From contig NZ_JAILYM010000008.1 of the NCBI RefSeq assembly GCF_020179425.1, positions 62,001-126,000 on the forward strand: DNA of 64,000 bases, read 5' to 3'. This DNA comes from Novosphingobium percolationis. GTDB lineage: Bacteria; Pseudomonadota; Alphaproteobacteria; Sphingomonadales; Sphingomonadaceae. Positions 1 through 64,000 of this stretch are shown piece after piece. The notes under the pieces are model-generated. The model worked only from the letters and a program-made list of their open reading frames with translations. It was not told the DNA's origin and searched no databases. How positions within the stretch are numbered: the first letter of the stretch is position 1; each line of letters begins with the position of its first letter. The translations under genes were made by a program, and so were the position numbers.

Positions 1-233
1 TCGCGCGCGAAGGCGGAGGCAAGTCTGGCGGTTATCGCACGCTGGTCTTCTTTCGCCATGAGGAGAGGGCCGTGTTCGCTTTTGGTTTCGCCAAAAGCAG
101 CAAGGCCAATCTCAATGCGGTCGAACTGCGGACCTACAAGCAGGCCGCCAGGATCGTGCTCGGGCTGACACAGGCGCAGGTCGATACCGAGGTGCGAGAA
201 GGTAGATTGTTCGAGGTGAATGACGATGCCTAA
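1..233 (+). CDS. RelE/HigB-like toxin, 5' truncated by the window edge
   Basis: The reading frame is open from the window edge to a TAA at 231-233 and encodes the last ~76 residues of a small basic protein. It contains GGGKSGGYRT and VFAFGFAKS, the core of the RelE-like toxin family that pairs with XRE antitoxins (HigB2/COG4737 type). In this family the toxin is a ribosome-dependent mRNA interferase. The stop lies 14 nt inside the downstream antitoxin gene, the usual toxin-first layout. The N-terminus is outside the window, so full length and start cannot be judged. Family assignment rests on recognised sequence pattern only. Confidence 0.8.
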   Translation, partial: AREGGGKSGGYRTLVFFRHEERAVFAFGFAKSSKANLNAVELRTYKQAARIVLGLTQAQVDTEVREGRLFEVNDDA

Positions 234-543
234 ATCCTATAAGAGCGAGGCGCTGGCCGCCGTTCACGAAATGATGGAAGGCCTCCATGAGGCCGGAGCT
301 ATCGATAAACAGACTCTTCGTGAATTCGACGAGGCCTGCATTGCCCCTGTAATACCGTTCCAGCCCGAAGAAATCAGGGCAATCCGGGAGGCGCAGCACG
401 TCTCGCAGCCTGTTTTCGCACGTTACCTCAATGTGTCGAAGAATCTCGTTTCTGACTGGGAGCGGGGCAAGAAGAAGCCTGGTGGACCTGCTCTGCGGCT
501 ACTTTCCATTGTTCAGCGCAAAGGGCTTGAAGCTGTGGCCTGA
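220..543 (+). CDS. XRE-family antitoxin of the RelE-like pair
   Basis: The 107-residue protein has a C-terminal helix-turn-helix (about residues 45-95: IRAIREAQHVSQPVFARYLN, then NLVSDWERGKKKPGGPALRL), typical of NadS/HigA-type antitoxins that neutralise a RelE-like toxin and repress their own operon. The start ATG at 220 overlaps the toxin by 14 nt; a second in-frame ATG at 226 is an equally possible start. Toxin first and antitoxin second is the normal order for this family. The N-terminal half is helical and acidic and probably contacts the toxin. Confidence 0.85.
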   Translation: MTMPKSYKSEALAAVHEMMEGLHEAGAIDKQTLREFDEACIAPVIPFQPEEIRAIREAQHVSQPVFARYLNVSKNLVSDWERGKKKPGGPALRLLSIVQRKGLEAVA

Positions 544-733
544 CAGCAAAGGCGGTGGCGACTAATTTAGGCATGGACGTTGGCGTAGTGTTTAGGATCT
601 GCGGCAGTCGAACCGAGAAAATCTCGGCGCCGACAGGCGCACTTCCGCTTCGTCGGCGATAATATAATGGATGCCCTTACGGTTTCTGAGAGGTTCAGGT
701 TGATTGGACTGCACGTTGTTGTGCTGGGGCGAG

Positions 734-781
734 GGTGTGGTCGGACCGATAACTCGCTACCAATCTCGACCACGCCTTTTT
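734..781 (+). terminator. Possible intrinsic terminator, plus strand
   Basis: GGTGTGGTCG (734-743) pairs with CGACCACGCC (767-776), nine of ten positions complementary, and is followed directly by TTTTT. The loop is long (23 nt) and the site lies 190 nt beyond the antitoxin gene, so function is uncertain. It would separate the toxin-antitoxin operon from the convergent copper operon. Nothing else was recognised between 544 and 804. Confidence 0.3.
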
Positions 782-804
782 CTTCAACCTTCGCTCAATA
801 AAGA

Positions 805-1179
805 TCAGGAGCCAAATTTCTGGATCATCGTGATGGCACCAAGTTTGCCATCCCAATCGATCTCGAATCTCACTTTGTCGCCGATCTTCAATCCCGAAAT
901 TTGCTCCGGCTTTGCCGAGAAGCTCATGGTCATCGCGGGCCATTTGAGTGCGGCGATTTCGTGGTGATCGAGCGTTACCGTGCCTTTGGCGGCGTCAATT
1001 GCCGCGACGGTGCCGGTACTCGCCCCATGCATCATCGGCCCGGCCATTGGCATGCCCGTCATGCTGCCGGTGTTGGTGGGGGCGGTTTCCGCAGGCTTCG
1101 TAGCTTCGGCTTCCTTCTTGCAGGCAGAAAGCAATGCCATCAGTGCCAGGCTGGTCGCAATCATCAGGGACTTCTTCAC
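805..1179 (-). CDS. cusF: CusF-like periplasmic copper-binding lipoprotein
   Basis: The 124-residue protein begins with a signal peptide ending in a lipobox (LLSAC, Cys near residue 20), so it is probably a lipoprotein. A Met-rich linker ([13 protein letters not shown]) precedes a CusF-type OB-fold with [20 protein letters not shown] and WPAMTMSF. In CusF the conserved His, the Met pair and Trp bind Cu(I)/Ag(I), and all are visible here. CusF hands metal to the CusCBA pump. It is the last gene of the copper operon and its ATG overlaps the cusA stop by 4 nt (ATGA), indicating translational coupling. Confidence 0.9.
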
Positions 1180-4100
1180 TGTACTTCTCCTTCAGGTTGA
1201 ACTTGGGAATGGGATCTGCGGCGCATCAGCAAATAGGCAGCAGGGATGATCAGCATTGAAAGCAGCGGTGCGGTCAGCATACCGCCGATCATCGGCGCCG
1301 CGATCCGGCTCATCACTTCCGAGCCGGTGCCGCCGCCCACCAGCACCGGGAACAGGCCAGCAAGGATCACCGCCACCGTCATTGCCTTGGGCCGAACGCG
1401 CAGCAGTGCGCCTTCCCGAACAGCGGCGGCGACATCGCCGTCTTCTCGCCCTTCCAAGGCCTGTTTGAGGTAGATCAGCATGACCACGCCGAACTCTGCC
1501 GCGACGCCGGCCAACGCGATGAACCCGACCGCGCTTGCCACCGACTGGTTGTAACCAAGCAGGTAGAGCAGCCATAGCCCGCCGGTGAGCGCGAACGGCA
1601 GCGTGCCCATGATCAGCAGCGCCTCGTCCCAGCGCCGGAAGGTCAGGTAAAGCAGTGCGAAGATGATCGCGAGCGTCACCGGGATGACCAGCTTCATCCT
1701 CTCCTTGGCACGGACGAAGAACTCGTACTGACCAGTGTAGGAGACGCTGACGCCCGGCGGAAGTTGGACCTTGCTGGCAATAGTCTGCTGGATGTCGTCA
1801 ACCAGCGTCTGCATATCGCGGTCGCGGCCATCGACATAGATCCAGGTCACCGGGCGACCGTTTTCACTCCTGAGCATCGGTGGACCGTCGCTGATCCGGA
1901 CAGAAGCGACGGTGCCGAGCGTGATCTGCTGGCCAGACGGTGTCAGCACCGGCAGAGCTGCAAGCTTGTCCGGACTGTCGCGCAACTCGCGCGGGTAGCG
2001 CAAGTTGATCGGGTAGCGCGCGAGGCCCTCGACCGTCTGGCCGATATTCTCGCCGCCGATCGCGCCGGCAACCACCGCCTGGACGTCGGCCACATTCAAT
2101 CCGTAGCGGTCGGCTGAGGCGCGGTCGATATCGACATCGACGTAGCGCCCGCCGGTCAGCCGTTCGGCCAGCGCCGAGGTGACGCCGGGCACGGTCCGTA
2201 CGACCTGCTCGATCTGCGTGGCGGTACGGTCGATCTCCGCAAGGTTCGAGCCCGCGACCTTGATCCCAACCGGACTCTTGACCCCCGTTGCCAGCATGTC
2301 GATGCGGTTGCGGATTGGCGGGATCCAAAAATTGGCGAGACCAGGCACCTTCACCCGCGCGTCCAATTCATCGACCAGCTTTTCAGGCGTCATCCCGGGG
2401 CGCCACTGGTCGCGAGGTTTGAAATGAATGGTCGTCTCGAACATTTCCAATGGCGCGGGATCGGTCGCGCTATCGGCGCGGCCCGCCTTGCCGAACACGC
2501 TTGCGACCTCGGGCACAGACTTGATCAACCGATCGGTCTGCTGAAGCAGGCGCCCCGCTTCTGCCGCCGACAAGCCGGGCAGCGCCGAGGGCATGTAGAG
2601 CAGGTCGCCCTCGTTCATTTGCGGCAGGAACTCGCCGCCGACCTTTGCCATCGGCCAGAGTGTAGTGGCGAATAGCAGCACGGCGATCAGCAACGTCCGC
2701 TTGGGCCGCTCCAGCACCCAGTCAATTGCCGGGCGATAGGCCCGTACCAACCAGCGGTTGAGCGGGTTGGCCTCCTCGCTAGGGATTTTTCCCTTGATCA
2801 GCAGCCCCATCAACACCGGGATCAGCGTGATCGAAAGGAATGCGGCCGCCGCCATCGCGTAGGTCTTGGTGAAGGCGAGCGGTGCAAACAGCCGGCCCTC
2901 CTGTCCCTGCAGCGTGAAGATCGGAAGGAACGAAAAGGTAATGATCAGCAGGCTCAGGAACAGCGCCGGGCCGACTTCAGCGGCCGCATTTGTCACGATC
3001 CGCCAGCGAGTCGAGCGATCGGGCTCGGTGTCAGGATTGTCGTTATGCCAACGTTCGAGATACTTGTGGGCGTTCTCGATCATCACCACCGCTGCATCGA
3101 CCATCGCGCCGATAGCGATGGCAATGCCGCCCAAGGAGAGGATATTGGCGTTGAGGCCCTGCAGGCGCATGACGATGAAGGCGATCAGGATGCCGAGCGG
3201 CAAGGTCAGGATCGCGACCATCGCCGAGCGCGCGTGCCAAAGGAACAGCGCACAAACGGCTGCTACGATGACGAACTCCTCGATCAGCTTGTGGTTCAGA
3301 TTCTGGACCGCGTGATCGATCAAACCCGAACGGTCGTAGGTTGGGACAATCTCAACACCGGGCGGCAGGCTCTTCTTGAGTACCTCGAGCTTGGCCCTGA
3401 CACCCTCGATCACCGCGCGAGCGTTTTGGCCCTGGCGCATGATGATGACGCCGCCTGCGACTTCACCTTCGCCGTTCAATTCTGCGATGCCGCGTCGCAT
3501 CTCAGGACCGACCTGTACCGTGGCGACATCGCCAAGCGTCACCGGAATGCCGCTTGCCGCGGTGCGCAGCGGCACAGCACGGAAGTCGTCGAGGGTTTTC
3601 AGGTAACCGCTGGCGCGCACGGTATATTCGGCGCCCGCCATCTCCACGCTGGCGCCGCCGGTCTCCTGGTTGGCACGCTTCAGAGCTGCCCCAACTTGAT
3701 CAGTAGTGACGCCGTAGGCGGCGAGCTTCTGCGGATCGACGATAACCTGATACTGCTTGACCATGCCGCCGATGCTGGCGACCTCGGCAACGCCGGGCAC
3801 CGTCTTCAATTCAAAGCGCAGGAACCAGTCCTGGAGAGATCGGAGCTGCGCCAGATCGTGCCCACCGGCCTGGTCGACCAGCGCATATTCGTAAATCCAC
3901 CCCACCCCGGTCGCGTCGGGACCGAGCGAGGCTTTCGCGCCTTCGGGCAGACGGCTCTGCACCTGGCTCAGATATTCGAGCACGCGGCTGCGCGCCCAGT
4001 AGAGGTCCGTGCTGTCGTCGAACAGCACATAGACGAAGCTGTCACCGACAAAGGAATATCCGCGCACCACCCGCGCACCGGGAACCGAGAGCATGGTTGA

Positions 4101-4310
4101 AGTGATGGGATAGGTGACCTGGTTCTCGACGATCTGCGGCGCCTGGCCCGGCCAGCTCGTGCGGATGATCACCTGCACGTCTGACAGATCTGGCAGCGCA
4201 TCGATCGGTGTAGTCCTGACCGCCACCACCCCGATCGCGGTCAACACCAGCGCCGCCGCAATCACCTGGTTGCGCGCTCTGACTGAGGCACGGATGATGG
4301 AGGCGATCAC
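1176..4310 (-). CDS. cusA: CusA/CzcA-family heavy-metal efflux RND permease
   Basis: This 1044-residue inner-membrane RND pump has the expected length for the HME subfamily. The N-terminus ([20 protein letters not shown]), the HME signature [13 protein letters not shown] around residue 400, and the porter segment [20 protein letters not shown] identify it as a Cu(I)/Ag(I) or divalent-cation exporter driven by proton influx. The start is GTG at 4310, sharing GTGA with the stop of the restored cusB frame. It forms the CusCBA tripartite complex with the neighbouring genes. Copper or silver rather than cobalt/zinc/cadmium is inferred from the adjoining cusF and Met-rich proteins. Confidence 0.93.
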
Positions 4311-5541
4311 TTGCTGCCCTCCAAAGGCCGCGCCGGAATGCCCGTCAGGCTCGCTTCGGAATCGAGCAGGAACTGGCCGGAAGCTACGACCTTTTCACCG
4401 GGAGCCAATCCCGCGATGATCTCGGTCTTCCGCCGCCCTCTGTCCCCACACGAACCTCAGCCGGTCGATAGCGACCATCGGCGAGCGCCAGCATCACCAG
4501 GATGCGCGCACCGGTACGGATCACCGCCTCGCTCGGCACCAGCAGCGCCTGGCGTTGATCGCCGCCGAGCGAAACGCTGGCAAACATGCCGGGCTTGAGG
4601 CGTCCGCCACGGTTGGCGAGTTCAATGCGGATAGTCAGGGTGCGGCTGTCCGCCTGCGCGGTGGGTAGGATCGCGACCACGCGGCCCGTGAAAGTCTCAC
4701 CCGGAAATGCGGATAGCGTCGCCTTCGCGCTCTGGCCGATCTTGATCATGCCTGCCTGCACTTCCGGCACGGCGGCATTGAGCCAGACCGTGCCGATGCC
4801 GGTCACCTGCGCAAGCGTCTGGCCCTGCGCCAACGTCACCCCTTGCTGGGCATCGAGCGACTGGATCACCCCCGCGATCGGCGAGGTGATCGTGATCGTG
4901 CCACTGGTTAGGCCCGACCGCTCGACGTGCGCAATCAGGCCGTCCGACATGCCGAGCAGTCGCAAGCGTTGCCTTGCGGCCGCGGTAAGGTCGGGCCTGC
5001 CGAGCCGTTTGACCGCGAGAAACTCACCCTGCGCGCCGCCCCATTCGGGCAGCTGGATGTCGGCAATCGGTGCGCCCGCGCCGATCACATCGCCCGGCGC
5101 GCGGCTATAGACGTGGGTGACGAACCCGCCAGAACGCGCCTGGATGATTGCGACATTGCGCTGGTTGAAGTCGATGGTCCCGGCGACCGATAGCGCCGAT
5201 GGCAGACTGCCAACCTCGGCCGCGACGACCCGCAGCCCCAGGTTCTGTCGCGCAGCGGGATCGATGCTGATCCCAGGCGTTGCGCCCGTGGCAGAGGTTT
5301 CATCCGCGTATTTGGGCTGGGTCTTCATCCCCATCGACGAGAGCGAATTGGGATTGTCGTAGTGCTCGGCCGGCACCATCGGATCGTACCAGTAGAGGAT
5401 CTTGCGCGCCGCTGGCGTCGATCCAGCTTCCCTCGTGGCTTCCCCGCGCTGGCCAATCCAATAACCGCCTCCACCCGCGACCAGTGCGATTGCCAATGCT
5501 CCGGCGCCCCAGCGCACGGCGTGTCTCGCGTCCATGCTCAT
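4307..5541 (-). pseudogene. cusB: CusB-like periplasmic adaptor, frameshifted near its 3' end
   Basis: The protein is a membrane-fusion adaptor: N-terminal membrane anchor, then the heavy-metal-binding YWYDPMVP motif (about residues 50-57), then HlyD-type barrel-sandwich and beta-barrel domains (for example FVTHVYSRAPGDVIGAGAPI). As read, the frame continues to a stop at 4384 with an atypical tail ([17 protein letters not shown]). Adding one base in the GGCGGCGGAAG tract near 4428-4437 restores [20 protein letters not shown] and a natural end whose TGA (4309-4307) overlaps the cusA GTG. One nucleotide therefore appears to be missing, by mutation or by sequencing error. The adaptor would bridge CusA and CusC; loss of the last ~40 residues would alter the membrane-proximal domain. 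Confidence 0.85.
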
Positions 5542-6779
5542 GGCCGCATCTCCCCATATGTGAAATTGATCCGGATGGCGTCGCGTGCGACGTCGTCCTC
5601 GCGCGACAGCGCATCGACCTCGGCTTCGGCCAGCGCCAGCGTCGAGAGCAGCGCACTGCCGAGGTCGAGCTTGCCCGCAGCGTAGCTCGCCATGTCGAGT
5701 TCGGCACGGCGTTTGGCGAGCGGCACCAGGGTATTACGCGCATTCATCAGCCGCTGGTGGTGCATGACATGATCGGCAAGATCACCATCGAGCGCGGCGA
5801 CGATCTGTTGTTCTCCCCCCGTGCGCATCAGCCGCGCCCGTTCGGCTTCGCTCGCTCGCGCGGCGATCCTGGGGTCCTGCCGTCGTTTGGAGAAGAACGG
5901 CAAATCGATGCTGATGCCGACTGATACCATGTCGCCATAGGCGGGATCGCGGCGGCCGTAGGAGGTGCTGACCCGCCAATCGGGCCGCTTGTCGGCGCGG
6001 GCGAGTTCGGTTTCCGCATCCGCCGCGCCGACACCCGCATCCAGTGCCTGCAAGGTCGGAAGTGAAGCAAGCCCGGCAATCAATCGGGCGCGATCGACTT
6101 CAAGGATAGGCGGGTCGCCCGAGACGTCGGCCAAGGGATCGCCGGTAAAGCGCGCCAGTCTCGCCTGCGCCTTGGCGACATCGGCCGTGAGCTCGCTACG
6201 CCTGTCCGCAACGGCGCCACGCAGCTGGTCGGGTTCAAGCGCCGCACTGGGCCGCGCCGCGCCGGAGGCGAGCCTTGCCGAAACGGTAGCTTGGAGTTCG
6301 CCGAGGCTTTGATCCAGAACCTGCAACCGGGCGAGACGCCGCTTGGCATAATAGAGATCGACCCAGGCAAGCGCGGTCTCAAGCCGGAGGTTCTGTGCTT
6401 CAACGGCAAGGTCGGCCTCGGCCACGCCAATGCCAGCCTGTGCGCGGGACCGTTGGGCACGGCGCTTGGCGGGATTGGGGAACGGCTGTTCGATCCCGAT
6501 CCGTGCCATCGTCATGCTCTCGCGGGTGAAGCTGAAGGCGGGCGGTCCCGAGACGGGGAAATTGTCGATGCCGACCGATAGGGTTGGATCGGGAAGCCGA
6601 CCGGCGGCGACTGCAGCCGAGCGCGTGGCATCGACGCCGGCCATGCCTGCCTTGAGCGAGGGCGCTTTATTCGTAGCGTGCCGGAGCGCGGCATCGAACG
6701 TCAGCGGCTCGGCCAGCGCTGCGCACGGGATCGCCGCGAGCAGCGGCGTGAGAACCATCAAGCGCACAATCAATCGCAT
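5538..6779 (-). CDS. cusC: CusC/TolC-family outer-membrane efflux protein
   Basis: The 413-residue protein starts with a signal peptide (MRLIVRLMVLTPLLAAIPCA, cleavage after ALA) and has the duplicated long-helix pattern of the outer membrane efflux protein family (LTFDAALRHATNKAPSLKAG; ALAWVDLYYAKRRL; DWRVSTSYGRRDP). The ATG at 6779 is preferred over upstream alternatives because AGGAG lies just before it. The gene overlaps cusB by 4 nt (ATGA). As the outer-membrane channel of the pump it completes the route from inner membrane to outside. Confidence 0.88.
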   Translation of the reverse strand: MRLIVRLMVLTPLLAAIPCAALAEPLTFDAALRHATNKAPSLKAGMAGVDATRSAAVAAGRLPDPTLSVGIDNFPVSGPPAFSFTRESMTMARIGIEQPFPNPAKRRAQRSRAQAGIGVAEADLAVEAQNLRLETALAWVDLYYAKRRLARLQVLDQSLGELQATVSARLASGAARPSAALEPDQLRGAVADRRSELTADVAKAQARLARFTGDPLADVSGDPPILEVDRARLIAGLASLPTLQALDAGVGAADAETELARADKRPDWRVSTSYGRRDPAYGDMVSVGISIDLPFFSKRRQDPRIAARASEAERARLMRTGGEQQIVAALDGDLADHVMHHQRLMNARNTLVPLAKRRAELDMASYAAGKLDLGSALLSTLALAEAEVDALSREDDVARDAIRINFTYGEMRP

Positions 6780-6917
6780 GGAAATCTCCTGATCGGGAGA
6801 GCCATGGCCAATGCCGAAACGGTAAGCTGGGCGAACGGGCGCCGGCGAAGGGGGCATACTCCGCTGGCGCCACGCGCCCGGCCGTGTTTGTTATCGGCTG
6901 TCGGCCAGGCAATCGCC

Positions 6918-7184
6918 TTAACCGACCGACTGCGCTCCAGCCTTGCCGGGCATGTCCATCATGCAGGCGGCATGGTCGGCCGTCATCATGGCGCAGTCGC
7001 AATTGGCCTCGGTGGTTTCAGCGTCCTTGACCCAGACGCGGGTGCGCGAAGGCACGGTCGACTTCGGGCCGAAAGAGGGTCCATTCCGCCATTCCCAATG
7101 GCCGCCGACATTGTCATGGGCCGAGGCGATGGATGCGGTAGCGAGCCCCGCCGCGATAGCAGCGAGCGTGAGAATCGTCTTCAT
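6918..7184 (-). CDS. Small secreted Cys/Met-rich protein of the copper operon
   Basis: The 88-residue protein has a signal peptide (MKTILTLAAIAAGLATASIA, cleaved after ASA). The mature part of about 66 residues includes HWEWRNGPSFGPKSTVPSRT and a metal-ligand cluster NCDCAMMTADHAACMMDMPG, with three Cys, one His and several Met within 20 residues. I do not recognise a named family. Position between cusC and the 123-aa gene on the same strand, together with this ligand set, suggests a periplasmic Cu(I)/Ag(I) binder. That role is inferred, not demonstrated. Confidence 0.75.
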   Translation of the reverse strand: MKTILTLAAIAAGLATASIASAHDNVGGHWEWRNGPSFGPKSTVPSRTRVWVKDAETTEANCDCAMMTADHAACMMDMPGKAGAQSVG

Positions 7185-7254
7185 GTGAAAGATCCTTGGT
7201 TGAACTGTGAGGAGGCATGCGCGAACGAAATGCTCGCAGGTGCGCCGCTAGTGT

Positions 7255-7626
7255 TCAGCCAAGGTGCGCGGGTGGTTCGGGCTCCGGCCCTGTATTGCGT
7301 CCAACCAGCGCGGTCACCGATGTGAGCGGCGGTGCCAGGTCGCGGAATTCCAAAGGTTTACCAAGCGTGACCGATGGAATCAGTGCCATCGGAATAGCGC
7401 ACCCCATCTTGGCGATGCAGTCCGGCGTCATTCCCTTACACGGCTTTTCAGGCTGCGGGGCCTGCTTGGCGAGACCCATCATTTCAGCACAGTCCGCGCT
7501 CATATTAGACGCGACCACCGTTTGCTCGGCTTTCGCCACCGGGATCACGTGCGCAAACGCAGCTTCCTGACTCAAGAGGCCCAGCAGTGCTCCCATCATA
7601 AGCAGCAAGGAATACCAACGCTTCAC
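7255..7626 (-). CDS. Small secreted Cys/Met protein, first gene of the copper operon
   Basis: The 123-residue protein starts at GTG 7626, chosen because AAAGGGGG precedes it by a few bases and the next residues form a clean signal peptide (KRWYSLLLMMGALLGLLSQE, cleaved after AFA). The mature part has Cys-containing segments SADCAEMMGLAKQ and KPCKGMTPDCIAKMGCAIPM, four Cys in all with nearby Met, and a Pro/Glu-rich tail. No named family is recognised. Being promoter-proximal in a cus operon suggests a role in periplasmic metal binding or sensing. The promoter should lie in 7627-7760; no operator was identified. Confidence 0.72.
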   Translation of the reverse strand: MKRWYSLLLMMGALLGLLSQEAAFAHVIPVAKAEQTVVASNMSADCAEMMGLAKQAPQPEKPCKGMTPDCIAKMGCAIPMALIPSVTLGKPLEFRDLAPPLTSVTALVGRNTGPEPEPPAHLG

Positions 7627-7783
7627 ATGCCCCCTTTCGGCTTGCGCTTGGCGACTGTCAATTCCTCTGGTGTGTGCACTGGCTGCGCCCAATTCAACGT
7701 GATGGTCCCGTATTTCCACGCTACCACTACGCCGACGTGCAACTTTTGATTGCCTGTCGAAGTGGAGTTCCGAATGGCTTCCG

Positions 7784-8320
7784 CCTCTGACTGACCGATT
7801 AGGTCCGGGGGCGGCGAACCGCTCCCTTGATATTCTCAAGGCGGCGTTCAACAAGGCCGAAGCATGGGGGTACCGGGCAGAGAATTCAAATCCCTACCGA
7901 TCCATTTGGCATAACCGTCGCGTGCATCGCAAGCGCTTCCTTTCCGGCGAAGAACTTGCGCGTCTGGGCGTACTCGTGCCAGAGAGGAGACAGAGTGATG
8001 ATCCAATGAAGCGTACGTATGCGTCGGCGATCACCCTGCTGCCTCTGACAGGTTGCCGAACGGGAGAGATTCCGGGGCTCCAATGGGCGGACCTGCGCGG
8101 GCTTCGTCTGCACCTGCGAGACAGCAAGACGGCGCCCCGGACTGTGTGGCTGGGGCAGGAGGCGCGCGATGTGATCGATGGATTGCCTCGCAAGGGAGCG
8201 AACCCATACATGTTCTGGAACTGGCGCTTTCGCCGACCCATAGGAACGCTTCGCATCGCGTTTCGCCCTTTGCCGGTCTCGCGCGCCCGTGCCGATCACG
8301 GAAATGGACGGCCAGGTTGA
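7784..8320 (+). pseudogene. Tyrosine-recombinase (phage integrase) remnant
   Basis: The frame encodes a continuous segment like the middle of alphaproteobacterial phage-type integrases: GAANRSLDILKAAFNKAEAW, HRKRFLSGEELARLGVLV and LPLTGCRTGEIPGLQWADL, the last holding the box I catalytic Arg. After LRDSKTAPRTVWLGQEARDV the similarity decays, and the box II HxxR and the catalytic Tyr are missing. The N-terminal arm-binding domain is also absent. It is a decayed integration gene, evidence of past element insertion beside the copper operon. Confidence 0.75.
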
Positions 8321-8339
8321 GGATTACGCACACATATTG

Positions 8340-8757
8340 GATGCCGAGGGCCTGCTCGCCTGCGTTCGAATCGGCACCATCGAATTCCATGCCTCGGGTA
8401 GTCGGGTGCGACGATGTCGAAGCGCCCGATCGGATAATCGTCGATCTGGAGCCCCACGAACAGCTGAACTGGGCCGATGTATGCGCCGCCGCGCGGCACT
8501 TGCTCGACCGGCTGGCCGACCTCGGTCATTTCAGCTTCGCGATGCTGTCGGGCTAGAAGGGAATGCATGTGGTGGTGCCGCTGACGCCGGGGCATTCCTG
8601 GCAGGCGCACAAGGATTTCGCGCATTGCTTCGCCGAGGCGCTGGCGATCGAGGAACACCCGTTTCCCATACGGGACATCGATCCGCTGCAACGCTGCGCC
8701 AGCGACAAGGCGCTGGCAGGGTGGGGCTTTGCCAGCCAGCGGCTGCCGGACCTTTGA
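8340..8757 (+). pseudogene. LigD-type NHEJ polymerase (primase-polymerase) fragment
   Basis: Three frames together encode pieces of the LigD polymerase domain: GTIEFHASGSRV, then after a frameshift near 8400 DDVEAPDRIIVDLEPHEQLN and FSFAMLSG ending in TAG, then after a further disruption MHVVVPLTPGHSWQAHKDFA and ALAIEE. In LigD this domain fills gaps during non-homologous end joining. Frameshifts, an internal stop and lack of the rest of the protein mark a dead fragment. It directly follows the integrase remnant, so both probably derive from one eroded insertion. Confidence 0.75.
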
Positions 8758-8788
8758 ACCGCAGCGATGCTCGCGACGCTGTGCCTTC

Positions 8789-9577
8789 TCAGGGCCACAG
8801 CATCAGTCCGCCGCCGAGAAGGCAGGCCAGTCCGACGATGACCGAAATCACCCGGTCGAGCGGAAGCAGCTTCTCGGATGCGACGATGATCGTCAGCAGC
8901 GCGACCCACACCACGTTCATGACGCCCGCGACGAACAGCAGCGCCATGAGCAGCCAGCAGCAGCCGACGCATATCGCTCCGTGAAGCGCCCCCATGCGCA
9001 ACGCGCCGAAGGTGCCGTCGCGATAGTGGCGGCTCAGGAATCCGGCGGGATTTTGACAGTGGCGCAGGCAAGCCGATTTGAGCGGGCTGAGCTGATACGC
9101 CCCTGCCGCGATCAGGATCATTCCGGAAAGCCGGGTACTCTGCGAAGCCATCGTCAGCGGGGCAATCAGGGCCCAGCGCGTAAGCCAGAACTGCATCAGG
9201 GTGGCGATGGCCGAAAACAGGCCCCATGCCAGCAGATAGCCGCACAGGAATCCTGCGACGGCAGGCGTGCGTCCTTGCGGGACGTTGCGCGCGACCCGTT
9301 CGTACAGGAGGATCGTCGGGGCAGCAGATGGCAGCATCATCGCCACCATCATCGTCCACCACATCGAAAAGACGATCGCCAGCCGATCGATCGACCACGA
9401 GGCGGATGGTTCCATCACCATGCCGCCCATCGTGGCCTCGTCAGGGGGCGCGCCGGGCCCCATGGCGGCACCGCCCAGAATCCATGCCCAGGCCGCCGCG
9501 ATCAATATGCCCAGCGCGACAATGGTGATGATCCGGGGGCGTGCCAGTATCGCGTTGACCCCGGTGGACATCGTCAA
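8789..9577 (-). CDS. DUF2182 multi-pass membrane protein
   Basis: The 262-residue polytopic protein has about seven hydrophobic helices and the DUF2182 hallmarks MWWTMMVAMMLPSAAPTILL and LRMGALHGAICVGCCWLLMA. The family (COG5486) is described as predicted metal-binding membrane proteins, with no established function. Start is ATG 9577, or ATG 9571 two codons in. Its first codon overlaps the DUF1326 stop by 4 nt, so the two are translated together. The tandem suggests a membrane permease-like component with a soluble partner. Confidence 0.85.
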   Translation of the reverse strand: MTMSTGVNAILARPRIITIVALGILIAAAWAWILGGAAMGPGAPPDEATMGGMVMEPSASWSIDRLAIVFSMWWTMMVAMMLPSAAPTILLYERVARNVPQGRTPAVAGFLCGYLLAWGLFSAIATLMQFWLTRWALIAPLTMASQSTRLSGMILIAAGAYQLSPLKSACLRHCQNPAGFLSRHYRDGTFGALRMGALHGAICVGCCWLLMALLFVAGVMNVVWVALLTIIVASEKLLPLDRVISVIVGLACLLGGGLMLWP

Positions 9578-10206
9578 CTCCTCACGACGCCATGGCTGTC
9601 GAGGTGCAAGTGGGCGAATTGCCCGTAGCTGGCCGCGTGTTCCAGCTGCATCGGGCTGAACGACCGACTGGAACCCGACCCGATCTCGGCCACTTCGTAT
9701 TCGAAGCCATCCGGCAGGCGAATCTGCGCCCGGACTTCCGCACCGTTGACCGGACTGCGGATGGGCTCCCCATCCATCTCGAGGTGGCCGGGTACGCGCA
9801 GCCGCCCGCGGCGGCCTTCCACGTCGACATCGAAGGCAATCGGCACGAAGCCGGGTTCGTGCATGGTCTCGATGGTGGACGCGAAGACGGCAAAGACCGT
9901 GGCGAAGGGATCGGTGTCGCCGCCGGTCATGATCGTGAGCAAGGCATCGCGCTGTGCCGGCCCTGCACGTTCATCGACAAAGGCGGCACATTCGCCCTTG
10001 CCCTCGTGGATCGGTCCGGGCCAGCGGAACACCGCTGCGATGTTCAGCCCCGAAAGGTCCGTCTCTCCATGGTGGCCTTCGTCAATCGCCATGCCGAACA
10101 CGGCCTGGCAGCCGCCTTTGTCAGGCAAGCCGCCGAACTGGCAGTTGCAGCCGTATTCGCAGTTGCAGTTGGCGAATTCCCTGCCGCGCAGTTTCCAGTA
10201 GGTCAT
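9574..10206 (-). CDS. DUF1326 domain protein
   Basis: The 210-residue soluble protein carries the DUF1326 pattern: an N-terminal Cys cluster FANCNCEYGCNCQFGGLP around residues 11-28, then GGCQAVFGMAIDEGHHGETD and PGPIHEGKGECAAFVDERAG. Five Cys near the start suggest a metal or iron-sulfur site, though no activity is established for the family. It is the first gene of a pair with the DUF2182 membrane gene (4-nt overlap). The 170-bp gap before it (10207-10376) holds a small CTGCC/GGCAG hairpin near 10247-10262 but no recognised operator. Confidence 0.85.
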   Translation of the reverse strand: MTYWKLRGREFANCNCEYGCNCQFGGLPDKGGCQAVFGMAIDEGHHGETDLSGLNIAAVFRWPGPIHEGKGECAAFVDERAGPAQRDALLTIMTGGDTDPFATVFAVFASTIETMHEPGFVPIAFDVDVEGRRGRLRVPGHLEMDGEPIRSPVNGAEVRAQIRLPDGFEYEVAEIGSGSSRSFSPMQLEHAASYGQFAHLHLDSHGVVRS

Positions 10207-10376
10207 GGTACCGCCTCCGCCGTAGTGCGGGTCTACCCTCCCTCCTGCCAGTTACGGCAGGTTGCCAAGTTATAGCAGCAAACCCCGGTCATGTCAGCGT
10301 TCAAGCGGGGCCAACGGGGATGGTTGATGGGCGTTGTCGTGCCTTGCTGTAACGCTGAGTTCCGGGGTCGGTTGCT

Positions 10377-10883
10377 CTACTTGAACCTCAGGTTCAGGCC
10401 CGCTGCGACGAACTGCACCTCGTCCGCACAGGCGGCGACCCTTTGGTTTACCTGGCCCGCTTCGTCACGAAACCGGCGTGCGAGCGCATTTTCGGGTACG
10501 ATGCCCAGGCCGACTTCGTTGCTGACCAGAATGATGTGCCCCCGGGCATTGGCGATCGCGGCCGTCAGGTGGGCGGTGGCTGCGGGGATGTCGCGATCCG
10601 ACAACAGCAGGTTCGAGACCCACAGGGTGAGGCAATCGACGAGCAGCGCCGTGCCGGGCGCGTCGTGGGCCTCGATCGTTTCGGGCAGTGCGATGGGGCT
10701 CTCGATTGTCGACCATGCGCCGCCGCGATCGTGCTGGTGGAGGCGGATGCGCTCGCGCATTTCATCATCCCAGGCTTCTGCCGTGGCAATGTAGGCGAGC
10801 GAAAGCCCGGTCGCTTCGGCGCGGGCCTGAGCATAGCGGCTCTTGCCCGAACGCGCGCCACCAAGAACGAACAGGCTAGGCAA
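10377..10883 (-). CDS. cobU: Adenosylcobinamide kinase / guanylyltransferase CobU (CobP)
   Basis: The 168-residue enzyme phosphorylates adenosylcobinamide and converts it to adenosylcobinamide-GDP. The P-loop GGARSGKS is at residues 8-15 and [10 protein letters not shown] marks the characteristic core. The start is taken as TTG at 10883, because AGGAGG lies 7 nt upstream (10891-10896) and the reading begins right at the conserved [11 protein letters not shown]; no ATG suits. It overlaps the cobQ 3' end by 8 nt. It is the last gene of the B12 operon. Confidence 0.9.
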
Positions 10884-12339
10884 GCGGGGCCTCCTGCGCG
10901 AGCTTGAGCAGCGTGTCGACGTCGAGGTGGGTTTCGAGATCGTTGGCGATGGCATCGAGCGCGGCATCGACGCTGGCGGTATGGTCCGTGCGGTCCGAGT
11001 GGACGCCGAGCATGGCAAGCAGTGCCGCGCGCAGCCCGGTGCTGGCCAGCGCGCCGTGGACATAACTGCCCATCACCCGACCATCCGCGCTGACCGCGCC
11101 GTCGGCGCGTGCGCCGTCGAGCAGCGCGAAGGGGCGTTGGCCATCTGGCCCGCTGGTCTCGCCCATGTGCATCTCGAAGCCGTCGAAGGCCTGTTCCAGC
11201 GCGGTGCCGTGGACGCGGCGCAGGGCCTTGTCGGGTGTCAGCACGGTCTCCACGTCGAGCAGTCCGAGGCCGTCGATCTCGCGCTGCGGTCCTTCTATGC
11301 CGTGCGGGTCGTGGATGCGGCGGCCCAGCATCTGGAAGCCGCCGCAAATGCCCAAGATGCGCCCGCCGCGGCGGTGATGGGCAAGGATGTCGATGTCCCA
11401 GCCCTGTTCGCGCAGGGCGGCCATGTCGGCGATGGTGGCCTTCGAGCCGGGCAGCACGATCAGCGCGCAATCGGCGGGGATCGGCTGGCCGGGCGGCACC
11501 ATGACCAGACTGACGCCGCTTTCGGCCTTGAGCGGATCGAGATCGTCGAAGTTGGCGATACGCGGCAGGATCGGACAGGCGACCCTGATCGTACCCGCCC
11601 CGTCGCGGGCATGGCGTTCCAGCAGCACGGCGTCTTCGCTCGGCAGGCGCGCGCTGGCGGCCAGCCAGGGGACCACGCCATGGCCGCGCCAGCCCGACAG
11701 CGCCTCGATCTGGCGGTAGCCGTCTTCGAACAGCGCGGGATCGCCGCGGAACTTGTTGATGATGAAGCCGTGGATCATGGCGGCGTCGGCCGGGTCGATC
11801 ACCGCGCGGGTGCCGACGATCGCCGCGATCACGCCGCCCCGGTCGATATCTCCCACCAGCACCACCGGCACGTTGGCGGCGCGGGCGAAGCCCATGTTGG
11901 CGATATCGCCCGCGCGCAGGTTGATCTCTGCGGGTGAGCCTGCGCCTTCGACCACGACAACATCGCATTGCGCGCGCAGCCGCTGCCAGCTTTCCAGCAA
12001 ATCGGGCAGCAAGGTGCCGCGCGCGGCGCGGAAATTGCCCCCGCCCAGCGTGCCGCGCACCCGCCCGTGCACCACCAGTTGCGAGGTGTGGTCGGCCTGC
12101 GGCTTGAGCAGGACCGGGTTCATGTCGGTGTGCGGCTCCACCCGGCAGGCCATGGCCTGCAAGGCCTGCGCCCGGCCGATCTCTCCACCATCGACGGTGA
12201 CGGCGGCATTGTTCGACATGTTCTGCGGCTTGAACGGGCACACCCGCAGGCCGCGATTGGCAAAGGCGCGGCACAGCCCCGCGACCAGCACCGACTTGCC
12301 AACGTCCGATCCCGTGCCTTGCAGCATCAGCGCACCCAT
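10876..12339 (-). CDS. cobQ: Cobyric acid synthase CobQ
   Basis: The 487-residue glutamine-dependent amidotransferase amidates four side chains of adenosylcobyrinate diamide. The N-terminal dethiobiotin-synthetase-like ATPase begins [16 protein letters not shown], followed by [10 protein letters not shown]; the C-terminal class I amidotransferase domain has [12 protein letters not shown] (nucleophile Cys) and GSYVHG. ATG 12339 is preferred over the in-frame ATG at 12345 since GGGAGG is correctly spaced only for the former. The start overlaps the cbiB stop by one base (TGATG). Confidence 0.93.
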
Positions 12340-13280
12340 CACCATCCTCCCAGGGTCAGAGCGGCGGCCATCGCGCTCAGTAGCAGGCACGACCGGACAT
12401 GAACCGCCAGCGCGCGTCGCACGTCGGCGGCCGTGGCATCGGCGCGGCCCTCGCCGATCCACGCCTTGGCATGGATCAGCCCGTCGTACGAGACCGGTCC
12501 GGCCAGGCGCAGGTGCAGCACCCCGGCCATGGCGGCTTCGGTCCAGCCGGCATTGGGAGAGGCATGGCGGGCATGATCGCGCCACATCGTCGCCCAGCCG
12601 CCACGGCCCACCAGGCAGATCACCACCGCGCCGATCCGTGCGGGCAACAGGTTCAGCGCATCGTCGGTCCGCGCCGCGGCCCAGCCGAAGGCGCGCCAGC
12701 GTTCCTCGCGGTGGCCGATCAGGCTGTCGGCGGTATTGATCGCCTTGTAGATCCAGATGCCGGGCAGGCCGCCCACGATCAGCCAGAACAGCGGTGCGGC
12801 AATGCCATCGCAGAAGCTCTCGGCCAGGCTTTCGATCGCGGCACGGGCGAGCGCAGGGGCATCGAGGTCGCGCGTGTCGCGCCCGCAGATCATCGAGACC
12901 GCATGTCGGGCCGCCGCCATGTCGCCCACGTCGAGCGCGGCGGCGACGGGCCGGACATGGTCGTAGAGGCTGCGCTGCGCCAGCGCGGGCCAGGCCAGCA
13001 TGGCCACCGCGATCCACGACCAGGGGCCAAGCGCATCGGTGCAGAGCGCTTGCAGCACCAACGCGATGCCGCCCGGCACTGCGATCAGGACGAGCACCGT
13101 CAGCACGCCCAGCAGGCGTCGGACCGGCTCGCCCAGCGCGGGGCGGTTCCAGCGCCGTTCGCATCCATCGATGATCCGCGCGAACGCGCCCACCGGATGG
13201 CCCAGCCTGCGATAGAGCGCTTCGGGCCAGCCCAGCGCGCCATCGAGCGCGAGCGCGAGAAGGGCGACGGGCTCAGCCAT
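12339..13280 (-). CDS. cbiB: Adenosylcobinamide-phosphate synthase CbiB (CobD of P. denitrificans)
   Basis: The 313-residue membrane protein joins the aminopropanol (phosphate) arm to cobyric acid. Family landmarks are [20 protein letters not shown] at the N-terminus, [11 protein letters not shown], and [20 protein letters not shown] near the middle, with several hydrophobic helices. Start ATG 13280 gives MAEPVALL; it overlaps the preceding aminotransferase gene by 8 nt. It works with the adjacent decarboxylase (cobD), which supplies aminopropanol phosphate. Confidence 0.92.
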
Positions 13281-14256
13281 GATCGGGCAGGGCGGCGATG
13301 AAGCGGGCAAGGGCATCGCGGCTACCCGGAAGGCCCAGGCGCAACCAGCGCGGGTGCCCTTCGAACGGGCGAGTCAGGATGGCGTGGCGGGCAAGGTGCT
13401 CGAACAGCGCGCCACCATCGTCGCATTCGATCAGGCGGAACAGCGGGCAGGCACCTTTCACCGCGTAGCCACGCGCCACGAGGCCCGCGTCAAGTTCGGC
13501 CGCTTCGTCAACGAGGCGAACGCGCATCGCCTCGATCCAGGTGCGGTCGCGATAGGCGTCGGTGCCGATGGCGATGGCGGCGGCCGAAACCGGCCAGGCG
13601 CCCAGTCTGGCACGCAGCCGGGCAATCAATTCGCGCGGGGCCAGGACGAAGCCGAGGCGCAGGCCGGCCAGCCCGAAGAACTTGCCGAACGAGCGGAAGA
13701 TGACGAGGCGGCGGCCGTCGTCCACCATGTCGGCCAGCGAGTGTCCGGGGTGGCCATCGGCGAAGGCTTCGTCGAGCATAAGCCAGCCGGATTCGCCCCG
13801 TCGAGCAAGGACATCCAGCAACGCGGCGCGGTTCAGCAGGAGGCCATCGGGGTTGTTCGGGTTGGCGAGGATCAGGGTCGATCCATCGGCCTGTTCCAGC
13901 GCGTCCATCCCGATGGGCGAACTGCCGGCCATCATCTCTGTATGGGTGCGATAGGTGGCGGTGAGGTGGTGCCCGGTGCCGTTCAGCAGCGCGCCGGCAA
14001 GGCGCAGGCCCACTTCGGTGCCGGGGACCGCGCAGACATGATCGGCATGGCAACCGAAGTGCGCCGCGGCCGCCTGTTCCATCGCCCGCAGGGCCTGCTC
14101 GTCGGGCAGGCCGCGCCAGTCGACGGGCGTGCTGTCGGCCTGAGGCCAGGGGTGGGGGTTTATTCCGGTGGACAGGTCCAGCCAGTCGTCCTGCCCGTAG
14201 TGCGCGCGTGCGGCCGAAAGGCCGCCGCCGTGCCAGGTCCAGCGAGTGGGCGTCAT
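13273..14256 (-). CDS. cobD: Threonine-phosphate decarboxylase-like aminotransferase (CobD; CobC of P. denitrificans)
   Basis: The 327-residue PLP enzyme of aminotransferase fold I makes (R)-1-amino-2-propanol phosphate for the nucleotide loop. Seen are the substrate-binding N-terminus WHGGGLSAARAHYG, the motif ILANPNNPDGLLLNR, the acidic LMLDEAFAD, and SFGKFFGLAGLRLGF carrying the PLP lysine. The start ATG 14256 overlaps the cobS stop by 4 nt. Fold-I aminotransferases are alike, but the operon position between cobS and cbiB settles the assignment. Confidence 0.88.
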   Translation of the reverse strand: MTPTRWTWHGGGLSAARAHYGQDDWLDLSTGINPHPWPQADSTPVDWRGLPDEQALRAMEQAAAAHFGCHADHVCAVPGTEVGLRLAGALLNGTGHHLTATYRTHTEMMAGSSPIGMDALEQADGSTLILANPNNPDGLLLNRAALLDVLARRGESGWLMLDEAFADGHPGHSLADMVDDGRRLVIFRSFGKFFGLAGLRLGFVLAPRELIARLRARLGAWPVSAAAIAIGTDAYRDRTWIEAMRVRLVDEAAELDAGLVARGYAVKGACPLFRLIECDDGGALFEHLARHAILTRPFEGHPRWLRLGLPGSRDALARFIAALPDHG

Positions 14257-14969
14257 GACCACGCCTCCAGGCAGAGGGCCAGCAGCAGGGCGGTTTCCAC
14301 CAGTTCGATCCCTGCGCCGTGGCCATCGCCCGATATCCCGCCGATGTGCCGTGCGATCCAGCGGCCCCACAGCGCGGTGGCGGGGATCGCTGTCAGCAGC
14401 ACCGGAAAGAACCACGCCGTGGCCAGCAGCGCCAAGGCCCACAGGTCGAGGTCGATCGGCCGGATGGCACCGCGAAAGCGGGCGCCGAGCCCATCGTGCA
14501 GGGGGGCGATCCAGCGCGTCCAGAACAAGGGCGCGATGCGTGCGGCGAAGGGCACCAACGCCAGCGCGGCGATCTGGTGGCGGTCGATCAACGCGTGCAG
14601 CAGCACCAGCTTGGCCAGCATCTGCAGGACGATGGCGGTCACGCCGAAACTGCCGACATGGGGATCGGACAGCACCGCCAGCAGCCGCGCTCGATCCTTG
14701 TGCGCCGCGCCGCTGGCGTCCGCGATATCGCCCAGTCCATCAAGGTGAAGCGCGCCCGTCACCAGCAGCCATGCGGCCAGCGCCGTCAGCGCGCCGGTCC
14801 AGCTGTCGATGTGCGCACCGACCCAGCCTGCGCCCGCGACCAGGGCGCCCACGATCAGGCCCACGGCCGGGAACCACCGCATCGACGCGGCAAAGGCTTC
14901 GTCCGAGGCGGCGAACGATGGCGCGGGCAGACGGGTCAGAAACTGCACCGCGATGCACAGGCCCTTCAT
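14253..14969 (-). CDS. cobS: Cobalamin synthase CobS (adenosylcobinamide-GDP ribazoletransferase; CobV)
   Basis: The 238-residue integral membrane enzyme condenses adenosylcobinamide-GDP with alpha-ribazole (phosphate), the last assembly step. Diagnostic segments are AVQFLTRLPAP, ALHLDGLGDIADASGAA (metal-binding Asp pair), and DPHVGSFGVTAIVLQMLAK. Multiple hydrophobic helices follow. The start ATG 14969 overlaps the phosphatase gene by 4 nt. This is not the CobS subunit of cobaltochelatase, which is absent from the window. Confidence 0.92.
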   Translation of the reverse strand: MKGLCIAVQFLTRLPAPSFAASDEAFAASMRWFPAVGLIVGALVAGAGWVGAHIDSWTGALTALAAWLLVTGALHLDGLGDIADASGAAHKDRARLLAVLSDPHVGSFGVTAIVLQMLAKLVLLHALIDRHQIAALALVPFAARIAPLFWTRWIAPLHDGLGARFRGAIRPIDLDLWALALLATAWFFPVLLTAIPATALWGRWIARHIGGISGDGHGAGIELVETALLLALCLEAWS

Positions 14970-15532
14970 GGCCAAAGCCCCACGATCTGTGCGGTGCGCG
15001 GCGCGCCGGGCCAGATCCGCAGGCTGACCACGCAGGCATAGGGCAGGTCGAAGGCCCACAACTGCTGCTGGCCAAAGCCGAACAGGCAGGCCAGCGCAGC
15101 GCGGATCGCGCCGCCATGGGTAACGACCAGCGTATCGCGGTCGATGCCACCGAGCGCCGCGTCGATCCTCGCCGTCAGCGCGCTCCAGCGCTCGCCGCCG
15201 GGGGGGGGATTGGCGTCGGGATCGGCCCAGAACTGGGCGAGCGCCGCGCTGTCCACCTCGGCGCTGGCCAGCCCATCCCATGCGCCGAAATCCAGCTCGC
15301 GCCAGCGTGGGTCGGGCGTGACGGCCAGATTGCGCGGGGCCGCGATGGCCTCTGCCGCATGCGCGCAGCGGACGAGATCGGAGGAGACCACGGCGGCAAA
15401 GGGCAGGTCCGCGACCTGTTGCACGCAGGCGGCAAGGCCTTCCGGTGTGGTCGGCGCGTCGGTGTGGCCCAGCAGCCGTCCCGGCGCGTGCGGTGCGCCG
15501 TGGCGCATCAAATGGACGTGGAATGCGTTCAC
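14966..15532 (-). CDS. cobC: Histidine phosphatase, CobC-like (alpha-ribazole phosphatase)
   Basis: The 188-residue phosphoglycerate-mutase-fold protein has the catalytic LMRHGAP near residue 8, VVSSDLVRCAHAAEAI, the acid-containing WRELDFGAWDG and the second catalytic VVTHGG. In B12 synthesis such proteins dephosphorylate alpha-ribazole-5'-phosphate or cobalamin phosphate. It starts at GTG 15532, overlapping the cobT stop as GTGA. Context between cobT and cobS supports the assigned role over a generic phosphatase. Confidence 0.85.
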   Translation of the reverse strand: MNAFHVHLMRHGAPHAPGRLLGHTDAPTTPEGLAACVQQVADLPFAAVVSSDLVRCAHAAEAIAAPRNLAVTPDPRWRELDFGAWDGLASAEVDSAALAQFWADPDANPPPGGERWSALTARIDAALGGIDRDTLVVTHGGAIRAALACLFGFGQQQLWAFDLPYACVVSLRIWPGAPRTAQIVGLWP

Positions 15533-16545
15533 AGGCTGCCTGCCACCCCAGCTTCGGCAAAGGTCGCCATCTGCGCATGGGCGGCCAGCGCGGCGCGGAT
15601 CACCGGCACGGCCAGCGCCGCGCCGCTGCCTTCGCCCAGCCGCAGGCCGAGATTCAGCAGCGGCGCAAGGCCAAGGCGGTTGAGCAGGCGCACATGGCCC
15701 GGCTCTGCCGAACAGTGGCCTGCGATGCAGTGGTCGGCGATGGCCGGGACCGCCGCGGCGAGTGGTGCAATGGCGGCGCAGGTGATGAAACCGTCGAGCA
15801 CCACCGGAATGCGCAACTGACGTGCCTTCACCACGGCCCCCGCGATTGCCGCGATCTCGCGCCCGCCCAGTCGCCGCAGCGTTTCGAACGGCGTGTGCGG
15901 TGCGTCGGCATGGTGGCCAAGCGCGCGTTCGATCACCGCGATCTTGCGCGCGATGCCAGCGCTGTCGACGCCGGTGCCGGGGCCAGTCCATTCGGCCACG
16001 CTGCCGCCAAGGCTGCGCGCGCAGAGCGCAGCGGCGGCCGTGGTATTGCCGATGCCCATTTCGCCGACGATCAGGATCTGGAGATCGGGCGTTACCACCT
16101 CGGCCCCCGACGAGAGCGCGGCGAGGCATTCGTCCGCATCCATGGCGGTTGCGATCGTGAAATCGGCGGTCGGGCGATCAAGCTCCAGCGCAACGATCTT
16201 CAGGTCCAGCCCGGCGGCCCGGGCCAGCGCGTTGATCGCGGCACCCCCAGCGCTGAAATTGGCGACCATCGATGCCGTCACGCTGGCGGGAAAGGCGCTG
16301 ACGCCGTGGATGGTGAAACCGTGGTTGCCCGCAAAGATCGCGGCGCGACCGCGTGTCAGCGTCGGGCAGGCGGTGCCCTGCCAGCCGGCCATGAACACAG
16401 CGATATCCTCCAGCCGCCCCAGCGAGCCGGGCGGCTTGGTCAGTTCGCCTTGCCGTGCGCGCGCGGCGGCGATGGCGGACGTATCGGCGGCAGGCAGCGC
16501 GCCAAGCGCCGCCTCGAACGCCGCGATGGAGGAAAAGTCGGTCAT
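15529..16545 (-). CDS. cobT: Nicotinate-nucleotide:dimethylbenzimidazole phosphoribosyltransferase CobT (CobU)
   Basis: The 338-residue enzyme activates dimethylbenzimidazole to alpha-ribazole phosphate. Conserved pieces are GELTKPPGSLGRLEDIAVFM near residue 30, FAGNHGFTIHGVSAFP, ILIVGEMGIGNTT, and LRLGEGSGAALA with the catalytic Glu. The start ATG 16545 (MTDFSS) overlaps the DUF1636 stop by 4 nt. Its substrate is made by BluB, two genes upstream. It is unrelated to the cobaltochelatase subunit that shares the name CobT. Confidence 0.93.
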   Translation of the reverse strand: MTDFSSIAAFEAALGALPAADTSAIAAARARQGELTKPPGSLGRLEDIAVFMAGWQGTACPTLTRGRAAIFAGNHGFTIHGVSAFPASVTASMVANFSAGGAAINALARAAGLDLKIVALELDRPTADFTIATAMDADECLAALSSGAEVVTPDLQILIVGEMGIGNTTAAAALCARSLGGSVAEWTGPGTGVDSAGIARKIAVIERALGHHADAPHTPFETLRRLGGREIAAIAGAVVKARQLRIPVVLDGFITCAAIAPLAAAVPAIADHCIAGHCSAEPGHVRLLNRLGLAPLLNLGLRLGEGSGAALAVPVIRAALAAHAQMATFAEAGVAGSL

Positions 16546-16949
16546 TCCGCCACGAACCCCGGTGGGGGCGTGCGGCAGATGAAGTGCCCCTTCACGCCCT
16601 GCGGCCACTGCTTGAACGGCACGCGACCATGTTCGCTCGCCGCGTGGTGGACCGCATAGTCGAGGATGGCCGTGGCGGCGTCCTCATCGGGCGTGAAGCG
16701 ACCCAGGACATAGCCGACCTTGCCCGGCGCACGCACGTGGACCGAGCAGAACTCGGCGCAGGAGAACAGGCAGGGCATTTCCTGCACCGCGATCCCGGCA
16801 TAGCGCGCGTCGCCCTGTTGCACCGCGCGCAGGGCGGCGACCAGCTGCGCGCCGCCGCGTTGGCCGTCGACGTCGGTCTGCGATTCCTTCGAATGGCGGC
16901 AGGTGTTGCAGGCCACGATGGCCGGGCCATCCTCGGCTGGGATCAGCAT
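16542..16949 (-). CDS. DUF1636 putative iron-sulfur/metal-binding protein
   Basis: The 135-residue protein has an N-terminal CNTCRHS and a central PCLFSCAEFC, giving a CxxC plus Cx3Cx3C arrangement on what looks like a thioredoxin-like ferredoxin fold. DUF1636 (COG5469) proteins recur in cobalamin clusters but I know of no demonstrated function. AAAGGAG precedes ATG 16949. It lies 25 nt after bluB and overlaps cobT by 4 nt, which suggests involvement in redox supply for BluB or in lower-ligand or corrin handling. That is inference from position and Cys content. Confidence 0.85.
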   Translation of the reverse strand: MLIPAEDGPAIVACNTCRHSKESQTDVDGQRGGAQLVAALRAVQQGDARYAGIAVQEMPCLFSCAEFCSVHVRAPGKVGYVLGRFTPDEDAATAILDYAVHHAASEHGRVPFKQWPQGVKGHFICRTPPPGFVAE

Positions 16950-16974
16950 CGCATTGCGCTCCTTTGGGGAAAGT

Positions 16975-17622
16975 TCATCGTTCGAACACGCGGTCGGCCA
17001 GCGGCTCGCGCGATTGCCAGCCGCGCTGTTCGAGTTCGGGCATATCGGAAGGTTCTGCAGGATAGCCGATGCACAGCAGCGCGATCAGCGACCACTGGGG
17101 CGGCACATCGAGCATGGCCGTCACCGTCTGCGGATCGAGAATCGAAACCCAGCCAAGGCCGATGCCGCGAAGGCGCGCGGCCAGCCACAGCGTCTGGATC
17201 GCAGCGACGCAGGAATAGCGCAGCATTTCCGGCATCGACGCAATGCCGAGCCGGTGACCCGCCAGCGCCTGTTCATCGCAGAACACCGCTATCAGCTCGG
17301 GCGCTTCGCGGATGCCATGCAGCTTGAGTGCGGTGTAATCGTCGTACCGCGGCTGTCCGGCATAGGTCCGGGCGGCCAGCGCGTTCTGTTCGTCGACATG
17401 GGCGGCCAGCGCCTCGCGCAGGGCAGGGGTTCGCAGGCGCACGAAGCGCCAGGGCTGTGCATTGCCGACCGAGGGGGCCAGCGCCGCCTGCGTCAGCAGT
17501 TCGGCCATGTCCTGTTCGGCGACCGGCTGCGTCGCGAAGTGGCGCACATCGCGCCGCCAGCGCAACAGCGCGTCGAAGCGCTGCGCGAACTCGGCATCGA
17601 ACAGGGGCGGCGGCAGGATCAA
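16975..17622 (-). CDS. bluB: 5,6-Dimethylbenzimidazole synthase BluB
   Basis: The 215-residue flavin-destructase of nitroreductase fold converts FMNH2 and O2 to dimethylbenzimidazole, the aerobic lower-ligand route. Seen are RRDVRHFATQPV (flavin phosphate contact) near residue 24, the signature LAPSVGNAQPWRFVRL, and GIGLGWVSILDP. The start is taken as TTG 17622, overlapping the cobO stop as TTGA; there is no in-frame ATG before the conserved domain. Start confidence is moderate, family confidence high. Confidence 0.9.
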   Translation of the reverse strand: MILPPPLFDAEFAQRFDALLRWRRDVRHFATQPVAEQDMAELLTQAALAPSVGNAQPWRFVRLRTPALREALAAHVDEQNALAARTYAGQPRYDDYTALKLHGIREAPELIAVFCDEQALAGHRLGIASMPEMLRYSCVAAIQTLWLAARLRGIGLGWVSILDPQTVTAMLDVPPQWSLIALLCIGYPAEPSDMPELEQRGWQSREPLADRVFER

Positions 17623-18248
17623 AACTCGATGCCTGCCTGCGCCTTCACGCCCGACCGGAACGGGTGCTTTACCATCGTCATCTCGGTGACGAGGTCGGCA
17701 GCTTCCATCAGCGCATCGGGCGCATTGCGGCCGGTGACGATCACGTGCTTCATCTCGGCCTTGGCGGTCAGCACCTCCAGCACTTCGTCGAGCGGCAGGT
17801 AATCGTAGCGGAGCACGATGTTCAGCTCGTCGGCCAGCACCATGTGGTAGGCCGGGTCCGCGATCATGCGCTTCACTTCGTCCCACGCGGCGCGGGCAGA
17901 GGCGATGTCGCGCGAACGGTCCTGCGTGTTCCAGGTGAAGCCTTCGCCCATCGGCCGGAACTCCACGTTGTCGGGAAAGGCGTCGAACACCGCCTTTTCG
18001 CCGGTGACCATCGCCCCTTTCACGAACTGGACGACGCCAACCTTCATGCCGTGGCCGATGGCGCGCACCACCATGCCCAGCGCGGCGCTGGTCTTGCCCT
18101 TGCCCTTGCCGGTGTGGACGATCAGCAGGCCCTTTTCGCGGGTCTTGTTGGCCATGATCGTTTCGCGCGCGGCCTGCTTCTTGCGCATCTTGTCGGCGTG
18201 GCGGGCGTCGCCGGCCGCGGCCTGCGGTGCGGCATCAACGGTTTCCAT
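17619..18248 (-). CDS. cobO: Cob(I)yrinic acid a,c-diamide adenosyltransferase CobO
   Basis: The 209-residue ATP:corrinoid adenosyltransferase (CobO/BtuR family) adds the upper adenosyl ligand. The P-loop HTGKGKGKTSAALG is near residues 44-57, with FVKGAMVTGE and LADELNIVLRYDYLPLDEVL following, and the family C-terminus VKHPFRSGVKAQAGIEF is present. The Lys/Arg-rich N-terminal 35 residues are usual for alphaproteobacterial CobO. It overlaps cobF by 14 nt at its start and bluB by 4 nt at its end. Confidence 0.94.
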   Translation of the reverse strand: METVDAAPQAAAGDARHADKMRKKQAARETIMANKTREKGLLIVHTGKGKGKTSAALGMVVRAIGHGMKVGVVQFVKGAMVTGEKAVFDAFPDNVEFRPMGEGFTWNTQDRSRDIASARAAWDEVKRMIADPAYHMVLADELNIVLRYDYLPLDEVLEVLTAKAEMKHVIVTGRNAPDALMEAADLVTEMTMVKHPFRSGVKAQAGIEF

Positions 18249-19002
18249 CGGCCTGTTCCTTTCGCATCAGATAGACGTCCATGATCCAGCCGTGCCGGGC
18301 GCGCAGCGCGGCCCGGCGCGTGGCGATACGCGGTGCGGCTTCGGCCAGCGATCCGTGCTCCAGCGCCTCGTGCGCCATGCCGAGGTAGGCCCCCCACCAG
18401 ATCGAGATACCTTCGGGGTTCAGCACCTCGAAGGCGCACCCGCTGTCGAGCATGACCACGATCGTGTCCGCATCGGCGGGCCAGCCGTGGGCGCGAAGCG
18501 CGCGGCCGGTCGTCACGGTAACAGGGCCGGCCAGCGGGTTCAGCGGGATGGCATGGGCCGCCGTCAGGGCCTGGATGCTGGTGATGCCGGGCACGACCCG
18601 GACGGCCACGTCCATGCCGGCGCGCGTCAGCCGCCCGGCAATGCGCAGCGTGCTGTCGTAGAGCGAAGGATCGCCCCACACCAACAGCGCGACCCGGCCG
18701 CCCTGCGGCAGATGCAGCCCGATCTGGTCGCGCCAGACGGACGCGATGGCGTCGTGCCATGCGTTGACGGCTTGCGCGTAATCCCCTTCCGCATCGCGGA
18801 CCGGCATATCGAACTCGGCGATCTGGACCGGACGCGCGAGGACCGCTGCGCAGATCGTGCGGCGCAAGTCGGCCAGATCGGACTTTGCGCTGCCTTTGCG
18901 CGGCAGCAGGATCAGGTCAGCCTCGTTCAGCACGCGGCTGGCCTGCGCGGTCAGGTGGTCGGGATTACCGGTGCCGATGCCGATCAGGTCGAGCCGGATC
19001 AT
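18235..19002 (-). CDS. cobF: Precorrin-6A synthase (deacetylating) CobF
   Basis: The 255-residue SAM methyltransferase methylates C-1 of precorrin-5 and removes the C-20 fragment as acetate in the aerobic pathway. It has LIGIGTGNPDHLTAQASRVL at the N-terminus, LVWGDPSLYDSTLRI, VRVVPGITSIQALTAAHAIP, and ISIWWGAYLGMAHEALE. CobF is a marker of the oxygen-dependent route. The start ATG 19002 overlaps the cobB stop by 4 nt. Some alphaproteobacteria lack CobF, so its presence here is informative. Confidence 0.93.
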   Translation of the reverse strand: MIRLDLIGIGTGNPDHLTAQASRVLNEADLILLPRKGSAKSDLADLRRTICAAVLARPVQIAEFDMPVRDAEGDYAQAVNAWHDAIASVWRDQIGLHLPQGGRVALLVWGDPSLYDSTLRIAGRLTRAGMDVAVRVVPGITSIQALTAAHAIPLNPLAGPVTVTTGRALRAHGWPADADTIVVMLDSGCAFEVLNPEGISIWWGAYLGMAHEALEHGSLAEAAPRIATRRAALRARHGWIMDVYLMRKEQADGNR

Positions 19003-20327
19003 GCGGCACCACCGGCACCGCATGGCGCGATCATGTGGAAGAAGGTTCCCGTGACATGGCCGCGCCGCGATCCGGTCTCCGCAACCGCATCGCCGTTGGC
19101 ATCGGTCACGCGGGCCAGCGGTTCGTCGCGCTGCGCCACGATGGTGGAATAGTGGAACTCGTGCCCGCGCAGGGCACTGCCTGTAGGAATGCCCGCGATG
19201 GGGGCCAGCAGCGTGGCATGGCGATAGCCGAGGTGCATCCGGCGCTGGGCATGGCTGGTTTCCAGCCCCAGCAGGCCCGCCATACGATGTCGCGTGCCCG
19301 CCTTGTCGACCAGCGCCTCGCCCAGCACCATGTAGCCGCCGCATTCGCCATGGACGGGCCGCGTCTCGGCATGGCGGCGCAGGCCCGAGAGGAACGTGGA
19401 GGCCGCCGCGATCGCCCCGGCGTGCAGCTCGGGATAGCCGCCGGGCAACCACACCAGGTCCGCGTCGGTGGGCGGCGCCTGATCGGCCAGCGGGGAGAAC
19501 GGCAGGATCTGCGCTCCGGCACGCCGCCAGCCTTCCAGAAGGTGCGGATAGAGGAACGAAAACGCGGCGTCCCGGGCGATGGCGATCCGCTGCGCAGGGG
19601 GGGCGGGCATCGGACCCGGCTCCGATGCGGCGGCGGGGGCCGCCCGGGCTGCATCGCGGATGGCGGCCAGATCTGCGTGTTTGCGCAGGAACGCGGCATA
19701 TTCGGCCACCGCCCGCTCAAGGTCGGGATGCTCCATTGCCTGCACCAGGCCCAGATGGCGTTCGGGCAGGGCAAGGTCACCGCGCCGGGGCAGGGCCCCC
19801 AGCACCGGCATGCCGATCGCTTCCAGTCCCTTGCGCACAAGGCTTTCATGGCGCGGGCTGGCCACGCGGTTGAGGATGACCCCGGCAATCTGCAAGCGCG
19901 GATCGAAGTCGCGGAAGCCGAGCGCGGTGGCAGCGGCCGACTGCGCCTGCCCCGACGCATCGAGCACCAGCACCACCGGCCAGCCCATGCGCCGGGCAAG
20001 ATCGGCGCTGGCGCCATTGCCGCTCGCGCCCGGCAGCGCCACCCCGTCGAACAGGCCCATCGACCCTTCAGCCAGGATCATGTCCGCGCCCGTCGCCTGC
20101 GTGGCGATGGCGGCGATCAGCGCCGGTCCCATCGCCCAGCTATCGAGGTTGAACGACGCGCGGCCGCAGGCGGCGCGGTGGAACGCGGGATCGATGTAGT
20201 CCGGCCCGCTCTTGAACGGCTGCACGGCAAGGCCATCCTCCACCAGCGCGCGCAACAGGCCGAGCATGACCGTGGTCTTGCCCGTGCCCGAAGCGGGCGC
20301 CGCAACCAGCAGGCCGGGAACGTTCAT
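18999..20327 (-). CDS. cobB: Cobyrinate (hydrogenobyrinate) a,c-diamide synthase CobB
   Basis: The 442-residue glutamine amidotransferase amidates side chains a and c. The N-terminal ATPase has [20 protein letters not shown] near residue 8 and [16 protein letters not shown]; the C-terminal amidotransferase domain has [13 protein letters not shown] and [17 protein letters not shown] with the nucleophile Cys. Its ATG overlaps the cobM stop by 4 nt. In the aerobic route the substrate is hydrogenobyrinic acid, and the product goes to the CobNST cobaltochelatase. Confidence 0.94.
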
Positions 20328-21109
20328 TCGGTCACGCCCATGAACCGCGAGGCTGCATCCTGCGGGCGGAACCGCCGGTCATAGCCGCGCGCGTATAGGC
20401 TGCTTTCGCCAAAGCCTTCGGCGGCCAGAACGCGGCCGACGAGGATCAGCGCCGTGCGTTCCATGCTGCCGGCGACGGCCTTTTCCACCGTGCCAAGCGT
20501 GGCGCGCACCACGCGTTCGTCGGGCCAGCTTGCGCGCCATACCACCGCAACCGGACAGTCCGCGCCATAGGCAGGGGTCAGATCGGCAACCACGGTGGCG
20601 AGGTTGTGGATCGAGAGGTGGATCGCCAGCGTCGCGCCGGTAACGGCGAAGTTGGCGAGGCTCTCTTGCGCGGGCATCGTGCTGGCGCGGCCGGGGGTGC
20701 GCGTCAGCACCAGCGACTGGCCCAGTTCGGGCAGCGTCAGTTCCGCTTCCAGCGTCGCGGCGGCGGCGGCGAAGGCCGGGACGCCGGGGGTGACGGTGAA
20801 AGGAATGTCGATAGCCCGCAGGCGGCGCAACTGTTCGCCCATCGCCGACCACACCGACAGATCACCCGAATGCAGCCGTGCCACGTCGTGCCCGGCGGCA
20901 TGGGCGTCGGCGATCTCCGCGATGATCTCGTCCAGCGCCATCGGCGCGGTGTTCACGATCCGCGCGCCTGGCGGACAATGCGCCAGCACTGCGGTCGGAA
21001 CCAGCGATCCTGCATAGAGACACACCGGGCTTGCCGCGATCAGGTCGCGGCCGCGCAGGGTGAGAAGGTCGGACGCGCCGGGGCCGGCGCCGATGAAGTG
21101 GACGGTCAT
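20324..21109 (-). CDS. cobM: Precorrin-4 C11-methyltransferase CobM
   Basis: The 261-residue SAM-dependent enzyme methylates precorrin-4 at C-11. Landmarks are [49 protein letters not shown] and [15 protein letters not shown], all typical of CobM. ATG 21109 overlaps the cobE stop by 4 nt (ATGA). It acts between CobJ and CobF in the methylation series encoded here. Confidence 0.94.
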
Positions 21110-21471
21110 GCGGAAAGTCCTTGGGCTATGGCGCATACGGCCATGCGGTCTGGGGAAATCTGGCGGGAGCACAGCAGTCGGGCGCGCGCGCCTGCGGCGG
21201 CGAGCGCGGCGGCTTCGGCCACGCTGCCGGTTCTGCGCGCCTTGCGGCTGGCGGAGGACCGGGTAGCCGTGGGGATGGCGCACAGCCGTTCCGCCTCCAC
21301 CGCCAGCAGCGGCAGGCGCAAGGCTTCGGCCAGTGGCCGCAAGGCGGGGGCCTTGTCGCCGGCGGTGGCGAGGTGGGTCACATCGGGCAGGCCGGACTGG
21401 GCGAGCGCCAGCGCCGCGCGCAGCGATTCAATCGTCGCGCCCGAACGGAAGCCAAAGCCGGCCACGATCAC
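21106..21471 (-). CDS. cobE: CobE-like cobalamin biosynthesis protein
   Basis: The 121-residue protein matches the small CobE / CbiG C-terminal-domain family: [20 protein letters not shown] at the N-terminus and ATGDKAP-like [17 protein letters not shown] in the middle. Its exact role in the aerobic pathway is unsettled; it is needed in P. denitrificans and may act near precorrin-5. It begins with GTG at 21471, overlapping the cobL stop as GTGA, and ends overlapping cobM by 4 nt. Confidence 0.85.
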
Positions 21472-22676
21472 AGCGTGACGCTCCACTGCACCACCGGATA
21501 GCGCGCCTTCCAGCCATGGCGGCGACCGATCGGCGCGGCGTCGGCCAGTTCCACCCGCAGCAGGCTGCCGCCCTTTGCGCCGTGCCAGTGGGCCAGCACC
21601 GCTTCGGATTCCAGCGTCACGGCATTGGCGACCAGCCGGGTTCCACCGGGCAGGCGCGCCCATAGCGCGTCGAGCAGCGCTGGCGACAGACCGCCGCCGA
21701 TGAACACCGCATCGGGCGCGGGACCATCGGGAAGGCGCTCGGGCGCGCGCGCTTCGATCACGCGCAGCCGGTCCACGCCCAGCGCTGCCGCATTGGCGCG
21801 GGCGCGGGCGGCGCGCTCGGGATCGGCCTCCATCGCGATGGCCGCGTTGGCAGGATGCGACAGCAGCCATTCGATCCCGATCGAGCCGGATCCCGCGCCG
21901 ATGTCCCACAGCGTTTCACCCGCGCGCGGAGCCAGCGCCGACAGCGTCAGCGTGCGGATCGGGCGCTTGGTGATCTGGCCATCGGAGGCGAACAGTTCGT
22001 CGGGCAGGCCCGAAGTCACGGGCAAGACTTGTCCTTCGCCCGCGGTCGCGATCCCCACGGCCACGGGATGCGCCACATCACGCAATGGCGGCGCATCGGC
22101 GCGGACGTGGCGCACCCGCGCGCGCGGTCCGCCCAGCGCTTCCATCACGTGCAGCGTCGAAGCGCCGAAGCCAAGGTCGGCGAGGTAGACGGCCAGATCG
22201 GCCACCGCCGCGCCATCGCGCAGAAGGGCGATGATCTGGCGGCCAGGAGCAAGGTGTGGGCGCAGCCGCTGCAGCGGCGCGGCGTGCAGGCCCAGGCACA
22301 TGCTGTCCTGCAAGGCCCAGCCCAGCTCGGCGGCGGCCAGCGCAAAGGTCGATGGCGCGGCGTGTGCCTTCCATTCGTGGCGCTCGAGATGCTTCACGAC
22401 GCTGCTTCCCCCGCCGAACCAGAACGGGTCGCCCGAAACCAGCATGACCACGCGACGTCCGCGATGGGCCAGCAGGCGGGCGATTCCATCGGCGAAAGGC
22501 GCTGGCCATTCGATGGTCGGACACGTAAGCGCGGGCAGCAGCGACAGGTGGCGCGGAGGCCCCATCACCAGTTCGGCGTCGGCCAGCGCCGCGCGGCTGG
22601 CGGCGGACAGGCCATCAAGGCCGTCTTCGCCGATGCCAACGATCGTCAACCAGCCAGCAGGAACCGGATCAGCCAT
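21468..22676 (-). CDS. cobL: Precorrin-6Y C5,15-methyltransferase (decarboxylating) CobL
   Basis: The 402-residue fused enzyme has an N-terminal CbiE-type tetrapyrrole methylase (LTIVGIGEDGLDGLSAASRA; VVMLVSGDPFWFGGGSSVVK) and a C-terminal CbiT-type Rossmann methyltransferase/decarboxylase (LWDIGAGSGSIGIEWLLSHP). It methylates C-5 and C-15 and decarboxylates the C-12 acetate. Its ATG (22676-22674) shares the CATG at 22674-22677 with the cobK ATG on the other strand. If co-transcribed with cobJ, its message must cross the whole of cobK in antisense. Confidence 0.93.
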   Translation of the reverse strand: MADPVPAGWLTIVGIGEDGLDGLSAASRAALADAELVMGPPRHLSLLPALTCPTIEWPAPFADGIARLLAHRGRRVVMLVSGDPFWFGGGSSVVKHLERHEWKAHAAPSTFALAAAELGWALQDSMCLGLHAAPLQRLRPHLAPGRQIIALLRDGAAVADLAVYLADLGFGASTLHVMEALGGPRARVRHVRADAPPLRDVAHPVAVGIATAGEGQVLPVTSGLPDELFASDGQITKRPIRTLTLSALAPRAGETLWDIGAGSGSIGIEWLLSHPANAAIAMEADPERAARARANAAALGVDRLRVIEARAPERLPDGPAPDAVFIGGGLSPALLDALWARLPGGTRLVANAVTLESEAVLAHWHGAKGGSLLRVELADAAPIGRRHGWKARYPVVQWSVTL

Positions 22677-23436
22677 GCCAAACGTCCTTGTTCTGGGTGG
22701 CACCACCGAAGCCAGCGCGCTCGCCCGCATTCTGGCCGCGCAGGGCATCGCCGCTACGCTCAGCTATGCTGGCCGCACCGAAAACCCGCGCGCGCAACCG
22801 GTGCCGGTGCGTGTCGGCGGGTTCGGCGGCGTGGACGGGCTTGCCGATCACTTGCGCCAAACGGGCGTGACCCATCTGGTCGACGCGACCCACCCGTTCG
22901 CCGCGACGATGAGCGTCAACGCCCTCGCGGCGGCCCGGCGCGCCAACGTGGCGCACATCGCGCTGACGCGCCCGGCGTGGCAGCCGGTGGAGGGGGATTG
23001 CTGGCGCAACGTGGCCGACATCGACGCCGCCGTGGCCGCGCTTTCGGGCCCCGGCAGGCGCGTCCTGCTGGCGCTGGGGCGGATGCATGTCGCTGCCTTC
23101 GCCGCCCAGCCACAGCACCACTACCTGCTGCGCTTCGTGGATGCGCCGGAACAGACGCCGCCGCTGCCGCATCATGCGCTGGTGGTCGATCGTGGTCCGT
23201 TCACCGTCGCGGGCGATCGTGCCTTGCTGCAGCATCACGCCATCGACCTTGTCGTCAGCAAGAACGCGGGCGGCGCGGGCGCCGAAGCGAAACTCGTCGC
23301 CGCGCGCGAGCTGGGGTTGCCGGTGCTGATGATCGACCGCCCCCCCGTTCCCCAGCGGCACGAGGTCCATCGCCCGGAAGATGTGCTGGCGTGGCTGGGT
23401 CACGCCGCAGCCTCGGGCACGGAGCGGGGCGTATAG
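22675..23436 (+). CDS. cobK: Precorrin-6A reductase CobK, antisense to the rest of the B12 operon
   Basis: The 253-residue NADPH-dependent enzyme reduces precorrin-6A to precorrin-6B. It begins PNVLVLGGTTEASALARILA and carries LVDATHPFAATMSVNALAAA and VVSKNAGGAGAEAKLVAARE. It is the only cob gene on the plus strand: its ATG overlaps the cobL ATG within CATG, and its 3' end overlaps cobJ tail-to-tail by 37 bp. It must have its own promoter, which would lie inside cobL; none was clearly identified, and no strong ribosome binding site is seen before the ATG. Confidence 0.92.
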   Translation: MPNVLVLGGTTEASALARILAAQGIAATLSYAGRTENPRAQPVPVRVGGFGGVDGLADHLRQTGVTHLVDATHPFAATMSVNALAAARRANVAHIALTRPAWQPVEGDCWRNVADIDAAVAALSGPGRRVLLALGRMHVAAFAAQPQHHYLLRFVDAPEQTPPLPHHALVVDRGPFTVAGDRALLQHHAIDLVVSKNAGGAGAEAKLVAARELGLPVLMIDRPPVPQRHEVHRPEDVLAWLGHAAASGTERGV

Positions 23437-24176
23437 AGCACCGACCCACCGGGGCGCGCGATTGTCCGTGTGCGGCTGGACCCGACGATAACCATCGTGC
23501 GCATGTCGGCCATGGCGGGTTCGGCCTTGTCGAGCGGCACGATGCGCAGCTCCTCGTCGGGCGTGGACACCGCGCGCGCGAACAGCACCGGGCGATCGTC
23601 AGCGCAGGCCTCCTGCAACACGGCCAGCGCGCGTGCGAAGCCTTCGGGCCGCGATTTCGAGCGCGGGTTGTAGAACGCCATGGCGAAGTCGGCCTCGGCG
23701 GCCAGCCGCAGGCGCTTTTCGATCAGTGCCCACGGCTTCAGGTTGTCCGACAGGTTGATCGCGCAGAAATCGTGCCCCAGCGGCGCGCCGGCGCGGGCGC
23801 TGGCGGCCAGCATGGCGGTGATCCCCGGCAACACGCGGATGTCCACGTTCAGCCATTCGGGCGCGCCGGCTTCCAGCGCTTCGAACACGGCGGCAGCCAT
23901 GGCGAAGACGCCGGGATCGCCTGACGATACCACCACAACCTTGCGGCCCTGCGCGGCAAGGTTCAGGGCCAAAGCCGCGCGGTCCAGCTCCACGCGGTTG
24001 TCCGATGGGTGGCGCACCAGCCCTTCGCGCGCGGCCACGCGTGCCACGTAGGGGACATAGCCGATCACGTCGGTCGCCTCTGCCAGCGCCGCGGTGACTT
24101 CGGGCGTGATCAGCCCTTCGTCACCCGGTCCCAGCCCGGCGACGGCCAGCCAGCCGGTATCTGCGCCGTCGCTCAT
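23400..24176 (-). CDS. cobJ: Precorrin-3B C17-methyltransferase CobJ
   Basis: The 258-residue SAM enzyme methylates C-17 and contracts the ring. Seen are LAVAGLGPGDEGLITPEVTA, DVIGYVPYVARV, VVSSGDPGVFAMAAAVFEAL and FCAINLSDNLKPWALIEKRL, characteristic of CobJ/CbiH. ATG 24176 overlaps the cobI stop by 4 nt. Its 3' end lies opposite the last 37 bp of cobK. After cobJ the same-strand series resumes at cobL, 723 nt further on. Confidence 0.94.
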   Translation of the reverse strand: MSDGADTGWLAVAGLGPGDEGLITPEVTAALAEATDVIGYVPYVARVAAREGLVRHPSDNRVELDRAALALNLAAQGRKVVVVSSGDPGVFAMAAAVFEALEAGAPEWLNVDIRVLPGITAMLAASARAGAPLGHDFCAINLSDNLKPWALIEKRLRLAAEADFAMAFYNPRSKSRPEGFARALAVLQEACADDRPVLFARAVSTPDEELRIVPLDKAEPAMADMRTMVIVGSSRTRTIARPGGSVLYTPRSVPEAAA

Positions 24177-24910
24177 GGACGACGCCCCTGTCCGTGGATC
24201 AGCAGGATCGAAAAGTAGGGCGTGACGTCGGTGGCCTGCGCCAGCGGCGTGACGCGCTGGGTCGGCATGGCGGCATATTCGACCAGCCATGCGGCCTGTT
24301 CGCGTCCTGCCGCCGCCACTGCCCGGCGCAGCTTGGGCAGGTTGCGGCCGATCTTCATCACCACCAGCGCATCGGTATCGCGGATGCGGCGGACGAGTTC
24401 CGCTTCGGGCAGGGTCGCCATCGCCACCGTCAGCACGTCGTCGCCCCAGGTGATCGGCATTCCGGTGGCGTTCCACGCGCCTGCCATGCCCGTGATGCCG
24501 GGCACGACCTCGACCGGCGCGATGTCTGCCAGTCGCGAATGCAGGTGCATGAACGAGCCGTAGAAGAACGGGTCGCCCTCACACAGCACCACGATGTCCT
24601 CGCCCGCGCTCGCCAGCTGCGCCAGCCGCTCGGTGCATTCGGCATAGAACGCCGAAAGGCATTCGTTGTAGCGCGGATCGGACACGGGAATTTCGGTCGT
24701 TACCGGGTATTCCATCGCGATCTCGACGGCGTCGTCGCGCAACAGCCCTTCGGCGATGCGGCGCGCCTGGCCGGGGCGTCCGGCCTTGCGGAAATAGGCG
24801 ATATGGCGGGTTCCCCGCACCAGTCGGTCGGCGCGCACACTCAACAGGTCGGGCGCACCGGGGCCGAGGCCGACGCCGTGGATGGTTCCCATCTGCATGG
24901 AGGCGCTCAT
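24173..24910 (-). CDS. cobI: Precorrin-2 C20-methyltransferase CobI
   Basis: The 245-residue SAM methyltransferase adds the C-20 methyl to precorrin-2, the committed step to corrins. It has IHGVGLGPGAPDLLSVRADR, IVVLCEGDPFFYGSFMHLHS, VVPGITGMAGAWNATG and MKIGRNLPKLRRAVAAAG. ATG 24910 overlaps cobH by 4 nt; in-frame ATGs at 24898 and 24892 are alternatives closer to the conserved start. Its substrate precorrin-2 needs CobA, which is not in the window. Confidence 0.94.
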   Translation of the reverse strand: MSASMQMGTIHGVGLGPGAPDLLSVRADRLVRGTRHIAYFRKAGRPGQARRIAEGLLRDDAVEIAMEYPVTTEIPVSDPRYNECLSAFYAECTERLAQLASAGEDIVVLCEGDPFFYGSFMHLHSRLADIAPVEVVPGITGMAGAWNATGMPITWGDDVLTVAMATLPEAELVRRIRDTDALVVMKIGRNLPKLRRAVAAAGREQAAWLVEYAAMPTQRVTPLAQATDVTPYFSILLIHGQGRRP

Positions 24911-25536
24911 TCCGCGTGGCTCGCCAGCGCGTTGATGGCGGCCACGGTGATCGCGCTTCCGCCGAGACGGCCCTCCACGATGCAGCACGGAACGGGCTGC
25001 GCTTCCCACAATGCGGCCTTGGATTCCACCGCGCCGACAAAGCCGACCGGACAGCCGATGATCGCGGCGGGGCGCGGGCAATCGGGGTCTTCCATCATGT
25101 TCAGCAGGTGGAACAGCGCCGTTGGCGCATTGCCGATGGCGACCACGGCCCCGGCCAGATGCGGACGCCACAGTTCCAGCGCGGCGGCGGACCGGGTGTT
25201 GGCCATGGCTTGTGCCAGCGGGGGCACCTGCGGATCATGCAGCGTGCACAGCACCGCGTTGTCGGCCGGCAGGCGCGGCCGGGTGATCCCTTCGGACACC
25301 ATGCGCGCATCGCACAGGATCGGCGCGCCTGCGGCCAGCGCGGCGCGCGCCGCGTCGGCAAAGCCGGGCGAAAAGCGGATGTCCCGCGCCAGATCCACCA
25401 TGCCTGCGGCGTGGATCATCCGCACCGCGACCGGCTCCTCCGAAGCGGAAAAGCGGGTCAGGTCTGCTTCTGCGCGGATGGTGGCGAACGATTGGCGATA
25501 GATCGCCGCGCCACAGGTTTCATAGGCATGGGGCAT
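24907..25536 (-). CDS. cobH: Precorrin-8X methylmutase CobH
   Basis: The 209-residue isomerase moves the C-11 methyl to C-12, giving hydrogenobyrinic acid. The catalytic His is visible in VAVRMIHAAGMVD (His42 here, His43 in the P. denitrificans enzyme), with ILCDARMVSEGITR and IIGCPVGFVGAVESKAAL conserved. ATG 25536 overlaps the cobG stop by one base (TGATG). Confidence 0.94.
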   Translation of the reverse strand: MPHAYETCGAAIYRQSFATIRAEADLTRFSASEEPVAVRMIHAAGMVDLARDIRFSPGFADAARAALAAGAPILCDARMVSEGITRPRLPADNAVLCTLHDPQVPPLAQAMANTRSAAALELWRPHLAGAVVAIGNAPTALFHLLNMMEDPDCPRPAAIIGCPVGFVGAVESKAALWEAQPVPCCIVEGRLGGSAITVAAINALASHAE

Positions 25537-26666
25537 CAGGCGACTCCAAAATGCGCAAGAACCGTGCAGGGTTCGAGATCGGTTCGTTCGGCGGCGGAAC
25601 CGGCGCGGGCTTCGCGCGCCAGATCGAACCGGCCATCGCGGCCGGTGAGCATGAAGGCGGTCGCGTGCGTGCAGGCACAGCCCTTGGCGCAGCCCGAAAC
25701 GTGCAGCGAACCGGCGACGGCAGGCGCCAGCCGCCGCGCGAGATCGCGCGTGGCAACGCTGGCCTGCGCGCAGAACGGCGCGCCGGGGCAGGCATGCGCG
25801 CGCAGCACCGGATCGGCCGGATCGTCGATCAGGCCGGGGATGCCGCCTTGTCGCGCACCTTCGATCACCAGCATGCGCCAGGGCGTCACGCGCAGGCCGG
25901 TGGCGGCCGGATCGGCCAGCGCTTGCGCCAGCACCGCCGCTTCCACCTGACCGAACGGTGCGCCCAGCGCCATGCCCAGTCGGACCGGGCCGGGCGTGAT
26001 CGGAGCCTGGGGAGGCGCCGGCGGGATCGCGCCCGTGGCCCAATCGGGCAAGGGGGCGGCGTGTCTTTCCATGCGCCCGGACCGTGCTCCGCCGCTCGTG
26101 TCGAACCAGTGCGCCAGCGCGACAAGCATCGCGGCCTCGTCGCCAGCGGAAACGGCCACGCCGGTCTCGTGCCCTGCCGCGCGCAGGATCAGCCCGCCGC
26201 CCGCGCCCCGCTCGATGCGGAAGTCGCCTGCCTCGTCCAGCATCGCAGGGGCGGTCCCGGCGTCGATCACGAAGCCGACCTTTCCGGGCAATTCGGGCAA
26301 TCGGTCGAGTTTCGCGGCAAGATCGCAGGCGATGCGGTGGCTGTCGTCGCCGTCGGTCCAGTCGGGCGCCATCAGGACGTTGCGCCGCCGTTCCATCTGC
26401 GCATCGGCATCGACCAGTTCCAACGCCATCAGCTCGGCCACCAGCGCGCGCCAGCCGGCTTGGTCGACTCCGCGAATCTGGAGATTGGCCCGGCGCGACA
26501 CGTCGATGATGCCGTTGCCGAACCTGTCTGCCAGCGCGCACAGCGCCAACGCCTGATCGCGCGCCAGTCGCGCCAGTCGGGGCTTGATGCGCACCAGCAG
26601 GCCGTCACCCGTTGCCATCGGGCGCCAGGCATCGGGGCACCAGCCCTTGACCACGAAGCCGCTCAT
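25536..26666 (-). CDS. cobG: Precorrin-3B synthase CobG
   Basis: The 376-residue iron-sulfur monooxygenase of the sulfite/nitrite reductase superfamily oxidises precorrin-3A with O2; it defines the aerobic pathway. It begins GFVVKGWCPDAWRPMATGDG, with DVSRRANLQIRGV and the [4Fe-4S] ligands in HACPGAPFCAQA and VSGCAKGCACTHATAFML. ATG 26666 overlaps the cobN stop by 4 nt. The C-terminal part is conserved, so the gene looks intact. Confidence 0.94.
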   Translation of the reverse strand: MSGFVVKGWCPDAWRPMATGDGLLVRIKPRLARLARDQALALCALADRFGNGIIDVSRRANLQIRGVDQAGWRALVAELMALELVDADAQMERRRNVLMAPDWTDGDDSHRIACDLAAKLDRLPELPGKVGFVIDAGTAPAMLDEAGDFRIERGAGGGLILRAAGHETGVAVSAGDEAAMLVALAHWFDTSGGARSGRMERHAAPLPDWATGAIPPAPPQAPITPGPVRLGMALGAPFGQVEAAVLAQALADPAATGLRVTPWRMLVIEGARQGGIPGLIDDPADPVLRAHACPGAPFCAQASVATRDLARRLAPAVAGSLHVSGCAKGCACTHATAFMLTGRDGRFDLAREARAGSAAERTDLEPCTVLAHFGVA

Positions 26667-29600
26667 GCGCCGTCCTCCGCTCCGGCGGACAACGGCAGGC
26701 TGGCCAGAATGGAATTGCGCCGCGTGGACCACAGCCCGGCGGCGTGAAGCGCGGCGAAGCGCGCTTCCATCGCCGCCAGCGCCGCGGGGTTCTCGCGCTT
26801 GAGGAAGGCGCACACGTCGTCCTGCCCCAGCGTGGCGTCGTGGTAGAGGTCGAACAGGTGCGGGGGCACGCTGCCCGAAAGATGGGCGAAGGCGGCCAGG
26901 TGATCGAGCGTGGCCGCCAGTTCGGCGCCCCCCCGAAAGCCGTGGCGCATCATCCCCGCGATCCAGCCGGGATGGGCGGCGCGCGCGCGCATCACGCGGG
27001 CGATTTCCTCGGTCAGGGCGCGGGCGACGGGTCGCGCGGGATCGCGGGTGTCCAGGTGATAGAGTGCCGCGCCGCCGCCGGTCACGGCCTGCGCGGCGGC
27101 AAACCCCGCTTCGTGCGCGGCGTAGTCCGCTGCCAGAAGCAGGTCCGTTTCCGCCAGATCCTGGACATGGACGAACGCGTCGGCCCGCGCCACGCGCTGG
27201 CGCAGGCCTTCGCCGTCGCGGCGTGGGTCCGGAGCGTCGAGCGCATGGTCCGAGGCGGCCAGCCATGCCTCGCCCGCCGCCTGGCGCGCTGCTTCGGTAT
27301 AGACTTCCGCCGCCGCGCCCATGCCCAGCCCATAGCGACCCGGCTGCGGGCCATAGACGCGGGGCATCGCCTGCGTGTTGGCGAGCGGGTTCCATTCAGG
27401 ATCCTCGTCGCGTTCGCACAGCGCGCGTACGGCCTGCCCGAACAGCACCGGCAATGTGGGGAAGGCGTCACGAAACAGGCCGGACACCCGCAATGTCACG
27501 TCGATGCGCGGCCGGTCGAGCATGGCGAGGGGGAGTATCTCGATCCCGGTCACGCGCTCCGATGCGGGATCCCACATCGGTTTCGCGCCCAGCAGGTGCA
27601 GCGCCATGGCGAATTCCTCGCCGGCGGTCCGCATCGTGGCCGAACCCCACAGGTCCACCACTAGGCCGCGAGGATAGTCGCCGTGGTCCTGCAAGTGCCG
27701 GCGCACCAGTTCCTCGGCCAGTACCACGCCCTGCGCATGGGCAGAGCGCGACGGCACCGCGCGCGGATCGATGGCGTAGAGGTTGCGACCCGTCGGCAGC
27801 ACGTCGGTCCGCCCGCGATGAGGCGAGCCGGCAGGCCCGGCGGGAACGCGGCGCCCCGCCAGCGCGGCCAGAAGGCCCGCCCGCTCCGCCGCGCCCTGTT
27901 CGCCCCGTCCGAACACGTGGAGGCCATCGCCGAACTGGCTTTCCTTCACGTCGCACACGAACCGGTCGATGCGGGTAATCGCTTCCACCAGCGAGGTGGC
28001 CGTGTCGAGGCCGAGTTCCGCCTCCAGCCCCAGCGCCCGTGCCTCGTCGCGGATCGTGCCTTGCAGCCGGTCGCGCCGGGCAGGGTCCAGGCCGCCGGCA
28101 TTGGAGAACTCGTCGAGCAGCGTCTCGATCCGCGCCAGCCCCGCGCCGTGCGCGGTGGGGGTCAGCGGTGGTGGAGCGTGGCCCAGCGTGACAGCGCCGA
28201 TGCGTCGCTTGGCTTGCGCGGCTTCGCCCGGATCGTTGACGATGAAGGGGTAGATCACCGGCAGTCCTGCCGTCAGCGCTTCGGGCCAGCAGCCGTCCGA
28301 CAGCGCCACGGCCTTGCCCGGCAGCCATTCCAGCGTGCCATGCGCGCCGACGTGAACCATCGCGTCGATGCCTTGCGCCCGCAGCCACAGGTAGAACGCG
28401 ACATAGCCGTGACGCGGGCAGAGGCCGACGTCGTGATAGGTGCCGTCGCGGTCGGCCACGGCCCCGCGTTCGGGTTGCAGCGCCACCAGCGCGTTGCCGA
28501 CAGTCACGGCCGAAAAGAGGAACGCGCCTTCGACGACCACGGGATCGTCTTCCGGTTCGCCCCAGCTTTCCCGCAGTGCGGTGCGCAAGGCTTCGGGCAG
28601 CATGGCCAGCGCATCGCGGTAGGCGGCGAGCGGCCAGTGCAGGCTTTCGTTCGCCAGCGCGGCGACGAGATCGGGCACGGCACCGGTGATGAAGCCTGCT
28701 TCCGCCATGTCGCTCAGGATCGCTTCGGCAGAGGCGAGCGCATCCAGCCCCACGGCGTGCGCCATCTGATGGGGCTTGCCCGGGTAGGTCGATAGCACAA
28801 GCGCCGCGCGCCGTTCTGCCGCAGGCTTGCCTGCCAGGGCGATCCATCCCGCCACGCGCCCCACGATCCCCGCGATCCGCTCGCCATCGGCGCTGTGGCG
28901 GTTCTGGGCAAAGCCCAGTGCCGGATCGTGCAGGGTCGCTTCCTTGAAGCTGGCGACGCCAGCAAACACGCGCCCGTCTATTTCCGGCAACACCACGTGC
29001 ATCGCAAGGTCCGCAGGTGAAAGCCCGCGAGAAGCGGCGGTCCACCCCGCGCGTGATCCGGTCGCAAGCGCCACCTGGAAAACCGGGGCGCCCGCAGCGT
29101 CGAGTGGGCTGTGGCCCTGTTCATCGCGCGCCGAAAAGGCGGTGGCGTTGACGATCGCGGCAGGGGCCAGCGCGCGTACCCAGCCATCGACCTGCGCGCG
29201 CGCCTGCGGCTCCTTGAGCGAAGGCACGAACAGCGACAGCGTGGAAAGGCCGGCCTTTTCGAAGCCCCTGTGCAGCGCCACGAACGGATCGAGATCGTGT
29301 GCGGCGAGATACGACCGGTAGAACACGATCAGCACCAGCGGGCGCGCGGCATCAAGCGTCGTCGCCAGCGGGTCGCACAGGCCCCGATCGGGATGCCAGC
29401 CACCCGCCACGGGAAAGGCGGCGCAGCTGTCCATCGTCGACACGGCGAGCCCCGCAGCATCGGCCAGCAAGGACAGCGTGGCCTGTGCGGCCTCTGCGCC
29501 GCCCATTTCACACAACCGGTCCAGTTCGCGCAGGGTTGCGACGGGAACCGTCGATGCCGCATCCAGCCGTCGATCGGGTCGTCCGTCGCCCGGCAGCACC

Positions 29601-29944
29601 GCCAGCGCGATCCCGCGCGAGCGCGCCAGCGCTTCGACCTGCTGCAGGCCGTAGCTCCAGTAAGGGGTGCCGCCGATCAGCCTGATCAGGATGCCCTTGG
29701 TGCCGCTCAGCGTGCGCTCGACATACGTGTCGACCGACAAGGGGTGCGTCAGCGCGCCCAGGTTGGCGAGGCGCAGCGTCGGGAATGCCGGGTCCGCCAA
29801 CCGCGCCCGATGCCAGCCGCCCGCGAACGCGCCAAGGTCGCTGTCGGAGAACGACAGCACCACCAGATCCGCAGGCTCCTGCCCCAGATCCTGCGGGATG
29901 GAGGTTTCCTCCATCCCGTGCGTTTCGCGGAAGATGATGTGCAT
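26663..29944 (-). CDS. cobN: Cobaltochelatase large subunit CobN
   Basis: The 1093-residue subunit binds hydrogenobyrinic acid a,c-diamide for ATP-driven cobalt insertion with CobS and CobT. Typical segments are GTPYWSYGLQQVEALARSRG, VFQVALATGSRAGW, LVLSTYPGKPHQMAHAVGLD, MVHVGAHGTLEWLPGKAVAL and VVDLWGSATMRTAGEEFAMA. It is shorter than the ~1275-residue P. denitrificans protein but has both ends of the family. ATG 29944 lies 10 nt after cobW. Its AAA+ partner subunits are not encoded in this window. Confidence 0.94.
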   Translation of the reverse strand: MHIIFRETHGMEETSIPQDLGQEPADLVVLSFSDSDLGAFAGGWHRARLADPAFPTLRLANLGALTHPLSVDTYVERTLSGTKGILIRLIGGTPYWSYGLQQVEALARSRGIALAVLPGDGRPDRRLDAASTVPVATLRELDRLCEMGGAEAAQATLSLLADAAGLAVSTMDSCAAFPVAGGWHPDRGLCDPLATTLDAARPLVLIVFYRSYLAAHDLDPFVALHRGFEKAGLSTLSLFVPSLKEPQARAQVDGWVRALAPAAIVNATAFSARDEQGHSPLDAAGAPVFQVALATGSRAGWTAASRGLSPADLAMHVVLPEIDGRVFAGVASFKEATLHDPALGFAQNRHSADGERIAGIVGRVAGWIALAGKPAAERRAALVLSTYPGKPHQMAHAVGLDALASAEAILSDMAEAGFITGAVPDLVAALANESLHWPLAAYRDALAMLPEALRTALRESWGEPEDDPVVVEGAFLFSAVTVGNALVALQPERGAVADRDGTYHDVGLCPRHGYVAFYLWLRAQGIDAMVHVGAHGTLEWLPGKAVALSDGCWPEALTAGLPVIYPFIVNDPGEAAQAKRRIGAVTLGHAPPPLTPTAHGAGLARIETLLDEFSNAGGLDPARRDRLQGTIRDEARALGLEAELGLDTATSLVEAITRIDRFVCDVKESQFGDGLHVFGRGEQGAAERAGLLAALAGRRVPAGPAGSPHRGRTDVLPTGRNLYAIDPRAVPSRSAHAQGVVLAEELVRRHLQDHGDYPRGLVVDLWGSATMRTAGEEFAMALHLLGAKPMWDPASERVTGIEILPLAMLDRPRIDVTLRVSGLFRDAFPTLPVLFGQAVRALCERDEDPEWNPLANTQAMPRVYGPQPGRYGLGMGAAAEVYTEAARQAAGEAWLAASDHALDAPDPRRDGEGLRQRVARADAFVHVQDLAETDLLLAADYAAHEAGFAAAQAVTGGGAALYHLDTRDPARPVARALTEEIARVMRARAAHPGWIAGMMRHGFRGGAELAATLDHLAAFAHLSGSVPPHLFDLYHDATLGQDDVCAFLKRENPAALAAMEARFAALHAAGLWSTRRNSILASLPLSAGAEDGA

Positions 29945-29954
29945 CGCGCGGGGC

Positions 29955-30992
29955 TCAGCGGATGAGAACGGCCTCGATGGCGGCCACGTCCACATGGTCG
30001 CGCTCGGCGATCGCGACCAGCGTGGTGCGACGGGTTTCATCCGCGCGCCAGGGGCGATCGTACTGATGTCGCACGCGCGACCCCACCGCTTGCACCAGCA
30101 GTCGCATCGGCTTGCCCGTCACGGCGGCATGACCCTTCACGCGCAAGATGCGGTGATCGCGCGCCAGCGTTTCGATCCGGGCGACGAGGTCGGCCGGGTC
30201 GGAAATCTCGCCCAGCGTGACCACGGTGCTGTCGAAATCGTCGTGCTCGTGATCGTCCTCGCCGTCGTGGTGCGAGGGGCGCGCGTCGATGTCATCTTCG
30301 GCGGCGGCATCGAGGCCGAGGATCACGCGCGGATCGACCACACCGTCGACCAGCTCGATCACCGGCACGGGGCGGGGGGCCTCTGCAGCGATCACCGCGC
30401 GCGCGGCAGCGACGCCCTCCGGCCCTGCCAGGTCCACCTTGGTCAGCAGGACCATGTCGGCGCAGGCGAGCTGGTCCTCGAACACTTCGGACAGCGGGGT
30501 TTCGTGATCGATGCCCGGATCGGCCGCGCGCTGCGCGTCCAGCGCCGCCACATCGGGCGCGAACCGCCCCTCGGCCACGGCTTCCGCATCGGCCAGCGCC
30601 AGCACGCCGTCGACCGTGATCCGGCTGCGGATCGCGGGCCAGTCGAAGGCCTTGAGCAGCGGCTTGGGCAAGGCCAGCCCCGATGTCTCGATCAGGATGT
30701 GATCGGGACGCGGATCGAGCGCGAGCAGCTTTTCCACGGTGGGGATGAAATCGTCCGCCACGGTGCAGCAGATGCATCCATTGGCCAGTTCGACGATGTT
30801 TTCGGCCGGGCAATCGGGAATGGCGCACGACTGGAGGATATCGCCGTCCACGCCCAGCGTGCCGAATTCGTTGACCACCACGGCCAACCTGCGCCCCCCG
30901 GCATTGCGGATCAGGTGGCTGATGAGCGTGGTCTTCCCCGCGCCGAGAAAGCCGGTGACGATGGTGACGGGCACCTTCGAAAGATCGGACAC
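29955..30992 (-). CDS. cobW: CobW-family GTP-binding metallochaperone
   Basis: The 345-residue G3E GTPase has the P-loop VTGFLGAGKTTLISHL near residue 12, the thiol metal site NGCICCTVADDF, and a His/Asp-rich insert HHDGEDDHEHDDFD in the C-terminal half. CobW proteins are thought to deliver Co(II) to the cobaltochelatase. It is the first gene of the operon and directly precedes cobN, in keeping with that role. GTG 30992 is chosen because GGGAGAG stands about 6 nt upstream. The 190-nt leader carries the cobalamin riboswitch. Confidence 0.92.
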   Translation of the reverse strand: MSDLSKVPVTIVTGFLGAGKTTLISHLIRNAGGRRLAVVVNEFGTLGVDGDILQSCAIPDCPAENIVELANGCICCTVADDFIPTVEKLLALDPRPDHILIETSGLALPKPLLKAFDWPAIRSRITVDGVLALADAEAVAEGRFAPDVAALDAQRAADPGIDHETPLSEVFEDQLACADMVLLTKVDLAGPEGVAAARAVIAAEAPRPVPVIELVDGVVDPRVILGLDAAAEDDIDARPSHHDGEDDHEHDDFDSTVVTLGEISDPADLVARIETLARDHRILRVKGHAAVTGKPMRLLVQAVGSRVRHQYDRPWRADETRRTTLVAIAERDHVDVAAIEAVLIR

Positions 30993-31125
30993 GTACAACT
31001 CTCCCGCGCGCCAGAGCGAGACAGGGCGGGGCTTGCCGGACAGGTCCGGTCGGTGCGCGACGACGGGCGGGCGCGACGAAGCGCCCGTGACCACGCAACC
31101 CGTGCAGCCCCAGCCACACAGCTTC

Positions 31126-31184
31126 GTCGCTCAGACGGAGAGTTACCGTGCCGTGACCATCCCCTGGACCAAGGCAAGAGCGAC
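31126..31184 (-). promoter_or_regulatory. Expression platform of the cobW-operon riboswitch
   Basis: Downstream of the aptamer on the minus strand, GTCGCTC (31184-31178) can pair with GAGCGAC (31132-31126) around a 45-nt loop containing CCAGGGGATGG. The same pair with identical spacing occurs after the second riboswitch (34636-34694). No uridine run follows, so control by ribosome access or rho is more likely than intrinsic termination. Assignment is by conservation between the two copies. Confidence 0.6.
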
Positions 31185-31390
31185 CGGTGCGCCGGCAGGT
31201 CTCCTGGCTCGCGGGTCACAGCTTGATGCACGCCTTCCCAGACCGGCGCGTGCGCCGTCCAGTGGCTGCCCCTCGAAGGAGGCCAGTGCATCGCGCTATC
31301 CGCTTACAGTTGCAGGGACAGCCGCGGATTTGGGAAGGTTCGCTTCCCGCACCGCATTCCCGATTAAGCCCGTTTCCGGGCACCGGCGCG
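31185..31390 (-). promoter_or_regulatory. Cobalamin (AdoCbl-type) riboswitch upstream of the B12 operon
   Basis: On the minus strand the sequence runs through GGTGCCCGG...TTAATCGGGAA, GGCTGTCCCTGCAACTGTAA and GCCACTGG to the B12 box AGCCAGGAGACCTGCC (31209-31194), all hallmarks of cobalamin riboswitches. It lies 193 nt before the cobW start, so high cobalamin should lower expression of the whole cob operon. It occupies most of the gap between the NiCoT gene end and cobW. Confidence 0.95.
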
Positions 31391-31471
31391 ATCATGTGAA
31401 GGCCAAGCCAAGGCCATGCCTTCATGGGGCGATCTAGCGGGGTATCGCGGCCGATGCAATCACCTCGCAAG

Positions 31472-32536
31472 CTAAGGCGTCGTCGAAACCTCTATTTCGT
31501 CCAGCCGCTTCCAGCGATAGATGGCGAAGCTGGCCACCCAGCAGGCCACGAACAGGGCGATGATGGCAAAGCCAAGGCTGTTGAAATGCGTGCCCAGATC
31601 GGCGGCGAAGCTCCATGGCCAGCCGGTCAGCGCAAACCTGCTGCCGATCAGCGCAACCGTTTCGATGCCGCCGATCACGATCGCGACCGCTGCGGAAATC
31701 AGCGTGATGGTGATGTTGTAGTACAGCTTGCGGATCGGCTTCACGAACGCCCACTCATAGGCGCCGAGCATGACCACGCCATCGACCGTGTCGATCAGCG
31801 CCATGCCGGCGGCGAACAGCGCGGGCAGCACCAGGATGGTCGCAATGGAAAGGCCGTTGGCCGCCTGGCTGGCCGACATGCCAAGGATGGCGACTTCGGT
31901 CGCGGTATCGAACCCCAGCCCGAACAGGAACCCCAGCGGGGCCATGTGCCATGGCTTTGCCACCAGCCGGAACAGGCGCCCGAACACGCGCGACAGCACG
32001 CCGCGCGATCCGGTCAGGATGTCCAGATCCTCCTCGACGTAGGTTCCCCCGGCGCGGACGTGCCGGAACGTCCGCCAGACCGAGCGCAGGATCACGAGGT
32101 TCATCGCCGCGATGGTGAACAGGAACAGGGCAGAGGCCGATGTCGCGATCAGCGCGCCGATGTCCTTGAAGGCGCTGAACTGCGCCAATGCGGTCGTGGT
32201 CAGCGCAATGGTGGTCGATGCCACGGCGATGATCGCGGAGTGCCCGATGGCGAACCAGAACCCGACCGAGATCGGGCGCTGGCCCTGCTGCATCAGCTTG
32301 CGGGTGACGTTGTCGATGGCGGCGATGTGGTCGGCGTCGACCGCATGGCGCAGGCCCAGCCCCCAGGCCAGCAGCGCCGTGCCGAGCATCAGCGGCTGTG
32401 CATGAAACAGGCTGAACGCCCACATCCACGCCAGCAGGTTGGCGCCGACCAGCCCGGCAAACAGCCAGCCGATCCTGCGGCGAAGGGAAGGGGTGGAAGC
32501 CGGAGCGCGGTCGCGCGGCTTGAGAAGCGCGGCCAT
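31472..32536 (-). CDS. NiCoT-family nickel/cobalt permease
   Basis: The 354-residue polytopic inner-membrane protein belongs to the HoxN/NixA (NiCoT) family. The signature RHAVDADHIAAIDNVTRK lies in helix II, with FWFAIGHSAIIAV, LGFLFGLGFDTATEVAIL and FAAGMALIDTVDGVVMLGAY also conserved. Co-regulation with the corrinoid receptor by a cobalamin riboswitch indicates Co(II) as substrate. The start ATG 32536 overlaps the receptor stop by one base (TGATG). Confidence 0.92.
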   Translation of the reverse strand: MAALLKPRDRAPASTPSLRRRIGWLFAGLVGANLLAWMWAFSLFHAQPLMLGTALLAWGLGLRHAVDADHIAAIDNVTRKLMQQGQRPISVGFWFAIGHSAIIAVASTTIALTTTALAQFSAFKDIGALIATSASALFLFTIAAMNLVILRSVWRTFRHVRAGGTYVEEDLDILTGSRGVLSRVFGRLFRLVAKPWHMAPLGFLFGLGFDTATEVAILGMSASQAANGLSIATILVLPALFAAGMALIDTVDGVVMLGAYEWAFVKPIRKLYYNITITLISAAVAIVIGGIETVALIGSRFALTGWPWSFAADLGTHFNSLGFAIIALFVACWVASFAIYRWKRLDEIEVSTTP

Positions 32537-34548
32537 CAGAAGTTGACCTTTGCGCCAAAGCGCAGCGTTCGCGGTTCCACCACGCGGCTCAATCGACCGG
32601 CCGCAGGGCCATCGGCATCAAAGGCCGGGATATAGGATTCGTAGTAGTAGGCGATGTCCTTGTCCTTGCTGGCCAGCACGTTCAGCACTTCGCCGTAAAG
32701 CTCGATGCGTTTGCCGGTCCATGCGGCGCGGGCATTGACCACCGTGCTGCCGCGATCGCGGATGCTGTTGTCCTCGATCAGCGGCGAAGGCCCGAGGTGG
32801 CGGACCCGTACACTGGCCTTCCAGGGGTCAAGGATCACGGCCACGCTTGCCGACGCGGCGCCTTCAAAGGCATTGGGGATGTGGTCGCCGTTGTCGTAGC
32901 GCGCATGGCTGATGGTGTAGTTGCCATCCAGCGCAAGCCATGGAAGCGCCCGCCAGAAGGCCGTGGCCTCATACCCTTTGCGGCGGCTGGCCCCCGACGG
33001 TTCCACCGCGTTGGAATCGCCGACGAAGCGGAGTTCGCTGTCCACGCCCAGCCACCAACGGGTCAGTGTCAGCGTTACGCCGGAAAACTGCGCCCGCGCG
33101 CCCAGTTCGCGACCCGATCCGCGTACCAGCGCCGGAACCGGCGTTGTCGCGTTGACGGTGCCGCGCACGTCGTTGGAGTGAAAGCCACGCCCCCAGTTGC
33201 CATAGACTTCCAGATGCGGTGTCACGGCCCAGGACACAGACGCCTTGGGCGAGACCAGGAATGCCGATCCATCCCCCTGGCCCAGCGCCGCCGCGGCGGC
33301 ATCGCGCGCCTTGATGGAATAGCGGTAGTAGTCGCCACGCAGGCCGCCCGTCAGGCGCAGTCCGGCCATCGGTGCCCAGGTCGCTTCGCCATAGAGCGCG
33401 GTCGACAGTTCCTTGACCCGGTAGTGGCCCAGCGATGCCAGGAACCGCCGGTCGACCGTCCGGTTCACGCCGACGTTGCCGATCGCATCGTACCGGCTCT
33501 CGATGCCGGTCGACAGCGTCAGCGCGGGGCCGATCGACCAGTTCTTCTGTGCGGTAAGCCCCATGATCCAGCGCTGGTCGAATTGCGCGATCTGCGCGCT
33601 GGTCCCGTCGGGATCGGCATAAGTCGGGTTGGAGAACATCGACCAGTCGTAGAACTGGGCATAGGCGTTGGCGTGCCATGTCGGCTGCTGCACCGCAATG
33701 TTGCCGATCAGGCGCGTGGTCTCGCCCCGCGCGGATGGATCGGGCGAGCAGAACACGTCGGGGCAGAGCGGTGTGCCGATGATGCGCTCGGGGATTTGCT
33801 CGGTCGGCCGCCATGTGGCGCGATAGGCGTGCAGCGATGCTTCCAGCGTTCCCTTGCCTGCCGGCGCTCGATACTTGGCGAAGCCGGCATAGTGGCGCAG
33901 CCGCTCGGGCTCCTGCCATGGTCCGTCATAGATCTTGGCCTGTCCCACCAGCGTCAGGTCGCCTGCGCCCAGATGGTGCATGGTTCCGCCCGCCGCCAGC
34001 CTGCGCCAGCCATACGAACCGCTTTCAAGCGAGGCCCAAGGCCGATCGTACCCGTCAACGGTAGCCATGTACGCGGCTCCGGCCAGCGCCAGATCGCCGC
34101 CATCGGCGCGATAGGGGCCTTTGCGGAAGTCCTCGCGGGCGATGACTTCGGGGATCAGGCCATTGAGATCGAGGTAGCCTTGCCCGTGCCCGTGCGTGCG
34201 AAAGTTCATCTGCACGCCGTCGATATAGGTGGTGAAGTCCGATCCGTGGTCGAGGTTGAAGCCGCGCAGGAAGTACTGGTTGGCCTTGCCGCTGCCGGAA
34301 TGCTGCGCAGCGACCATGCCGGGCACGGCCTCCAGCAGTTCGGCCACGCGCAGCAGCGGGCGCACGAGCAGGTCGGCCCCGCCGACGCTGCCTTCGCTTG
34401 CGGCATGGGCGGTGCCGATCTTGGTTTCGCCGCGTCCGAACACGACGATGCCGGCGGCTGCCGCGTCGTCTTCGGCTGCGTTGGCAGGGCATGGCGTGGT
34501 GCAGAGGGACAGCGCCAGCGCGCTGGCGGGAAGAATGGGCTTGATCAC
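32536..34548 (-). CDS. TonB-dependent receptor under cobalamin riboswitch control (probable corrinoid or cobalt receptor)
   Basis: The 670-residue outer-membrane protein has a signal peptide (to about PANAAEDD), a TonB-box-like GIVVFGRGE, a plug (LLRVAELLEAVPGMVAAQHS; NQYFLRGFNLDHGSDFTTYI) and a 22-strand-type barrel ending in the aromatic LRFGAKVNF. Start GTG 34548 is chosen for its position before the signal peptide. Sequence alone resembles general sphingomonad TonB receptors; the riboswitch and the coupled cobalt permease argue for uptake of corrinoid or a cobalt chelate. Confidence 0.9.
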   Translation of the reverse strand: MIKPILPASALALSLCTTPCPANAAEDDAAAAGIVVFGRGETKIGTAHAASEGSVGGADLLVRPLLRVAELLEAVPGMVAAQHSGSGKANQYFLRGFNLDHGSDFTTYIDGVQMNFRTHGHGQGYLDLNGLIPEVIAREDFRKGPYRADGGDLALAGAAYMATVDGYDRPWASLESGSYGWRRLAAGGTMHHLGAGDLTLVGQAKIYDGPWQEPERLRHYAGFAKYRAPAGKGTLEASLHAYRATWRPTEQIPERIIGTPLCPDVFCSPDPSARGETTRLIGNIAVQQPTWHANAYAQFYDWSMFSNPTYADPDGTSAQIAQFDQRWIMGLTAQKNWSIGPALTLSTGIESRYDAIGNVGVNRTVDRRFLASLGHYRVKELSTALYGEATWAPMAGLRLTGGLRGDYYRYSIKARDAAAAALGQGDGSAFLVSPKASVSWAVTPHLEVYGNWGRGFHSNDVRGTVNATTPVPALVRGSGRELGARAQFSGVTLTLTRWWLGVDSELRFVGDSNAVEPSGASRRKGYEATAFWRALPWLALDGNYTISHARYDNGDHIPNAFEGAASASVAVILDPWKASVRVRHLGPSPLIEDNSIRDRGSTVVNARAAWTGKRIELYGEVLNVLASKDKDIAYYYESYIPAFDADGPAAGRLSRVVEPRTLRFGAKVNF

Positions 34549-34635
34549 GATACGAAGTGCTCCGGCATCTTGCGACTGAACCGGACGCCCGCGCGCGCGA
34601 CGTTGCCGTCGCCCGACGAGTGCCGGTGGTTGAAC

Positions 34636-34694
34636 GTCGCTCAGACGGAGTTCACCGTGCCTTGGCCATCCCCTGGGCCAGGGCAAGAGCGACC
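34636..34694 (-). promoter_or_regulatory. Expression platform of the receptor-operon riboswitch
   Basis: GTCGCTC (34694-34688) and GAGCGAC (34642-34636) on the minus strand can pair around a 45-nt loop with CCAGGGGATGG, matching position for position the arrangement after the cobW riboswitch. It lies 88 nt before the receptor GTG. Pairing and conservation are seen; the switching mechanism is inferred. Confidence 0.6.
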
Positions 34695-34915
34695 AGACGC
34701 CGGCAGGTCTCCTGGCTCGCGGGTCATCGCTTGATGCATGCCTTCCCAGGCCTCGCATGGTTCTGCGTCCGGCCCAGTGGCTACTTCCCCGTGATTCCAG
34801 GGGAAGCGGTTGCATCGCGCTCGCCGCTTACAGTTGCAGGGACAGCCTCGGCTTCGGACCGGCACGAAGCCGATCCTCACCGCGTTCCCGTTTAAGCCCT
34901 TTCGGGCACCGGCGC
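34695..34915 (-). promoter_or_regulatory. Cobalamin riboswitch upstream of the receptor/NiCoT operon
   Basis: Reading the minus strand: GGTGCCCGAAAGGGCTTAAA, CCGAGGCTGTCCCTGCAACT, GCCACTGGGCC and the B12 box AGCCAGGAGACCTGCC (34718-34703). These match the cobalamin riboswitch consensus. It should repress corrinoid/cobalt uptake when cobalamin is plentiful. Confidence 0.95.
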
Positions 34916-35519
34916 GATCATTTGTGCCTGCGGAATGTCGCCGCAGGCAGGGGGTGTCTAGTTGAAATGATAAGCGATGCAAGCCCGCATCGCCTGCCTG
35001 CGCGCGCGCTCGCGCTGCCCGTGCGCTGTCACGAACGGCTGCGGTCGTATGCGCCCTTGGAGCGCGTTGTCCGCATTTAGTGAACGTTTGCTACAGCCGC
35101 GCGCGATGAAAAAAGGCTTATCTTTCTATGTTTTTGCCACTCCATGGAGTCCCCTTCAGTCCGTGGCGGTTGATTGGGCGCGCCAGACCGTTTGGCCTTG
35201 CTGGCAGCCTGGGATGCCGCGGTGTCGCCTGGCTAAGGATGAATGATGTTGAGCCGATTGTGGGGGACGGCGTCCAGAAATCTAGGGGCTGCTCACTCTG
35301 GCCCGGCCAACGGGTCATGGCCTGATCGTAAGAACGCAATCGGAGTCGCAAATTTCTGCGTTCCGGAAGTCACGGATGAGCCTGCGCGCGCCAGGCCGCA
35401 GGGTTGGATTGCGTGATCCGGGGTTGGCGGCATTAGACACATTTAGATACGATTCAGCAACAAGATATTGCGAACGATTATCAATCTCGTTAGGAGGGCG
35501 GGACTCGAAGGGGGATTGA
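34916..35519. other. Intergenic region between divergent operons
   Basis: This 600-bp stretch separates the minus-strand riboswitch leader from the plus-strand porin gene and must hold both promoters. No gene-like frame, tRNA or intrinsic terminator was found. The one notable element is the Fur-like sequence near 35471-35490, listed separately. Base composition is lower in GC than the flanking genes. Confidence 0.6.
35471..35490 (+). promoter_or_regulatory. Possible Fur/iron-responsive site
   Basis: GCGAACGATTATCAATCTCG partly resembles the alternating NATWAT pattern of Fur boxes (GATTATCAAT core), about 30 nt upstream of the porin ATG. Match is partial and no -35/-10 could be fixed, so this is a suggestion only. 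Confidence 0.25.
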
Positions 35520-36908
35520 ATGAAGAAGATCGCAGCACTGCTCGCGGCGACATGCCTGGCGACCGCCACGCCTGCGATCGCCGCAGACGTTTCGCTCGAA
35601 GCGCAGGTCGCGCAGCTCAAGGCGCAAGTGGCAGCACAGAACGAGCTGCTGGCATCGCAGGCCGCGCGCCTCGAACAGATCGAGGCGCGGTTGCGGGCGG
35701 CATCCGAACCCGCGCAGTCGCTCGCTGTTGCGGCGCCCCCGGTGGTCGATCAGGGCACGACGCCAGCCTCCGCGCCGACGCAGGCGCTGGCGGTCAATGC
35801 CGGCAGGGCCGGATCGGGCGCAGCCTTTGGCTCCGACACGACGATCGGCGGCTATGGCGAGATCACCTACAACGGTTACCTCAAGGACAGCAGCCGCAAC
35901 CAGGCCGACCTCAAGCGGCTTGTGTTATTCGTCGGCCACCGCTTCAGCGACAAGTTGAGCTTCACCAGCGAGATCGAGGTGGAACACGCGGTCGCCAGCG
36001 CCGGGGACGAGGGCGAGGTCGCCATCGAGCAGGCCTATCTCGACTATGCGATCAATTCGTCGCTGAACCTCAAGGCCGGCCTGTTCCTGATGCCGTTCGG
36101 CTTCCTCAACCGCAGTCACGAGCCGCCGGTGTTCTATGGCGTCGAACGCAACGAGGTCGAGACGCGGATCATCCCGTCGACATGGCGCGAAGGCGGCGTG
36201 AGCCTCTATGGCAGCACGCCGTTCGGGCTGAACTACGACGTGGGCGTGACGACCGGCTTCGATATCGCCAAGCTCGACGATGCGGGCGCGCCGCTTGCCG
36301 GATCGCACCAGGAATTGCAGCTGGCCAAGGCGTCGAACCTGTCGTTTTACGGCTCGCTGGAATATCAGGGCGTGCCCGGCCTGCTTGTCGGCGGGGCAGT
36401 GTTCAGCGGCAATGCCACGCACAACAACGCCGATTTCAAGGCGGACAACGCCCTGCCAGACTTCTCCGGGATCACGTCGCGCATCACCTTGTGGGACGTG
36501 CATGGCCGCTGGCAGCACAAGGGCTTTGACTTCCAGGCGCTTTATGCGCGCGGGACGGTCAGCCGCGCCGCCGCGCTCGATGGCGTGGTCGCCGCCTACA
36601 ACGCGGCCAACGGCACCGTTCTGACGCTGGCGCCTTCGGCCTTCTACGGCTGGTACGCGCAAGGTGCGTACAGCATCGCGCTGGGCGGCGAGGCGACGCT
36701 CGACCCGTTCGTGCGCTACGAGAAGTTCGACACGCAGGCCGTGCTGCCGCTGGGCCTGTTGTCCGATCCCGTAAACCGCGACCGGGTGCTGACGACGGGT
36801 CTGTCGTTCCACCCGCTGCGCTCGGTGGTGGTCAAGGTAGATTATCAGAAATTCTTCCAAAACAAGGACAACAACCGGTTCAATTTGGGCCTTGGCTACA
36901 TGTTCTGA
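35520..36908 (+). CDS. Outer-membrane porin with N-terminal coiled coil (OprP-like)
   Basis: The 462-residue protein has a signal peptide (MKKIAALLAATCLATATPAI, cleaved after IAA), a heptad-rich segment AQVAQLKAQVAAQNELLASQ, a Pro/Ala linker, and a 16-strand-type barrel ending LGLGYMF with terminal Phe. The barrel (GYGEITYNGYLK; IPSTWREGGVSLYGSTPFGL) resembles phosphate-selective-porin-like proteins common in sphingomonads. GGAGGG lies just before ATG 35520. It starts a five-gene plus-strand cassette with flavin-related genes. The permeant is unknown. Confidence 0.85.
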   Translation: MKKIAALLAATCLATATPAIAADVSLEAQVAQLKAQVAAQNELLASQAARLEQIEARLRAASEPAQSLAVAAPPVVDQGTTPASAPTQALAVNAGRAGSGAAFGSDTTIGGYGEITYNGYLKDSSRNQADLKRLVLFVGHRFSDKLSFTSEIEVEHAVASAGDEGEVAIEQAYLDYAINSSLNLKAGLFLMPFGFLNRSHEPPVFYGVERNEVETRIIPSTWREGGVSLYGSTPFGLNYDVGVTTGFDIAKLDDAGAPLAGSHQELQLAKASNLSFYGSLEYQGVPGLLVGGAVFSGNATHNNADFKADNALPDFSGITSRITLWDVHGRWQHKGFDFQALYARGTVSRAAALDGVVAAYNAANGTVLTLAPSAFYGWYAQGAYSIALGGEATLDPFVRYEKFDTQAVLPLGLLSDPVNRDRVLTTGLSFHPLRSVVVKVDYQKFFQNKDNNRFNLGLGYMF

Positions 36909-36925
36909 TCTGAAGGTTTTTCCCG

Positions 36926-37843
36926 ATGCACAATATTGATGGACGGTCCTGCCGCGGCTTGCGGACGGGAATGCTGGCTGGTGCCTGCGCAATGCTGCTG
37001 CCTACGGCGGCTTATGCCGACGAGAACCTCTTCGGCTATAACACCGGCGCGGAGACGCTACCCAAGGGATCCGGTGAAATCTACGTGTTCAACACGCTGC
37101 GCACCGACAAGGGCCAGGGGACATACAAGGCGCTCGATACCGAAATCGAAGGGGAATACGGCGTCACCGACCGGATCACGCTGTCAGCGGCGGCGAGCTT
37201 CCTCACTATCGACACGCACGGCCTGCTGATCGATGGCTATCTGCCGGCGGCGATCGACAAGGGCCCGCGCTTTTCGGGCATCGAGGCCAAGGCCAAGTTC
37301 AACGTGCTGAGCCCGGCGCTCGACAACTTCGGGCTGGCGGTCATCACCTCGGCCGAGGTCAAGAAGCTCGATCCGCACAGTGGGCAGGACAAGACCGAAT
37401 ATGAAGGCAAGGTCGTTCTCGCCGCGCAGAAGTATTTCCGGCAAGGGCAGATCGTGTGGGTCGCCAACCTGGGGCTGAAGGCCGGGCACGAAACCCGCAA
37501 GGCGATCGCCAACCTGCCGGACGGCTTCGACTGGCCGACCACGCCGGAAATGGAAATCGAACTGTCGGCGGGCACGGGCCTGACGTACCGCGTGGCGCCC
37601 AACTGGTTTGTCGGCGCGGAAACGCAATATACCTCGGAATACGAGACCGAGGTCGGGCAGGAGCGCTGGTCGCTGTTCGCGGGGCCGACAATCCATTATG
37701 GCGGGCAGAAGTTCTGGGCGACAGCGACATGGTTTCCGCAGCTCAAGGGCGGGGGCGAGCGCTATCCGGGGCAGACTGGCAACCTGCACCTGATCGAAAA
37801 GACCAAGACCGAGTTCCGGCTGAAGCTGGGCATGAATTTCTGA
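36926..37843 (+). CDS. Outer-membrane beta-barrel protein (DUF6662-like)
   Basis: The 305-residue protein has a signal sequence (about residues 15-36, ending AYA), then DENLFGYNTGAETLPKGSGE and alternating amphipathic strands ending with FRLKLGMNF, a terminal-Phe barrel signature. The N-terminal LFGY...ETLPKG pattern resembles proteins I associate with DUF6662, but this match is from memory. It begins 17 nt after the porin gene and precedes the FMN-binding gene by 11 nt, so the three are probably one operon. Function is unknown; an outer-membrane partner for electron transfer or metal binding is possible. Confidence 0.75.
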   Translation: MHNIDGRSCRGLRTGMLAGACAMLLPTAAYADENLFGYNTGAETLPKGSGEIYVFNTLRTDKGQGTYKALDTEIEGEYGVTDRITLSAAASFLTIDTHGLLIDGYLPAAIDKGPRFSGIEAKAKFNVLSPALDNFGLAVITSAEVKKLDPHSGQDKTEYEGKVVLAAQKYFRQGQIVWVANLGLKAGHETRKAIANLPDGFDWPTTPEMEIELSAGTGLTYRVAPNWFVGAETQYTSEYETEVGQERWSLFAGPTIHYGGQKFWATATWFPQLKGGGERYPGQTGNLHLIEKTKTEFRLKLGMNF

Positions 37844-37854
37844 GGAGTCGCATC

Positions 37855-38406
37855 GTGTCACATCGCAACTGGCCCGTGCTGGCCGCGCTTCCCGTCCTGG
37901 CGGTCGTTGCGGCCCCCGCATGGGCCGCCGACTATCTGACCGTCGAGCAGGCCCAGCACGCGCTCATCCCGCAAGCGCAGGCGTTCACCGCCATTCCGCT
38001 GACGCTGACCCCGGCCCAGATGACACGAATCCGGCAGATGTCGGGCACGCCGCAGCGCACCGCGCAGCCCAGGGTGTGGCGCGCGCAGCGCGGCGCGGCG
38101 ATGCTCGGCTGGATCATCGTGGACGAGGTGATCGGCAAGCACGAATTCATCACTTATGCGACCGGAATTTCGCCCGATGGCCACGTGCTCGGCGTCGAGA
38201 TCCTGAGCTATCGGGAATCCAAGGGCGGGCAAGTGCGCGACCCGCGCTGGCGCGACAGGTTCCGGGGCAAGACGCTGGCCGATCCGTTCCGGCTCAATCA
38301 GGACATCCCCAACATCTCCGGGGCAACCCTGTCGAGCCGCAATGTGACCGACGGGGTCAAGCGCCTGCTGGCGATCCACGCTGTGGCGCTGGCCCACGCG
38401 GGCTGA
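37855..38406 (+). CDS. Periplasmic FMN-binding-domain protein with flavinylation motif
   Basis: The 183-residue exported protein (signal peptide ending PAWA) carries an FMN_bind-type domain. Near the C-terminus SGATLSS matches the D/S-G-A-T-x-S/T motif in which ApbE attaches FMN to Thr. EFITYATGISPDGHVLGVEI and SYRESKGGQVRDPRWRDRF are typical of RnfG/NqrC-like domains. GTG 37855 follows GAGGAG by 8 nt. The next gene encodes ApbE. The protein is inferred to be a covalent flavoprotein carrying electrons outside the cytoplasmic membrane. Confidence 0.88.
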   Translation: MSHRNWPVLAALPVLAVVAAPAWAADYLTVEQAQHALIPQAQAFTAIPLTLTPAQMTRIRQMSGTPQRTAQPRVWRAQRGAAMLGWIIVDEVIGKHEFITYATGISPDGHVLGVEILSYRESKGGQVRDPRWRDRFRGKTLADPFRLNQDIPNISGATLSSRNVTDGVKRLLAIHAVALAHAG

Positions 38407-38420
38407 TTGCTGCGCCGCGC

Positions 38421-39251
38421 ATGATGACCCGCTGCCGCCCGCTGCTGGGTACGTTCGTCGAGATCACGACCCCGGAGGGGCACGTATCGGCGGTGGACGC
38501 GGCCTTTGCGGCCATCGCACATGTGCACGCGCGCATGTCGTTCCATCGGGACGACAGCGATCTGGCGCTGCTGCGGAAGGCCAGCGCGGGCGATGTGGTA
38601 CGCCTCGATGCCGAGACGGTCCGGGTGCTGCGCCTCGCGCTGGACCTGCACGGACAAAGCGGTGGCCTGTTCGATGTGGCGGTGGCGGGCCCGGCGCTTG
38701 TCCGCAGCGGGTTCCTGCCGCGCTGCGACATCGCGCGACTTTCCGACTATCGCGGCACCAGCGCCGACCTTGCCATCCTTGATGACCAGCACGTGCGCGT
38801 GGAAAAGTGCGTACTGGTCGATCTGGGCGGCATCGCCAAGGGCCATGCCGTGGACCTTGCCGTGGATGTCCTGCAAGGCATGGGCGTGCCCGAAGGGCTG
38901 GTGAACGCAGGTGGCGATCTGCGCGCGTTTGGCGATCGGGATTGGCCGGTGGCGCTGCGCGATGCTGACGATATTGCGCGCATTTCGGTGGCCGCGCGCC
39001 ATTGCGCCATCGCCAGCTCGGCCAATCTCCTCAACCGCCGTCGCCATCGCGGGCAGCCGCAGTCGCCGCATATCGGCGTGCAGGGGCGTTCCGTGCTGTG
39101 CGACGAGCGTGTCACCGTGGTCGCGCCCCTGTGCGCCATCGCCGACGCCATGACCAAGGTCGCCATGGCCGATATGCCCCTCGCGCAGCGCCTTCTGACC
39201 ACCTGCGGCGGCCATGTCCTGCAAACGCCACACCACGAAAGTCATACCTGA
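38421..39251 (+). CDS. apbE: FAD:protein FMN transferase ApbE
   Basis: The 276-residue protein has the ApbE pattern: TRCRPLLGTFVEITTPEG, VHARMSFHRDDSDLALLRK, LFDVAVAG, VLVDLGGIAKGHAVDLAVD, VNAGGDLRAFG, and DAMTKVAM carrying the metal-binding Asp. It transfers FMN from FAD to Thr of target proteins such as the preceding gene product. ATG 38421 (or 38424) lies 14 nt after the FMN-binding gene. No obvious signal peptide is seen, unlike most ApbE; export may be Tat-independent or the start may differ. Its stop shares TGATG with the next gene. Confidence 0.9.
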   Translation: MMTRCRPLLGTFVEITTPEGHVSAVDAAFAAIAHVHARMSFHRDDSDLALLRKASAGDVVRLDAETVRVLRLALDLHGQSGGLFDVAVAGPALVRSGFLPRCDIARLSDYRGTSADLAILDDQHVRVEKCVLVDLGGIAKGHAVDLAVDVLQGMGVPEGLVNAGGDLRAFGDRDWPVALRDADDIARISVAARHCAIASSANLLNRRRHRGQPQSPHIGVQGRSVLCDERVTVVAPLCAIADAMTKVAMADMPLAQRLLTTCGGHVLQTPHHESHT

Positions 39252-39700
39252 TGGTTCATCGTCGATCGGCCAAACTGGCGTCCTGGCAGATCTGGCTGCT
39301 CGCGCTCAGCGGCATGGGCCTCTGGCTGTCGGGCTGCGGGTGGCTGCTGCTGCACTATTATGGCCAGAAGCAGGGAGAGTTCGGGCCCGAGATGAACCCC
39401 GTCGAACCGTGGATGATGAAGGCGCACGGGCTGTTCCTCATCCCGGCGCTGCTGGGCATCGGCGGGATGTTCATTGCTCACATTCCCAAGGGCTGGGCAC
39501 ACCGGCATCAGCGGATCGCCGGGGTCGCGCTGTGTGTTGTTCTCGCCGCGCTGATCGCGAGCGGGTACATGCTGTACTACGTCGGCGACGAAGACTTGCG
39601 GGCCTGGACCAGCCTTGCGCACTGGACGATCGGCCTCGGCCTGCCGGTGGTCTTCCTTTGGCATTACCTCAACGGCCTCCGCGCGCGTCGCCGGATCTGA
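39251..39700 (+). CDS. Four-helix membrane protein, putative b-type cytochrome (DUF4405-like)
   Basis: The 149-residue protein has four predicted membrane helices. Helix 2 (HGLFLIPALLGIGGMFIAH) has His at both ends and helix 4 (HWTIGLGLPVVFLWH) likewise, an arrangement expected for two stacked b haems, as in DUF4405/cytochrome b561-like proteins. Coupled to apbE by a TGATG junction, it is a good candidate for the transmembrane electron donor to the FMN protein. Haem binding is inferred from histidine positions only. Confidence 0.75.
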   Translation: MVHRRSAKLASWQIWLLALSGMGLWLSGCGWLLLHYYGQKQGEFGPEMNPVEPWMMKAHGLFLIPALLGIGGMFIAHIPKGWAHRHQRIAGVALCVVLAALIASGYMLYYVGDEDLRAWTSLAHWTIGLGLPVVFLWHYLNGLRARRRI

Positions 39701-39725
39701 CGAAGAGTTTTAGTCGTCGACCAAT

Positions 39726-39738
39726 CACCCTCAGGGTG
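39726..39738. repeat. 13-bp palindrome CACCCTCAGGGTG, copy 1
   Basis: A perfect dyad (six-base arms around one base) lies 54 nt before the HEPN-MNT ATG. The identical 13-mer recurs at 49780-49792 over the start codon of the RES toxin gene. It may be an operator; identity is seen, function inferred. Confidence 0.5.
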
Positions 39739-39791
39739 CAGCAGTCACTTTGCCCTTGGCAGCGACGTCGAAACCGGCGATTCTAGATGTC

Positions 39792-40703
39792 ATGCAATCC
39801 GGTCGCAACCATCTTCCCGAAGGCAAGCGGCGCGAACTCGCGCACGTGGTCGATACCGTACGCGCCGGCTTTGCCGCAGCGATCGCGCATAGGACGCAGC
39901 CGCGCTATCGGATGGGCAAGCTGCTCAAGATCGTTCTGTTTGGGTCCTATGCTCGCGGAGACTGGGTGGAAGATCCGGTGGGGCGCTACTTTTCCGATTA
40001 TGACCTGCTTGTGGTCGTGAACCATGACGATCTCACCGACATTGCCGAGTTCTGGGAAGCCACCGAGAACCGGCTGCTGGCCGACCTGTCTGCTGGCACG
40101 GTCCTGCGCACGCCGGTCAGCCTCATTTACCACAGCCTCGATGACGTAAATGAGAAGCTCCGGCTTGGCCGGTACTTTTTCATGGACATCCTCAAGGATG
40201 GCATTGTCCTGTTCGAGGAACCGGGTTTCTCCTTTGCAGAGCCGCTCCCGCTGTCGCGCGAGCAGGCGCTGCGGGAGACGCAGGACTACTTTGATGACTG
40301 GTTCAAGAGCGCTACGAACTTCGAGACTTTAGCGAAAAGCGCGCAAACAAACGGCATGCCCAAGGAGGCGGCGTTCCTCTTTCACCAAGCGGTCGAGCGG
40401 TTCTACCACTGTCTCTTCCTCGTTCGCACGCTCTGGTCACCCAAATCTCACAATCTCAACCGCCTCAGGGATATGGCCGAGGAACTTGAGCCAACATTGA
40501 AGGATGTCTGGCCGCGAACAGGGCGCTTCGAGAAGCGATGCTATGCCCTGCTGCGCGATGCCTATGTGAAGGCAAGGTATGCGCCATCGTACCGCATTAC
40601 GGCGGACGAACTCGCTTGGATCGCCGGGAGGGTGCAGGTGCTTCAGGCACTGGTGGAGAGCGCCTGCGAGGCACGCATCGAGGATCTTGTCAGAGCAGCC
40701 TGA
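39792..40703 (+). CDS. Nucleotidyltransferase-HEPN fusion protein
   Basis: The ~303-residue protein has an N-terminal MNT nucleotidyltransferase (VLFGSYARGDWVEDP, then YFSDYDLLVVV supplying the catalytic GS and DxD-type acids, about residues 45-77) and a C-terminal HEPN-like helical domain (FLFHQAVERFYHCLFLVRTL, KSHNLNRLRDMAEEL, about residues 180-225). Separate HEPN and MNT proteins form toxin-antitoxin pairs in which MNT AMPylates the HEPN RNase; here both sit in one chain. ATG 39792 is used, although an in-frame TTG at 39750 exists. It could be a self-neutralised toxin or a defence protein. Confidence 0.82.
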   Translation: MQSGRNHLPEGKRRELAHVVDTVRAGFAAAIAHRTQPRYRMGKLLKIVLFGSYARGDWVEDPVGRYFSDYDLLVVVNHDDLTDIAEFWEATENRLLADLSAGTVLRTPVSLIYHSLDDVNEKLRLGRYFFMDILKDGIVLFEEPGFSFAEPLPLSREQALRETQDYFDDWFKSATNFETLAKSAQTNGMPKEAAFLFHQAVERFYHCLFLVRTLWSPKSHNLNRLRDMAEELEPTLKDVWPRTGRFEKRCYALLRDAYVKARYAPSYRITADELAWIAGRVQVLQALVESACEARIEDLVRAA

Positions 40704-40991
40704 CGTGACGTCCGGTTCTTCACGGCGGCCGGTTGCGACCGCTTGCCCGTGTCCAAAGAACATCCCCTTCCGAGACTGAAACACGCCCCTGTCCGAAGCC
40801 GGAGAGGACACGCAACCCGCGCCGATGCGTACCGTGTTGCCGCGCCTTGCGCGGCTGCCCGCACCACTCCTTCCGGCGGGGTTTCCCTGCGCTGCGCTCC
40901 GGTGCGGTCCCCTCCGCCCCCGGACCTTTCGGGGCTCAGTCGAAGGGATGGTCCCTTGGACACTCAGCAGAGCAACGACAAGGAAATCCCT

Positions 40992-41405
40992 ATGAAGAAC
41001 ACCGTCATCCTCGCAGGCTTCGTCGGCAGCAATCCGGAAGTCCGCACCACCCAGAATGGGGCTTCGATCACCAGCCTCTCCATCGCCACCACTCGCAGCT
41101 TCAAGGATGTCGAAGGTCATCGCCAGACCGAGACCGAATGGCATCGGATCACCTGCTTCAACGGCGTCGGCAAGTCAGTGGCAGAGCACGTTACCAAGGG
41201 CGCCCTGGTCATGGTCACGGGCCGCATCCACTACACCCGCTGGACAGACAAGAACGGACAGTTCCGCTACGGCTGCGAGATCATCGCCGAGCAGGTCGAC
41301 TTCCTCGCCAAGGCGAAGGAGAAAGCAGCAGGCGATGCCGAACTCCCGCTGGAGGAAACCGCGGAACCGGCTCCTGCCAGGTCCACCCGGCGGCGCTCGA
41401 AGTAG
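40992..41405 (+). CDS. ssb: Single-stranded DNA-binding protein, plasmid type
   Basis: The 137-residue OB-fold protein starts MKNTVILAGFVGSNPEVRTT and has TEWHRITCFNGVGKSVAEHV and VMVTGRIHYTRWTDKNGQFR, clear SSB core motifs. AAGGAAA precedes ATG 40992. The C-terminus (PARSTRRRSK) is basic and lacks the acidic DDDIPF-like tip used by chromosomal SSB to recruit partners. An ssb copy near oriT is common in leading regions of conjugative elements. The 290 bp before it contain no recognised gene. Confidence 0.92.
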   Translation: MKNTVILAGFVGSNPEVRTTQNGASITSLSIATTRSFKDVEGHRQTETEWHRITCFNGVGKSVAEHVTKGALVMVTGRIHYTRWTDKNGQFRYGCEIIAEQVDFLAKAKEKAAGDAELPLEETAEPAPARSTRRRSK

Positions 41406-41437
41406 CGCCGCTTCGATCACCATACCGATCCCAAACC

Positions 41438-41471
41438 GGCCCCGGCGGACCCATCCGCAGGGGCCTTTTTT
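41438..41471 (+). terminator. Intrinsic terminator after ssb
   Basis: GGCCCC (41438-41443) and GGGGCC (41460-41465) form a stem immediately followed by TTTTTT, 33 nt beyond the ssb stop. It isolates ssb from the mobilisation operon. Confidence 0.8.
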
Positions 41472-41479
41472 CTGTCTAG

Positions 41480-41969
41480 TTTCCCCCCCTCCAGATCGCG
41501 TTGAAGCGACGTTGGCAGCGCCTTTTGAAGACGCTGACTCTCTTGGTAATTTGCCCCCTCGAGATGGCTATTTGGTAGCCAGGACGGAACAAAGCCGGAA
41601 AATCTGCTTCCGGCCTACTCGCCTTTCAACGCCCTCCGGGCTATAGGTGCTGCCGGAAAGCCCCGGTTTTCTGGCATTTCCGTCAAGAATCGCAACCCCC
41701 GTGCACAGGCCCTCTGAAGCTGTTTTGGAAGGCACACCGTACACGGCGGGGCCGTCGTCAAAGAACGGCAGAAATCCGCCATTTTGCCGCCCTTTGCCTT
41801 TGCTGCAGCCCGCTGCAGTTCACCGGCTTCTCTCGCAAGGTGCTGAATTTACGCCATTTCCGGCTGCTGTCGGCTGCAGCCCGATTTCGGTTCGACAGCA
41901 TCTCGGCAGCGGCGTAGGATCGGCGCTGCGATTACCGAAACCACGTTCCCTCAAGGCAAGGGAACGCTG
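41480..41969. other. Candidate origin of transfer (oriT) region
   Basis: This gene-free 490 bp precedes the trwABC-like genes, the place oriT occupies in R388. At 41638-41647 the minus strand reads CCTATAGCCC, matching the CT/ATAGCCC around the R388 nick site. Nearby are inverted repeats GCCGGAA/TTCCGGC (about 41594-41614) and CGTTCCCT/AGGGAACG (41944-41966), the last touching the ribosome binding site of the first gene. Pyrimidine-rich and CTGCAG-containing repeats fill the rest. oriT function is inferred. Confidence 0.55.
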
Positions 41970-42260
41970 GTGAAGACCTTCAGGGATGTGGGCGTCTCGC
42001 TCGCGCAGGACCAGTTCGCACGGATCGACGCGCTGGCTTCAGGCCTTGGCATGTCGCGCTCGGCCATCATCCGCCAGCTGATCGATGTGGGGCTCCCGTT
42101 CGTCGAGGCCGGGCACGGCGTCAACGTCACGCGCCTCATCGCAATCATTGAAAGTACGCAGGCCGCGACCGACCGGTTGCTCACCCTGGCCGACCCCGAA
42201 TTCGCCGAGCGGCTGCCCGCGCTCACTATCGAGCGGCTCAAGGCCTACCACGATGCGTGA
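41970..42260 (+). CDS. Ribbon-helix-helix relaxosome accessory protein (TrwA-like)
   Basis: The 96-residue protein has an N-terminal ribbon-helix-helix (FRDVGVSLAQDQFARIDALA, GMSRSAIIRQLIDVGL), the DNA-binding fold of TrwA/MobC-type accessory proteins, and a helical C-terminus for oligomerisation. GTG 41970 follows AAGGGAA. It overlaps the coupling-protein gene by 8 nt. By analogy with TrwA it should bind oriT, help the relaxase nick and repress its own operon, possibly through the inverted repeat at 41944-41966. Confidence 0.8.
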   Translation: MKTFRDVGVSLAQDQFARIDALASGLGMSRSAIIRQLIDVGLPFVEAGHGVNVTRLIAIIESTQAATDRLLTLADPEFAERLPALTIERLKAYHDA

Positions 42261-44640
42261 GCGCGGCATCCGCTTCGATGGCCGCCCTGCCACGGTCCAG
42301 CACCACTCGGCGCGGGGGCGGGTGATCCGCAACGCCGGCCACTTCACGCGCGGCTCGCAGCTGCTGACGCACGAAGTGCTGATGACCTGGCAGGGGGTGA
42401 AGCTGCCGCTGGTGATCGGCTTCTTCGCCTTCACGATCCTCGCCTCGCTGATCCTGACCTTCCACATGGAGGACCACGAGATCCAGCTCGTGCTGATGAA
42501 GCTCTATGCGCTCGCCTGGGACATGGTCGATTTTGACCCCACCCACGTGATCAATCTGACTCTGCCCTCGGACCACGTCATTCGGGTGCCGATGGGGGCA
42601 GTCCCCTACAACAGTGCGGTCCGCATCGCCTGGGCCAAGGCCATGCACTGTGCGTTCGCCGCCGCGATCGGCGCGGCGTTCCTCACGATCCCGCTCTCGA
42701 TCTGGTTCGTCGATGTGTCGCGTCGGCGCGGGATCGAGATCCTCAAAGAACGCCACGAGCGCGGCGCTATGCTGGTCGAGCGGTCCGTCCTCCTGCGCGA
42801 AATCGCCGCGCACAACCATGCCGAGCTGGCGCGCGAGCTTGCCCGGATCGATCCACGCCTTGATGCCGCACGGGTTGCGACGACCTCGCCAGCGCGGCGG
42901 CTCGCCATGGGTGTGCCCGCACCCTACGACATGGCCGGTGTTCCATTCCCCTGGCGGCTCGAGCAGAGCCACGCGATGTTGATCGGCACGACCGGTGCGG
43001 GCAAGACGACGCAGTTGCGCTCGATCGTCGCGCAGGCGCGCGAGCGGGGGCACCGCTGTGTGATTTTCGATCTGACCGGCGCTTTCGTCGAGAGCTTCTA
43101 CGATCCTTCGCGCGACCACATCCTCAATCCGATGGACGAGCGTTGCCCGCCCTGGACGATCTTCAACGACTGCGCGAACTATGCCGACTTCACTGCCGCT
43201 GCCGCCGCGCTCATCCCGAGCGATGGCGGCAATGCCGAACCCTTCTGGGCGATGGCCGCGCGCACCCTGTTCGTCGAGATGTGCGTGAAGCTCGCAGAAG
43301 CCGGCCTCACCTCCAACGGCGCCATCGCCCATCACCTGATGCACGCCGATCTGTCCGCCGTGCACCGGATGCTCGAGAATACCATCGCCGATCCCCTGAC
43401 CGCCACCCAAGCCGCGCGCATGGCGGAATCGATCCGGGCGGTGTTCAACACAAATGCACAGGTCATCCGCTTCCTGCCCGATCCGGTCGAAGGCGGGTTG
43501 GCGCCGTTCTCGATCAACGCGTGGATGCGCGCGGAAGCGCGCGATGGCGGGATCCTCTTCATCACCTCGACCCATACCGACCTCACACTCAATCGCGCGC
43601 TGCTGACGCTGTGGATGGACATGGCGGTCAACGCGCTGATGCGGCTCGAGCGCACCCGCGACTTGCGCACCTGGTTCCTGTTCGACGAGGTCCATGCGCT
43701 CCACCGCCTGCCCGCAATCGAGCATGGCCTACAGACCGCGCGCGCCTTTGGCGGTGCGTTTGTGTTGGGCATGCACAGTTTCGACAAGCTTGCAGAAACC
43801 TACGGCGAGCAGGGCGCCATCAACCTCGCCGCATTGGCGCGGACCAAACTGATCCTCTCGACCGCCGACATGGAAACCGCGCGGGTATGCGCCGAGTTCA
43901 TCGGCAACCGCGAAGTCCGCGAGATGGATGAGGCCTATTCCTACGGCTACAACAACACCCGCGATGCCTCGACCCTGACGCCGCGTACCGAGGTCAAGCC
44001 GCTCGTCATTCCCGACGACATCATGAATCTCCCTGCGCTCTACGGTTTCCTCAAGTTTCCCGACGGGTTCCCGGCCACGCGCATCCGCCTTGCCTGGCGC
44101 GACTATCCGGCCGTGGCCGAGCCCTGGCGACGACGCGCCAGCCTGAGGCCCGCGCCTTTTGTGCCGCCGGGCGGCAGCGCCGCGCCTGCGGAAGGGGAGG
44201 GCGGCGTCGAACCCGTGCCTGCGCGGACTGGAGCGGAGTTGCGTGCAGTGGCGGGGCAGATCGTGCCCGAGGAACGCGCCCGTCTGACCGATGACCTGTT
44301 CACCGCGGCCGACCGGCGCGAGGTGACCGCGGGCGAGCGCGAAACCGATACGCGCGCTGCCGGCGAACCGGATAACCCAAGCCAGCCAGAAGCGGGCCTC
44401 GCCGGACTCATCGGCAACATGCGTTCGCAAAGCACGGGGGAGCCGCGCCTTGCCGACAGCGCGCGCGATGCCGCGATCGGCAGGCGAGCCGGGATCGCAG
44501 CGTCCCGCAAGGTGCCCGAGCAGCTCGCGGCGCGCGAGGAACAGCTGGGTTTCGACTACACCGACCGCCACGCGCGGCGGGGGCACGACGCGTCCGAGGT
44601 GGGCCTCGGCAGCGACGACGGTCCGGGCATCGGGGACTGA
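42253..44640 (+). CDS. Type IV coupling protein (TrwB/TraD-like)
   Basis: The 795-residue ATPase has two N-terminal membrane helices (about residues 45-70 and 125-150), the Walker A MLIGTTGAGKTTQLRSIVAQ near residue 250, and the Walker B WFLFDEVHALHRLPAIEHGL. The C-terminal 150 residues are charged and probably disordered. Coupling proteins recruit the relaxase-DNA complex to the mating channel and pump DNA. ATG 42253 overlaps the accessory gene; the relaxase begins 4 nt after its stop. No type IV secretion genes are in the window. Confidence 0.92.
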   Translation: MRERGIRFDGRPATVQHHSARGRVIRNAGHFTRGSQLLTHEVLMTWQGVKLPLVIGFFAFTILASLILTFHMEDHEIQLVLMKLYALAWDMVDFDPTHVINLTLPSDHVIRVPMGAVPYNSAVRIAWAKAMHCAFAAAIGAAFLTIPLSIWFVDVSRRRGIEILKERHERGAMLVERSVLLREIAAHNHAELARELARIDPRLDAARVATTSPARRLAMGVPAPYDMAGVPFPWRLEQSHAMLIGTTGAGKTTQLRSIVAQARERGHRCVIFDLTGAFVESFYDPSRDHILNPMDERCPPWTIFNDCANYADFTAAAAALIPSDGGNAEPFWAMAARTLFVEMCVKLAEAGLTSNGAIAHHLMHADLSAVHRMLENTIADPLTATQAARMAESIRAVFNTNAQVIRFLPDPVEGGLAPFSINAWMRAEARDGGILFITSTHTDLTLNRALLTLWMDMAVNALMRLERTRDLRTWFLFDEVHALHRLPAIEHGLQTARAFGGAFVLGMHSFDKLAETYGEQGAINLAALARTKLILSTADMETARVCAEFIGNREVREMDEAYSYGYNNTRDASTLTPRTEVKPLVIPDDIMNLPALYGFLKFPDGFPATRIRLAWRDYPAVAEPWRRRASLRPAPFVPPGGSAAPAEGEGGVEPVPARTGAELRAVAGQIVPEERARLTDDLFTAADRREVTAGERETDTRAAGEPDNPSQPEAGLAGLIGNMRSQSTGEPRLADSARDAAIGRRAGIAASRKVPEQLAAREEQLGFDYTDRHARRGHDASEVGLGSDDGPGIGD

Positions 44641-44644
44641 CGCG

Positions 44645-47623
44645 ATGTTGTCGGTGGCTCCGGTGCGATCGGCGGGCGGGGCGGCGAGTTATTTCGCGAA
44701 GGACGATTACTACACCGGCGAACACGCTTCGGAGATGAGCGAATGGGGCGGGGAGGGGGCTGCCGCGCTGGGCCTTGACGGCGAGGTCGGCAAGGCCACC
44801 TTCGAGACCCTGCTCAACGGCGCACTCCCCGATGGCGCCGTGGTCAATGCGCACGAGCATCGCCGGGCCGGCATCGACCTGACCTTCTCGATGCCCAAGT
44901 CAGCAAGCGTGCTGGCTTACGTCGCGGGCGACGAACGTCTGCTCGCCGCCCATCGCCTCGCGGTGCGTCAGACCATGGCCTGGGCGGAAAAGAAGTTCGC
45001 CGAAGCGCGCAGCTACGATCGCAATCGCAGTGGCGAGGCCGTGCGCACGGGCAACCTCGTCTATGCCATGTTCCAGCACGACACGAGCCGCAAGCTCGAT
45101 CCCCAGGCGCACATCCACGTGGTCATCGCCGCGATCACGCGCACTGCGGCCGGGCAATGGCGCGCGCTATGGAATGGCGAGCTATGGAAGAACAGCGCTG
45201 CGATCGGCAGCGCCTATCACGCGGCGCTGCGCACCGAGATCGAGAAGCTCGGTTACGAGACGCGCATTACCGGCAAGCACGGCCAGTTCGAAATCGAGGG
45301 CGTGCCCAAGGCCGTGATCGATGCTTTCAGCCAGCGCCGACAGGACATTCTCGCCAAGGCGGCCGAACTCGGGCGCGGCGCAGACGAAACCCGTATCCTT
45401 CGCGAAATCACCCGGCGCACGCGCGACGACAAGATCAACCTTGAAGACCGCGAGGCACTGCGGGGCCTGTGGCGCGATCGCGCGGCAGAGCTGGGGTTCG
45501 TCGGTACCTCGCTTGTGGCGGCGGCGCGCGAGCGCTCCGCTGCCAAGCCGGGCAGGGAAGGGCTGATCGGCACCCTGCGGCAGGCGGGCGACATCCTGCG
45601 ATCCGTGCGCGATGCGGTCGGCACATACCTGCTGCCCGACGATCCGCTGGCCACCAACGGTCTTGCCCGCCTCAAGCTGTCGCCGCAGGCTTTTCGCAGC
45701 GAACTCGCCGTGGCTTCGGCATTGCGGATCATGGGCCAGCGCGAGGCGGCCTTTGCCATTGGCGAGCTTGCCAGCACGTCGCTCAACCTCGGAATCAAGG
45801 GGGTGACCATCGAGCGGGTCGAAGCGCGGATCGGTCAGCTTCTGGGCAGCGGCGCCCTCATCCCGGGTGTTTCCGATCGCGCAGATGGCGCGGTGACGCA
45901 TGTGACCACGCCCGCTCATCTTGCCGCCGAGCGCAAGCTCCTCGACGGCATCGATGCCGGGCGGGGGCAGGGCGCTGTCGTTGTCTCGGCCGATCGGGCT
46001 GTCGAACGTCTCCAGCATGTCGCAGGCGACCATCCATTGAGTGCCGAGCAACTGGCTGCCGGCGTTCTTGCCTTGTCCAGCTCGGACCGGTTCGTGGTGA
46101 TCCAGGGCGTTGCCGGTGCCGGCAAGACCACGCTGATCCGCAGCATCGCGGCGGTGGCGGGGGAGCATGGGCGCAGCGTGCTTGGTCTCGCCATGGCCAA
46201 CAAGATGGTCGACATGTTGCGCGAGGAGGGGGGAATTGCCGCCGAGACCGTCGCGGCGTTTGTCCATGCGCATCGCTCTGCGACCGGGCAGGGCGCCGGG
46301 TCAGGGCTCGAGGCATCGCGCGACGCCCTGTCCGGCAAGATCCTCGTACTCGATGAGGCCTCGCTCGTTTCGACCGAGGCCATGAACGACCTTGTCCTCG
46401 TCGCCAATCGGATGGGTGTTGAGCGCATGGTGATGATCGGGGATCGCAAGCAGTTGCAGCCGATCGATGCCGGCAAGGCTTTCAGTCTTGTCCAATCGCA
46501 CGGCCCCGCCATCGCACACCTCGAGGAAAGCCTGCGTCAGCGCACCGATGCGATGAAAGCTGTTGCGGGTCTTGCGCGGGCAGGGGCGTTTCGGGAGGCG
46601 TTCGAGGTGTTGGGCGACTGCGTGACCAGTGCCGGTGTCGAATATCGGGCGGTAGCGGCACAACGCTGGTTGGCGCTGTCGCCGGAAGATCGGGAGCGCA
46701 CCGCGCTCTATGCGTCGGGCCGGGAAACCCGGTCCGAACTCAATGCGCTGGTGCAGGCCGGCTTACGCGCCGAGGGCGTTCTCGCCGGGGAAGGGTTGGA
46801 GCTGACCACGCTCCAGAAGGTCAATGTGACCCACGAGGAACTGCGCATGGCGCAAACCTACCGCAAGGGGCAGGTCGTTGAGGTATTTCGCAGAGATCGC
46901 CCGGCAGGGCTCGAAGCGGGCCGGTACGAGGTGCACTCGGCCAACGCCAAGGGCATGGTGACTTTGCGGGACGGGGCAGGGGGGCGTGTCCGTTTTTCGC
47001 CGGGCGAAATCGAGGCCGGTGACCACCGCGATGCCTTGGCGCTCTATGAGACCGAGAAAGTGCGGATCCATGAAGGTGACCGGATCCGTTGGAGTGCCAA
47101 CGACAAGGATCGGGCGCTGTTCAATTCGGCTCAGGCGCGTGTGCTGGGCATTGATGCCGAGGGCGTGCGCATCGAGAACGCGCGCGGAGAAAGCTTTACG
47201 TTGCGTCGTGACGATCCGATGCTCGAACGGCTTGGTTTGGCTTATGCCATCAACATGCACCAGGCGCAGGGCATGACCTCGGACAAGGGCATCGGGGTCA
47301 CGCATTCATCCGAACGCATGCTGTCGAACCAGCGTCTGACCTATGTCATGGCAACGCGCGTGCGCGACAATCTTGAGATCGTGACGAACGACAGGGATGC
47401 ATTGCTCAGGACCATCGAAGGCAATCGGGGTGACAAGGCCAGCGCGCTGGAAGCGGTGGGGGAGAAAGTTGTCGATCCGCCTCCGACCACTGTCCGATCA
47501 GCTGCCCGCTTTTCGTCCGCGACATCAGCCGGTCTCGATCCTGCTTCCTTGCGCGCAGAGCCCGAGAAGCACCGGGGAATGCAGGCGCGGGTGCCTGAAA
47601 AGCGGTTGGATTTGGGGCTCTAG
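44645..47623 (+). CDS. MobF-family relaxase/helicase (TrwC/TraI-like)
   Basis: The 992-residue protein joins an N-terminal TrwC relaxase domain (nucleophilic Tyr cluster SYFAKDDYYTGE at residues 15-26; metal-binding HIHVVIAAITR) to a C-terminal RecD-like helicase (Walker A GVAGAGKTTLIRSI, Walker B LVLDEASLVS, later YAINMHQAQGMTSDKG). It nicks oriT, stays bound to the 5' end and unwinds the transferred strand. All motifs are intact, so it looks functional. A second, broken relaxase piece lies at 55130-55485. Confidence 0.95.
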   Translation: MLSVAPVRSAGGAASYFAKDDYYTGEHASEMSEWGGEGAAALGLDGEVGKATFETLLNGALPDGAVVNAHEHRRAGIDLTFSMPKSASVLAYVAGDERLLAAHRLAVRQTMAWAEKKFAEARSYDRNRSGEAVRTGNLVYAMFQHDTSRKLDPQAHIHVVIAAITRTAAGQWRALWNGELWKNSAAIGSAYHAALRTEIEKLGYETRITGKHGQFEIEGVPKAVIDAFSQRRQDILAKAAELGRGADETRILREITRRTRDDKINLEDREALRGLWRDRAAELGFVGTSLVAAARERSAAKPGREGLIGTLRQAGDILRSVRDAVGTYLLPDDPLATNGLARLKLSPQAFRSELAVASALRIMGQREAAFAIGELASTSLNLGIKGVTIERVEARIGQLLGSGALIPGVSDRADGAVTHVTTPAHLAAERKLLDGIDAGRGQGAVVVSADRAVERLQHVAGDHPLSAEQLAAGVLALSSSDRFVVIQGVAGAGKTTLIRSIAAVAGEHGRSVLGLAMANKMVDMLREEGGIAAETVAAFVHAHRSATGQGAGSGLEASRDALSGKILVLDEASLVSTEAMNDLVLVANRMGVERMVMIGDRKQLQPIDAGKAFSLVQSHGPAIAHLEESLRQRTDAMKAVAGLARAGAFREAFEVLGDCVTSAGVEYRAVAAQRWLALSPEDRERTALYASGRETRSELNALVQAGLRAEGVLAGEGLELTTLQKVNVTHEELRMAQTYRKGQVVEVFRRDRPAGLEAGRYEVHSANAKGMVTLRDGAGGRVRFSPGEIEAGDHRDALALYETEKVRIHEGDRIRWSANDKDRALFNSAQARVLGIDAEGVRIENARGESFTLRRDDPMLERLGLAYAINMHQAQGMTSDKGIGVTHSSERMLSNQRLTYVMATRVRDNLEIVTNDRDALLRTIEGNRGDKASALEAVGEKVVDPPPTTVRSAARFSSATSAGLDPASLRAEPEKHRGMQARVPEKRLDLGL

Positions 47624-47654
47624 GGAACGCTGGTTTGCCAAGTCAAAAAATGGC

Positions 47655-47889
47655 GGTGTCACACCTCCGAGATTGATGGGGAGATCACTTGATTCCAGTC
47701 GGTTGATTGCGAGCGGTAGAGATATGCCGCCTGTGACACTTCACCCTTGGACAAAGTGACACTTTTCAGGGCAAAGCAGGTGCCGGTTGCCCATAGGCTG
47801 CCCCGTTTGCTTTGGCTTGCGGGAGATATGCTCCTTGGAACAGCGCCAATGAGTCTCGTTTCGCGAAGGCCGCTCGGGCGAAGTGTCAC
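47655..47889. repeat. Four copies of a GTG(A/T)CAC palindrome
   Basis: The 337-bp gap after the relaxase holds GGTGTCACACC (47655-47665), GTGACAC (47733-47739), AAAGTGACACTTT (47753-47765) and AAGTGTCAC (47881-47889). Each is a dyad around one base. Spacing is irregular, which argues for operator sites rather than classical iterons. The downstream gene, 47961, encodes a winged-helix-like protein that may bind them. Confidence 0.55.
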
Positions 47890-47960
47890 GCACGACAAAC
47901 GACATGCGCGGTACGGGAAGGGGATTCACAGGATTCACCTTTTGTGCTCAATACTGATCC

Positions 47961-48554
47961 ATGGAGAACGAGCCACAGATCACCGATTTCGGGGACATCT
48001 ATGCGGTCCTGGTCGCAGCGTCGAACCGGCCGCGTTACGCCTTCATGGTCCTTCAGCTTGTCGCCGATCTCGCGGACAGGCGAGGGCAGGCGGGCCCCTT
48101 TGTGATGAGGGCAGGGGCACCCGTCCTGTTGCGCGACTGGTTGTGCACCAAGCTGCTGCCAATGACCGAGCAGCCCGCGCGCCGCGCCGCCCTACGGGCG
48201 CGCGTAACGGCAGGACTCCTTGCGGAACTGACTGGCGATGCGGCACGCGATGCCGTCCGGATCGACGCAGCTGTCGAAGAGCAGGTCCAGGCCGTCGGGC
48301 GCGCCAATATCAGCCGGGCGATTTCCGACCTCGTGCGTGCCGGCCTGATGACGCGGCACTATGCAGGCTATGCAACGAACCACAAGAACCGTGGAGGAGG
48401 GCGCCATGCGGTCTACGGGATCAAACCGCACGTACTGGGCTTGCTGCGCAAGCCTGCGCCGGTGCGACGACCGTCCGCCGTGCATACAAACCCGCAAGGC
48501 GAGTTGTTCGCTGTCCGAAGAACCAGGGCCGCACCGCATGGTACCGCCCTTTAG
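47961..48554 (+). CDS. Winged-helix-like protein of unknown function
   Basis: I do not recognise a named family. The 197-residue basic protein starts MENEPQITDFGDIYAVLVAA and has a C-terminal winged-helix-like region (GRANISRAISDLVRAGLMTR, GGGRHAVYGIKPHVLGLLRK, about residues 110-165). Such a layout suits a plasmid copy-control or transcription factor. It stands alone between the relaxase and mucR, behind repeated palindromes. The start ATG gives a good frame but no strong ribosome binding site. Confidence 0.65.
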   Translation: MENEPQITDFGDIYAVLVAASNRPRYAFMVLQLVADLADRRGQAGPFVMRAGAPVLLRDWLCTKLLPMTEQPARRAALRARVTAGLLAELTGDAARDAVRIDAAVEEQVQAVGRANISRAISDLVRAGLMTRHYAGYATNHKNRGGGRHAVYGIKPHVLGLLRKPAPVRRPSAVHTNPQGELFAVRRTRAAPHGTAL

Positions 48555-48626
48555 GCGCGGTCGATATGGTGCCAGAGATACTTATCGCCTAGACAACATC
48601 ACGCGCTTCCATGGAAAGGATCTCCC

Positions 48627-49238
48627 TTGGCTGAAACCCAAACGCTGCTCGATCACGTCGCCGACATTGTCATCGCGCACGTCAGCAACAATGCGGTTTC
48701 GGCACATGATCTGCCGGGGTTGATCCACGCCGTCCATGCCTCGCTCGCCCGCCTCGGCCAAGCAACAGAGGTCGTGGACGAAGAGCGCAAGCCGGCTGTG
48801 TCGGTACGCGCCTCAGTCAAGCCGGATGCGATCGCCTGCCTCGAATGCGGCGCAAAGCTCAAGGTGCTCAAGCGCCATCTTGGCAGCGACCATGGGCTGA
48901 CGCCGGCCGAGTATCGGGCGCGCTGGAGCCTGCCTGCGAGCTACCCGATGGTTGCGCCCGACTACGCCGCGCGGCGCAAGGAACTGGCGCTGAGCATTGG
49001 TCTGGGCCGCAAGCCGTTGGGCGCACCCGCACAGGTGGCCGAACCGGTCCAGGACGCGCCTTCGAAGCTTGCACCGGCCAGGAAGGCCCCCGTCAAGCGC
49101 AAGCCTGCAAGCGGGGCGCCCGCTGACGAGGCGGCGGTCAAGCGGAAGGCGCCGCGCAAGAAGCTCAAAGTGGCATTTGGCGCGGTCGATGTGCCGCAGG
49201 TGGACGCCTTGGTTGCCGGCGCTGAACCGGAAGGTTGA
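48627..49238 (+). CDS. MucR/Ros-family zinc-finger regulator
   Basis: The 203-residue protein has the MucR domain: an N-terminal helical oligomerisation part (LLDHVADIVIAHVSNNAVSA) and the C2H2-type finger ACLECGAKLKVLKRHLGSDH followed by GLTPAEYRARW. The C-terminal 70 residues are a Lys/Ala/Pro-rich tail absent from chromosomal MucR, resembling histone-like tails. It starts at TTG 48627 with GAAAGGA 6 nt upstream. It probably regulates genes of the mobile region, though MucR proteins can act globally. Confidence 0.9.
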   Translation: MAETQTLLDHVADIVIAHVSNNAVSAHDLPGLIHAVHASLARLGQATEVVDEERKPAVSVRASVKPDAIACLECGAKLKVLKRHLGSDHGLTPAEYRARWSLPASYPMVAPDYAARRKELALSIGLGRKPLGAPAQVAEPVQDAPSKLAPARKAPVKRKPASGAPADEAAVKRKAPRKKLKVAFGAVDVPQVDALVAGAEPEG

Positions 49239-49399
49239 GTGCAGCAGAGGCTTTCCTTGCATAGCGGCACGCATCGCGGAGGCGTCATGCTCCGGCCATC
49301 CTGGGCACTGCTGCTGCGCTGCAACGTGCCATCGTAACGCCGTCAGCTTGACAAGGCATCGCTTGCGCCACACATTATGACCAGAATTAAGGGCATTTG

Positions 49400-49771
49400 G
49401 TGAGGCAAATGGCGAGCGCGGCATTTTTGAGCGAAATCACCGGCGAGAAGGGCGTCTCGCCCGACAGGCTGTCGGCAGCCTTGCATATCACCAAGTCTGA
49501 GCTGGCGCTTGCGGCCGGATTGTCGCGCGATGCGGTCTCCAAGGCTGCCCGCAGCCAGAGCGTGGTCACTCAGGCGCGGCTGCGCGAGGTGAGCGAGATC
49601 ATCAACCGTGTCATCCCTTGGGCAGGCAGCGAACTGGCCGCCTATGCCTGGTATCGCTCGCAGCCGCTGCCCTCGTTCGGCGATGCCACGGCCGAAGAGC
49701 TGGTTCGCCAGGGCCTCGGCGAGAAGGTGCGCGCCTATCTTGGCCGGATCGCCGCTGGTGGGTTTGCCTGA
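49400..49771 (+). CDS. Xre/MbcA/ParS-type antitoxin of a RES toxin pair
   Basis: The 123-residue protein has an N-terminal helix-turn-helix-like part (ITKSELALAAGLSRDAVSKA) and the C-terminal toxin-binding domain (AYAWYRSQPLPSFGDATAEE, LVRQGLGEKVRAYLGRI). It is followed 18 nt later by a RES-domain gene, the standard antitoxin-toxin order. Possible starts are GTG 49400, TTG 49397 and ATG 49409; GTG is used provisionally. It should neutralise the toxin and repress the operon. Confidence 0.88.
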   Translation: MRQMASAAFLSEITGEKGVSPDRLSAALHITKSELALAAGLSRDAVSKAARSQSVVTQARLREVSEIINRVIPWAGSELAAYAWYRSQPLPSFGDATAEELVRQGLGEKVRAYLGRIAAGGFA

Positions 49772-49779
49772 TCGCCAGG

Positions 49780-49792
49780 CACCCTCAGGGTG
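49780..49792. repeat. 13-bp palindrome CACCCTCAGGGTG, copy 2
   Basis: This perfect dyad sits between the antitoxin stop and the RES toxin, with its last three bases forming the toxin GTG start codon. The same 13-mer precedes the HEPN-MNT gene at 39726-39738. Confidence 0.5.
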
Positions 49793-50332
49793 ACGTTGTC
49801 CTTCAGCCGGTTCGACGGTCTCGTCTATCGCGCGCATCACCCGGCTTGGGCCTTTGACCCGGAGTCCGGCGAAGGCGCCAGGATCCATGGCGGCCGCTTC
49901 AACCGCGTCGGCACCGCGTGCTTCTATGCGGCGCTGAGCCTCGAAACCGCCTGGCTCGAGGCGCAGCAGGGCTTCGCGTTCAAGGCGCAGCCGCTCACCA
50001 TCTGCAGCTATAGCGCCGAGTTATCCGACGTGCTCGACCTGACCGATGCTGGTGTGCGCGAGGCAGCGCGGGTGACGCTGGCACAGCTCGGGTGCGCGTG
50101 GGAGCGTCTGGCCGGTGATCGCAAGGCGGTTCCGACTTGGGAGCTCGCGGACCGGTTGATCGCGCTAGGGTGTGCCGGTGTGATCGTGCCGAGCTTCGCG
50201 TCGCGCGCGACGGTCGACGATCGCAACCTCGTGCTGTGGTCGTGGAGCCGTGTGCCGCCGCATCGTATCGAGGGGATAGACGACGAGCAGCGTTTGCCGC
50301 GCGATCAGTCGTCCTGGCGCGATCCATCATAG
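49790..50332 (+). CDS. RES-domain toxin (NAD-degrading family)
   Basis: The 180-residue protein shows the RES fold: VYRAHHPAWAFDP near residue 12, GARIHGGRFNRVGTACFYAA, and SLETAWLEAQQG, giving the Arg, Glu and Ser residues for which the family is named. RES toxins deplete NAD+. The start GTG 49790 lies in the 13-bp palindrome. Length and motifs indicate an intact toxin. Confidence 0.9.
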   Translation: MTLSFSRFDGLVYRAHHPAWAFDPESGEGARIHGGRFNRVGTACFYAALSLETAWLEAQQGFAFKAQPLTICSYSAELSDVLDLTDAGVREAARVTLAQLGCAWERLAGDRKAVPTWELADRLIALGCAGVIVPSFASRATVDDRNLVLWSWSRVPPHRIEGIDDEQRLPRDQSSWRDPS

Positions 50333-50444
50333 TCTCGTGGTTGTGCGCCGGTTTTCGTCGCAGTGGACCCACGGGACATGGGTCTTGGCGGAGCTTAATT
50401 TAACATAAGGATTATTATCAATCTGGACGATTGTAGGCGGGTGG

Positions 50445-51590
50445 ATTCTATCTGGGAGTGCGAATTTCGAGGATTTCTGGGACTTTGACAGCCTCTCTCG
50501 GAAGGATGCCCCATGTCGCGAAGCTACCACACAACTGGATCTGGATGTGCGTGAACTGATCTTTCGCTTTCGCGATGCGCGGCGGCCGGTCCGGGAGATC
50601 GCAGCGCGCCTTGGGCGGCACGTTTCGACGATTTATCGCGAGTTGAAGCGGAACTTCTTCTACGATGAAGACGCATGGTTTCGCGGCTATTTCCCAAGGG
50701 TGGCGCACCGAAAGGCGCGATCGCGCCGAATGCGCGGTGGGAAGATCGCGCGCAACATGGTCCTGGCCGCCAGTATCACCGATGGCCTGCGCCTGGCGTG
50801 GTCGCCCCAGCAGATTGCGGGCTATGCTCGGGCCTGCGGCAGTCACGCCAAGGTCTGCCACGAAACGATCTACCAGTACGTCTACAGCCCTGAAGGCCGC
50901 CGGTTGGGTCTGTGGCAGCACTTGCCACGGGCGCGCAAAAATCGCCTTCGGCGCTATGCGCGCAAGCCTCGCGGTCTGACATTCCCTTGGCCAATACCAT
51001 TGCCGAACGGCCTGCAGAGGTCGCATCACGCGCCAGTTTCGGGCACTGGGAAGGTGATCTGGTCGCCTTCCGGAAGGAATTTGGCAAAGCGAACCTGACG
51101 TCTCTTGTCGAGCGGCGCAGCCGCTACATGCTGCTCATCCGCAACCCGAGCCGGCATTCCAGTGGCGTCATGGCTGGGATCGAACACTGCCTGCGTCCCC
51201 TTCCCCCAGCTTTGCGACAGACGATCACTTTCGACCGCGGCACCGAGTTTTCAGGCTTCAGAATGCTCAAGAACAGGCTCGGGGTTGATGCCTATTTCTG
51301 CAAGCCGTCAGCGCCCTGGCAGAAAGGCAACGTCGAGAGCGGCAATGGTCGCCTCAGGCGTTTCCTGCCCCTCGATACAGACTTGGCGGACGTGCCGGAC
51401 GAACAGCTGCAGGCTGTCGCAGCGCGCCTCAACCAAACCCCGCGCAAGTGTTTGGGCTTCCGGACACCTCACGAGGTCCTGTCGGAGCAGATCGTGAGAT
51501 CCCGATGATTTTTTCCGCCGGGGGTGGGGCTCGCCCCACCCCCGGCAAAGTTCTACCCAACCTAACGATCTTCGCACCTCAAATAGAAAT
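50445..51590 (+). mobile_element. IS30-family insertion sequence with imperfect terminal repeats
   Basis: The left end TTCTATCTGGGAGTGCGAA (from about 50446) and the inverted right end TTCTATTTGAGGTGCGAA (from about 51589 reading inward) are imperfect inverted repeats that continue with partial similarity for about 45 bp. Between them lies one IS30-type transposase in two frames. The length of about 1.15 kb fits the family. Target duplications are not clear. A GC-rich dyad at 51517-51546 follows the transposase stop. Confidence 0.8.
50547..51508 (+). pseudogene. IS30-family transposase, frameshifted
   Basis: Frame one (from GTG 50547) gives the helix-turn-helix REIAARLGRHVSTIYRELKR and IYQYVYSPEGRRLGLWQHLP; the catalytic part continues in another frame with ANTIAERPAEVASRASFGHW, EGDLV, TFDRGTEFSGF and KPSAPWQKGNVESGNG, carrying the DDE residues. 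The frames meet near CTGACATTCCCTTGGCC (50978-50995), where one base appears missing. No canonical slippery heptamer is apparent, so an inactivating mutation is likelier than programmed frameshifting. Confidence 0.85.
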
Positions 51591-51635
51591 CACACAAAAT
51601 ATAGATGTCAGCCGAGGCCCATCGGCCTGTCCGGC

Positions 51636-51812
51636 TCAGCTTTGGGCACCTTCCTGAACATCTTCGTGCGGCGCATCCTTCAACAGCAAGCCACCTGGAA
51701 CCAGTTCGGCGACGAGACGCGATCCAGGTCGCCAACCGTGCCGGGCCATGACCTCATCCGGAAGCTGGAGCTCACCGTTGGCGTCAATCGGGACGATCTT
51801 GTCTTGTCGCAT
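51636..51812 (-). CDS. AbrB/MazE-type antitoxin-like protein
   Basis: The 58-residue protein contains the swapped-hairpin AbrB fold: GELQLPDEVMARHGWRPGSR followed by LVAELVPGGLLLK. The start ATG 51812 is chosen because GAGGGA stands 7 nt before it. AbrB-type antitoxins normally precede a VapC or MazF toxin, but immediately downstream lies the IS30 right end, so the toxin has probably been lost. Confidence 0.75.
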   Translation of the reverse strand: MRQDKIVPIDANGELQLPDEVMARHGWRPGSRLVAELVPGGLLLKDAPHEDVQEGAQS

Positions 51813-51884
51813 TGTCAAATCCCTCAGCGCAGCTTCGAGGCTTCCAGACGCGACCATGCGTACCGACCCGCCACGAGGCAAGAT

Positions 51885-51924
51885 TTACCCTGCATTTTGC
51901 CAAAGTGGCTTTCTTGCAGGGTAA
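51885..51924. repeat. 40-bp nested dyad between divergent toxin-antitoxin genes
   Basis: TTACCCTGCA (51885-51894) and TGCAGGGTAA (51915-51924) are a perfect 10-bp inverted repeat enclosing GCCA/TGGC (about 51899-51909). It lies 73 bp upstream of the AbrB-like start and 115 bp upstream of the DUF6088 start, as expected for an operator. A second pair TACGAC/GTCGTA occurs near 51990-52026. Confidence 0.6.
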
Positions 51925-52039
51925 CGCTGGTCGCGCGCGCCGCTGGCGCGACCCACCGAAGACGCCCAGTAGGCATTGCTTGAAATCTTTACGACTTGGG
52001 CCTATCTGGATGCCGTAAACGTCGTATGTTGGTTGAACG

Positions 52040-53219
52040 ATGCCGAGGCTTGCGAACCAGATTCTGGCCTCCATTCCAGAGAATGTGACCGTTGATCGCG
52101 GCGCGCTCCTGCTGGCGGCTGACTACGATTCGGTCGGACGCGCGCTCAAGCAGCTCGCCCAGACCGGTAAGCTGGTGCGCGTCGGCCGCGGCCGTTACCG
52201 CAAATCTGGTGGTCCGGCGACCTGTTCAGCTTCGTCAATTGCAGACCTCATTGCGCAGCGGGTCCGGCGGTGCCGGCGCAACGTGTTCCTGCGGGCCGAT
52301 TTTGACGCGTTCGGCAGCTATGATGGTGTCGGGCGCGCGCTGCGCCAGCAGGTCCAGGCCGGCCGCCTGATCCAGATCGGCTATGGCCTCTATGCCAAGG
52401 CCGAGCCATCGCCGCTGACCGGCAAGCCCGCGCCTGTTGTCGGTATTCGCACGCTGGCGAGCGAAGCCATCAGGCGGCTCAGGAAGTCGGTCGAGCCCTC
52501 GCGCTTCGACAAAGCCTATAACAGCGGACGCTCGACCCAGGTCCCCACGGGGCGCACCCTGACGGTGAATGCCCGGATCCGGCGCCGGATCGGCTACGAT
52601 GGCAATTATCTGGAAGTCGAGGCCCGCAGCGGCAATTCCTTCCTGCAATTCGAAATGAATTACCCGACCAAGCTCGGCGGACATGCGGCGCTGCGCCCGC
52701 ACATCCTTGCCGAACTGTCCGCCAAGCCGCCCGCCCTCCAGCCGGTCTCACGATCGATTGCCTCGTTTGTCGCGCAGTTCCGTGCAGCGGAACCCGAGGT
52801 ACCTGCCATCCTCTGCATTGATCCGGTCGACCGCCGCGGACAAGCTGAGCGCCTTTGCCTGGCGCTCGATTGCGCGCGATCGCAGCCACCGCGACGACGA
52901 TCCAACCATCGTGCGCCACCTTCACGATCTTTCGGCCTTGGAGACGGTCGCCGGCGCCAGCGCGGATTTTCCGGTCCTGCTTCTGGACGCACTTCATGCA
53001 GATACGATGCGCGGCCAGGGCGCGGTGCAAGACCTACCCCCGCGAGAACGGCTCATGGCGATGCTCGACCGCGTGAAGCGCGATCCGGACTATGCGGCCG
53101 AGTACCGGCAGTTTGTAGAAAGCATGGCCTTCGCAGGAGCCAGTGACATCCCCGATTTCGAGCAAGCTTTCGCGGCGCTCGAAAGGCTCTGCGCCATGCT
53201 TGCACCCGAGGTAGCCTAG
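52040..53219 (+). pseudogene. AbiEi-like (DUF6088) antitoxin joined to part of an AbiEii toxin, frameshifted
   Basis: Reading from ATG 52040: a first winged helix (DYDSVGRALKQLAQTGKLVR), a DUF6088-type domain (VFLRADFDAFGSYDGVGRAL; LASEAIRRLRKSVEPSRFDK; GRSTQVPTGRTLTVNARIRR), then without a break AbiEii-like sequence (FEMNYPTKLGGHAALRPHIL). One surplus base near 52828-52836 shifts the frame; the continuation TAADKLSAFAWRSIARDRSH and VRHLHDLSAL is AbiEii C-terminal and ends TAG 53217-53219. The toxin's N-terminal GGTSLSK catalytic part is missing, implying an internal deletion fused the two genes. Confidence 0.7.
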
Positions 53220-53275
53220 CAACACCCCTATGTGTTGCACGCTGGGGAGTGACGCCTTTCCTGGACAGGCTGCAA

Positions 53276-53551
53276 TCAGCTGTCCTCGCCGGCATTTGCC
53301 TTATCGAGCAGGTCCATGAAGGTCCGCGCCGCTTCGCGGTCGGCAGGGTCCTTGAACGCAACGTCAAGGTCCGGCGCGGAACCCAGCATGTAGAGCAGCG
53401 ACCACATGGCGAACCTGCGTCCCTTGTCGGTCTCGAGCCCGAACTCGACCCGCATGTGCTCGATCCCGCTGGCAAGCCCTTCGGGCGAAACCGCACCGAG
53501 ATCATCGGTTCCGAAAAAGCGCCGCATCTGGTCGTCGAATTCCATAGCCAT
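53276..53551 (-). CDS. Small acidic hypothetical protein
   Basis: No family is recognised. The 91-residue acidic protein (MAMEFDDQMRRFFGTDDLGA; DPADREAARTFMDLLDKANA) has no signal peptide, membrane helix or Cys, and looks helical. ATG 53551 or 53545 may start it. Codon use resembles that of real genes here and no convincing frame competes on the other strand. It stands alone, convergent to the AbiE remnant. Confidence 0.55.
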   Translation of the reverse strand: MAMEFDDQMRRFFGTDDLGAVSPEGLASGIEHMRVEFGLETDKGRRFAMWSLLYMLGSAPDLDVAFKDPADREAARTFMDLLDKANAGEDS

Positions 53552-54165
53552 GCTTCAACAAGGTTGAGCGGCCCTGTCAAGTTGGACGCACTCAGTTCCG
53601 CGCGACTTGCAGCCGCGCTCCTGCGGGTGCGGTGTTTTTCGCAATGGGCCGCCGGCACTCTTGCCCTCCTCTCCGTCGCCGTCCCCCCCGCCCGTGCGCT
53701 GCACCGGGCCGCGGGCCGACTGACAGTCTCCGGCAAGGGGTCCGTCTTTGGTGCTGGCCGCGCTGCGGACATCGCAGCCAGGGCGCCCCGCCTCCAGCCT
53801 GAGTCTGACTCCTCGAACGCGCAAAGGCGGAGCGCAGAGGGCATCGAGTTTTGCGGTTAACCCCGAACGCCCGCACGGGGATTCGGGGGCAAAACCGTAA
53901 TCTCTCTCTCATCTCGGTGGCTGAGCGAAATCAGCATCGCCATAGCATGACGCCTGGGAGATTGGCGGCCGTCAAGGATCGCGGGTGCCCCCCGATTTTG
54001 GCCTGCTGCGGCTAGTGCCTTGCGAGCAAAAATCGGCTCCTCCCACGCCCGCGACACGCGGCGGCAGTGCGTGCGCGCCGCCGTCCCTGACTGCCTGACT
54101 CCGGCGTCTTTCCGATGGGCATCTTTCATCAGCGTGATGAGAGAAAATTCCATTTGGAGGTTATT
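53552..54165. other. Gene-poor region before the DUF2493 gene
   Basis: Long frames exist on both strands but none shows recognisable domains or a credible ribosome binding site, so I call no gene. The promoter for the DUF2493 gene should lie near its right end. No repeat or hairpin stood out. Confidence 0.5.
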
Positions 54166-56247
54166 ATGACGGACCGTTTCTCGAACTTTGCCGACCTTGC
54201 CGAGCACTATGCGCGCGAAATCGCCACGCCCGACTACGCCCGGGCATTCATGGAGCAGACCGAACTGGCCAAGCTCTCGATCGAGCATGAGCCGAGCGCT
54301 GTCGAAATGCCCGACGCGATGCAAGCGCAGGCGGCGATCGAGATGATGCTCGCGACCGTCTTCGACCTGAGCTGCGACACGCGGATGGAGGACTTCGCGA
54401 GCGAAGTCGCCTGGGGCATCGCCAACAGCTTCCATGTCGTCGCCAAGCGCCTCAATGACCGCGAAGACGCGATGGCGAACCGGCTCCAGGAAAAGCTGCG
54501 CGAATACGATCCGAGCGAGGTTTACGCGACCGATCTGGAAGACCTCACCATGCAGGCCCGCAGCCTCGCCGAATGCCGCGATGCGATGGAGTGCATGCGT
54601 AACCATGCCGCGCGGATCTACCTCGTCGAGACCGGCCGCCCCTTCTCGCCGGTGCTGGGCTCGCGGGTCTCGTCCAGGACCAATGCTTCGATGATCGAAG
54701 CGCGCGACTATCTCGCGGCACAGAAAGCGCAGCGGCGCGAGCAGTATGCACCCACCGGCCCCGTCGTCGTGTTCTCGGGCCGACAGCAGTTCACCGACAT
54801 TGCGCTGGTAGAAGCCTATCTCGATGCGATCCATGCCCGGGTTCCGTCGATGGCGCTGGCAACAACCGCCCAGAACAAGGGTGCGGACGTGATCGCGGCA
54901 GCCTGGGCATCGCGCCACAATGTGCCGGTGATCCTGTGCAAGCCCGATACGTCGCGGCGACCTTCGGCGCCCTATCAGCGCAACGCCCGCATGCTCGCCT
55001 TCAAGCCGGTCGAGGCGGTGGTGTGCAGCGGCGGCGGCATTCAGGCGAACCTTGCCGACCGGCTGCGCGAAGCCCGCATTCCCTTGCACATCGTGCGCGA
55101 CGCTTCGGTCCTGAACGAGGCTCCGGCTAGAGGCGGGCCCCGATCACGTCGCTCGCGCAGCCGAGCTGTGGTTGTCGCTCAGCCCCGACAAGCGCGAGGC
55201 GACCGCGATCTTCACTGCCGGCGCGATGACCGCGCCGAGATCGATGCGCGGGTCCAGGCGGGATTGCTCAAGGAAGGCACGCTTACTGGGCCAGGCCTCA
55301 CGCTCACCACCCTGCAGAGCGCCAACACCACGCGCGAGGAGCTTCGCTTCGCCTCGACCTACCGGGTGGGCCAGGTGCTCGACGCGCGGATGGACGTGCG
55401 CGAACTAGGGCTGAAGCGCGGGGAGTACGCGGTCCGCGAGATCCGCAAGGACGGCAAGGTCCTGCTCGAGGCCGAGGGACGGCGAGAGCGCGCTGACCCC
55501 GTAATAGACCTGCGCGAGCTTGCGGCCCTGGCGCATCTCGTCTTGAACGTACTGCCATTCATCGCGCTGCTCGGAGAGCCGGGGCGGGAATCGGGCAGAG
55601 CGGCTGTCGGCAAGGCTGGTCGTGCGCATGACCTTGAGCCCGGCGCGCGACTGGGCTGCCTCCTCGTCTTGGAAGACGAGGCCATCCTGCAAAACCCGAT
55701 AGCCCGTCGCCGGGCTGAACCCGGCCTTCGCCGCCGCCAGAGCGACGGGGTCATTACGTCTGTTGGTCATAAAAAGTCTCACCTGATGATCGTTGATGTG
55801 TCGGCCGGCCACACTTCAGGTCCTCCTCCCCGGAAAACCCAACACATAGCGGCCACCACGACCATCACAGGCACCTCGCAAAGAGGGCCACTGGTGTGTC
55901 GGGACAGGCTACGGGCTACGCCCTCCGCCGATCACGACACACCGGATTCTCATCTTGATTGTCGCGCGACAGCCCGAGACCATTCTGGCCTGGCAGAAGC
56001 TGTACGGCGCCGTGGCGCTGCTTGCAGCGATCTGCTCCGTGTGTGCGGCGCTCAAGACGTGCTACGATGTCCGAACCGGCGGTCTCTGCCCCCCACCCCC
56101 CGTAAATCGGCACTGGGATGGATGGTCTGGTTGCCGCGCGTGTGGTTGCACTTCCAGCTTGCGTACTTCCTTGGTTTTCCGAGCGTTCTGGCGATCGCGG
56201 TCCTGTATGCCCACTATATCGGGTTTGCATCGTTCATTCCGTCATAG
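54166..56247 (+). CDS. DUF2493-domain protein whose frame runs on into unrelated sequence
   Basis: TTGGAGG five bases before ATG 54166 marks a strong start. The first ~320 residues (to about 55125) form a plausible complete protein: a helical N-terminus (FADLAEHYAREIATPDYARA) and a Rossmann-like DUF2493 domain (VVVFSGRQQFTDIALVEAYL, NKGADVIAAAWASRHNVPVI, VVCSGGGIQANLADRLREA) resembling DprA/nucleoside-binding folds common on mobile elements. The native stop is gone, and the frame then reads through relaxase debris and the antisense of an IS21 fragment up to 56247. Only the first half is likely meaningful. Confidence 0.7.
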   Translation: MTDRFSNFADLAEHYAREIATPDYARAFMEQTELAKLSIEHEPSAVEMPDAMQAQAAIEMMLATVFDLSCDTRMEDFASEVAWGIANSFHVVAKRLNDREDAMANRLQEKLREYDPSEVYATDLEDLTMQARSLAECRDAMECMRNHAARIYLVETGRPFSPVLGSRVSSRTNASMIEARDYLAAQKAQRREQYAPTGPVVVFSGRQQFTDIALVEAYLDAIHARVPSMALATTAQNKGADVIAAAWASRHNVPVILCKPDTSRRPSAPYQRNARMLAFKPVEAVVCSGGGIQANLADRLREARIPLHIVRDASVLNEAPARGGPRSRRSRSRAVVVAQPRQARGDRDLHCRRDDRAEIDARVQAGLLKEGTLTGPGLTLTTLQSANTTREELRFASTYRVGQVLDARMDVRELGLKRGEYAVREIRKDGKVLLEAEGRRERADPVIDLRELAALAHLVLNVLPFIALLGEPGRESGRAAVGKAGRAHDLEPGARLGCLLVLEDEAILQNPIARRRAEPGLRRRQSDGVITSVGHKKSHLMIVDVSAGHTSGPPPRKTQHIAATTTITGTSQRGPLVCRDRLRATPSADHDTPDSHLDCRATARDHSGLAEAVRRRGAACSDLLRVCGAQDVLRCPNRRSLPPTPRKSALGWMVWLPRVWLHFQLAYFLGFPSVLAIAVLYAHYIGFASFIPS
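55130..55485 (+). pseudogene. Internal fragment of a second MobF relaxase
   Basis: GLLKEGTLTGPGLTLTTLQS and NTTREELRFASTYRVGQVLD align with LRAEGVLAGEGLELTTLQKV and NVTHEELRMAQTYRKGQVVE of the intact relaxase at 44645-47623. Upstream, in another frame, LWLSLSPDKREATAIFTAG matches RWLALSPEDRERTALYASG, so a frameshift lies near 55230. Both ends are missing. It is divergent enough to come from a different relaxase rather than a recent duplication. Confidence 0.8.
55680..55812 (-). pseudogene. N-terminal remnant of an IS21-family IstA transposase
   Basis: The first ~44 residues (MAGRHINDHQVRLFMTNRRN, ALAAAKAGFSPATGYRV) match the start of IS21-type IstA proteins. After GYRV the sequence diverges into an unrelated frame (to 55405). 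Upstream lie GGTGTGTCG (55893-55901) and CGACACACC (55935-55943), a perfect inverted repeat possibly belonging to the element's end. The rest of istA and istB is absent. Confidence 0.65.
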
Positions 56248-56952
56248 ACCGAAAGATTGACCTCGCGATATCCCGACGATCTGATCGCCAGAGTCGCAGC
56301 GCTGACTCTGGCCGCTGCGCCCGTATTCGGTGGAGGCGGCGGCGGCGAGTCTGGCCCAGTTCGTAGTTATCGTGCGTACGTAGCGCAGTGTTTCCGGGAT
56401 GGCCGGAATATAGCCCGCATTGAGAGACTTGCGTTCAGGTCCCGCGTTGTAGGCAGCCAAGGCTAGGTCCATGCGTCCAAACCGGTCCTTCTGGTCGCGC
56501 AGATACCGGGCGCCTGCGCGCATGTTCGCGATTGGATCCCACGGGAGGGCGAGCCCCAAAGTACGGGTGGTTGTCGGCATGATTTGCATCATACCCATTG
56601 CGCCCGCAGAACTTATTGCTCTGGGGTTATAGCCGGATTCCTGAGCGATAACGGCGTCTAACAGGCGGGCCGGGAGGCCGAACTCACAGGCTACCTGTGC
56701 CATTGCCGGATAATAGATTGCTCGCCGAGCCTCAACAATATGGGGCAGCCACCATGTCGGCCGATATGCTACTTGCTCGCAGGCAGGCACGTTCAACGAT
56801 GACCAAAACTCCCCCATAGCGATCGGAGTAGGCGGGACCTTTGGCGAGGCCGGCCCAGCGTATAATTCCTGCAGGATCGGCTCTCTTGCAAATGCGCCGC
56901 TCGGAATCGCAATCAACAAGAACGAAGCAAGCCGTATTTTAGTGAAGTCCAT
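56242..56952 (-). CDS. Lytic transglycosylase (VirB1-like)
   Basis: The 236-residue exported protein (signal peptide IRLASFLLIAIPSGAFA) has an SLT domain: catalytic Glu in AVIAQESGYNPRAISSAGAM, then GMMQIMPTTTRTLGL and ALAAYNAGP. Such enzymes open peptidoglycan for conjugation machines. ATG 56952 follows AAAAGG and is preferred over an upstream TTG. It faces the DUF2493 frame tail-to-tail with a 6-nt overlap. Orphan copies like this persist near conjugation modules. Confidence 0.88.
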   Translation of the reverse strand: MDFTKIRLASFLLIAIPSGAFAREPILQELYAGPASPKVPPTPIAMGEFWSSLNVPACEQVAYRPTWWLPHIVEARRAIYYPAMAQVACEFGLPARLLDAVIAQESGYNPRAISSAGAMGMMQIMPTTTRTLGLALPWDPIANMRAGARYLRDQKDRFGRMDLALAAYNAGPERKSLNAGYIPAIPETLRYVRTITTNWARLAAAASTEYGRSGQSQRCDSGDQIVGISRGQSFGL

Positions 56953-57162
56953 CACACACCTTTTCAAGGCGTGTGGACCAGTCGAGATTGCGCTCTACGG
57001 GCATCATGAAACATTTCGATTTGGCAAGCAACTTTTCGCCTGGCTGCTCGAATCGCAGCCAAGTGAACATCGCGTTAAGTTCTGCTTGCTGCTGCTCGAG
57101 CCTGCACCAATCCATCAGGTCGGGATTAGCTTATCATCCTGTCCAGGAAACCGGCACCACCT

Positions 57163-57324
57163 CAGATCGCCAAGTGGAGCGGCAGATATCCCAAGCTGGC
57201 CGACTGGGTCGAAGCGACGATCGAGGAGACCTTCACCTTCTACCGGCTGCCCCGAAGGCATCACGAGCACCTGAAAAGCACCAACATGCTCGAACGCTTC
57301 AACGAGGAAATCCGCCGCAGAACC
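57163..57324 (+). pseudogene. IS256-family transposase C-terminal fragment, first half
   Basis: The frame reads AKWSGRYPKLADWVEATIEE, TFTFYRLPRRHHEHLKSTNM and LERFNEEIRRRT, the end region of IS256/mutator transposases. It is cut after RRRT by the IS66 element and resumes at 59930. The first ~300 residues of the transposase are missing. Confidence 0.88.
57317..57324. repeat. Target-site duplication of the IS66 element, left copy
   Basis: GCAGAACC immediately precedes the IS66 left end and is repeated at 59930-59937. Eight bases is the usual IS66 duplication length. Confidence 0.92.
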
Positions 57325-57393
57325 TTAAGCGGTAAAAATCCCCCACTTGCCTTACGGCGCGGCGACGGTGGTTTGCTGTTGTAATGTTTGTTG

Positions 57394-59013
57394 TCAGGCG
57401 GCGCTGGCGATGCCGGTCATTTCGAACACGGTTTGTCCGGCATTTGTATTGACCCAGTTGTACGGCAACAGGTCGTCGACCTGATCAGTGTCCGCACGGC
57501 TGATGACCCTGGTAAGCACATCGGTGAGGTAGGCGTAAGGGTTGATGTCGAGCATCTTGCAGGTTTCGACCAGCGAGGCGATCGCCGCCCAGTTCTCGGC
57601 GCCGAGCTGGTGTCCTGCGAACAACGCATTCTGTCTCTGGAGAGTCACTGGCCGGATCGCTCGTTCGGCGGCGTTGTTGTCGATCTCGATGCGGCCGTCG
57701 TCGAGGAAGCGGGTGAAGCCTGACCAGCGCTTCAGTGCGTACTTCATCGCGTCGCTGGTCGCTGAGCCCGCCATTATGCGCGGAGCCGTGGCCACGAACC
57801 AGGCATGGAGTTTGTTGACCAGCGGCTGCGTTCGCTCCCGCCGAACCGCAAGGCGATCTTCAGCCGAACGCCCGCGGATGTCTTTCTCGATCGCGTAGAT
57901 TGCAGCGATGCGTTGCAAGGCATTCTGGGCCACTGGGGCATCGCTGCCCGCGTCTATAAACCCGCGCCGCAGATGCGCCCAGCAGTAGGATTTCTCGACG
58001 CCAGCGTTGGCGCCGTCTTCCTTGCCGAACTGGTCACAGGCTTGCCACGCGTCGACCTGCAGGATTCCCTGGTATGAACCCAGCAACTGCTTGGCCCACA
58101 TCTTTCCACGTCCCGGCAGGTAGGTGTAGAGCGCCAAAGGCGGATCGGTGCCGCCATGCGTGCGATCGTCACGCACGATGACCCACATGTAGCCGGTCAT
58201 CGTCTTGCCGGTTCCGGGCGCCAGCACCTTGACTGTGGTTTCGTCGACGAACAACCGCGCGCTTGCCAGCGCATCGGCGCGCATCCGGGTGATGATCGGC
58301 AGCAGAGCCGCGATCCCGCGCCCAACCCAACCAGCCATAGTGGCGCGGCTGATGGTGATGCCTTGGCGAGCAAGGATCTGGGACTGCCGATAAAGTGGCA
58401 AGTGGTCGCAGTACTTGCCCACCAGGACATTGGCGATCAGCGCCTCGGTTGGCAAACCGCCGGGAACCACATGCTTCGGCGCGGGTGCCTGTTGGACGCC
58501 ATCTGTACAACAGCGGCAGGCATAGCGCGGGCGGACCGTCACGATCCCGCGGTGTTGCGCCGGGATGATGTCGAGCCGCTCGGAACGGTCTTCACCGATC
58601 CGATGCAGCGCGCCGCCGCAGCCGCATTCCAGACTGCCGGGCTCGATGACCACCTCGAAGCGCGGCAGGTGTCCGGGCAAGGAGCCGCGCTCGGCATCAG
58701 GTGCACGCCGTCGGCGCGGCTTGCGGTCGTAGCGCTCGGCCTCCTCGTCAGTCTTGTCCTGCAATCCGTCGGCCCCACCGAGCGCCACCTGCTGGTCTTC
58801 GAGAGCCAGCGCCAACTGGTCGGCCGGAATCTTTTCGGAACGTTTGCCAAAGGTCGTACGGTTGATCAGCTTCAGGATGTGTTCGAGCCGTGCAGCACGG
58901 GCGCGTTCAGCCAGCAGCATCGCCTTGAGCTGCCCAACGTCGTCAGGAAGCTCGTCATATCCGGCTTCCACACCGGTCGCCGCAAGGGGTTCAGGATGCT
59001 CCTCCACGCCCAC
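57394..59013 (-). CDS. tnpC: IS66 transposase TnpC
   Basis: The 539-residue DDE transposase has an N-terminal coiled coil (LKAMLLAERARAARLEHILK), the IS66 linker FGKRSEKIPADQL, a Cys zinc-binding segment (LECGCGGALHRIGE; YACRCCTDGV), and the catalytic region with FVDETTVKVL, VDAWQACDQF and EIDNNAAERAIRPVTLQRQN. Length and motifs indicate an intact enzyme. Confidence 0.95.
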   Translation of the reverse strand: MGVEEHPEPLAATGVEAGYDELPDDVGQLKAMLLAERARAARLEHILKLINRTTFGKRSEKIPADQLALALEDQQVALGGADGLQDKTDEEAERYDRKPRRRRAPDAERGSLPGHLPRFEVVIEPGSLECGCGGALHRIGEDRSERLDIIPAQHRGIVTVRPRYACRCCTDGVQQAPAPKHVVPGGLPTEALIANVLVGKYCDHLPLYRQSQILARQGITISRATMAGWVGRGIAALLPIITRMRADALASARLFVDETTVKVLAPGTGKTMTGYMWVIVRDDRTHGGTDPPLALYTYLPGRGKMWAKQLLGSYQGILQVDAWQACDQFGKEDGANAGVEKSYCWAHLRRGFIDAGSDAPVAQNALQRIAAIYAIEKDIRGRSAEDRLAVRRERTQPLVNKLHAWFVATAPRIMAGSATSDAMKYALKRWSGFTRFLDDGRIEIDNNAAERAIRPVTLQRQNALFAGHQLGAENWAAIASLVETCKMLDINPYAYLTDVLTRVISRADTDQVDDLLPYNWVNTNAGQTVFEMTGIASAA

Positions 59014-59074
59014 AGTCTAGCCGATTTTGCGTGGCGGGAAACGGGTTTGAGCCCAAGGGAATCGGGCGTAAGAC

Positions 59075-59428
59075 CTACTGTGCGTGCAGCGGCTTGGGCA
59101 CTCGCGGCACGTGTACACGCGACCAGTCCAGGCCCTCGATCAGCGCGGAAGCTTGCGCCGCCGACAGCTTCATCACGCCGTCTCCCGGCCTGGGCCAGCG
59201 GAATTTTCCATCCTGGAGTCGCTTCGTCACCAACACCAGACCGGTCCCGTCCCAGACTAGGAGTTTTATCCTGTCTGCCCGCCGAGCACGGAAGATAAAC
59301 AGCATCCCCGAGAACGGGTCGAGACGCAGTTCACTCTGCACCAGCGCGGCGAGCCCCACCATGCCTTTCCTGAAGTCTACGGGCTGCGTCGCTACCAGCA
59401 CCTTCAGCGGCCCCGGCGGAATAATCAC
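59075..59428 (-). CDS. tnpB: IS66 accessory protein TnpB (Orf2)
   Basis: The 117-residue protein has the IS66 Orf2 pattern: VLVATQPVDFRKGMVGLAAL, FIFRARRADRIKLLVWDGTG, and the basic GKFRWPRPGDG. It is needed with TnpA and TnpC for transposition. The start overlaps the tnpA stop by 4 nt. Confidence 0.95.
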   Translation of the reverse strand: MIIPPGPLKVLVATQPVDFRKGMVGLAALVQSELRLDPFSGMLFIFRARRADRIKLLVWDGTGLVLVTKRLQDGKFRWPRPGDGVMKLSAAQASALIEGLDWSRVHVPRVPKPLHAQ

Positions 59429-59853
59429 GAGTTCGCCTGCACCGCCAGCAATACCCGCTCGATGTGATCCGCGCTAACTCCCGCTGGTATCCGGATCGCC
59501 AGCCTCGCAGTCTCGATCACGATCTCGCCGTCTACGACCCGCAGCGTCTCGCGGAAAGGCTCTTCAACGTGCTCTACCATCGCCGGCACGAACAGCGCGG
59601 AATCTGGCCGCATCTTTTCCGCGTGCTCCTGAAACCCGCGTCGCCAAGTGTACAACTGCTGCGGATATATCCCGTGCCGACGCGCCACTTCAGACACATT
59701 GACCCCCGGCACCAGGCTTTCCGCAATAATCCGTGCCCGCGCCTCGGGCGTCCAGCTGCGCCTCCCGCGCGGCGCGGCAACCACATCAAGCCGCTCAGGC
59801 CGAACCAGTGCATTCGTTTCGAAACTCGTTTCGAAATCCGTTTCGTCGCTCAT
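59425..59853 (-). CDS. tnpA: IS66 accessory protein TnpA (Orf1)
   Basis: The 142-residue protein has a helix-turn-helix of the IS3/IS66 Orf1 type: RRSWTPEARARIIAESLVPG and SEVARRHGIYPQQLYTWRRG. ATG 59853 follows GAGG by 6 nt. Its first codons (ETDFETSFETN) come from a short TTTCGAAA-containing tandem repeat near 59813-59847. Confidence 0.92.
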   Translation of the reverse strand: MSDETDFETSFETNALVRPERLDVVAAPRGRRSWTPEARARIIAESLVPGVNVSEVARRHGIYPQQLYTWRRGFQEHAEKMRPDSALFVPAMVEHVEEPFRETLRVVDGEIVIETARLAIRIPAGVSADHIERVLLAVQANS

Positions 59854-59929
59854 CACCAACCTCGCCATCCATACAGGCGAAACTACCAATCAGCGCACAA
59901 TTGAAAATGTGGGGTTCTCGACCGCTTAC

Positions 59930-60093
59930 GCAGAACCTACGTCGTGCGGATCTTCCCCAACACCCCCAGTTGCCTTCCCTTGGTCCGGGCGCTCGTGGTC
60001 GAAACCCACGAAAACGGGCTCGAAGCCAATCGCTATGTCAACATAGACGACCTGCGTGAGCATAAGAAACCCGAACTACGCCAAGTCGCTTGA
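59930..60093 (+). pseudogene. IS256-family transposase C-terminal fragment, second half
   Basis: After the IS66 right end the frame continues YVVRIFPNTPSCLPLVRALV, VETHENGLEANRYVNIDDLR and EHKKPELRQVA to TGA 60091-60093, the authentic C-terminus of IS256-type transposases. The first eight bases are the duplicated target GCAGAACC. Confidence 0.9.
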
Positions 60094-60239
60094 CCAGCAC
60101 CATGGCCGCCAATTTGCAGAACTTGACGCACACAACCATCTGTAATGACTGGCACTATTCTGCGCTATTCAGGACTATAGCAACATCGATTCCCTATAGA
60201 AACCCCTCGCCCGCATGGTTTTCGAACAATTCTGCCGCG

Positions 60240-60495
60240 ACACCTCCTGCATCTTGGCGATCGAAGCCCCGTTGCGCGCCACCGAGCGATCGGACATCGC
60301 CCCCTCGACTACCCACCCCTGCGGATCGATCCGCCAGAACAGCGGTCCGGGCACGGCTCCCCGTATCGCCAGCCAAGCTTGCAGACGCACCACGGGCCTG
60401 AGCACCCTGCCCGAGAGCACCGCGATCACCTGCCCCGCGCCCTTCTGGTCGGTTTTCGAATGCCGGATGGTGAGCCGCAGCCCAACGCACTCCAT
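60240..60495 (-). pseudogene. Tyrosine-recombinase fragment
   Basis: GLRLTIRHSKTDQKGAGQVI, LRPVVRLQAWLAIRG and GPLFWRIDPQGWVVEGAMSD match the middle of plasmid-type tyrosine integrases (LTIRRSKTDQEG pattern). Catalytic boxes are missing. The flanking 60094-60239 and 60496-60837 contain nothing else recognisable. It marks the right margin of the mobile region. Confidence 0.7.
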
Positions 60496-60837
60496 TCAGC
60501 CAGCATCTCGTCGACCCAGCGCAAGCTATCGATCCGGCTAATGCGCTTGCGGCGAGGATCGTCCCGCAGCATCTGGCCGCCGAGCGAAAGGTCGCGATCC
60601 TGCGACAAATTTGTTTGGTTGAGCGTTCTCCTTAAACACAAATAACCGACTCATCTCCGACCGCATCAAGTCCATGAGTTTGCTCGTCCAGTCGAACACG
60701 CCGCTTGGCCGATCTCTGCCTTGTCGCTGACCAAGTTCCTCGCGCCGAGCGATCACGAACGCCTCCTGTCCCGGCCAATGAAATCCTGAAGCGGCAGCGT
60801 TGGCTCTAAACGGTCGAAAACTCGTGATGTGGGTCAA

Positions 60838-62766
60838 TCACTTACCGGAATGTGGCGGATGAGGGTCAATGAATCCCAATTCTTCCCGATAAACTGCCCC
60901 AATCTTGGCCGGCGTTTCTGGCTCGTCAATTGTCGCGGGGATATCAAAGGGTTCGCGGTTCACGATCTTGCGGAGCAGGCCACGCAAGATCTTGCCAGAA
61001 CGGGTTTTGGGCAATTGCTCAACGACCAGCACCGCCTTCATCGCCGCGATCGCACCAAGCTCGCTACGCACGGCAAGGACAGAGCGCTCGGCTATGCTCT
61101 TGTCTGCCGCATAACCAATCTGCGGGGTGACGAAAGCAATCGGTACCATACCTTTGAGGTCATCGTCCGCACCGACGATGGCGCATTCAGCGACACCTGG
61201 TTGGCGCGCCACGATCTCTTCCATCTGTCCGGTCGAAAGCCGATGACCGGCGATGTTGATGATGTCGTCGGTTCGTCCCATGATGTGCATGAAGCCCTCG
61301 CTGTCGCGAAAGCCTGCATCCCCAGTTTCGTAGTATCCAGGGAACGTCTCGAAATTCCGGACGAACGTGGTGTTGTTGTTCCACAGCGAACGGAAGGCGC
61401 CGGGCGGCAGCGGGGTCTTGATCACAACATTGCCGCTTGCCCCGTCGGGCAAAGCAAATCCTTCGTCGTCGAGGATGGCGAACTGATATCCTGGCACCGG
61501 AAAGCCAGCGCTGCCAGGCTTGCGGCGCAGATCCCCCATCGCGAAGCACGAAGCAATGGCCGGCCAGCCAAGCTCGGTCTGCCACCAGTGATCGATCACC
61601 GGCAAACCGCTTTCCCGCTCCAGCCAGGCGATCGTTTCGGGGTCGGCGCGTTCGCCAGCCAGAAACACCGCACGGCACGCGCCGATGCCGATCTCCTTCA
61701 GGTACCGGGCTTCGGGATCCTCCTTGCGGATCGCCCGAATCGCGGTCGGCGCGGTGAAGAAGCTCTTGACATTATGGCGCGCTATGGTCCGCCAGAATGA
61801 GCCGGGATCGGGTGTGCCGACAGGCTTGCCTTCGAACAGGACGGTCGTGGCCCCAACCAGCAGCGGGGCATAGACGATGTAGCTATGCCCCACCACCCAA
61901 CCGACGTCCGAGGCTGCCCAAAACGTGTCCCCTGCCCCGATGCCGTAGATGTTGGCCATCGACCACGCCAGGGCCACGGCGTGTCCGCCATTGTCGCGCA
62001 CCACTCCCTTGGGAGTTCCTGTGGTGCCCGAAGTGTAGAGGATGTAGAGCAGATCGCCGGAGGCGAGAGGAACGCATGGAGGCACCGGCATATCGGCGGT
62101 CCTCCGCCGCAGATCGTGCCAGTCAATGTCTCGGACGGGCATCAAGTCCGCGGTTAGCTGTTCGCGCTGGACCAGGACGACATGCTCGACCGAGTGGGCG
62201 GCAAGGACCAGCGCTTCGTCGACCAACGGCTTGTAGGCAATGGTGCGGCTGCCCTCGATTCCGCACGAAGCGGTGAGCACCAGTTTGGGGGTGGCATCGT
62301 CGATCCGCTTGGCCAGTTCGGGTGGGGCGAACCCGCCGAACACAACGCAATGGATCACACCGAGCCGCGCGCAAGCCAGCATCGCGAAAACCGTCTCGGG
62401 GATCATCGGCATGTAGAGTATTACCCGATCCCCCTTTTCCGCGCCGAGGCTCGCCAGCATCGCCGCCGTACGTTCGGTTTCGTCCAGCAGTTCGCGGTAG
62501 GTGTAATGGCGGATGGTTCCGGTTACCGGGCTGTCATAGGCAAGCGCCAGCGCATCGCCGCGTCCGGCCTGGACATGCCGGTCGAGGCAATTGTGGCATG
62601 TGTTCAGGATGCCTTCGGGAAACCAGCCCATGCTTTGGTCGTGGGCGCGCGGCGGATTTTCGACCCAGTCGATCGCCTTTGCGGCCTCGAGCCAGAATTG
62701 GTCAGGTCGGTTTGCAGCCCACCGCACTGCGCCATCGTAGGCCATCGCCCCGGTCTCATCACTCAT
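60838..62766 (-). CDS. Propionyl-CoA/acetyl-CoA synthetase-like acyl-CoA ligase
   Basis: The 642-residue AMP-forming ligase resembles PrpE/Acs: SMGWFPEGILNTCHNCLDRH, the AMP loop YTSGTTGTPKGV, WAASDVGWVVGHSYIV, WWQTELGWP, and the catalytic Lys in LPKTRSGKILRGLLRK. SMGWFPEG...CHNCLDRH favours the propionyl-CoA synthetase group. It overlaps the EamA gene by 4 nt. In B12-using bacteria propionyl-CoA can feed methylmalonyl-CoA mutase, but a link to the B12 operon is only speculative. Confidence 0.9.
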   Translation of the reverse strand: MSDETGAMAYDGAVRWAANRPDQFWLEAAKAIDWVENPPRAHDQSMGWFPEGILNTCHNCLDRHVQAGRGDALALAYDSPVTGTIRHYTYRELLDETERTAAMLASLGAEKGDRVILYMPMIPETVFAMLACARLGVIHCVVFGGFAPPELAKRIDDATPKLVLTASCGIEGSRTIAYKPLVDEALVLAAHSVEHVVLVQREQLTADLMPVRDIDWHDLRRRTADMPVPPCVPLASGDLLYILYTSGTTGTPKGVVRDNGGHAVALAWSMANIYGIGAGDTFWAASDVGWVVGHSYIVYAPLLVGATTVLFEGKPVGTPDPGSFWRTIARHNVKSFFTAPTAIRAIRKEDPEARYLKEIGIGACRAVFLAGERADPETIAWLERESGLPVIDHWWQTELGWPAIASCFAMGDLRRKPGSAGFPVPGYQFAILDDEGFALPDGASGNVVIKTPLPPGAFRSLWNNNTTFVRNFETFPGYYETGDAGFRDSEGFMHIMGRTDDIINIAGHRLSTGQMEEIVARQPGVAECAIVGADDDLKGMVPIAFVTPQIGYAADKSIAERSVLAVRSELGAIAAMKAVLVVEQLPKTRSGKILRGLLRKIVNREPFDIPATIDEPETPAKIGAVYREELGFIDPHPPHSGK

Positions 62767-63722
62767 GGTTTCCGCTCTCCCCTGTTTTCTGTCTGGCCCG
62801 CCGCTACTCGGCGCGAAACGAATATTGCGGCCACCACAATGGCTGCTCCGACCATGTGATAGGTTTCAAGTCTCTCTCCCAACAGCAGCACCGCCAGAAA
62901 AACACCGAACACTGTGGGCAGGTTCATGTGGACGCCGGCTCTTACTGAACCGATCAGGACTACCGCGCGGTTGAAGAACGCATAGGCAATCAGCGAGGGA
63001 AAGATGCCGACATAGAGCACCGCGCCAATCACTTCAATTTGTGGCATGGCGACCCCGCTATCGGCCAGGCTGACCAGGTAAGGTACAGCCAGCGTTCCCA
63101 TGCCGACCGCGAATAGCACCGCGAGCAGAGTGATGTGGTGTATGGTGGGCACCTTGCGCAAGAATGTCGCGTAGGCCGAGTAAAGGAAAACCCCGGTCAG
63201 GGCGAGCAAGTCGCCATGGTTGAGCCCGCCAAGATGCAACGCGAAAGGCTGCCCTCTGGTCACGATCCAGACGACTCCGGCAAAGGACAGCGTCGCACTG
63301 GCTATCAATAGCGGCCTGATCCGCTCCCCAAAGAGGATGCTCGGCATGACCAGAGTCATGATCGGCATGGTCGATTGCAGCAGCAGGCTGTTGGTGGCTG
63401 TGGTGAGTTGCAGGCTCCAGTAAACGATGAAGGCGAACACCCCCACGCCGAACACGCCCAGCATCGCCAGCAGGCGCCAGGACTCTCGCAGGACCCGACG
63501 ATCGGCCACGACGTGCCGCCAGGCAAAAGGCAGAACGAACAGCAACGCAACCACCCAACGCCAAAAGGCCAGCGACAGGGGAGAAAACAAGTCGCGCGCC
63601 GCCCGGCCGACGATGGGGTTCAAGGCCCAGAACAGCGAAGCGAGCGAAAGCAGCAAGAATGGTGAATTCCACAGGTAACGCGGGGCACGCCGCCAGCCTG
63701 GAGGACAGTTGGCAGCACCCAT
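62763..63722 (-). CDS. EamA/DMT-family transporter
   Basis: The 319-residue protein has about ten hydrophobic helices in two EamA repeats: SLASLFWALNPIVGRAARD, LSLAFWRWVVALLFVLPFAW in the first and FPSLIAYAFFNRAVVLIG, GVFLAVLLLGERLETYHMVG in the second. It is a drug/metabolite exporter-like permease; substrate unknown. It is translationally coupled to the acyl-CoA ligase. The ATG 63722 lacks a strong ribosome binding site. Confidence 0.88.
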   Translation of the reverse strand: MGAANCPPGWRRAPRYLWNSPFLLLSLASLFWALNPIVGRAARDLFSPLSLAFWRWVVALLFVLPFAWRHVVADRRVLRESWRLLAMLGVFGVGVFAFIVYWSLQLTTATNSLLLQSTMPIMTLVMPSILFGERIRPLLIASATLSFAGVVWIVTRGQPFALHLGGLNHGDLLALTGVFLYSAYATFLRKVPTIHHITLLAVLFAVGMGTLAVPYLVSLADSGVAMPQIEVIGAVLYVGIFPSLIAYAFFNRAVVLIGSVRAGVHMNLPTVFGVFLAVLLLGERLETYHMVGAAIVVAAIFVSRRVAAGQTENRGERKP

Positions 63723-63851
63723 CAGAACGAGCGGTCCGGCTGTCTCAATCCCACTTGCGTAGTATCGGCTTTTTGCATATCGTGCATCGCATTGCCCTTA
63801 GTGCACGAATCTGCCGAAGACAATCGCAGGTCGTGAAAACCGGAGAGAGCC

Positions 63852-64000
63852 ATGAGTGGCGACACCACACTCGTAGACACAGTCAATTCCAGCCAGTCCC
63901 GCCAGATTTTCTGGGACAAGGATGTCTACGATCTTGAAATTGAGCGGATTTTTTCCCGTGCATGGCTGATGCTCGGCCACGAATCGCTTGTGCCCAAGCC
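63852..64000 (+). CDS. Ring-hydroxylating oxygenase alpha subunit, 3' truncated by the window
   Basis: GGAGAG precedes ATG 63852. The 49 visible residues (QIFWDKDVYDLEIERIFSRA, WLMLGHESLVPKP) are the N-terminal helix that precedes the Rieske domain in aromatic ring-hydroxylating oxygenases. The Rieske and iron sites are beyond the window. It diverges from the EamA/ligase pair across a 129-bp promoter region. Confidence 0.85.
   Translation, partial: MSGDTTLVDTVNSSQSRQIFWDKDVYDLEIERIFSRAWLMLGHESLVPK

Follow-up and report, generated by a model that had tools for sequence, protein, structure and literature searches.

Gene content and conservation of the cassette

Within the window, the stretch of 64,000 nucleotides from Novosphingobium percolationis analysed here, five plus-strand genes at 35520-39700 encode a porin, a DUF6662 barrel, an FMN_bind protein with the motif SGATLSS, the flavin transferase ApbE and a four-helix membrane protein (Table 1). 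Successive genes are separated by 17, 11 and 14 nt, and the last two overlap by one base (TGATG), just as a first, sequence-only reading of the DNA had placed them. The Pfam matches of Porin_O_P, DUF6662, FMN_bind and ApbE all exceed their own curated cut-offs. A second copy of the cassette is present elsewhere in the same genome with 94.8% identical DNA, the homology between the two copies spanning 35431 to 39702. Given this second copy and the recurrence of the gene order in other Pseudomonadota, the arrangement is far beyond chance.

Table 1. Features of the cassette and its promoter region (positions within the window).
Feature	Position	Strand	Remarks
Fur-type palindrome TGCGAACGATTATCA	35469..35483	+	begins 51 nt before the start codon of the porin gene; enriched in relatives
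Porin_O_P-like outer-membrane porin, 462 aa	35520..36908	+	Pfam Porin_O_P E 5.7e-7; optional cassette member
DUF6662 protein, 305 aa	36926..37843	+	Pfam DUF6662 E 1.2e-83; predicted 12-stranded outer-membrane barrel
FMN_bind (RnfG/NqrC-like) protein, exported, 183 aa	37855..38406	+	GTG start; Pfam FMN_bind E 1.4e-10
ApbE flavin transferase, 276 aa	38421..39251	+	Pfam ApbE E 2e-35; without N-terminal signal
Four-helix membrane protein, 149 aa	39251..39700	+	four invariant His; probable two-haem b-type cytochrome

Our survey of relatives is based on 31 non-redundant loci from Pseudomonadota, namely 21 found via the cytochrome gene, nine found via DUF6662 and the window itself; five near copies (L010, L011, L016, L040 and L044) and one remnant (L032) were excluded. 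In 31/31 loci the genes for the FMN protein and the cytochrome-like protein occur together with one for a predicted outer-membrane barrel (DUF6662, porin or both), although in the nine DUF6662-found loci the barrel is present by construction. The order barrel-FMN-ApbE-cytochrome is conserved among relatives, and apbE is kept in 29 of the 31. When loci are found via the cytochrome gene, the FMN protein and a barrel are present in 21 of 22 non-redundant cases; the exception is the truncated remnant L032 on plasmid p4 of Novosphingobium sp. ES2-1, which has neither of them and no ApbE. All 11 non-own genomes found via DUF6662 carry the FMN, ApbE and cytochrome genes. The barrels are thus conserved with the redox genes, as the cassette hypothesis demanded. 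The type of barrel varies: 22 loci have DUF6662 only, four have porin and DUF6662, three have porin only and two have porin without ApbE, which gives DUF6662 in 26/31 and a porin in 9/31. The initial proposal of a unit with two barrels therefore holds in that barrels belong to the cassette, but the two are found together in just four loci.

The flavin protein, its transferase and the putative cytochrome

The adjoining of an ApbE gene and an FMN_bind protein with a flavinylation motif is a hallmark of ApbE-dependent flavinylated electron-transfer systems, and the cassette shows it. The probable flavinylation site is Thr158 in SGATLSS (codon 38326-38328), and a motif of this type is found in 18/18 aligned FMN-protein rows. 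The profile of the protein matches RnfG (9eri_G, E 3.1e-11), and its motif is like that of the RnfG/NqrC FMN subunits. Unlike these, it stays below the NCBIfam cut-offs and its cassette contains no other Rnf or Nqr subunits.

ApbE is usually exported in ApbE-dependent flavinylated electron-transfer systems, and here the cassette departs from them. Export of the substrate is indicated by a hydrophobic N-terminal stretch, which has a 12-residue mean of 2.82 in the window protein and is found in the FMN proteins of 28/36 loci (by a crude hydrophobicity rule, near copies included); those of L043, L045 and L065 contain a Tat-like RR motif. In contrast, a hydrophobic N-terminal signal ahead of the conserved motif is present in 0/34 ApbE proteins, near copies again included. 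Judging from these N-termini, ApbE is probably cytoplasmic, and a transferase without a signal would imply that flavinylation takes place before export.

For the 149-aa membrane protein there is no Pfam match above threshold in the window, and the sub-threshold matches are to cytochrome families (Sdh_cyt, 0.0012; Ni_hydr_CYTB, 0.0026). Its AlphaFold model, of moderate confidence (mean pLDDT 67.9), has four helices (H2-37, H51-76, H84-110 and H114-148), and the charge pattern would place both termini and loop 2 inside. Histidines 59, 77, 124 and 138 are invariant in 18/18 aligned relatives; H35 is not conserved. Cytochrome b6 (Z 10.4, rmsd 4.0, 139 aligned) and the designed two-haem protein 4D2 (Z 9.8, rmsd 3.2, 104 aligned) are among the top fold matches of the model, but both scores are within the range that common helical bundles reach by arrangement alone. 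Foldseek with this model gave no match at E 0.001 or better, and a sequence-profile search for a solved relative gave none, with a best E of 0.24. From its conserved residues we consider the protein a probable two-haem b-type cytochrome. The proposal of a flavin-based electron-transfer unit with a putative two-haem membrane protein is supported by the synteny and by the four invariant histidines.

A comparable case is the DUF4405/FezC flavinylation-associated cytochromes, membrane proteins of apbE clusters that also have four conserved His; purified DUF4405 gave haem b spectra, according to parts of PMC11334425. Six helices are described there for DUF4405, compared with the four predicted, at moderate confidence, for the cassette protein, and the flavoprotein partner is a different one. 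DUF4405 does not match the window protein at E up to 1; it matches weakly in 5/18 relatives (best E 0.0067).

The barrels and the neighbouring genes

By eye, the porin has an N-terminal signal and a coiled-coil-like stretch. DUF6662 is modelled as a 12-strand barrel, and the COG4313 outer-membrane channel (4rl8; TM-score by query 0.57-0.58) and FapF (up to 0.59) are among its nearest solved folds. It differs from both, with 7-15% identity in those rows and a Pfam family of its own, and a sequence-profile search found no solved relative. We rejected the idea that the barrels themselves are flavinylated, as there is no motif in the window porin or DUF6662 and in 0/17 DUF6662 rows.

The earlier suggestion that the cassette could be a cobalt(III)/corrinoid reductase serving the adjoining cobalt/B12 uptake operon came from its position. 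In the window and in N. olei (L011) alike, the cassette adjoins genes for a TonB receptor and a cobalt transporter (named by eye) as well as cobalamin riboswitches, and in Ideonella (L034) a NicO transporter and a TonB receptor are found nearby. However, the operon is transcribed divergently from the cassette, and the two riboswitches (31177-31402 and 34685-34926, minus strand) lie on the operon's own strand, so that the cassette is not downstream of either. At high identity the operon is common only to the window and N. olei; it is missing from the other genomic copy, where the homology excludes it. The Ideonella transporter is 27.6% alike over 196 residues, and no match to the window's TonB receptor and no riboswitch were found at that locus. 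Seven of the eight relatives scanned have no cobalamin riboswitch, and the site at the cassette promoter is of the Fur type. On synteny and direction of transcription we therefore reject a cobalt or corrinoid function, which we regard as highly improbable.

Some neighbours point to iron instead. Of the roughly 305 open frames flanking the loci, 39 chosen by position and size were run against Pfam, and most of these 39 are not iron genes. FTR1, a cupredoxin, Fer4_5 and a ferritin-like protein are found at L068, a DUF1513-M75-DHOR-M75 series (imelysin/DHOR) at L070, PepSY_TM with two TonB receptors at L013, and TonB receptors near L015, L031 and L045. Flavin proteins beside the iron permease FTR1, as at L068, recall the P19/FTR1-associated FMN proteins described in parts of PMC8238504. 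Unlike in those systems, FTR1 occurs in one locus of the 31 (L068, which has no apbE), and the cassette itself contains no permease.

The Fur-type site and the proposed function

Upstream of the cassette the palindrome TGAGAAT-N-ATTCTCA ranks above all 209 half-site permutations when 29 loci are taken together, L045 and L063 being omitted because their contigs end there. For the textbook half-site TGATAAT, 1/139 permutations did as well. The pseudomonad form has a mean rank of 0.147 (z 6.59) and the textbook consensus a z of 6.27. An AT-rich scrambled palindrome also ranks high (mean rank 0.241, z 4.83) and a GC-richer one does not (z -1.04); base composition thus accounts for some of the signal. 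The permutation ranking is a fairer test than our promoter scans, which are partly circular because the refined pattern was picked after the listing from a first scan of the textbook consensus against random windows. With this pattern, sites with 13/14 positions occur in 18/31 loci (0.68 expected; 13/31 without) and sites with 12/14 in 21/31 (2.69 expected; 10/31 without).

In its own genome the exact motif occurs at four distinct places, of which two are the cassette copies and the other two have no recognised iron genes. Allowing up to one mismatch to the degenerate motif gives 11 places: the two cassette copies, three that closely precede genes for two PepSY_TM proteins and a TonB receptor, and six with no recognised iron gene adjoining, in a listing that covered minus-strand genes starting up to 160 nt downstream of the site. 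Pfam on the neighbours of three of these six gave glucokinase, glutamate dehydrogenase and nothing. The best site within 4 kb around feoB matches 12/14 positions and lies at the start of a small preceding gene (feoA by eye). With a predicted Fur-type site at its promoter the cassette would belong to the Fur regulon. Iron as the substrate, one of the acceptors first proposed, is thus supported by Fur-like sites and, in some loci, by iron-gene neighbours.

We think it fairly likely that the cassette serves iron assimilation as a periplasmic reductase module that is flavin-based and repressed by Fur. This reading starts from the genes present and their synteny, from the conserved residues and the charge-based topology, and from the enrichment of Fur-type sites; from these we infer the haem, the flavin, the direction of electron flow and the substrate. 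In the four-helix protein, quinol or another inner donor would reduce the lower haem (H77/H138), and the electron would cross to the upper haem (H59/H124) and pass to FMN covalently bound at Thr158 of the exported protein, after ApbE had probably flavinylated this partner in the cytoplasm. The FMN protein would then reduce Fe(III) chelates in the periplasm, with Fe(II) entering through Feo, and the outer membrane may be crossed by small chelates, or by a diffusible electron carrier, through the barrels (DUF6662, porin or both).

By analogy, the module most likely works like the PepSY/DUF2271 systems, with different parts. The Caulobacter operon CC_3059-3063 is Fur-repressed (parts of PMC3751524), and mutants of it are less fit in the presence of EDTA (parts of PMC11870441). 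As far as these sources and sections of PMC8238504 describe them, such systems share with the cassette Fur control, ApbE, a flavinylated periplasmic protein, a membrane protein of a haem-binding family and a proposed iron reduction; in the cassette, the control, the flavinylation and the haem protein are predictions. Unlike them, the five cassette proteins have no PepSY_TM, DUF2271 or DUF4198 match at E up to 1, and instead there are an FMN_bind protein, a four-helix cytochrome-like family, DUF6662 or porin, and a signal-less ApbE.

The Fur-type sites would also fit an iron-sparing role, in which the flavin protein replaces cytochrome c and feeds another periplasmic enzyme under iron limitation, itself not reducing iron. 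The cassette has no iron transporter, and a gene annotated as cytochrome c peroxidase lies just upstream at the Ideonella locus. We consider this unlikely, as it hardly accounts for the constant outer-membrane barrel, the 39 flanking genes examined show no recurring periplasmic oxidoreductase, and haem would still be needed if the cytochrome-like protein is indeed a cytochrome.

The barrel in 31/31 loci (nine of them barrel-selected) also recalls porin-cytochrome conduits, and together with the FMN protein it could carry respiratory electrons outwards to Fe(III), humics or electrodes. Such dissimilatory or extracellular electron transfer seems distinctly improbable: the CXXCH motifs of Mtr-type porin-multihaem-cytochrome conduits are absent from all five proteins, the barrel as modelled is probably too narrow for an FMN domain, and the Fur-type sites, like the iron-uptake neighbours, point to assimilation. 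A flavin counterpart of these conduits, in which the protein loaded with FMN by the signal-less ApbE in the cytoplasm is exported, docks at the DUF6662 barrel and passes its electrons to iron located at the outer membrane or immediately on its inner side, is an idea that we put forward as a speculative one, with little expectation that it is right.

The main text of PMC8238504 uses none of the terms porin, beta-barrel, DUF6662, b561, PF01292 or PF07396. Among the literature matches listed, none describes this gene set, which may stand unremarked in a published table, and no paper in the literature searched treats DUF6662 by name. If our reading is true, it gives a first functional context to DUF6662, and a functional context to the four-helix cytochrome-like family whose window member stays below the Pfam thresholds. 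Several lineages of Pseudomonadota would then link an outer-membrane barrel with a flavin redox protein, and the known electron-transfer systems based on flavinylation would gain a module. The signal-less ApbE furthermore poses a testable question, namely whether a covalently flavinylated protein can be exported with its flavin already attached.

Gene order and genomic setting

The five genes of the cassette are arranged in tandem on the plus strand, and re-reading of the coordinates confirms the intergenic spacings of the sequence-only reading (17, 11 and 14 nt, then an overlap). By profile comparison the FMN protein is RnfG/NqrC-like, with SGATLSS at residues 155-161. We looked for a flavinylation motif in both barrels of the window and found none.

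Features of the cassette and its upstream flank
Feature	Position	Strand	Remark
CobW-like GTPase, NicT-like cobalt/nickel transporter, TonB receptor	29955-34926	-	all named by eye
Two cobalamin riboswitches	31177-31402, 34685-34926	-	within 29955-34926
Fur-type palindrome TGCGAACGATTATCA	35469-35483		5' of cassette
Porin_O_P-like porin	35520-36908	+	first gene
DUF6662 protein	36926-37843	+	second gene
FMN_bind protein	37855-38406	+	third gene
ApbE	38421-39251	+	fourth gene
149-residue membrane protein	39251-39700	+	last gene

The contig around the window spans 155 kb of a 4.3-Mb genome, whose nearest named relatives among the matches found are Novosphingobium. The divergent region upstream probably serves B12-controlled cobalt uptake. 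DNA 3' of the cassette is similar to sphingomonad plasmids, the best match being p4 of Novosphingobium sp. ES2-1 (29% of the query covered, 79% identity), with genes for a MobF relaxase, HEPN and SSB there. Positions 39750-47623 hold a HEPN/nucleotidyltransferase-like gene, an SSB, a type IV secretion DNA-binding protein and a MobF-type relaxase (partly assigned by eye), to judge from which this is a conjugative plasmid-like backbone.

All five genes occur a second time in this genome (L016:9691-13962), 94.8% identical in DNA over 35431-39702, and homology runs from 89 nt 5' of the porin to 2 nt past the final stop. The flanks differ, and the cobalt-operon proteins of the window were not found in the 19 kb fetched around the second copy; the operon is present at the N. 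olei locus (L011). The second copy is followed by open frames similar in size to those downstream of the cassette in Novosphingobium sp. KCTC 2891, namely a response regulator, a histidine kinase and an 880-residue protein (L010:8839-11481). Neither this last protein nor a 784-residue protein near another cassette (L063:7090-9444) had a Pfam match at the thresholds used.

Conservation of the unit across Pseudomonadota

DUF6662 is present in 12 of 396 Sphingomonadales genomes, our own genome counted, and all 11 others share the order DUF6662-FMN-ApbE-cytochrome. A profile of the cytochrome-like protein matches in 14 of 398 Pseudomonadota genomes, again counting our own; the other 13 hold 14 loci, every one of which has an FMN protein and a barrel, and 12 of which have ApbE. 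Together with six loci from named genomes and four plasmid hits, these searches gave 31 non-redundant loci; a plasmid hit with a cytochrome remnant and no other cassette genes was excluded beforehand. The barrels of the 31 loci are DUF6662 alone in 22, porin and DUF6662 in four and porin alone in three; two have a porin and no ApbE. This synteny makes a barrel a genuine member of the unit, as had been proposed, but the proposed pair of barrels is the exception (4/31).

In Ideonella dechloratans the porin occupies the usual DUF6662 position, and porin-FMN-ApbE-cytochrome comes after genes annotated as two-component system and as cytochrome c peroxidase (L034:4196-7142). Two loci, L064 and L068, have a porin-FMN-cytochrome form without apbE, with the cytochrome gene on the opposite strand in L064. 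The excluded remnant, on ES2-1 p4 (L032:10001-10351), is truncated and adjoins ferritin-like, siderophore receptor, PepSY and cobalamin synthesis genes.

Membrane protein and proposed flavinylation

Histidines 59, 77, 124 and 138 of the membrane protein are invariant in all 18 aligned rows, as are G28, R88, Y109, Y110 and G128. Mean net charge is +2.8 at the N-terminus, +3.7 in the helix 2-3 loop and +3.3 at the C-terminus, and -2.3 and -1.2 in the remaining loops. By the positive-inside rule, this pattern would have H59 and H124 facing the periplasm and H77 and H138 facing the cytoplasm, an arrangement that would fit two stacked bis-His haems. In Pfam searches (E up to 0.1), Ni_hydr_CYTB is matched by 10 of the 18 family members (best E 1.1e-6) and DUF4405 by five (best 0.0067). 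The structure model has four helices (pLDDT 67.9), and its fold matches include cytochrome b6 chains, a designed two-haem bundle and b561. Since unrelated helical bundles reach similar Z, these matches are compatible with a cytochrome fold and no proof of it. The DUF6662 model has 12 strands (mean pLDDT 69.6); its Foldseek list opens with OmpC/OmpT-type porins, the COG4313 channel and FapF, of which the last two have the best TM-scores.

In 26 of 34 loci with the ApbE and cytochrome genes on one strand, near copies counted, apbE ends one or four bases inside the cytochrome gene, taken from its nearest in-frame start (distance 0 or -3), which suggests translational coupling. ApbE has no hydrophobic stretch ahead of its conserved N-terminal motif in 34/34 loci (start codons inferred). 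Most FMN proteins begin with what looks like an export signal, recognised by a crude rule in 28 of 36 and Tat-like in L043, L045 and L065. According to a review on ApbE (PMC12052999), most of these proteins appear to be secreted and cytosolic forms exist. The simplest reading is that flavinylation would take place in the cytoplasm, with export afterwards; for Sec substrates, pre-export flavinylation is a puzzle.

Fur-type sites and relation to known systems

The Fur consensus has a textbook half-site, TGATAAT, and a pseudomonad-type one, TGAGAAT. Across 29 non-redundant loci, the TGAGAAT palindrome ranks better 5' of the cassette than 5' of neighbouring genes (mean rank 0.147) and outranks every one of 209 same-letter permutations; at least 12 of 14 matches occur in 10 of these loci, against a permutation mean of 0.05. 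For the textbook half-site, one permutation in 139 does as well or better. Sites of the degenerate pattern at 12 of 14 are missing from 10 of 31 loci. Allowing at most one mismatch, the degenerate motif occurs at 11 places in our own genome, two of them the cassette copies and three more directly 5' of two PepSY_TM genes and a TonB receptor. This genome encodes two Fur-family proteins, and within the 4 kb around feoB the best site, with 12 of 14 matches, falls at the beginning of the preceding small gene (feoA by eye).

Pfam domains were assigned to 39 flanking genes, chosen by position and size from about 305 frames. Most have no iron link. The porin-FMN-cytochrome genes of L068 adjoin FTR1, a cupredoxin, a Fer4_5 protein, a ferritin-like protein and an OprB porin, and in L070 DUF1513, imelysin, DHOR and imelysin lie 5' of the cassette. 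PepSY_TM and two TonB receptors neighbour it in L013, and a TonB receptor is near it in L015, L031 and L045.

The 2021 census, in its main text, sorts clusters into ten systems and also treats those without a known membrane module (PMC8238504); main-text parts of a 2024 paper add DUF4405 and FezC (PMC11334425). The gene combination of the cassette was not found in these main-text parts. Elsewhere in our own genome, a DsbD-ApbE-DUF3570-thioredoxin-like cluster (L017:4917-9979; ApbE by Pfam, others by eye) resembles one of the census systems, a known flavinylation-cluster type. For the Caulobacter PepSY/DUF2271 system, parts of two papers describe Fur control (PMC3751524) and EDTA fitness defects (PMC11870441). 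The cytochrome-like protein, flavoprotein and barrels of the cassette differ from those of the PepSY/DUF2271 group, and because of these differences we place it, on sequence grounds, outside that group. By analogy, the cassette probably works like the PepSY/DUF2271 iron-reduction systems.
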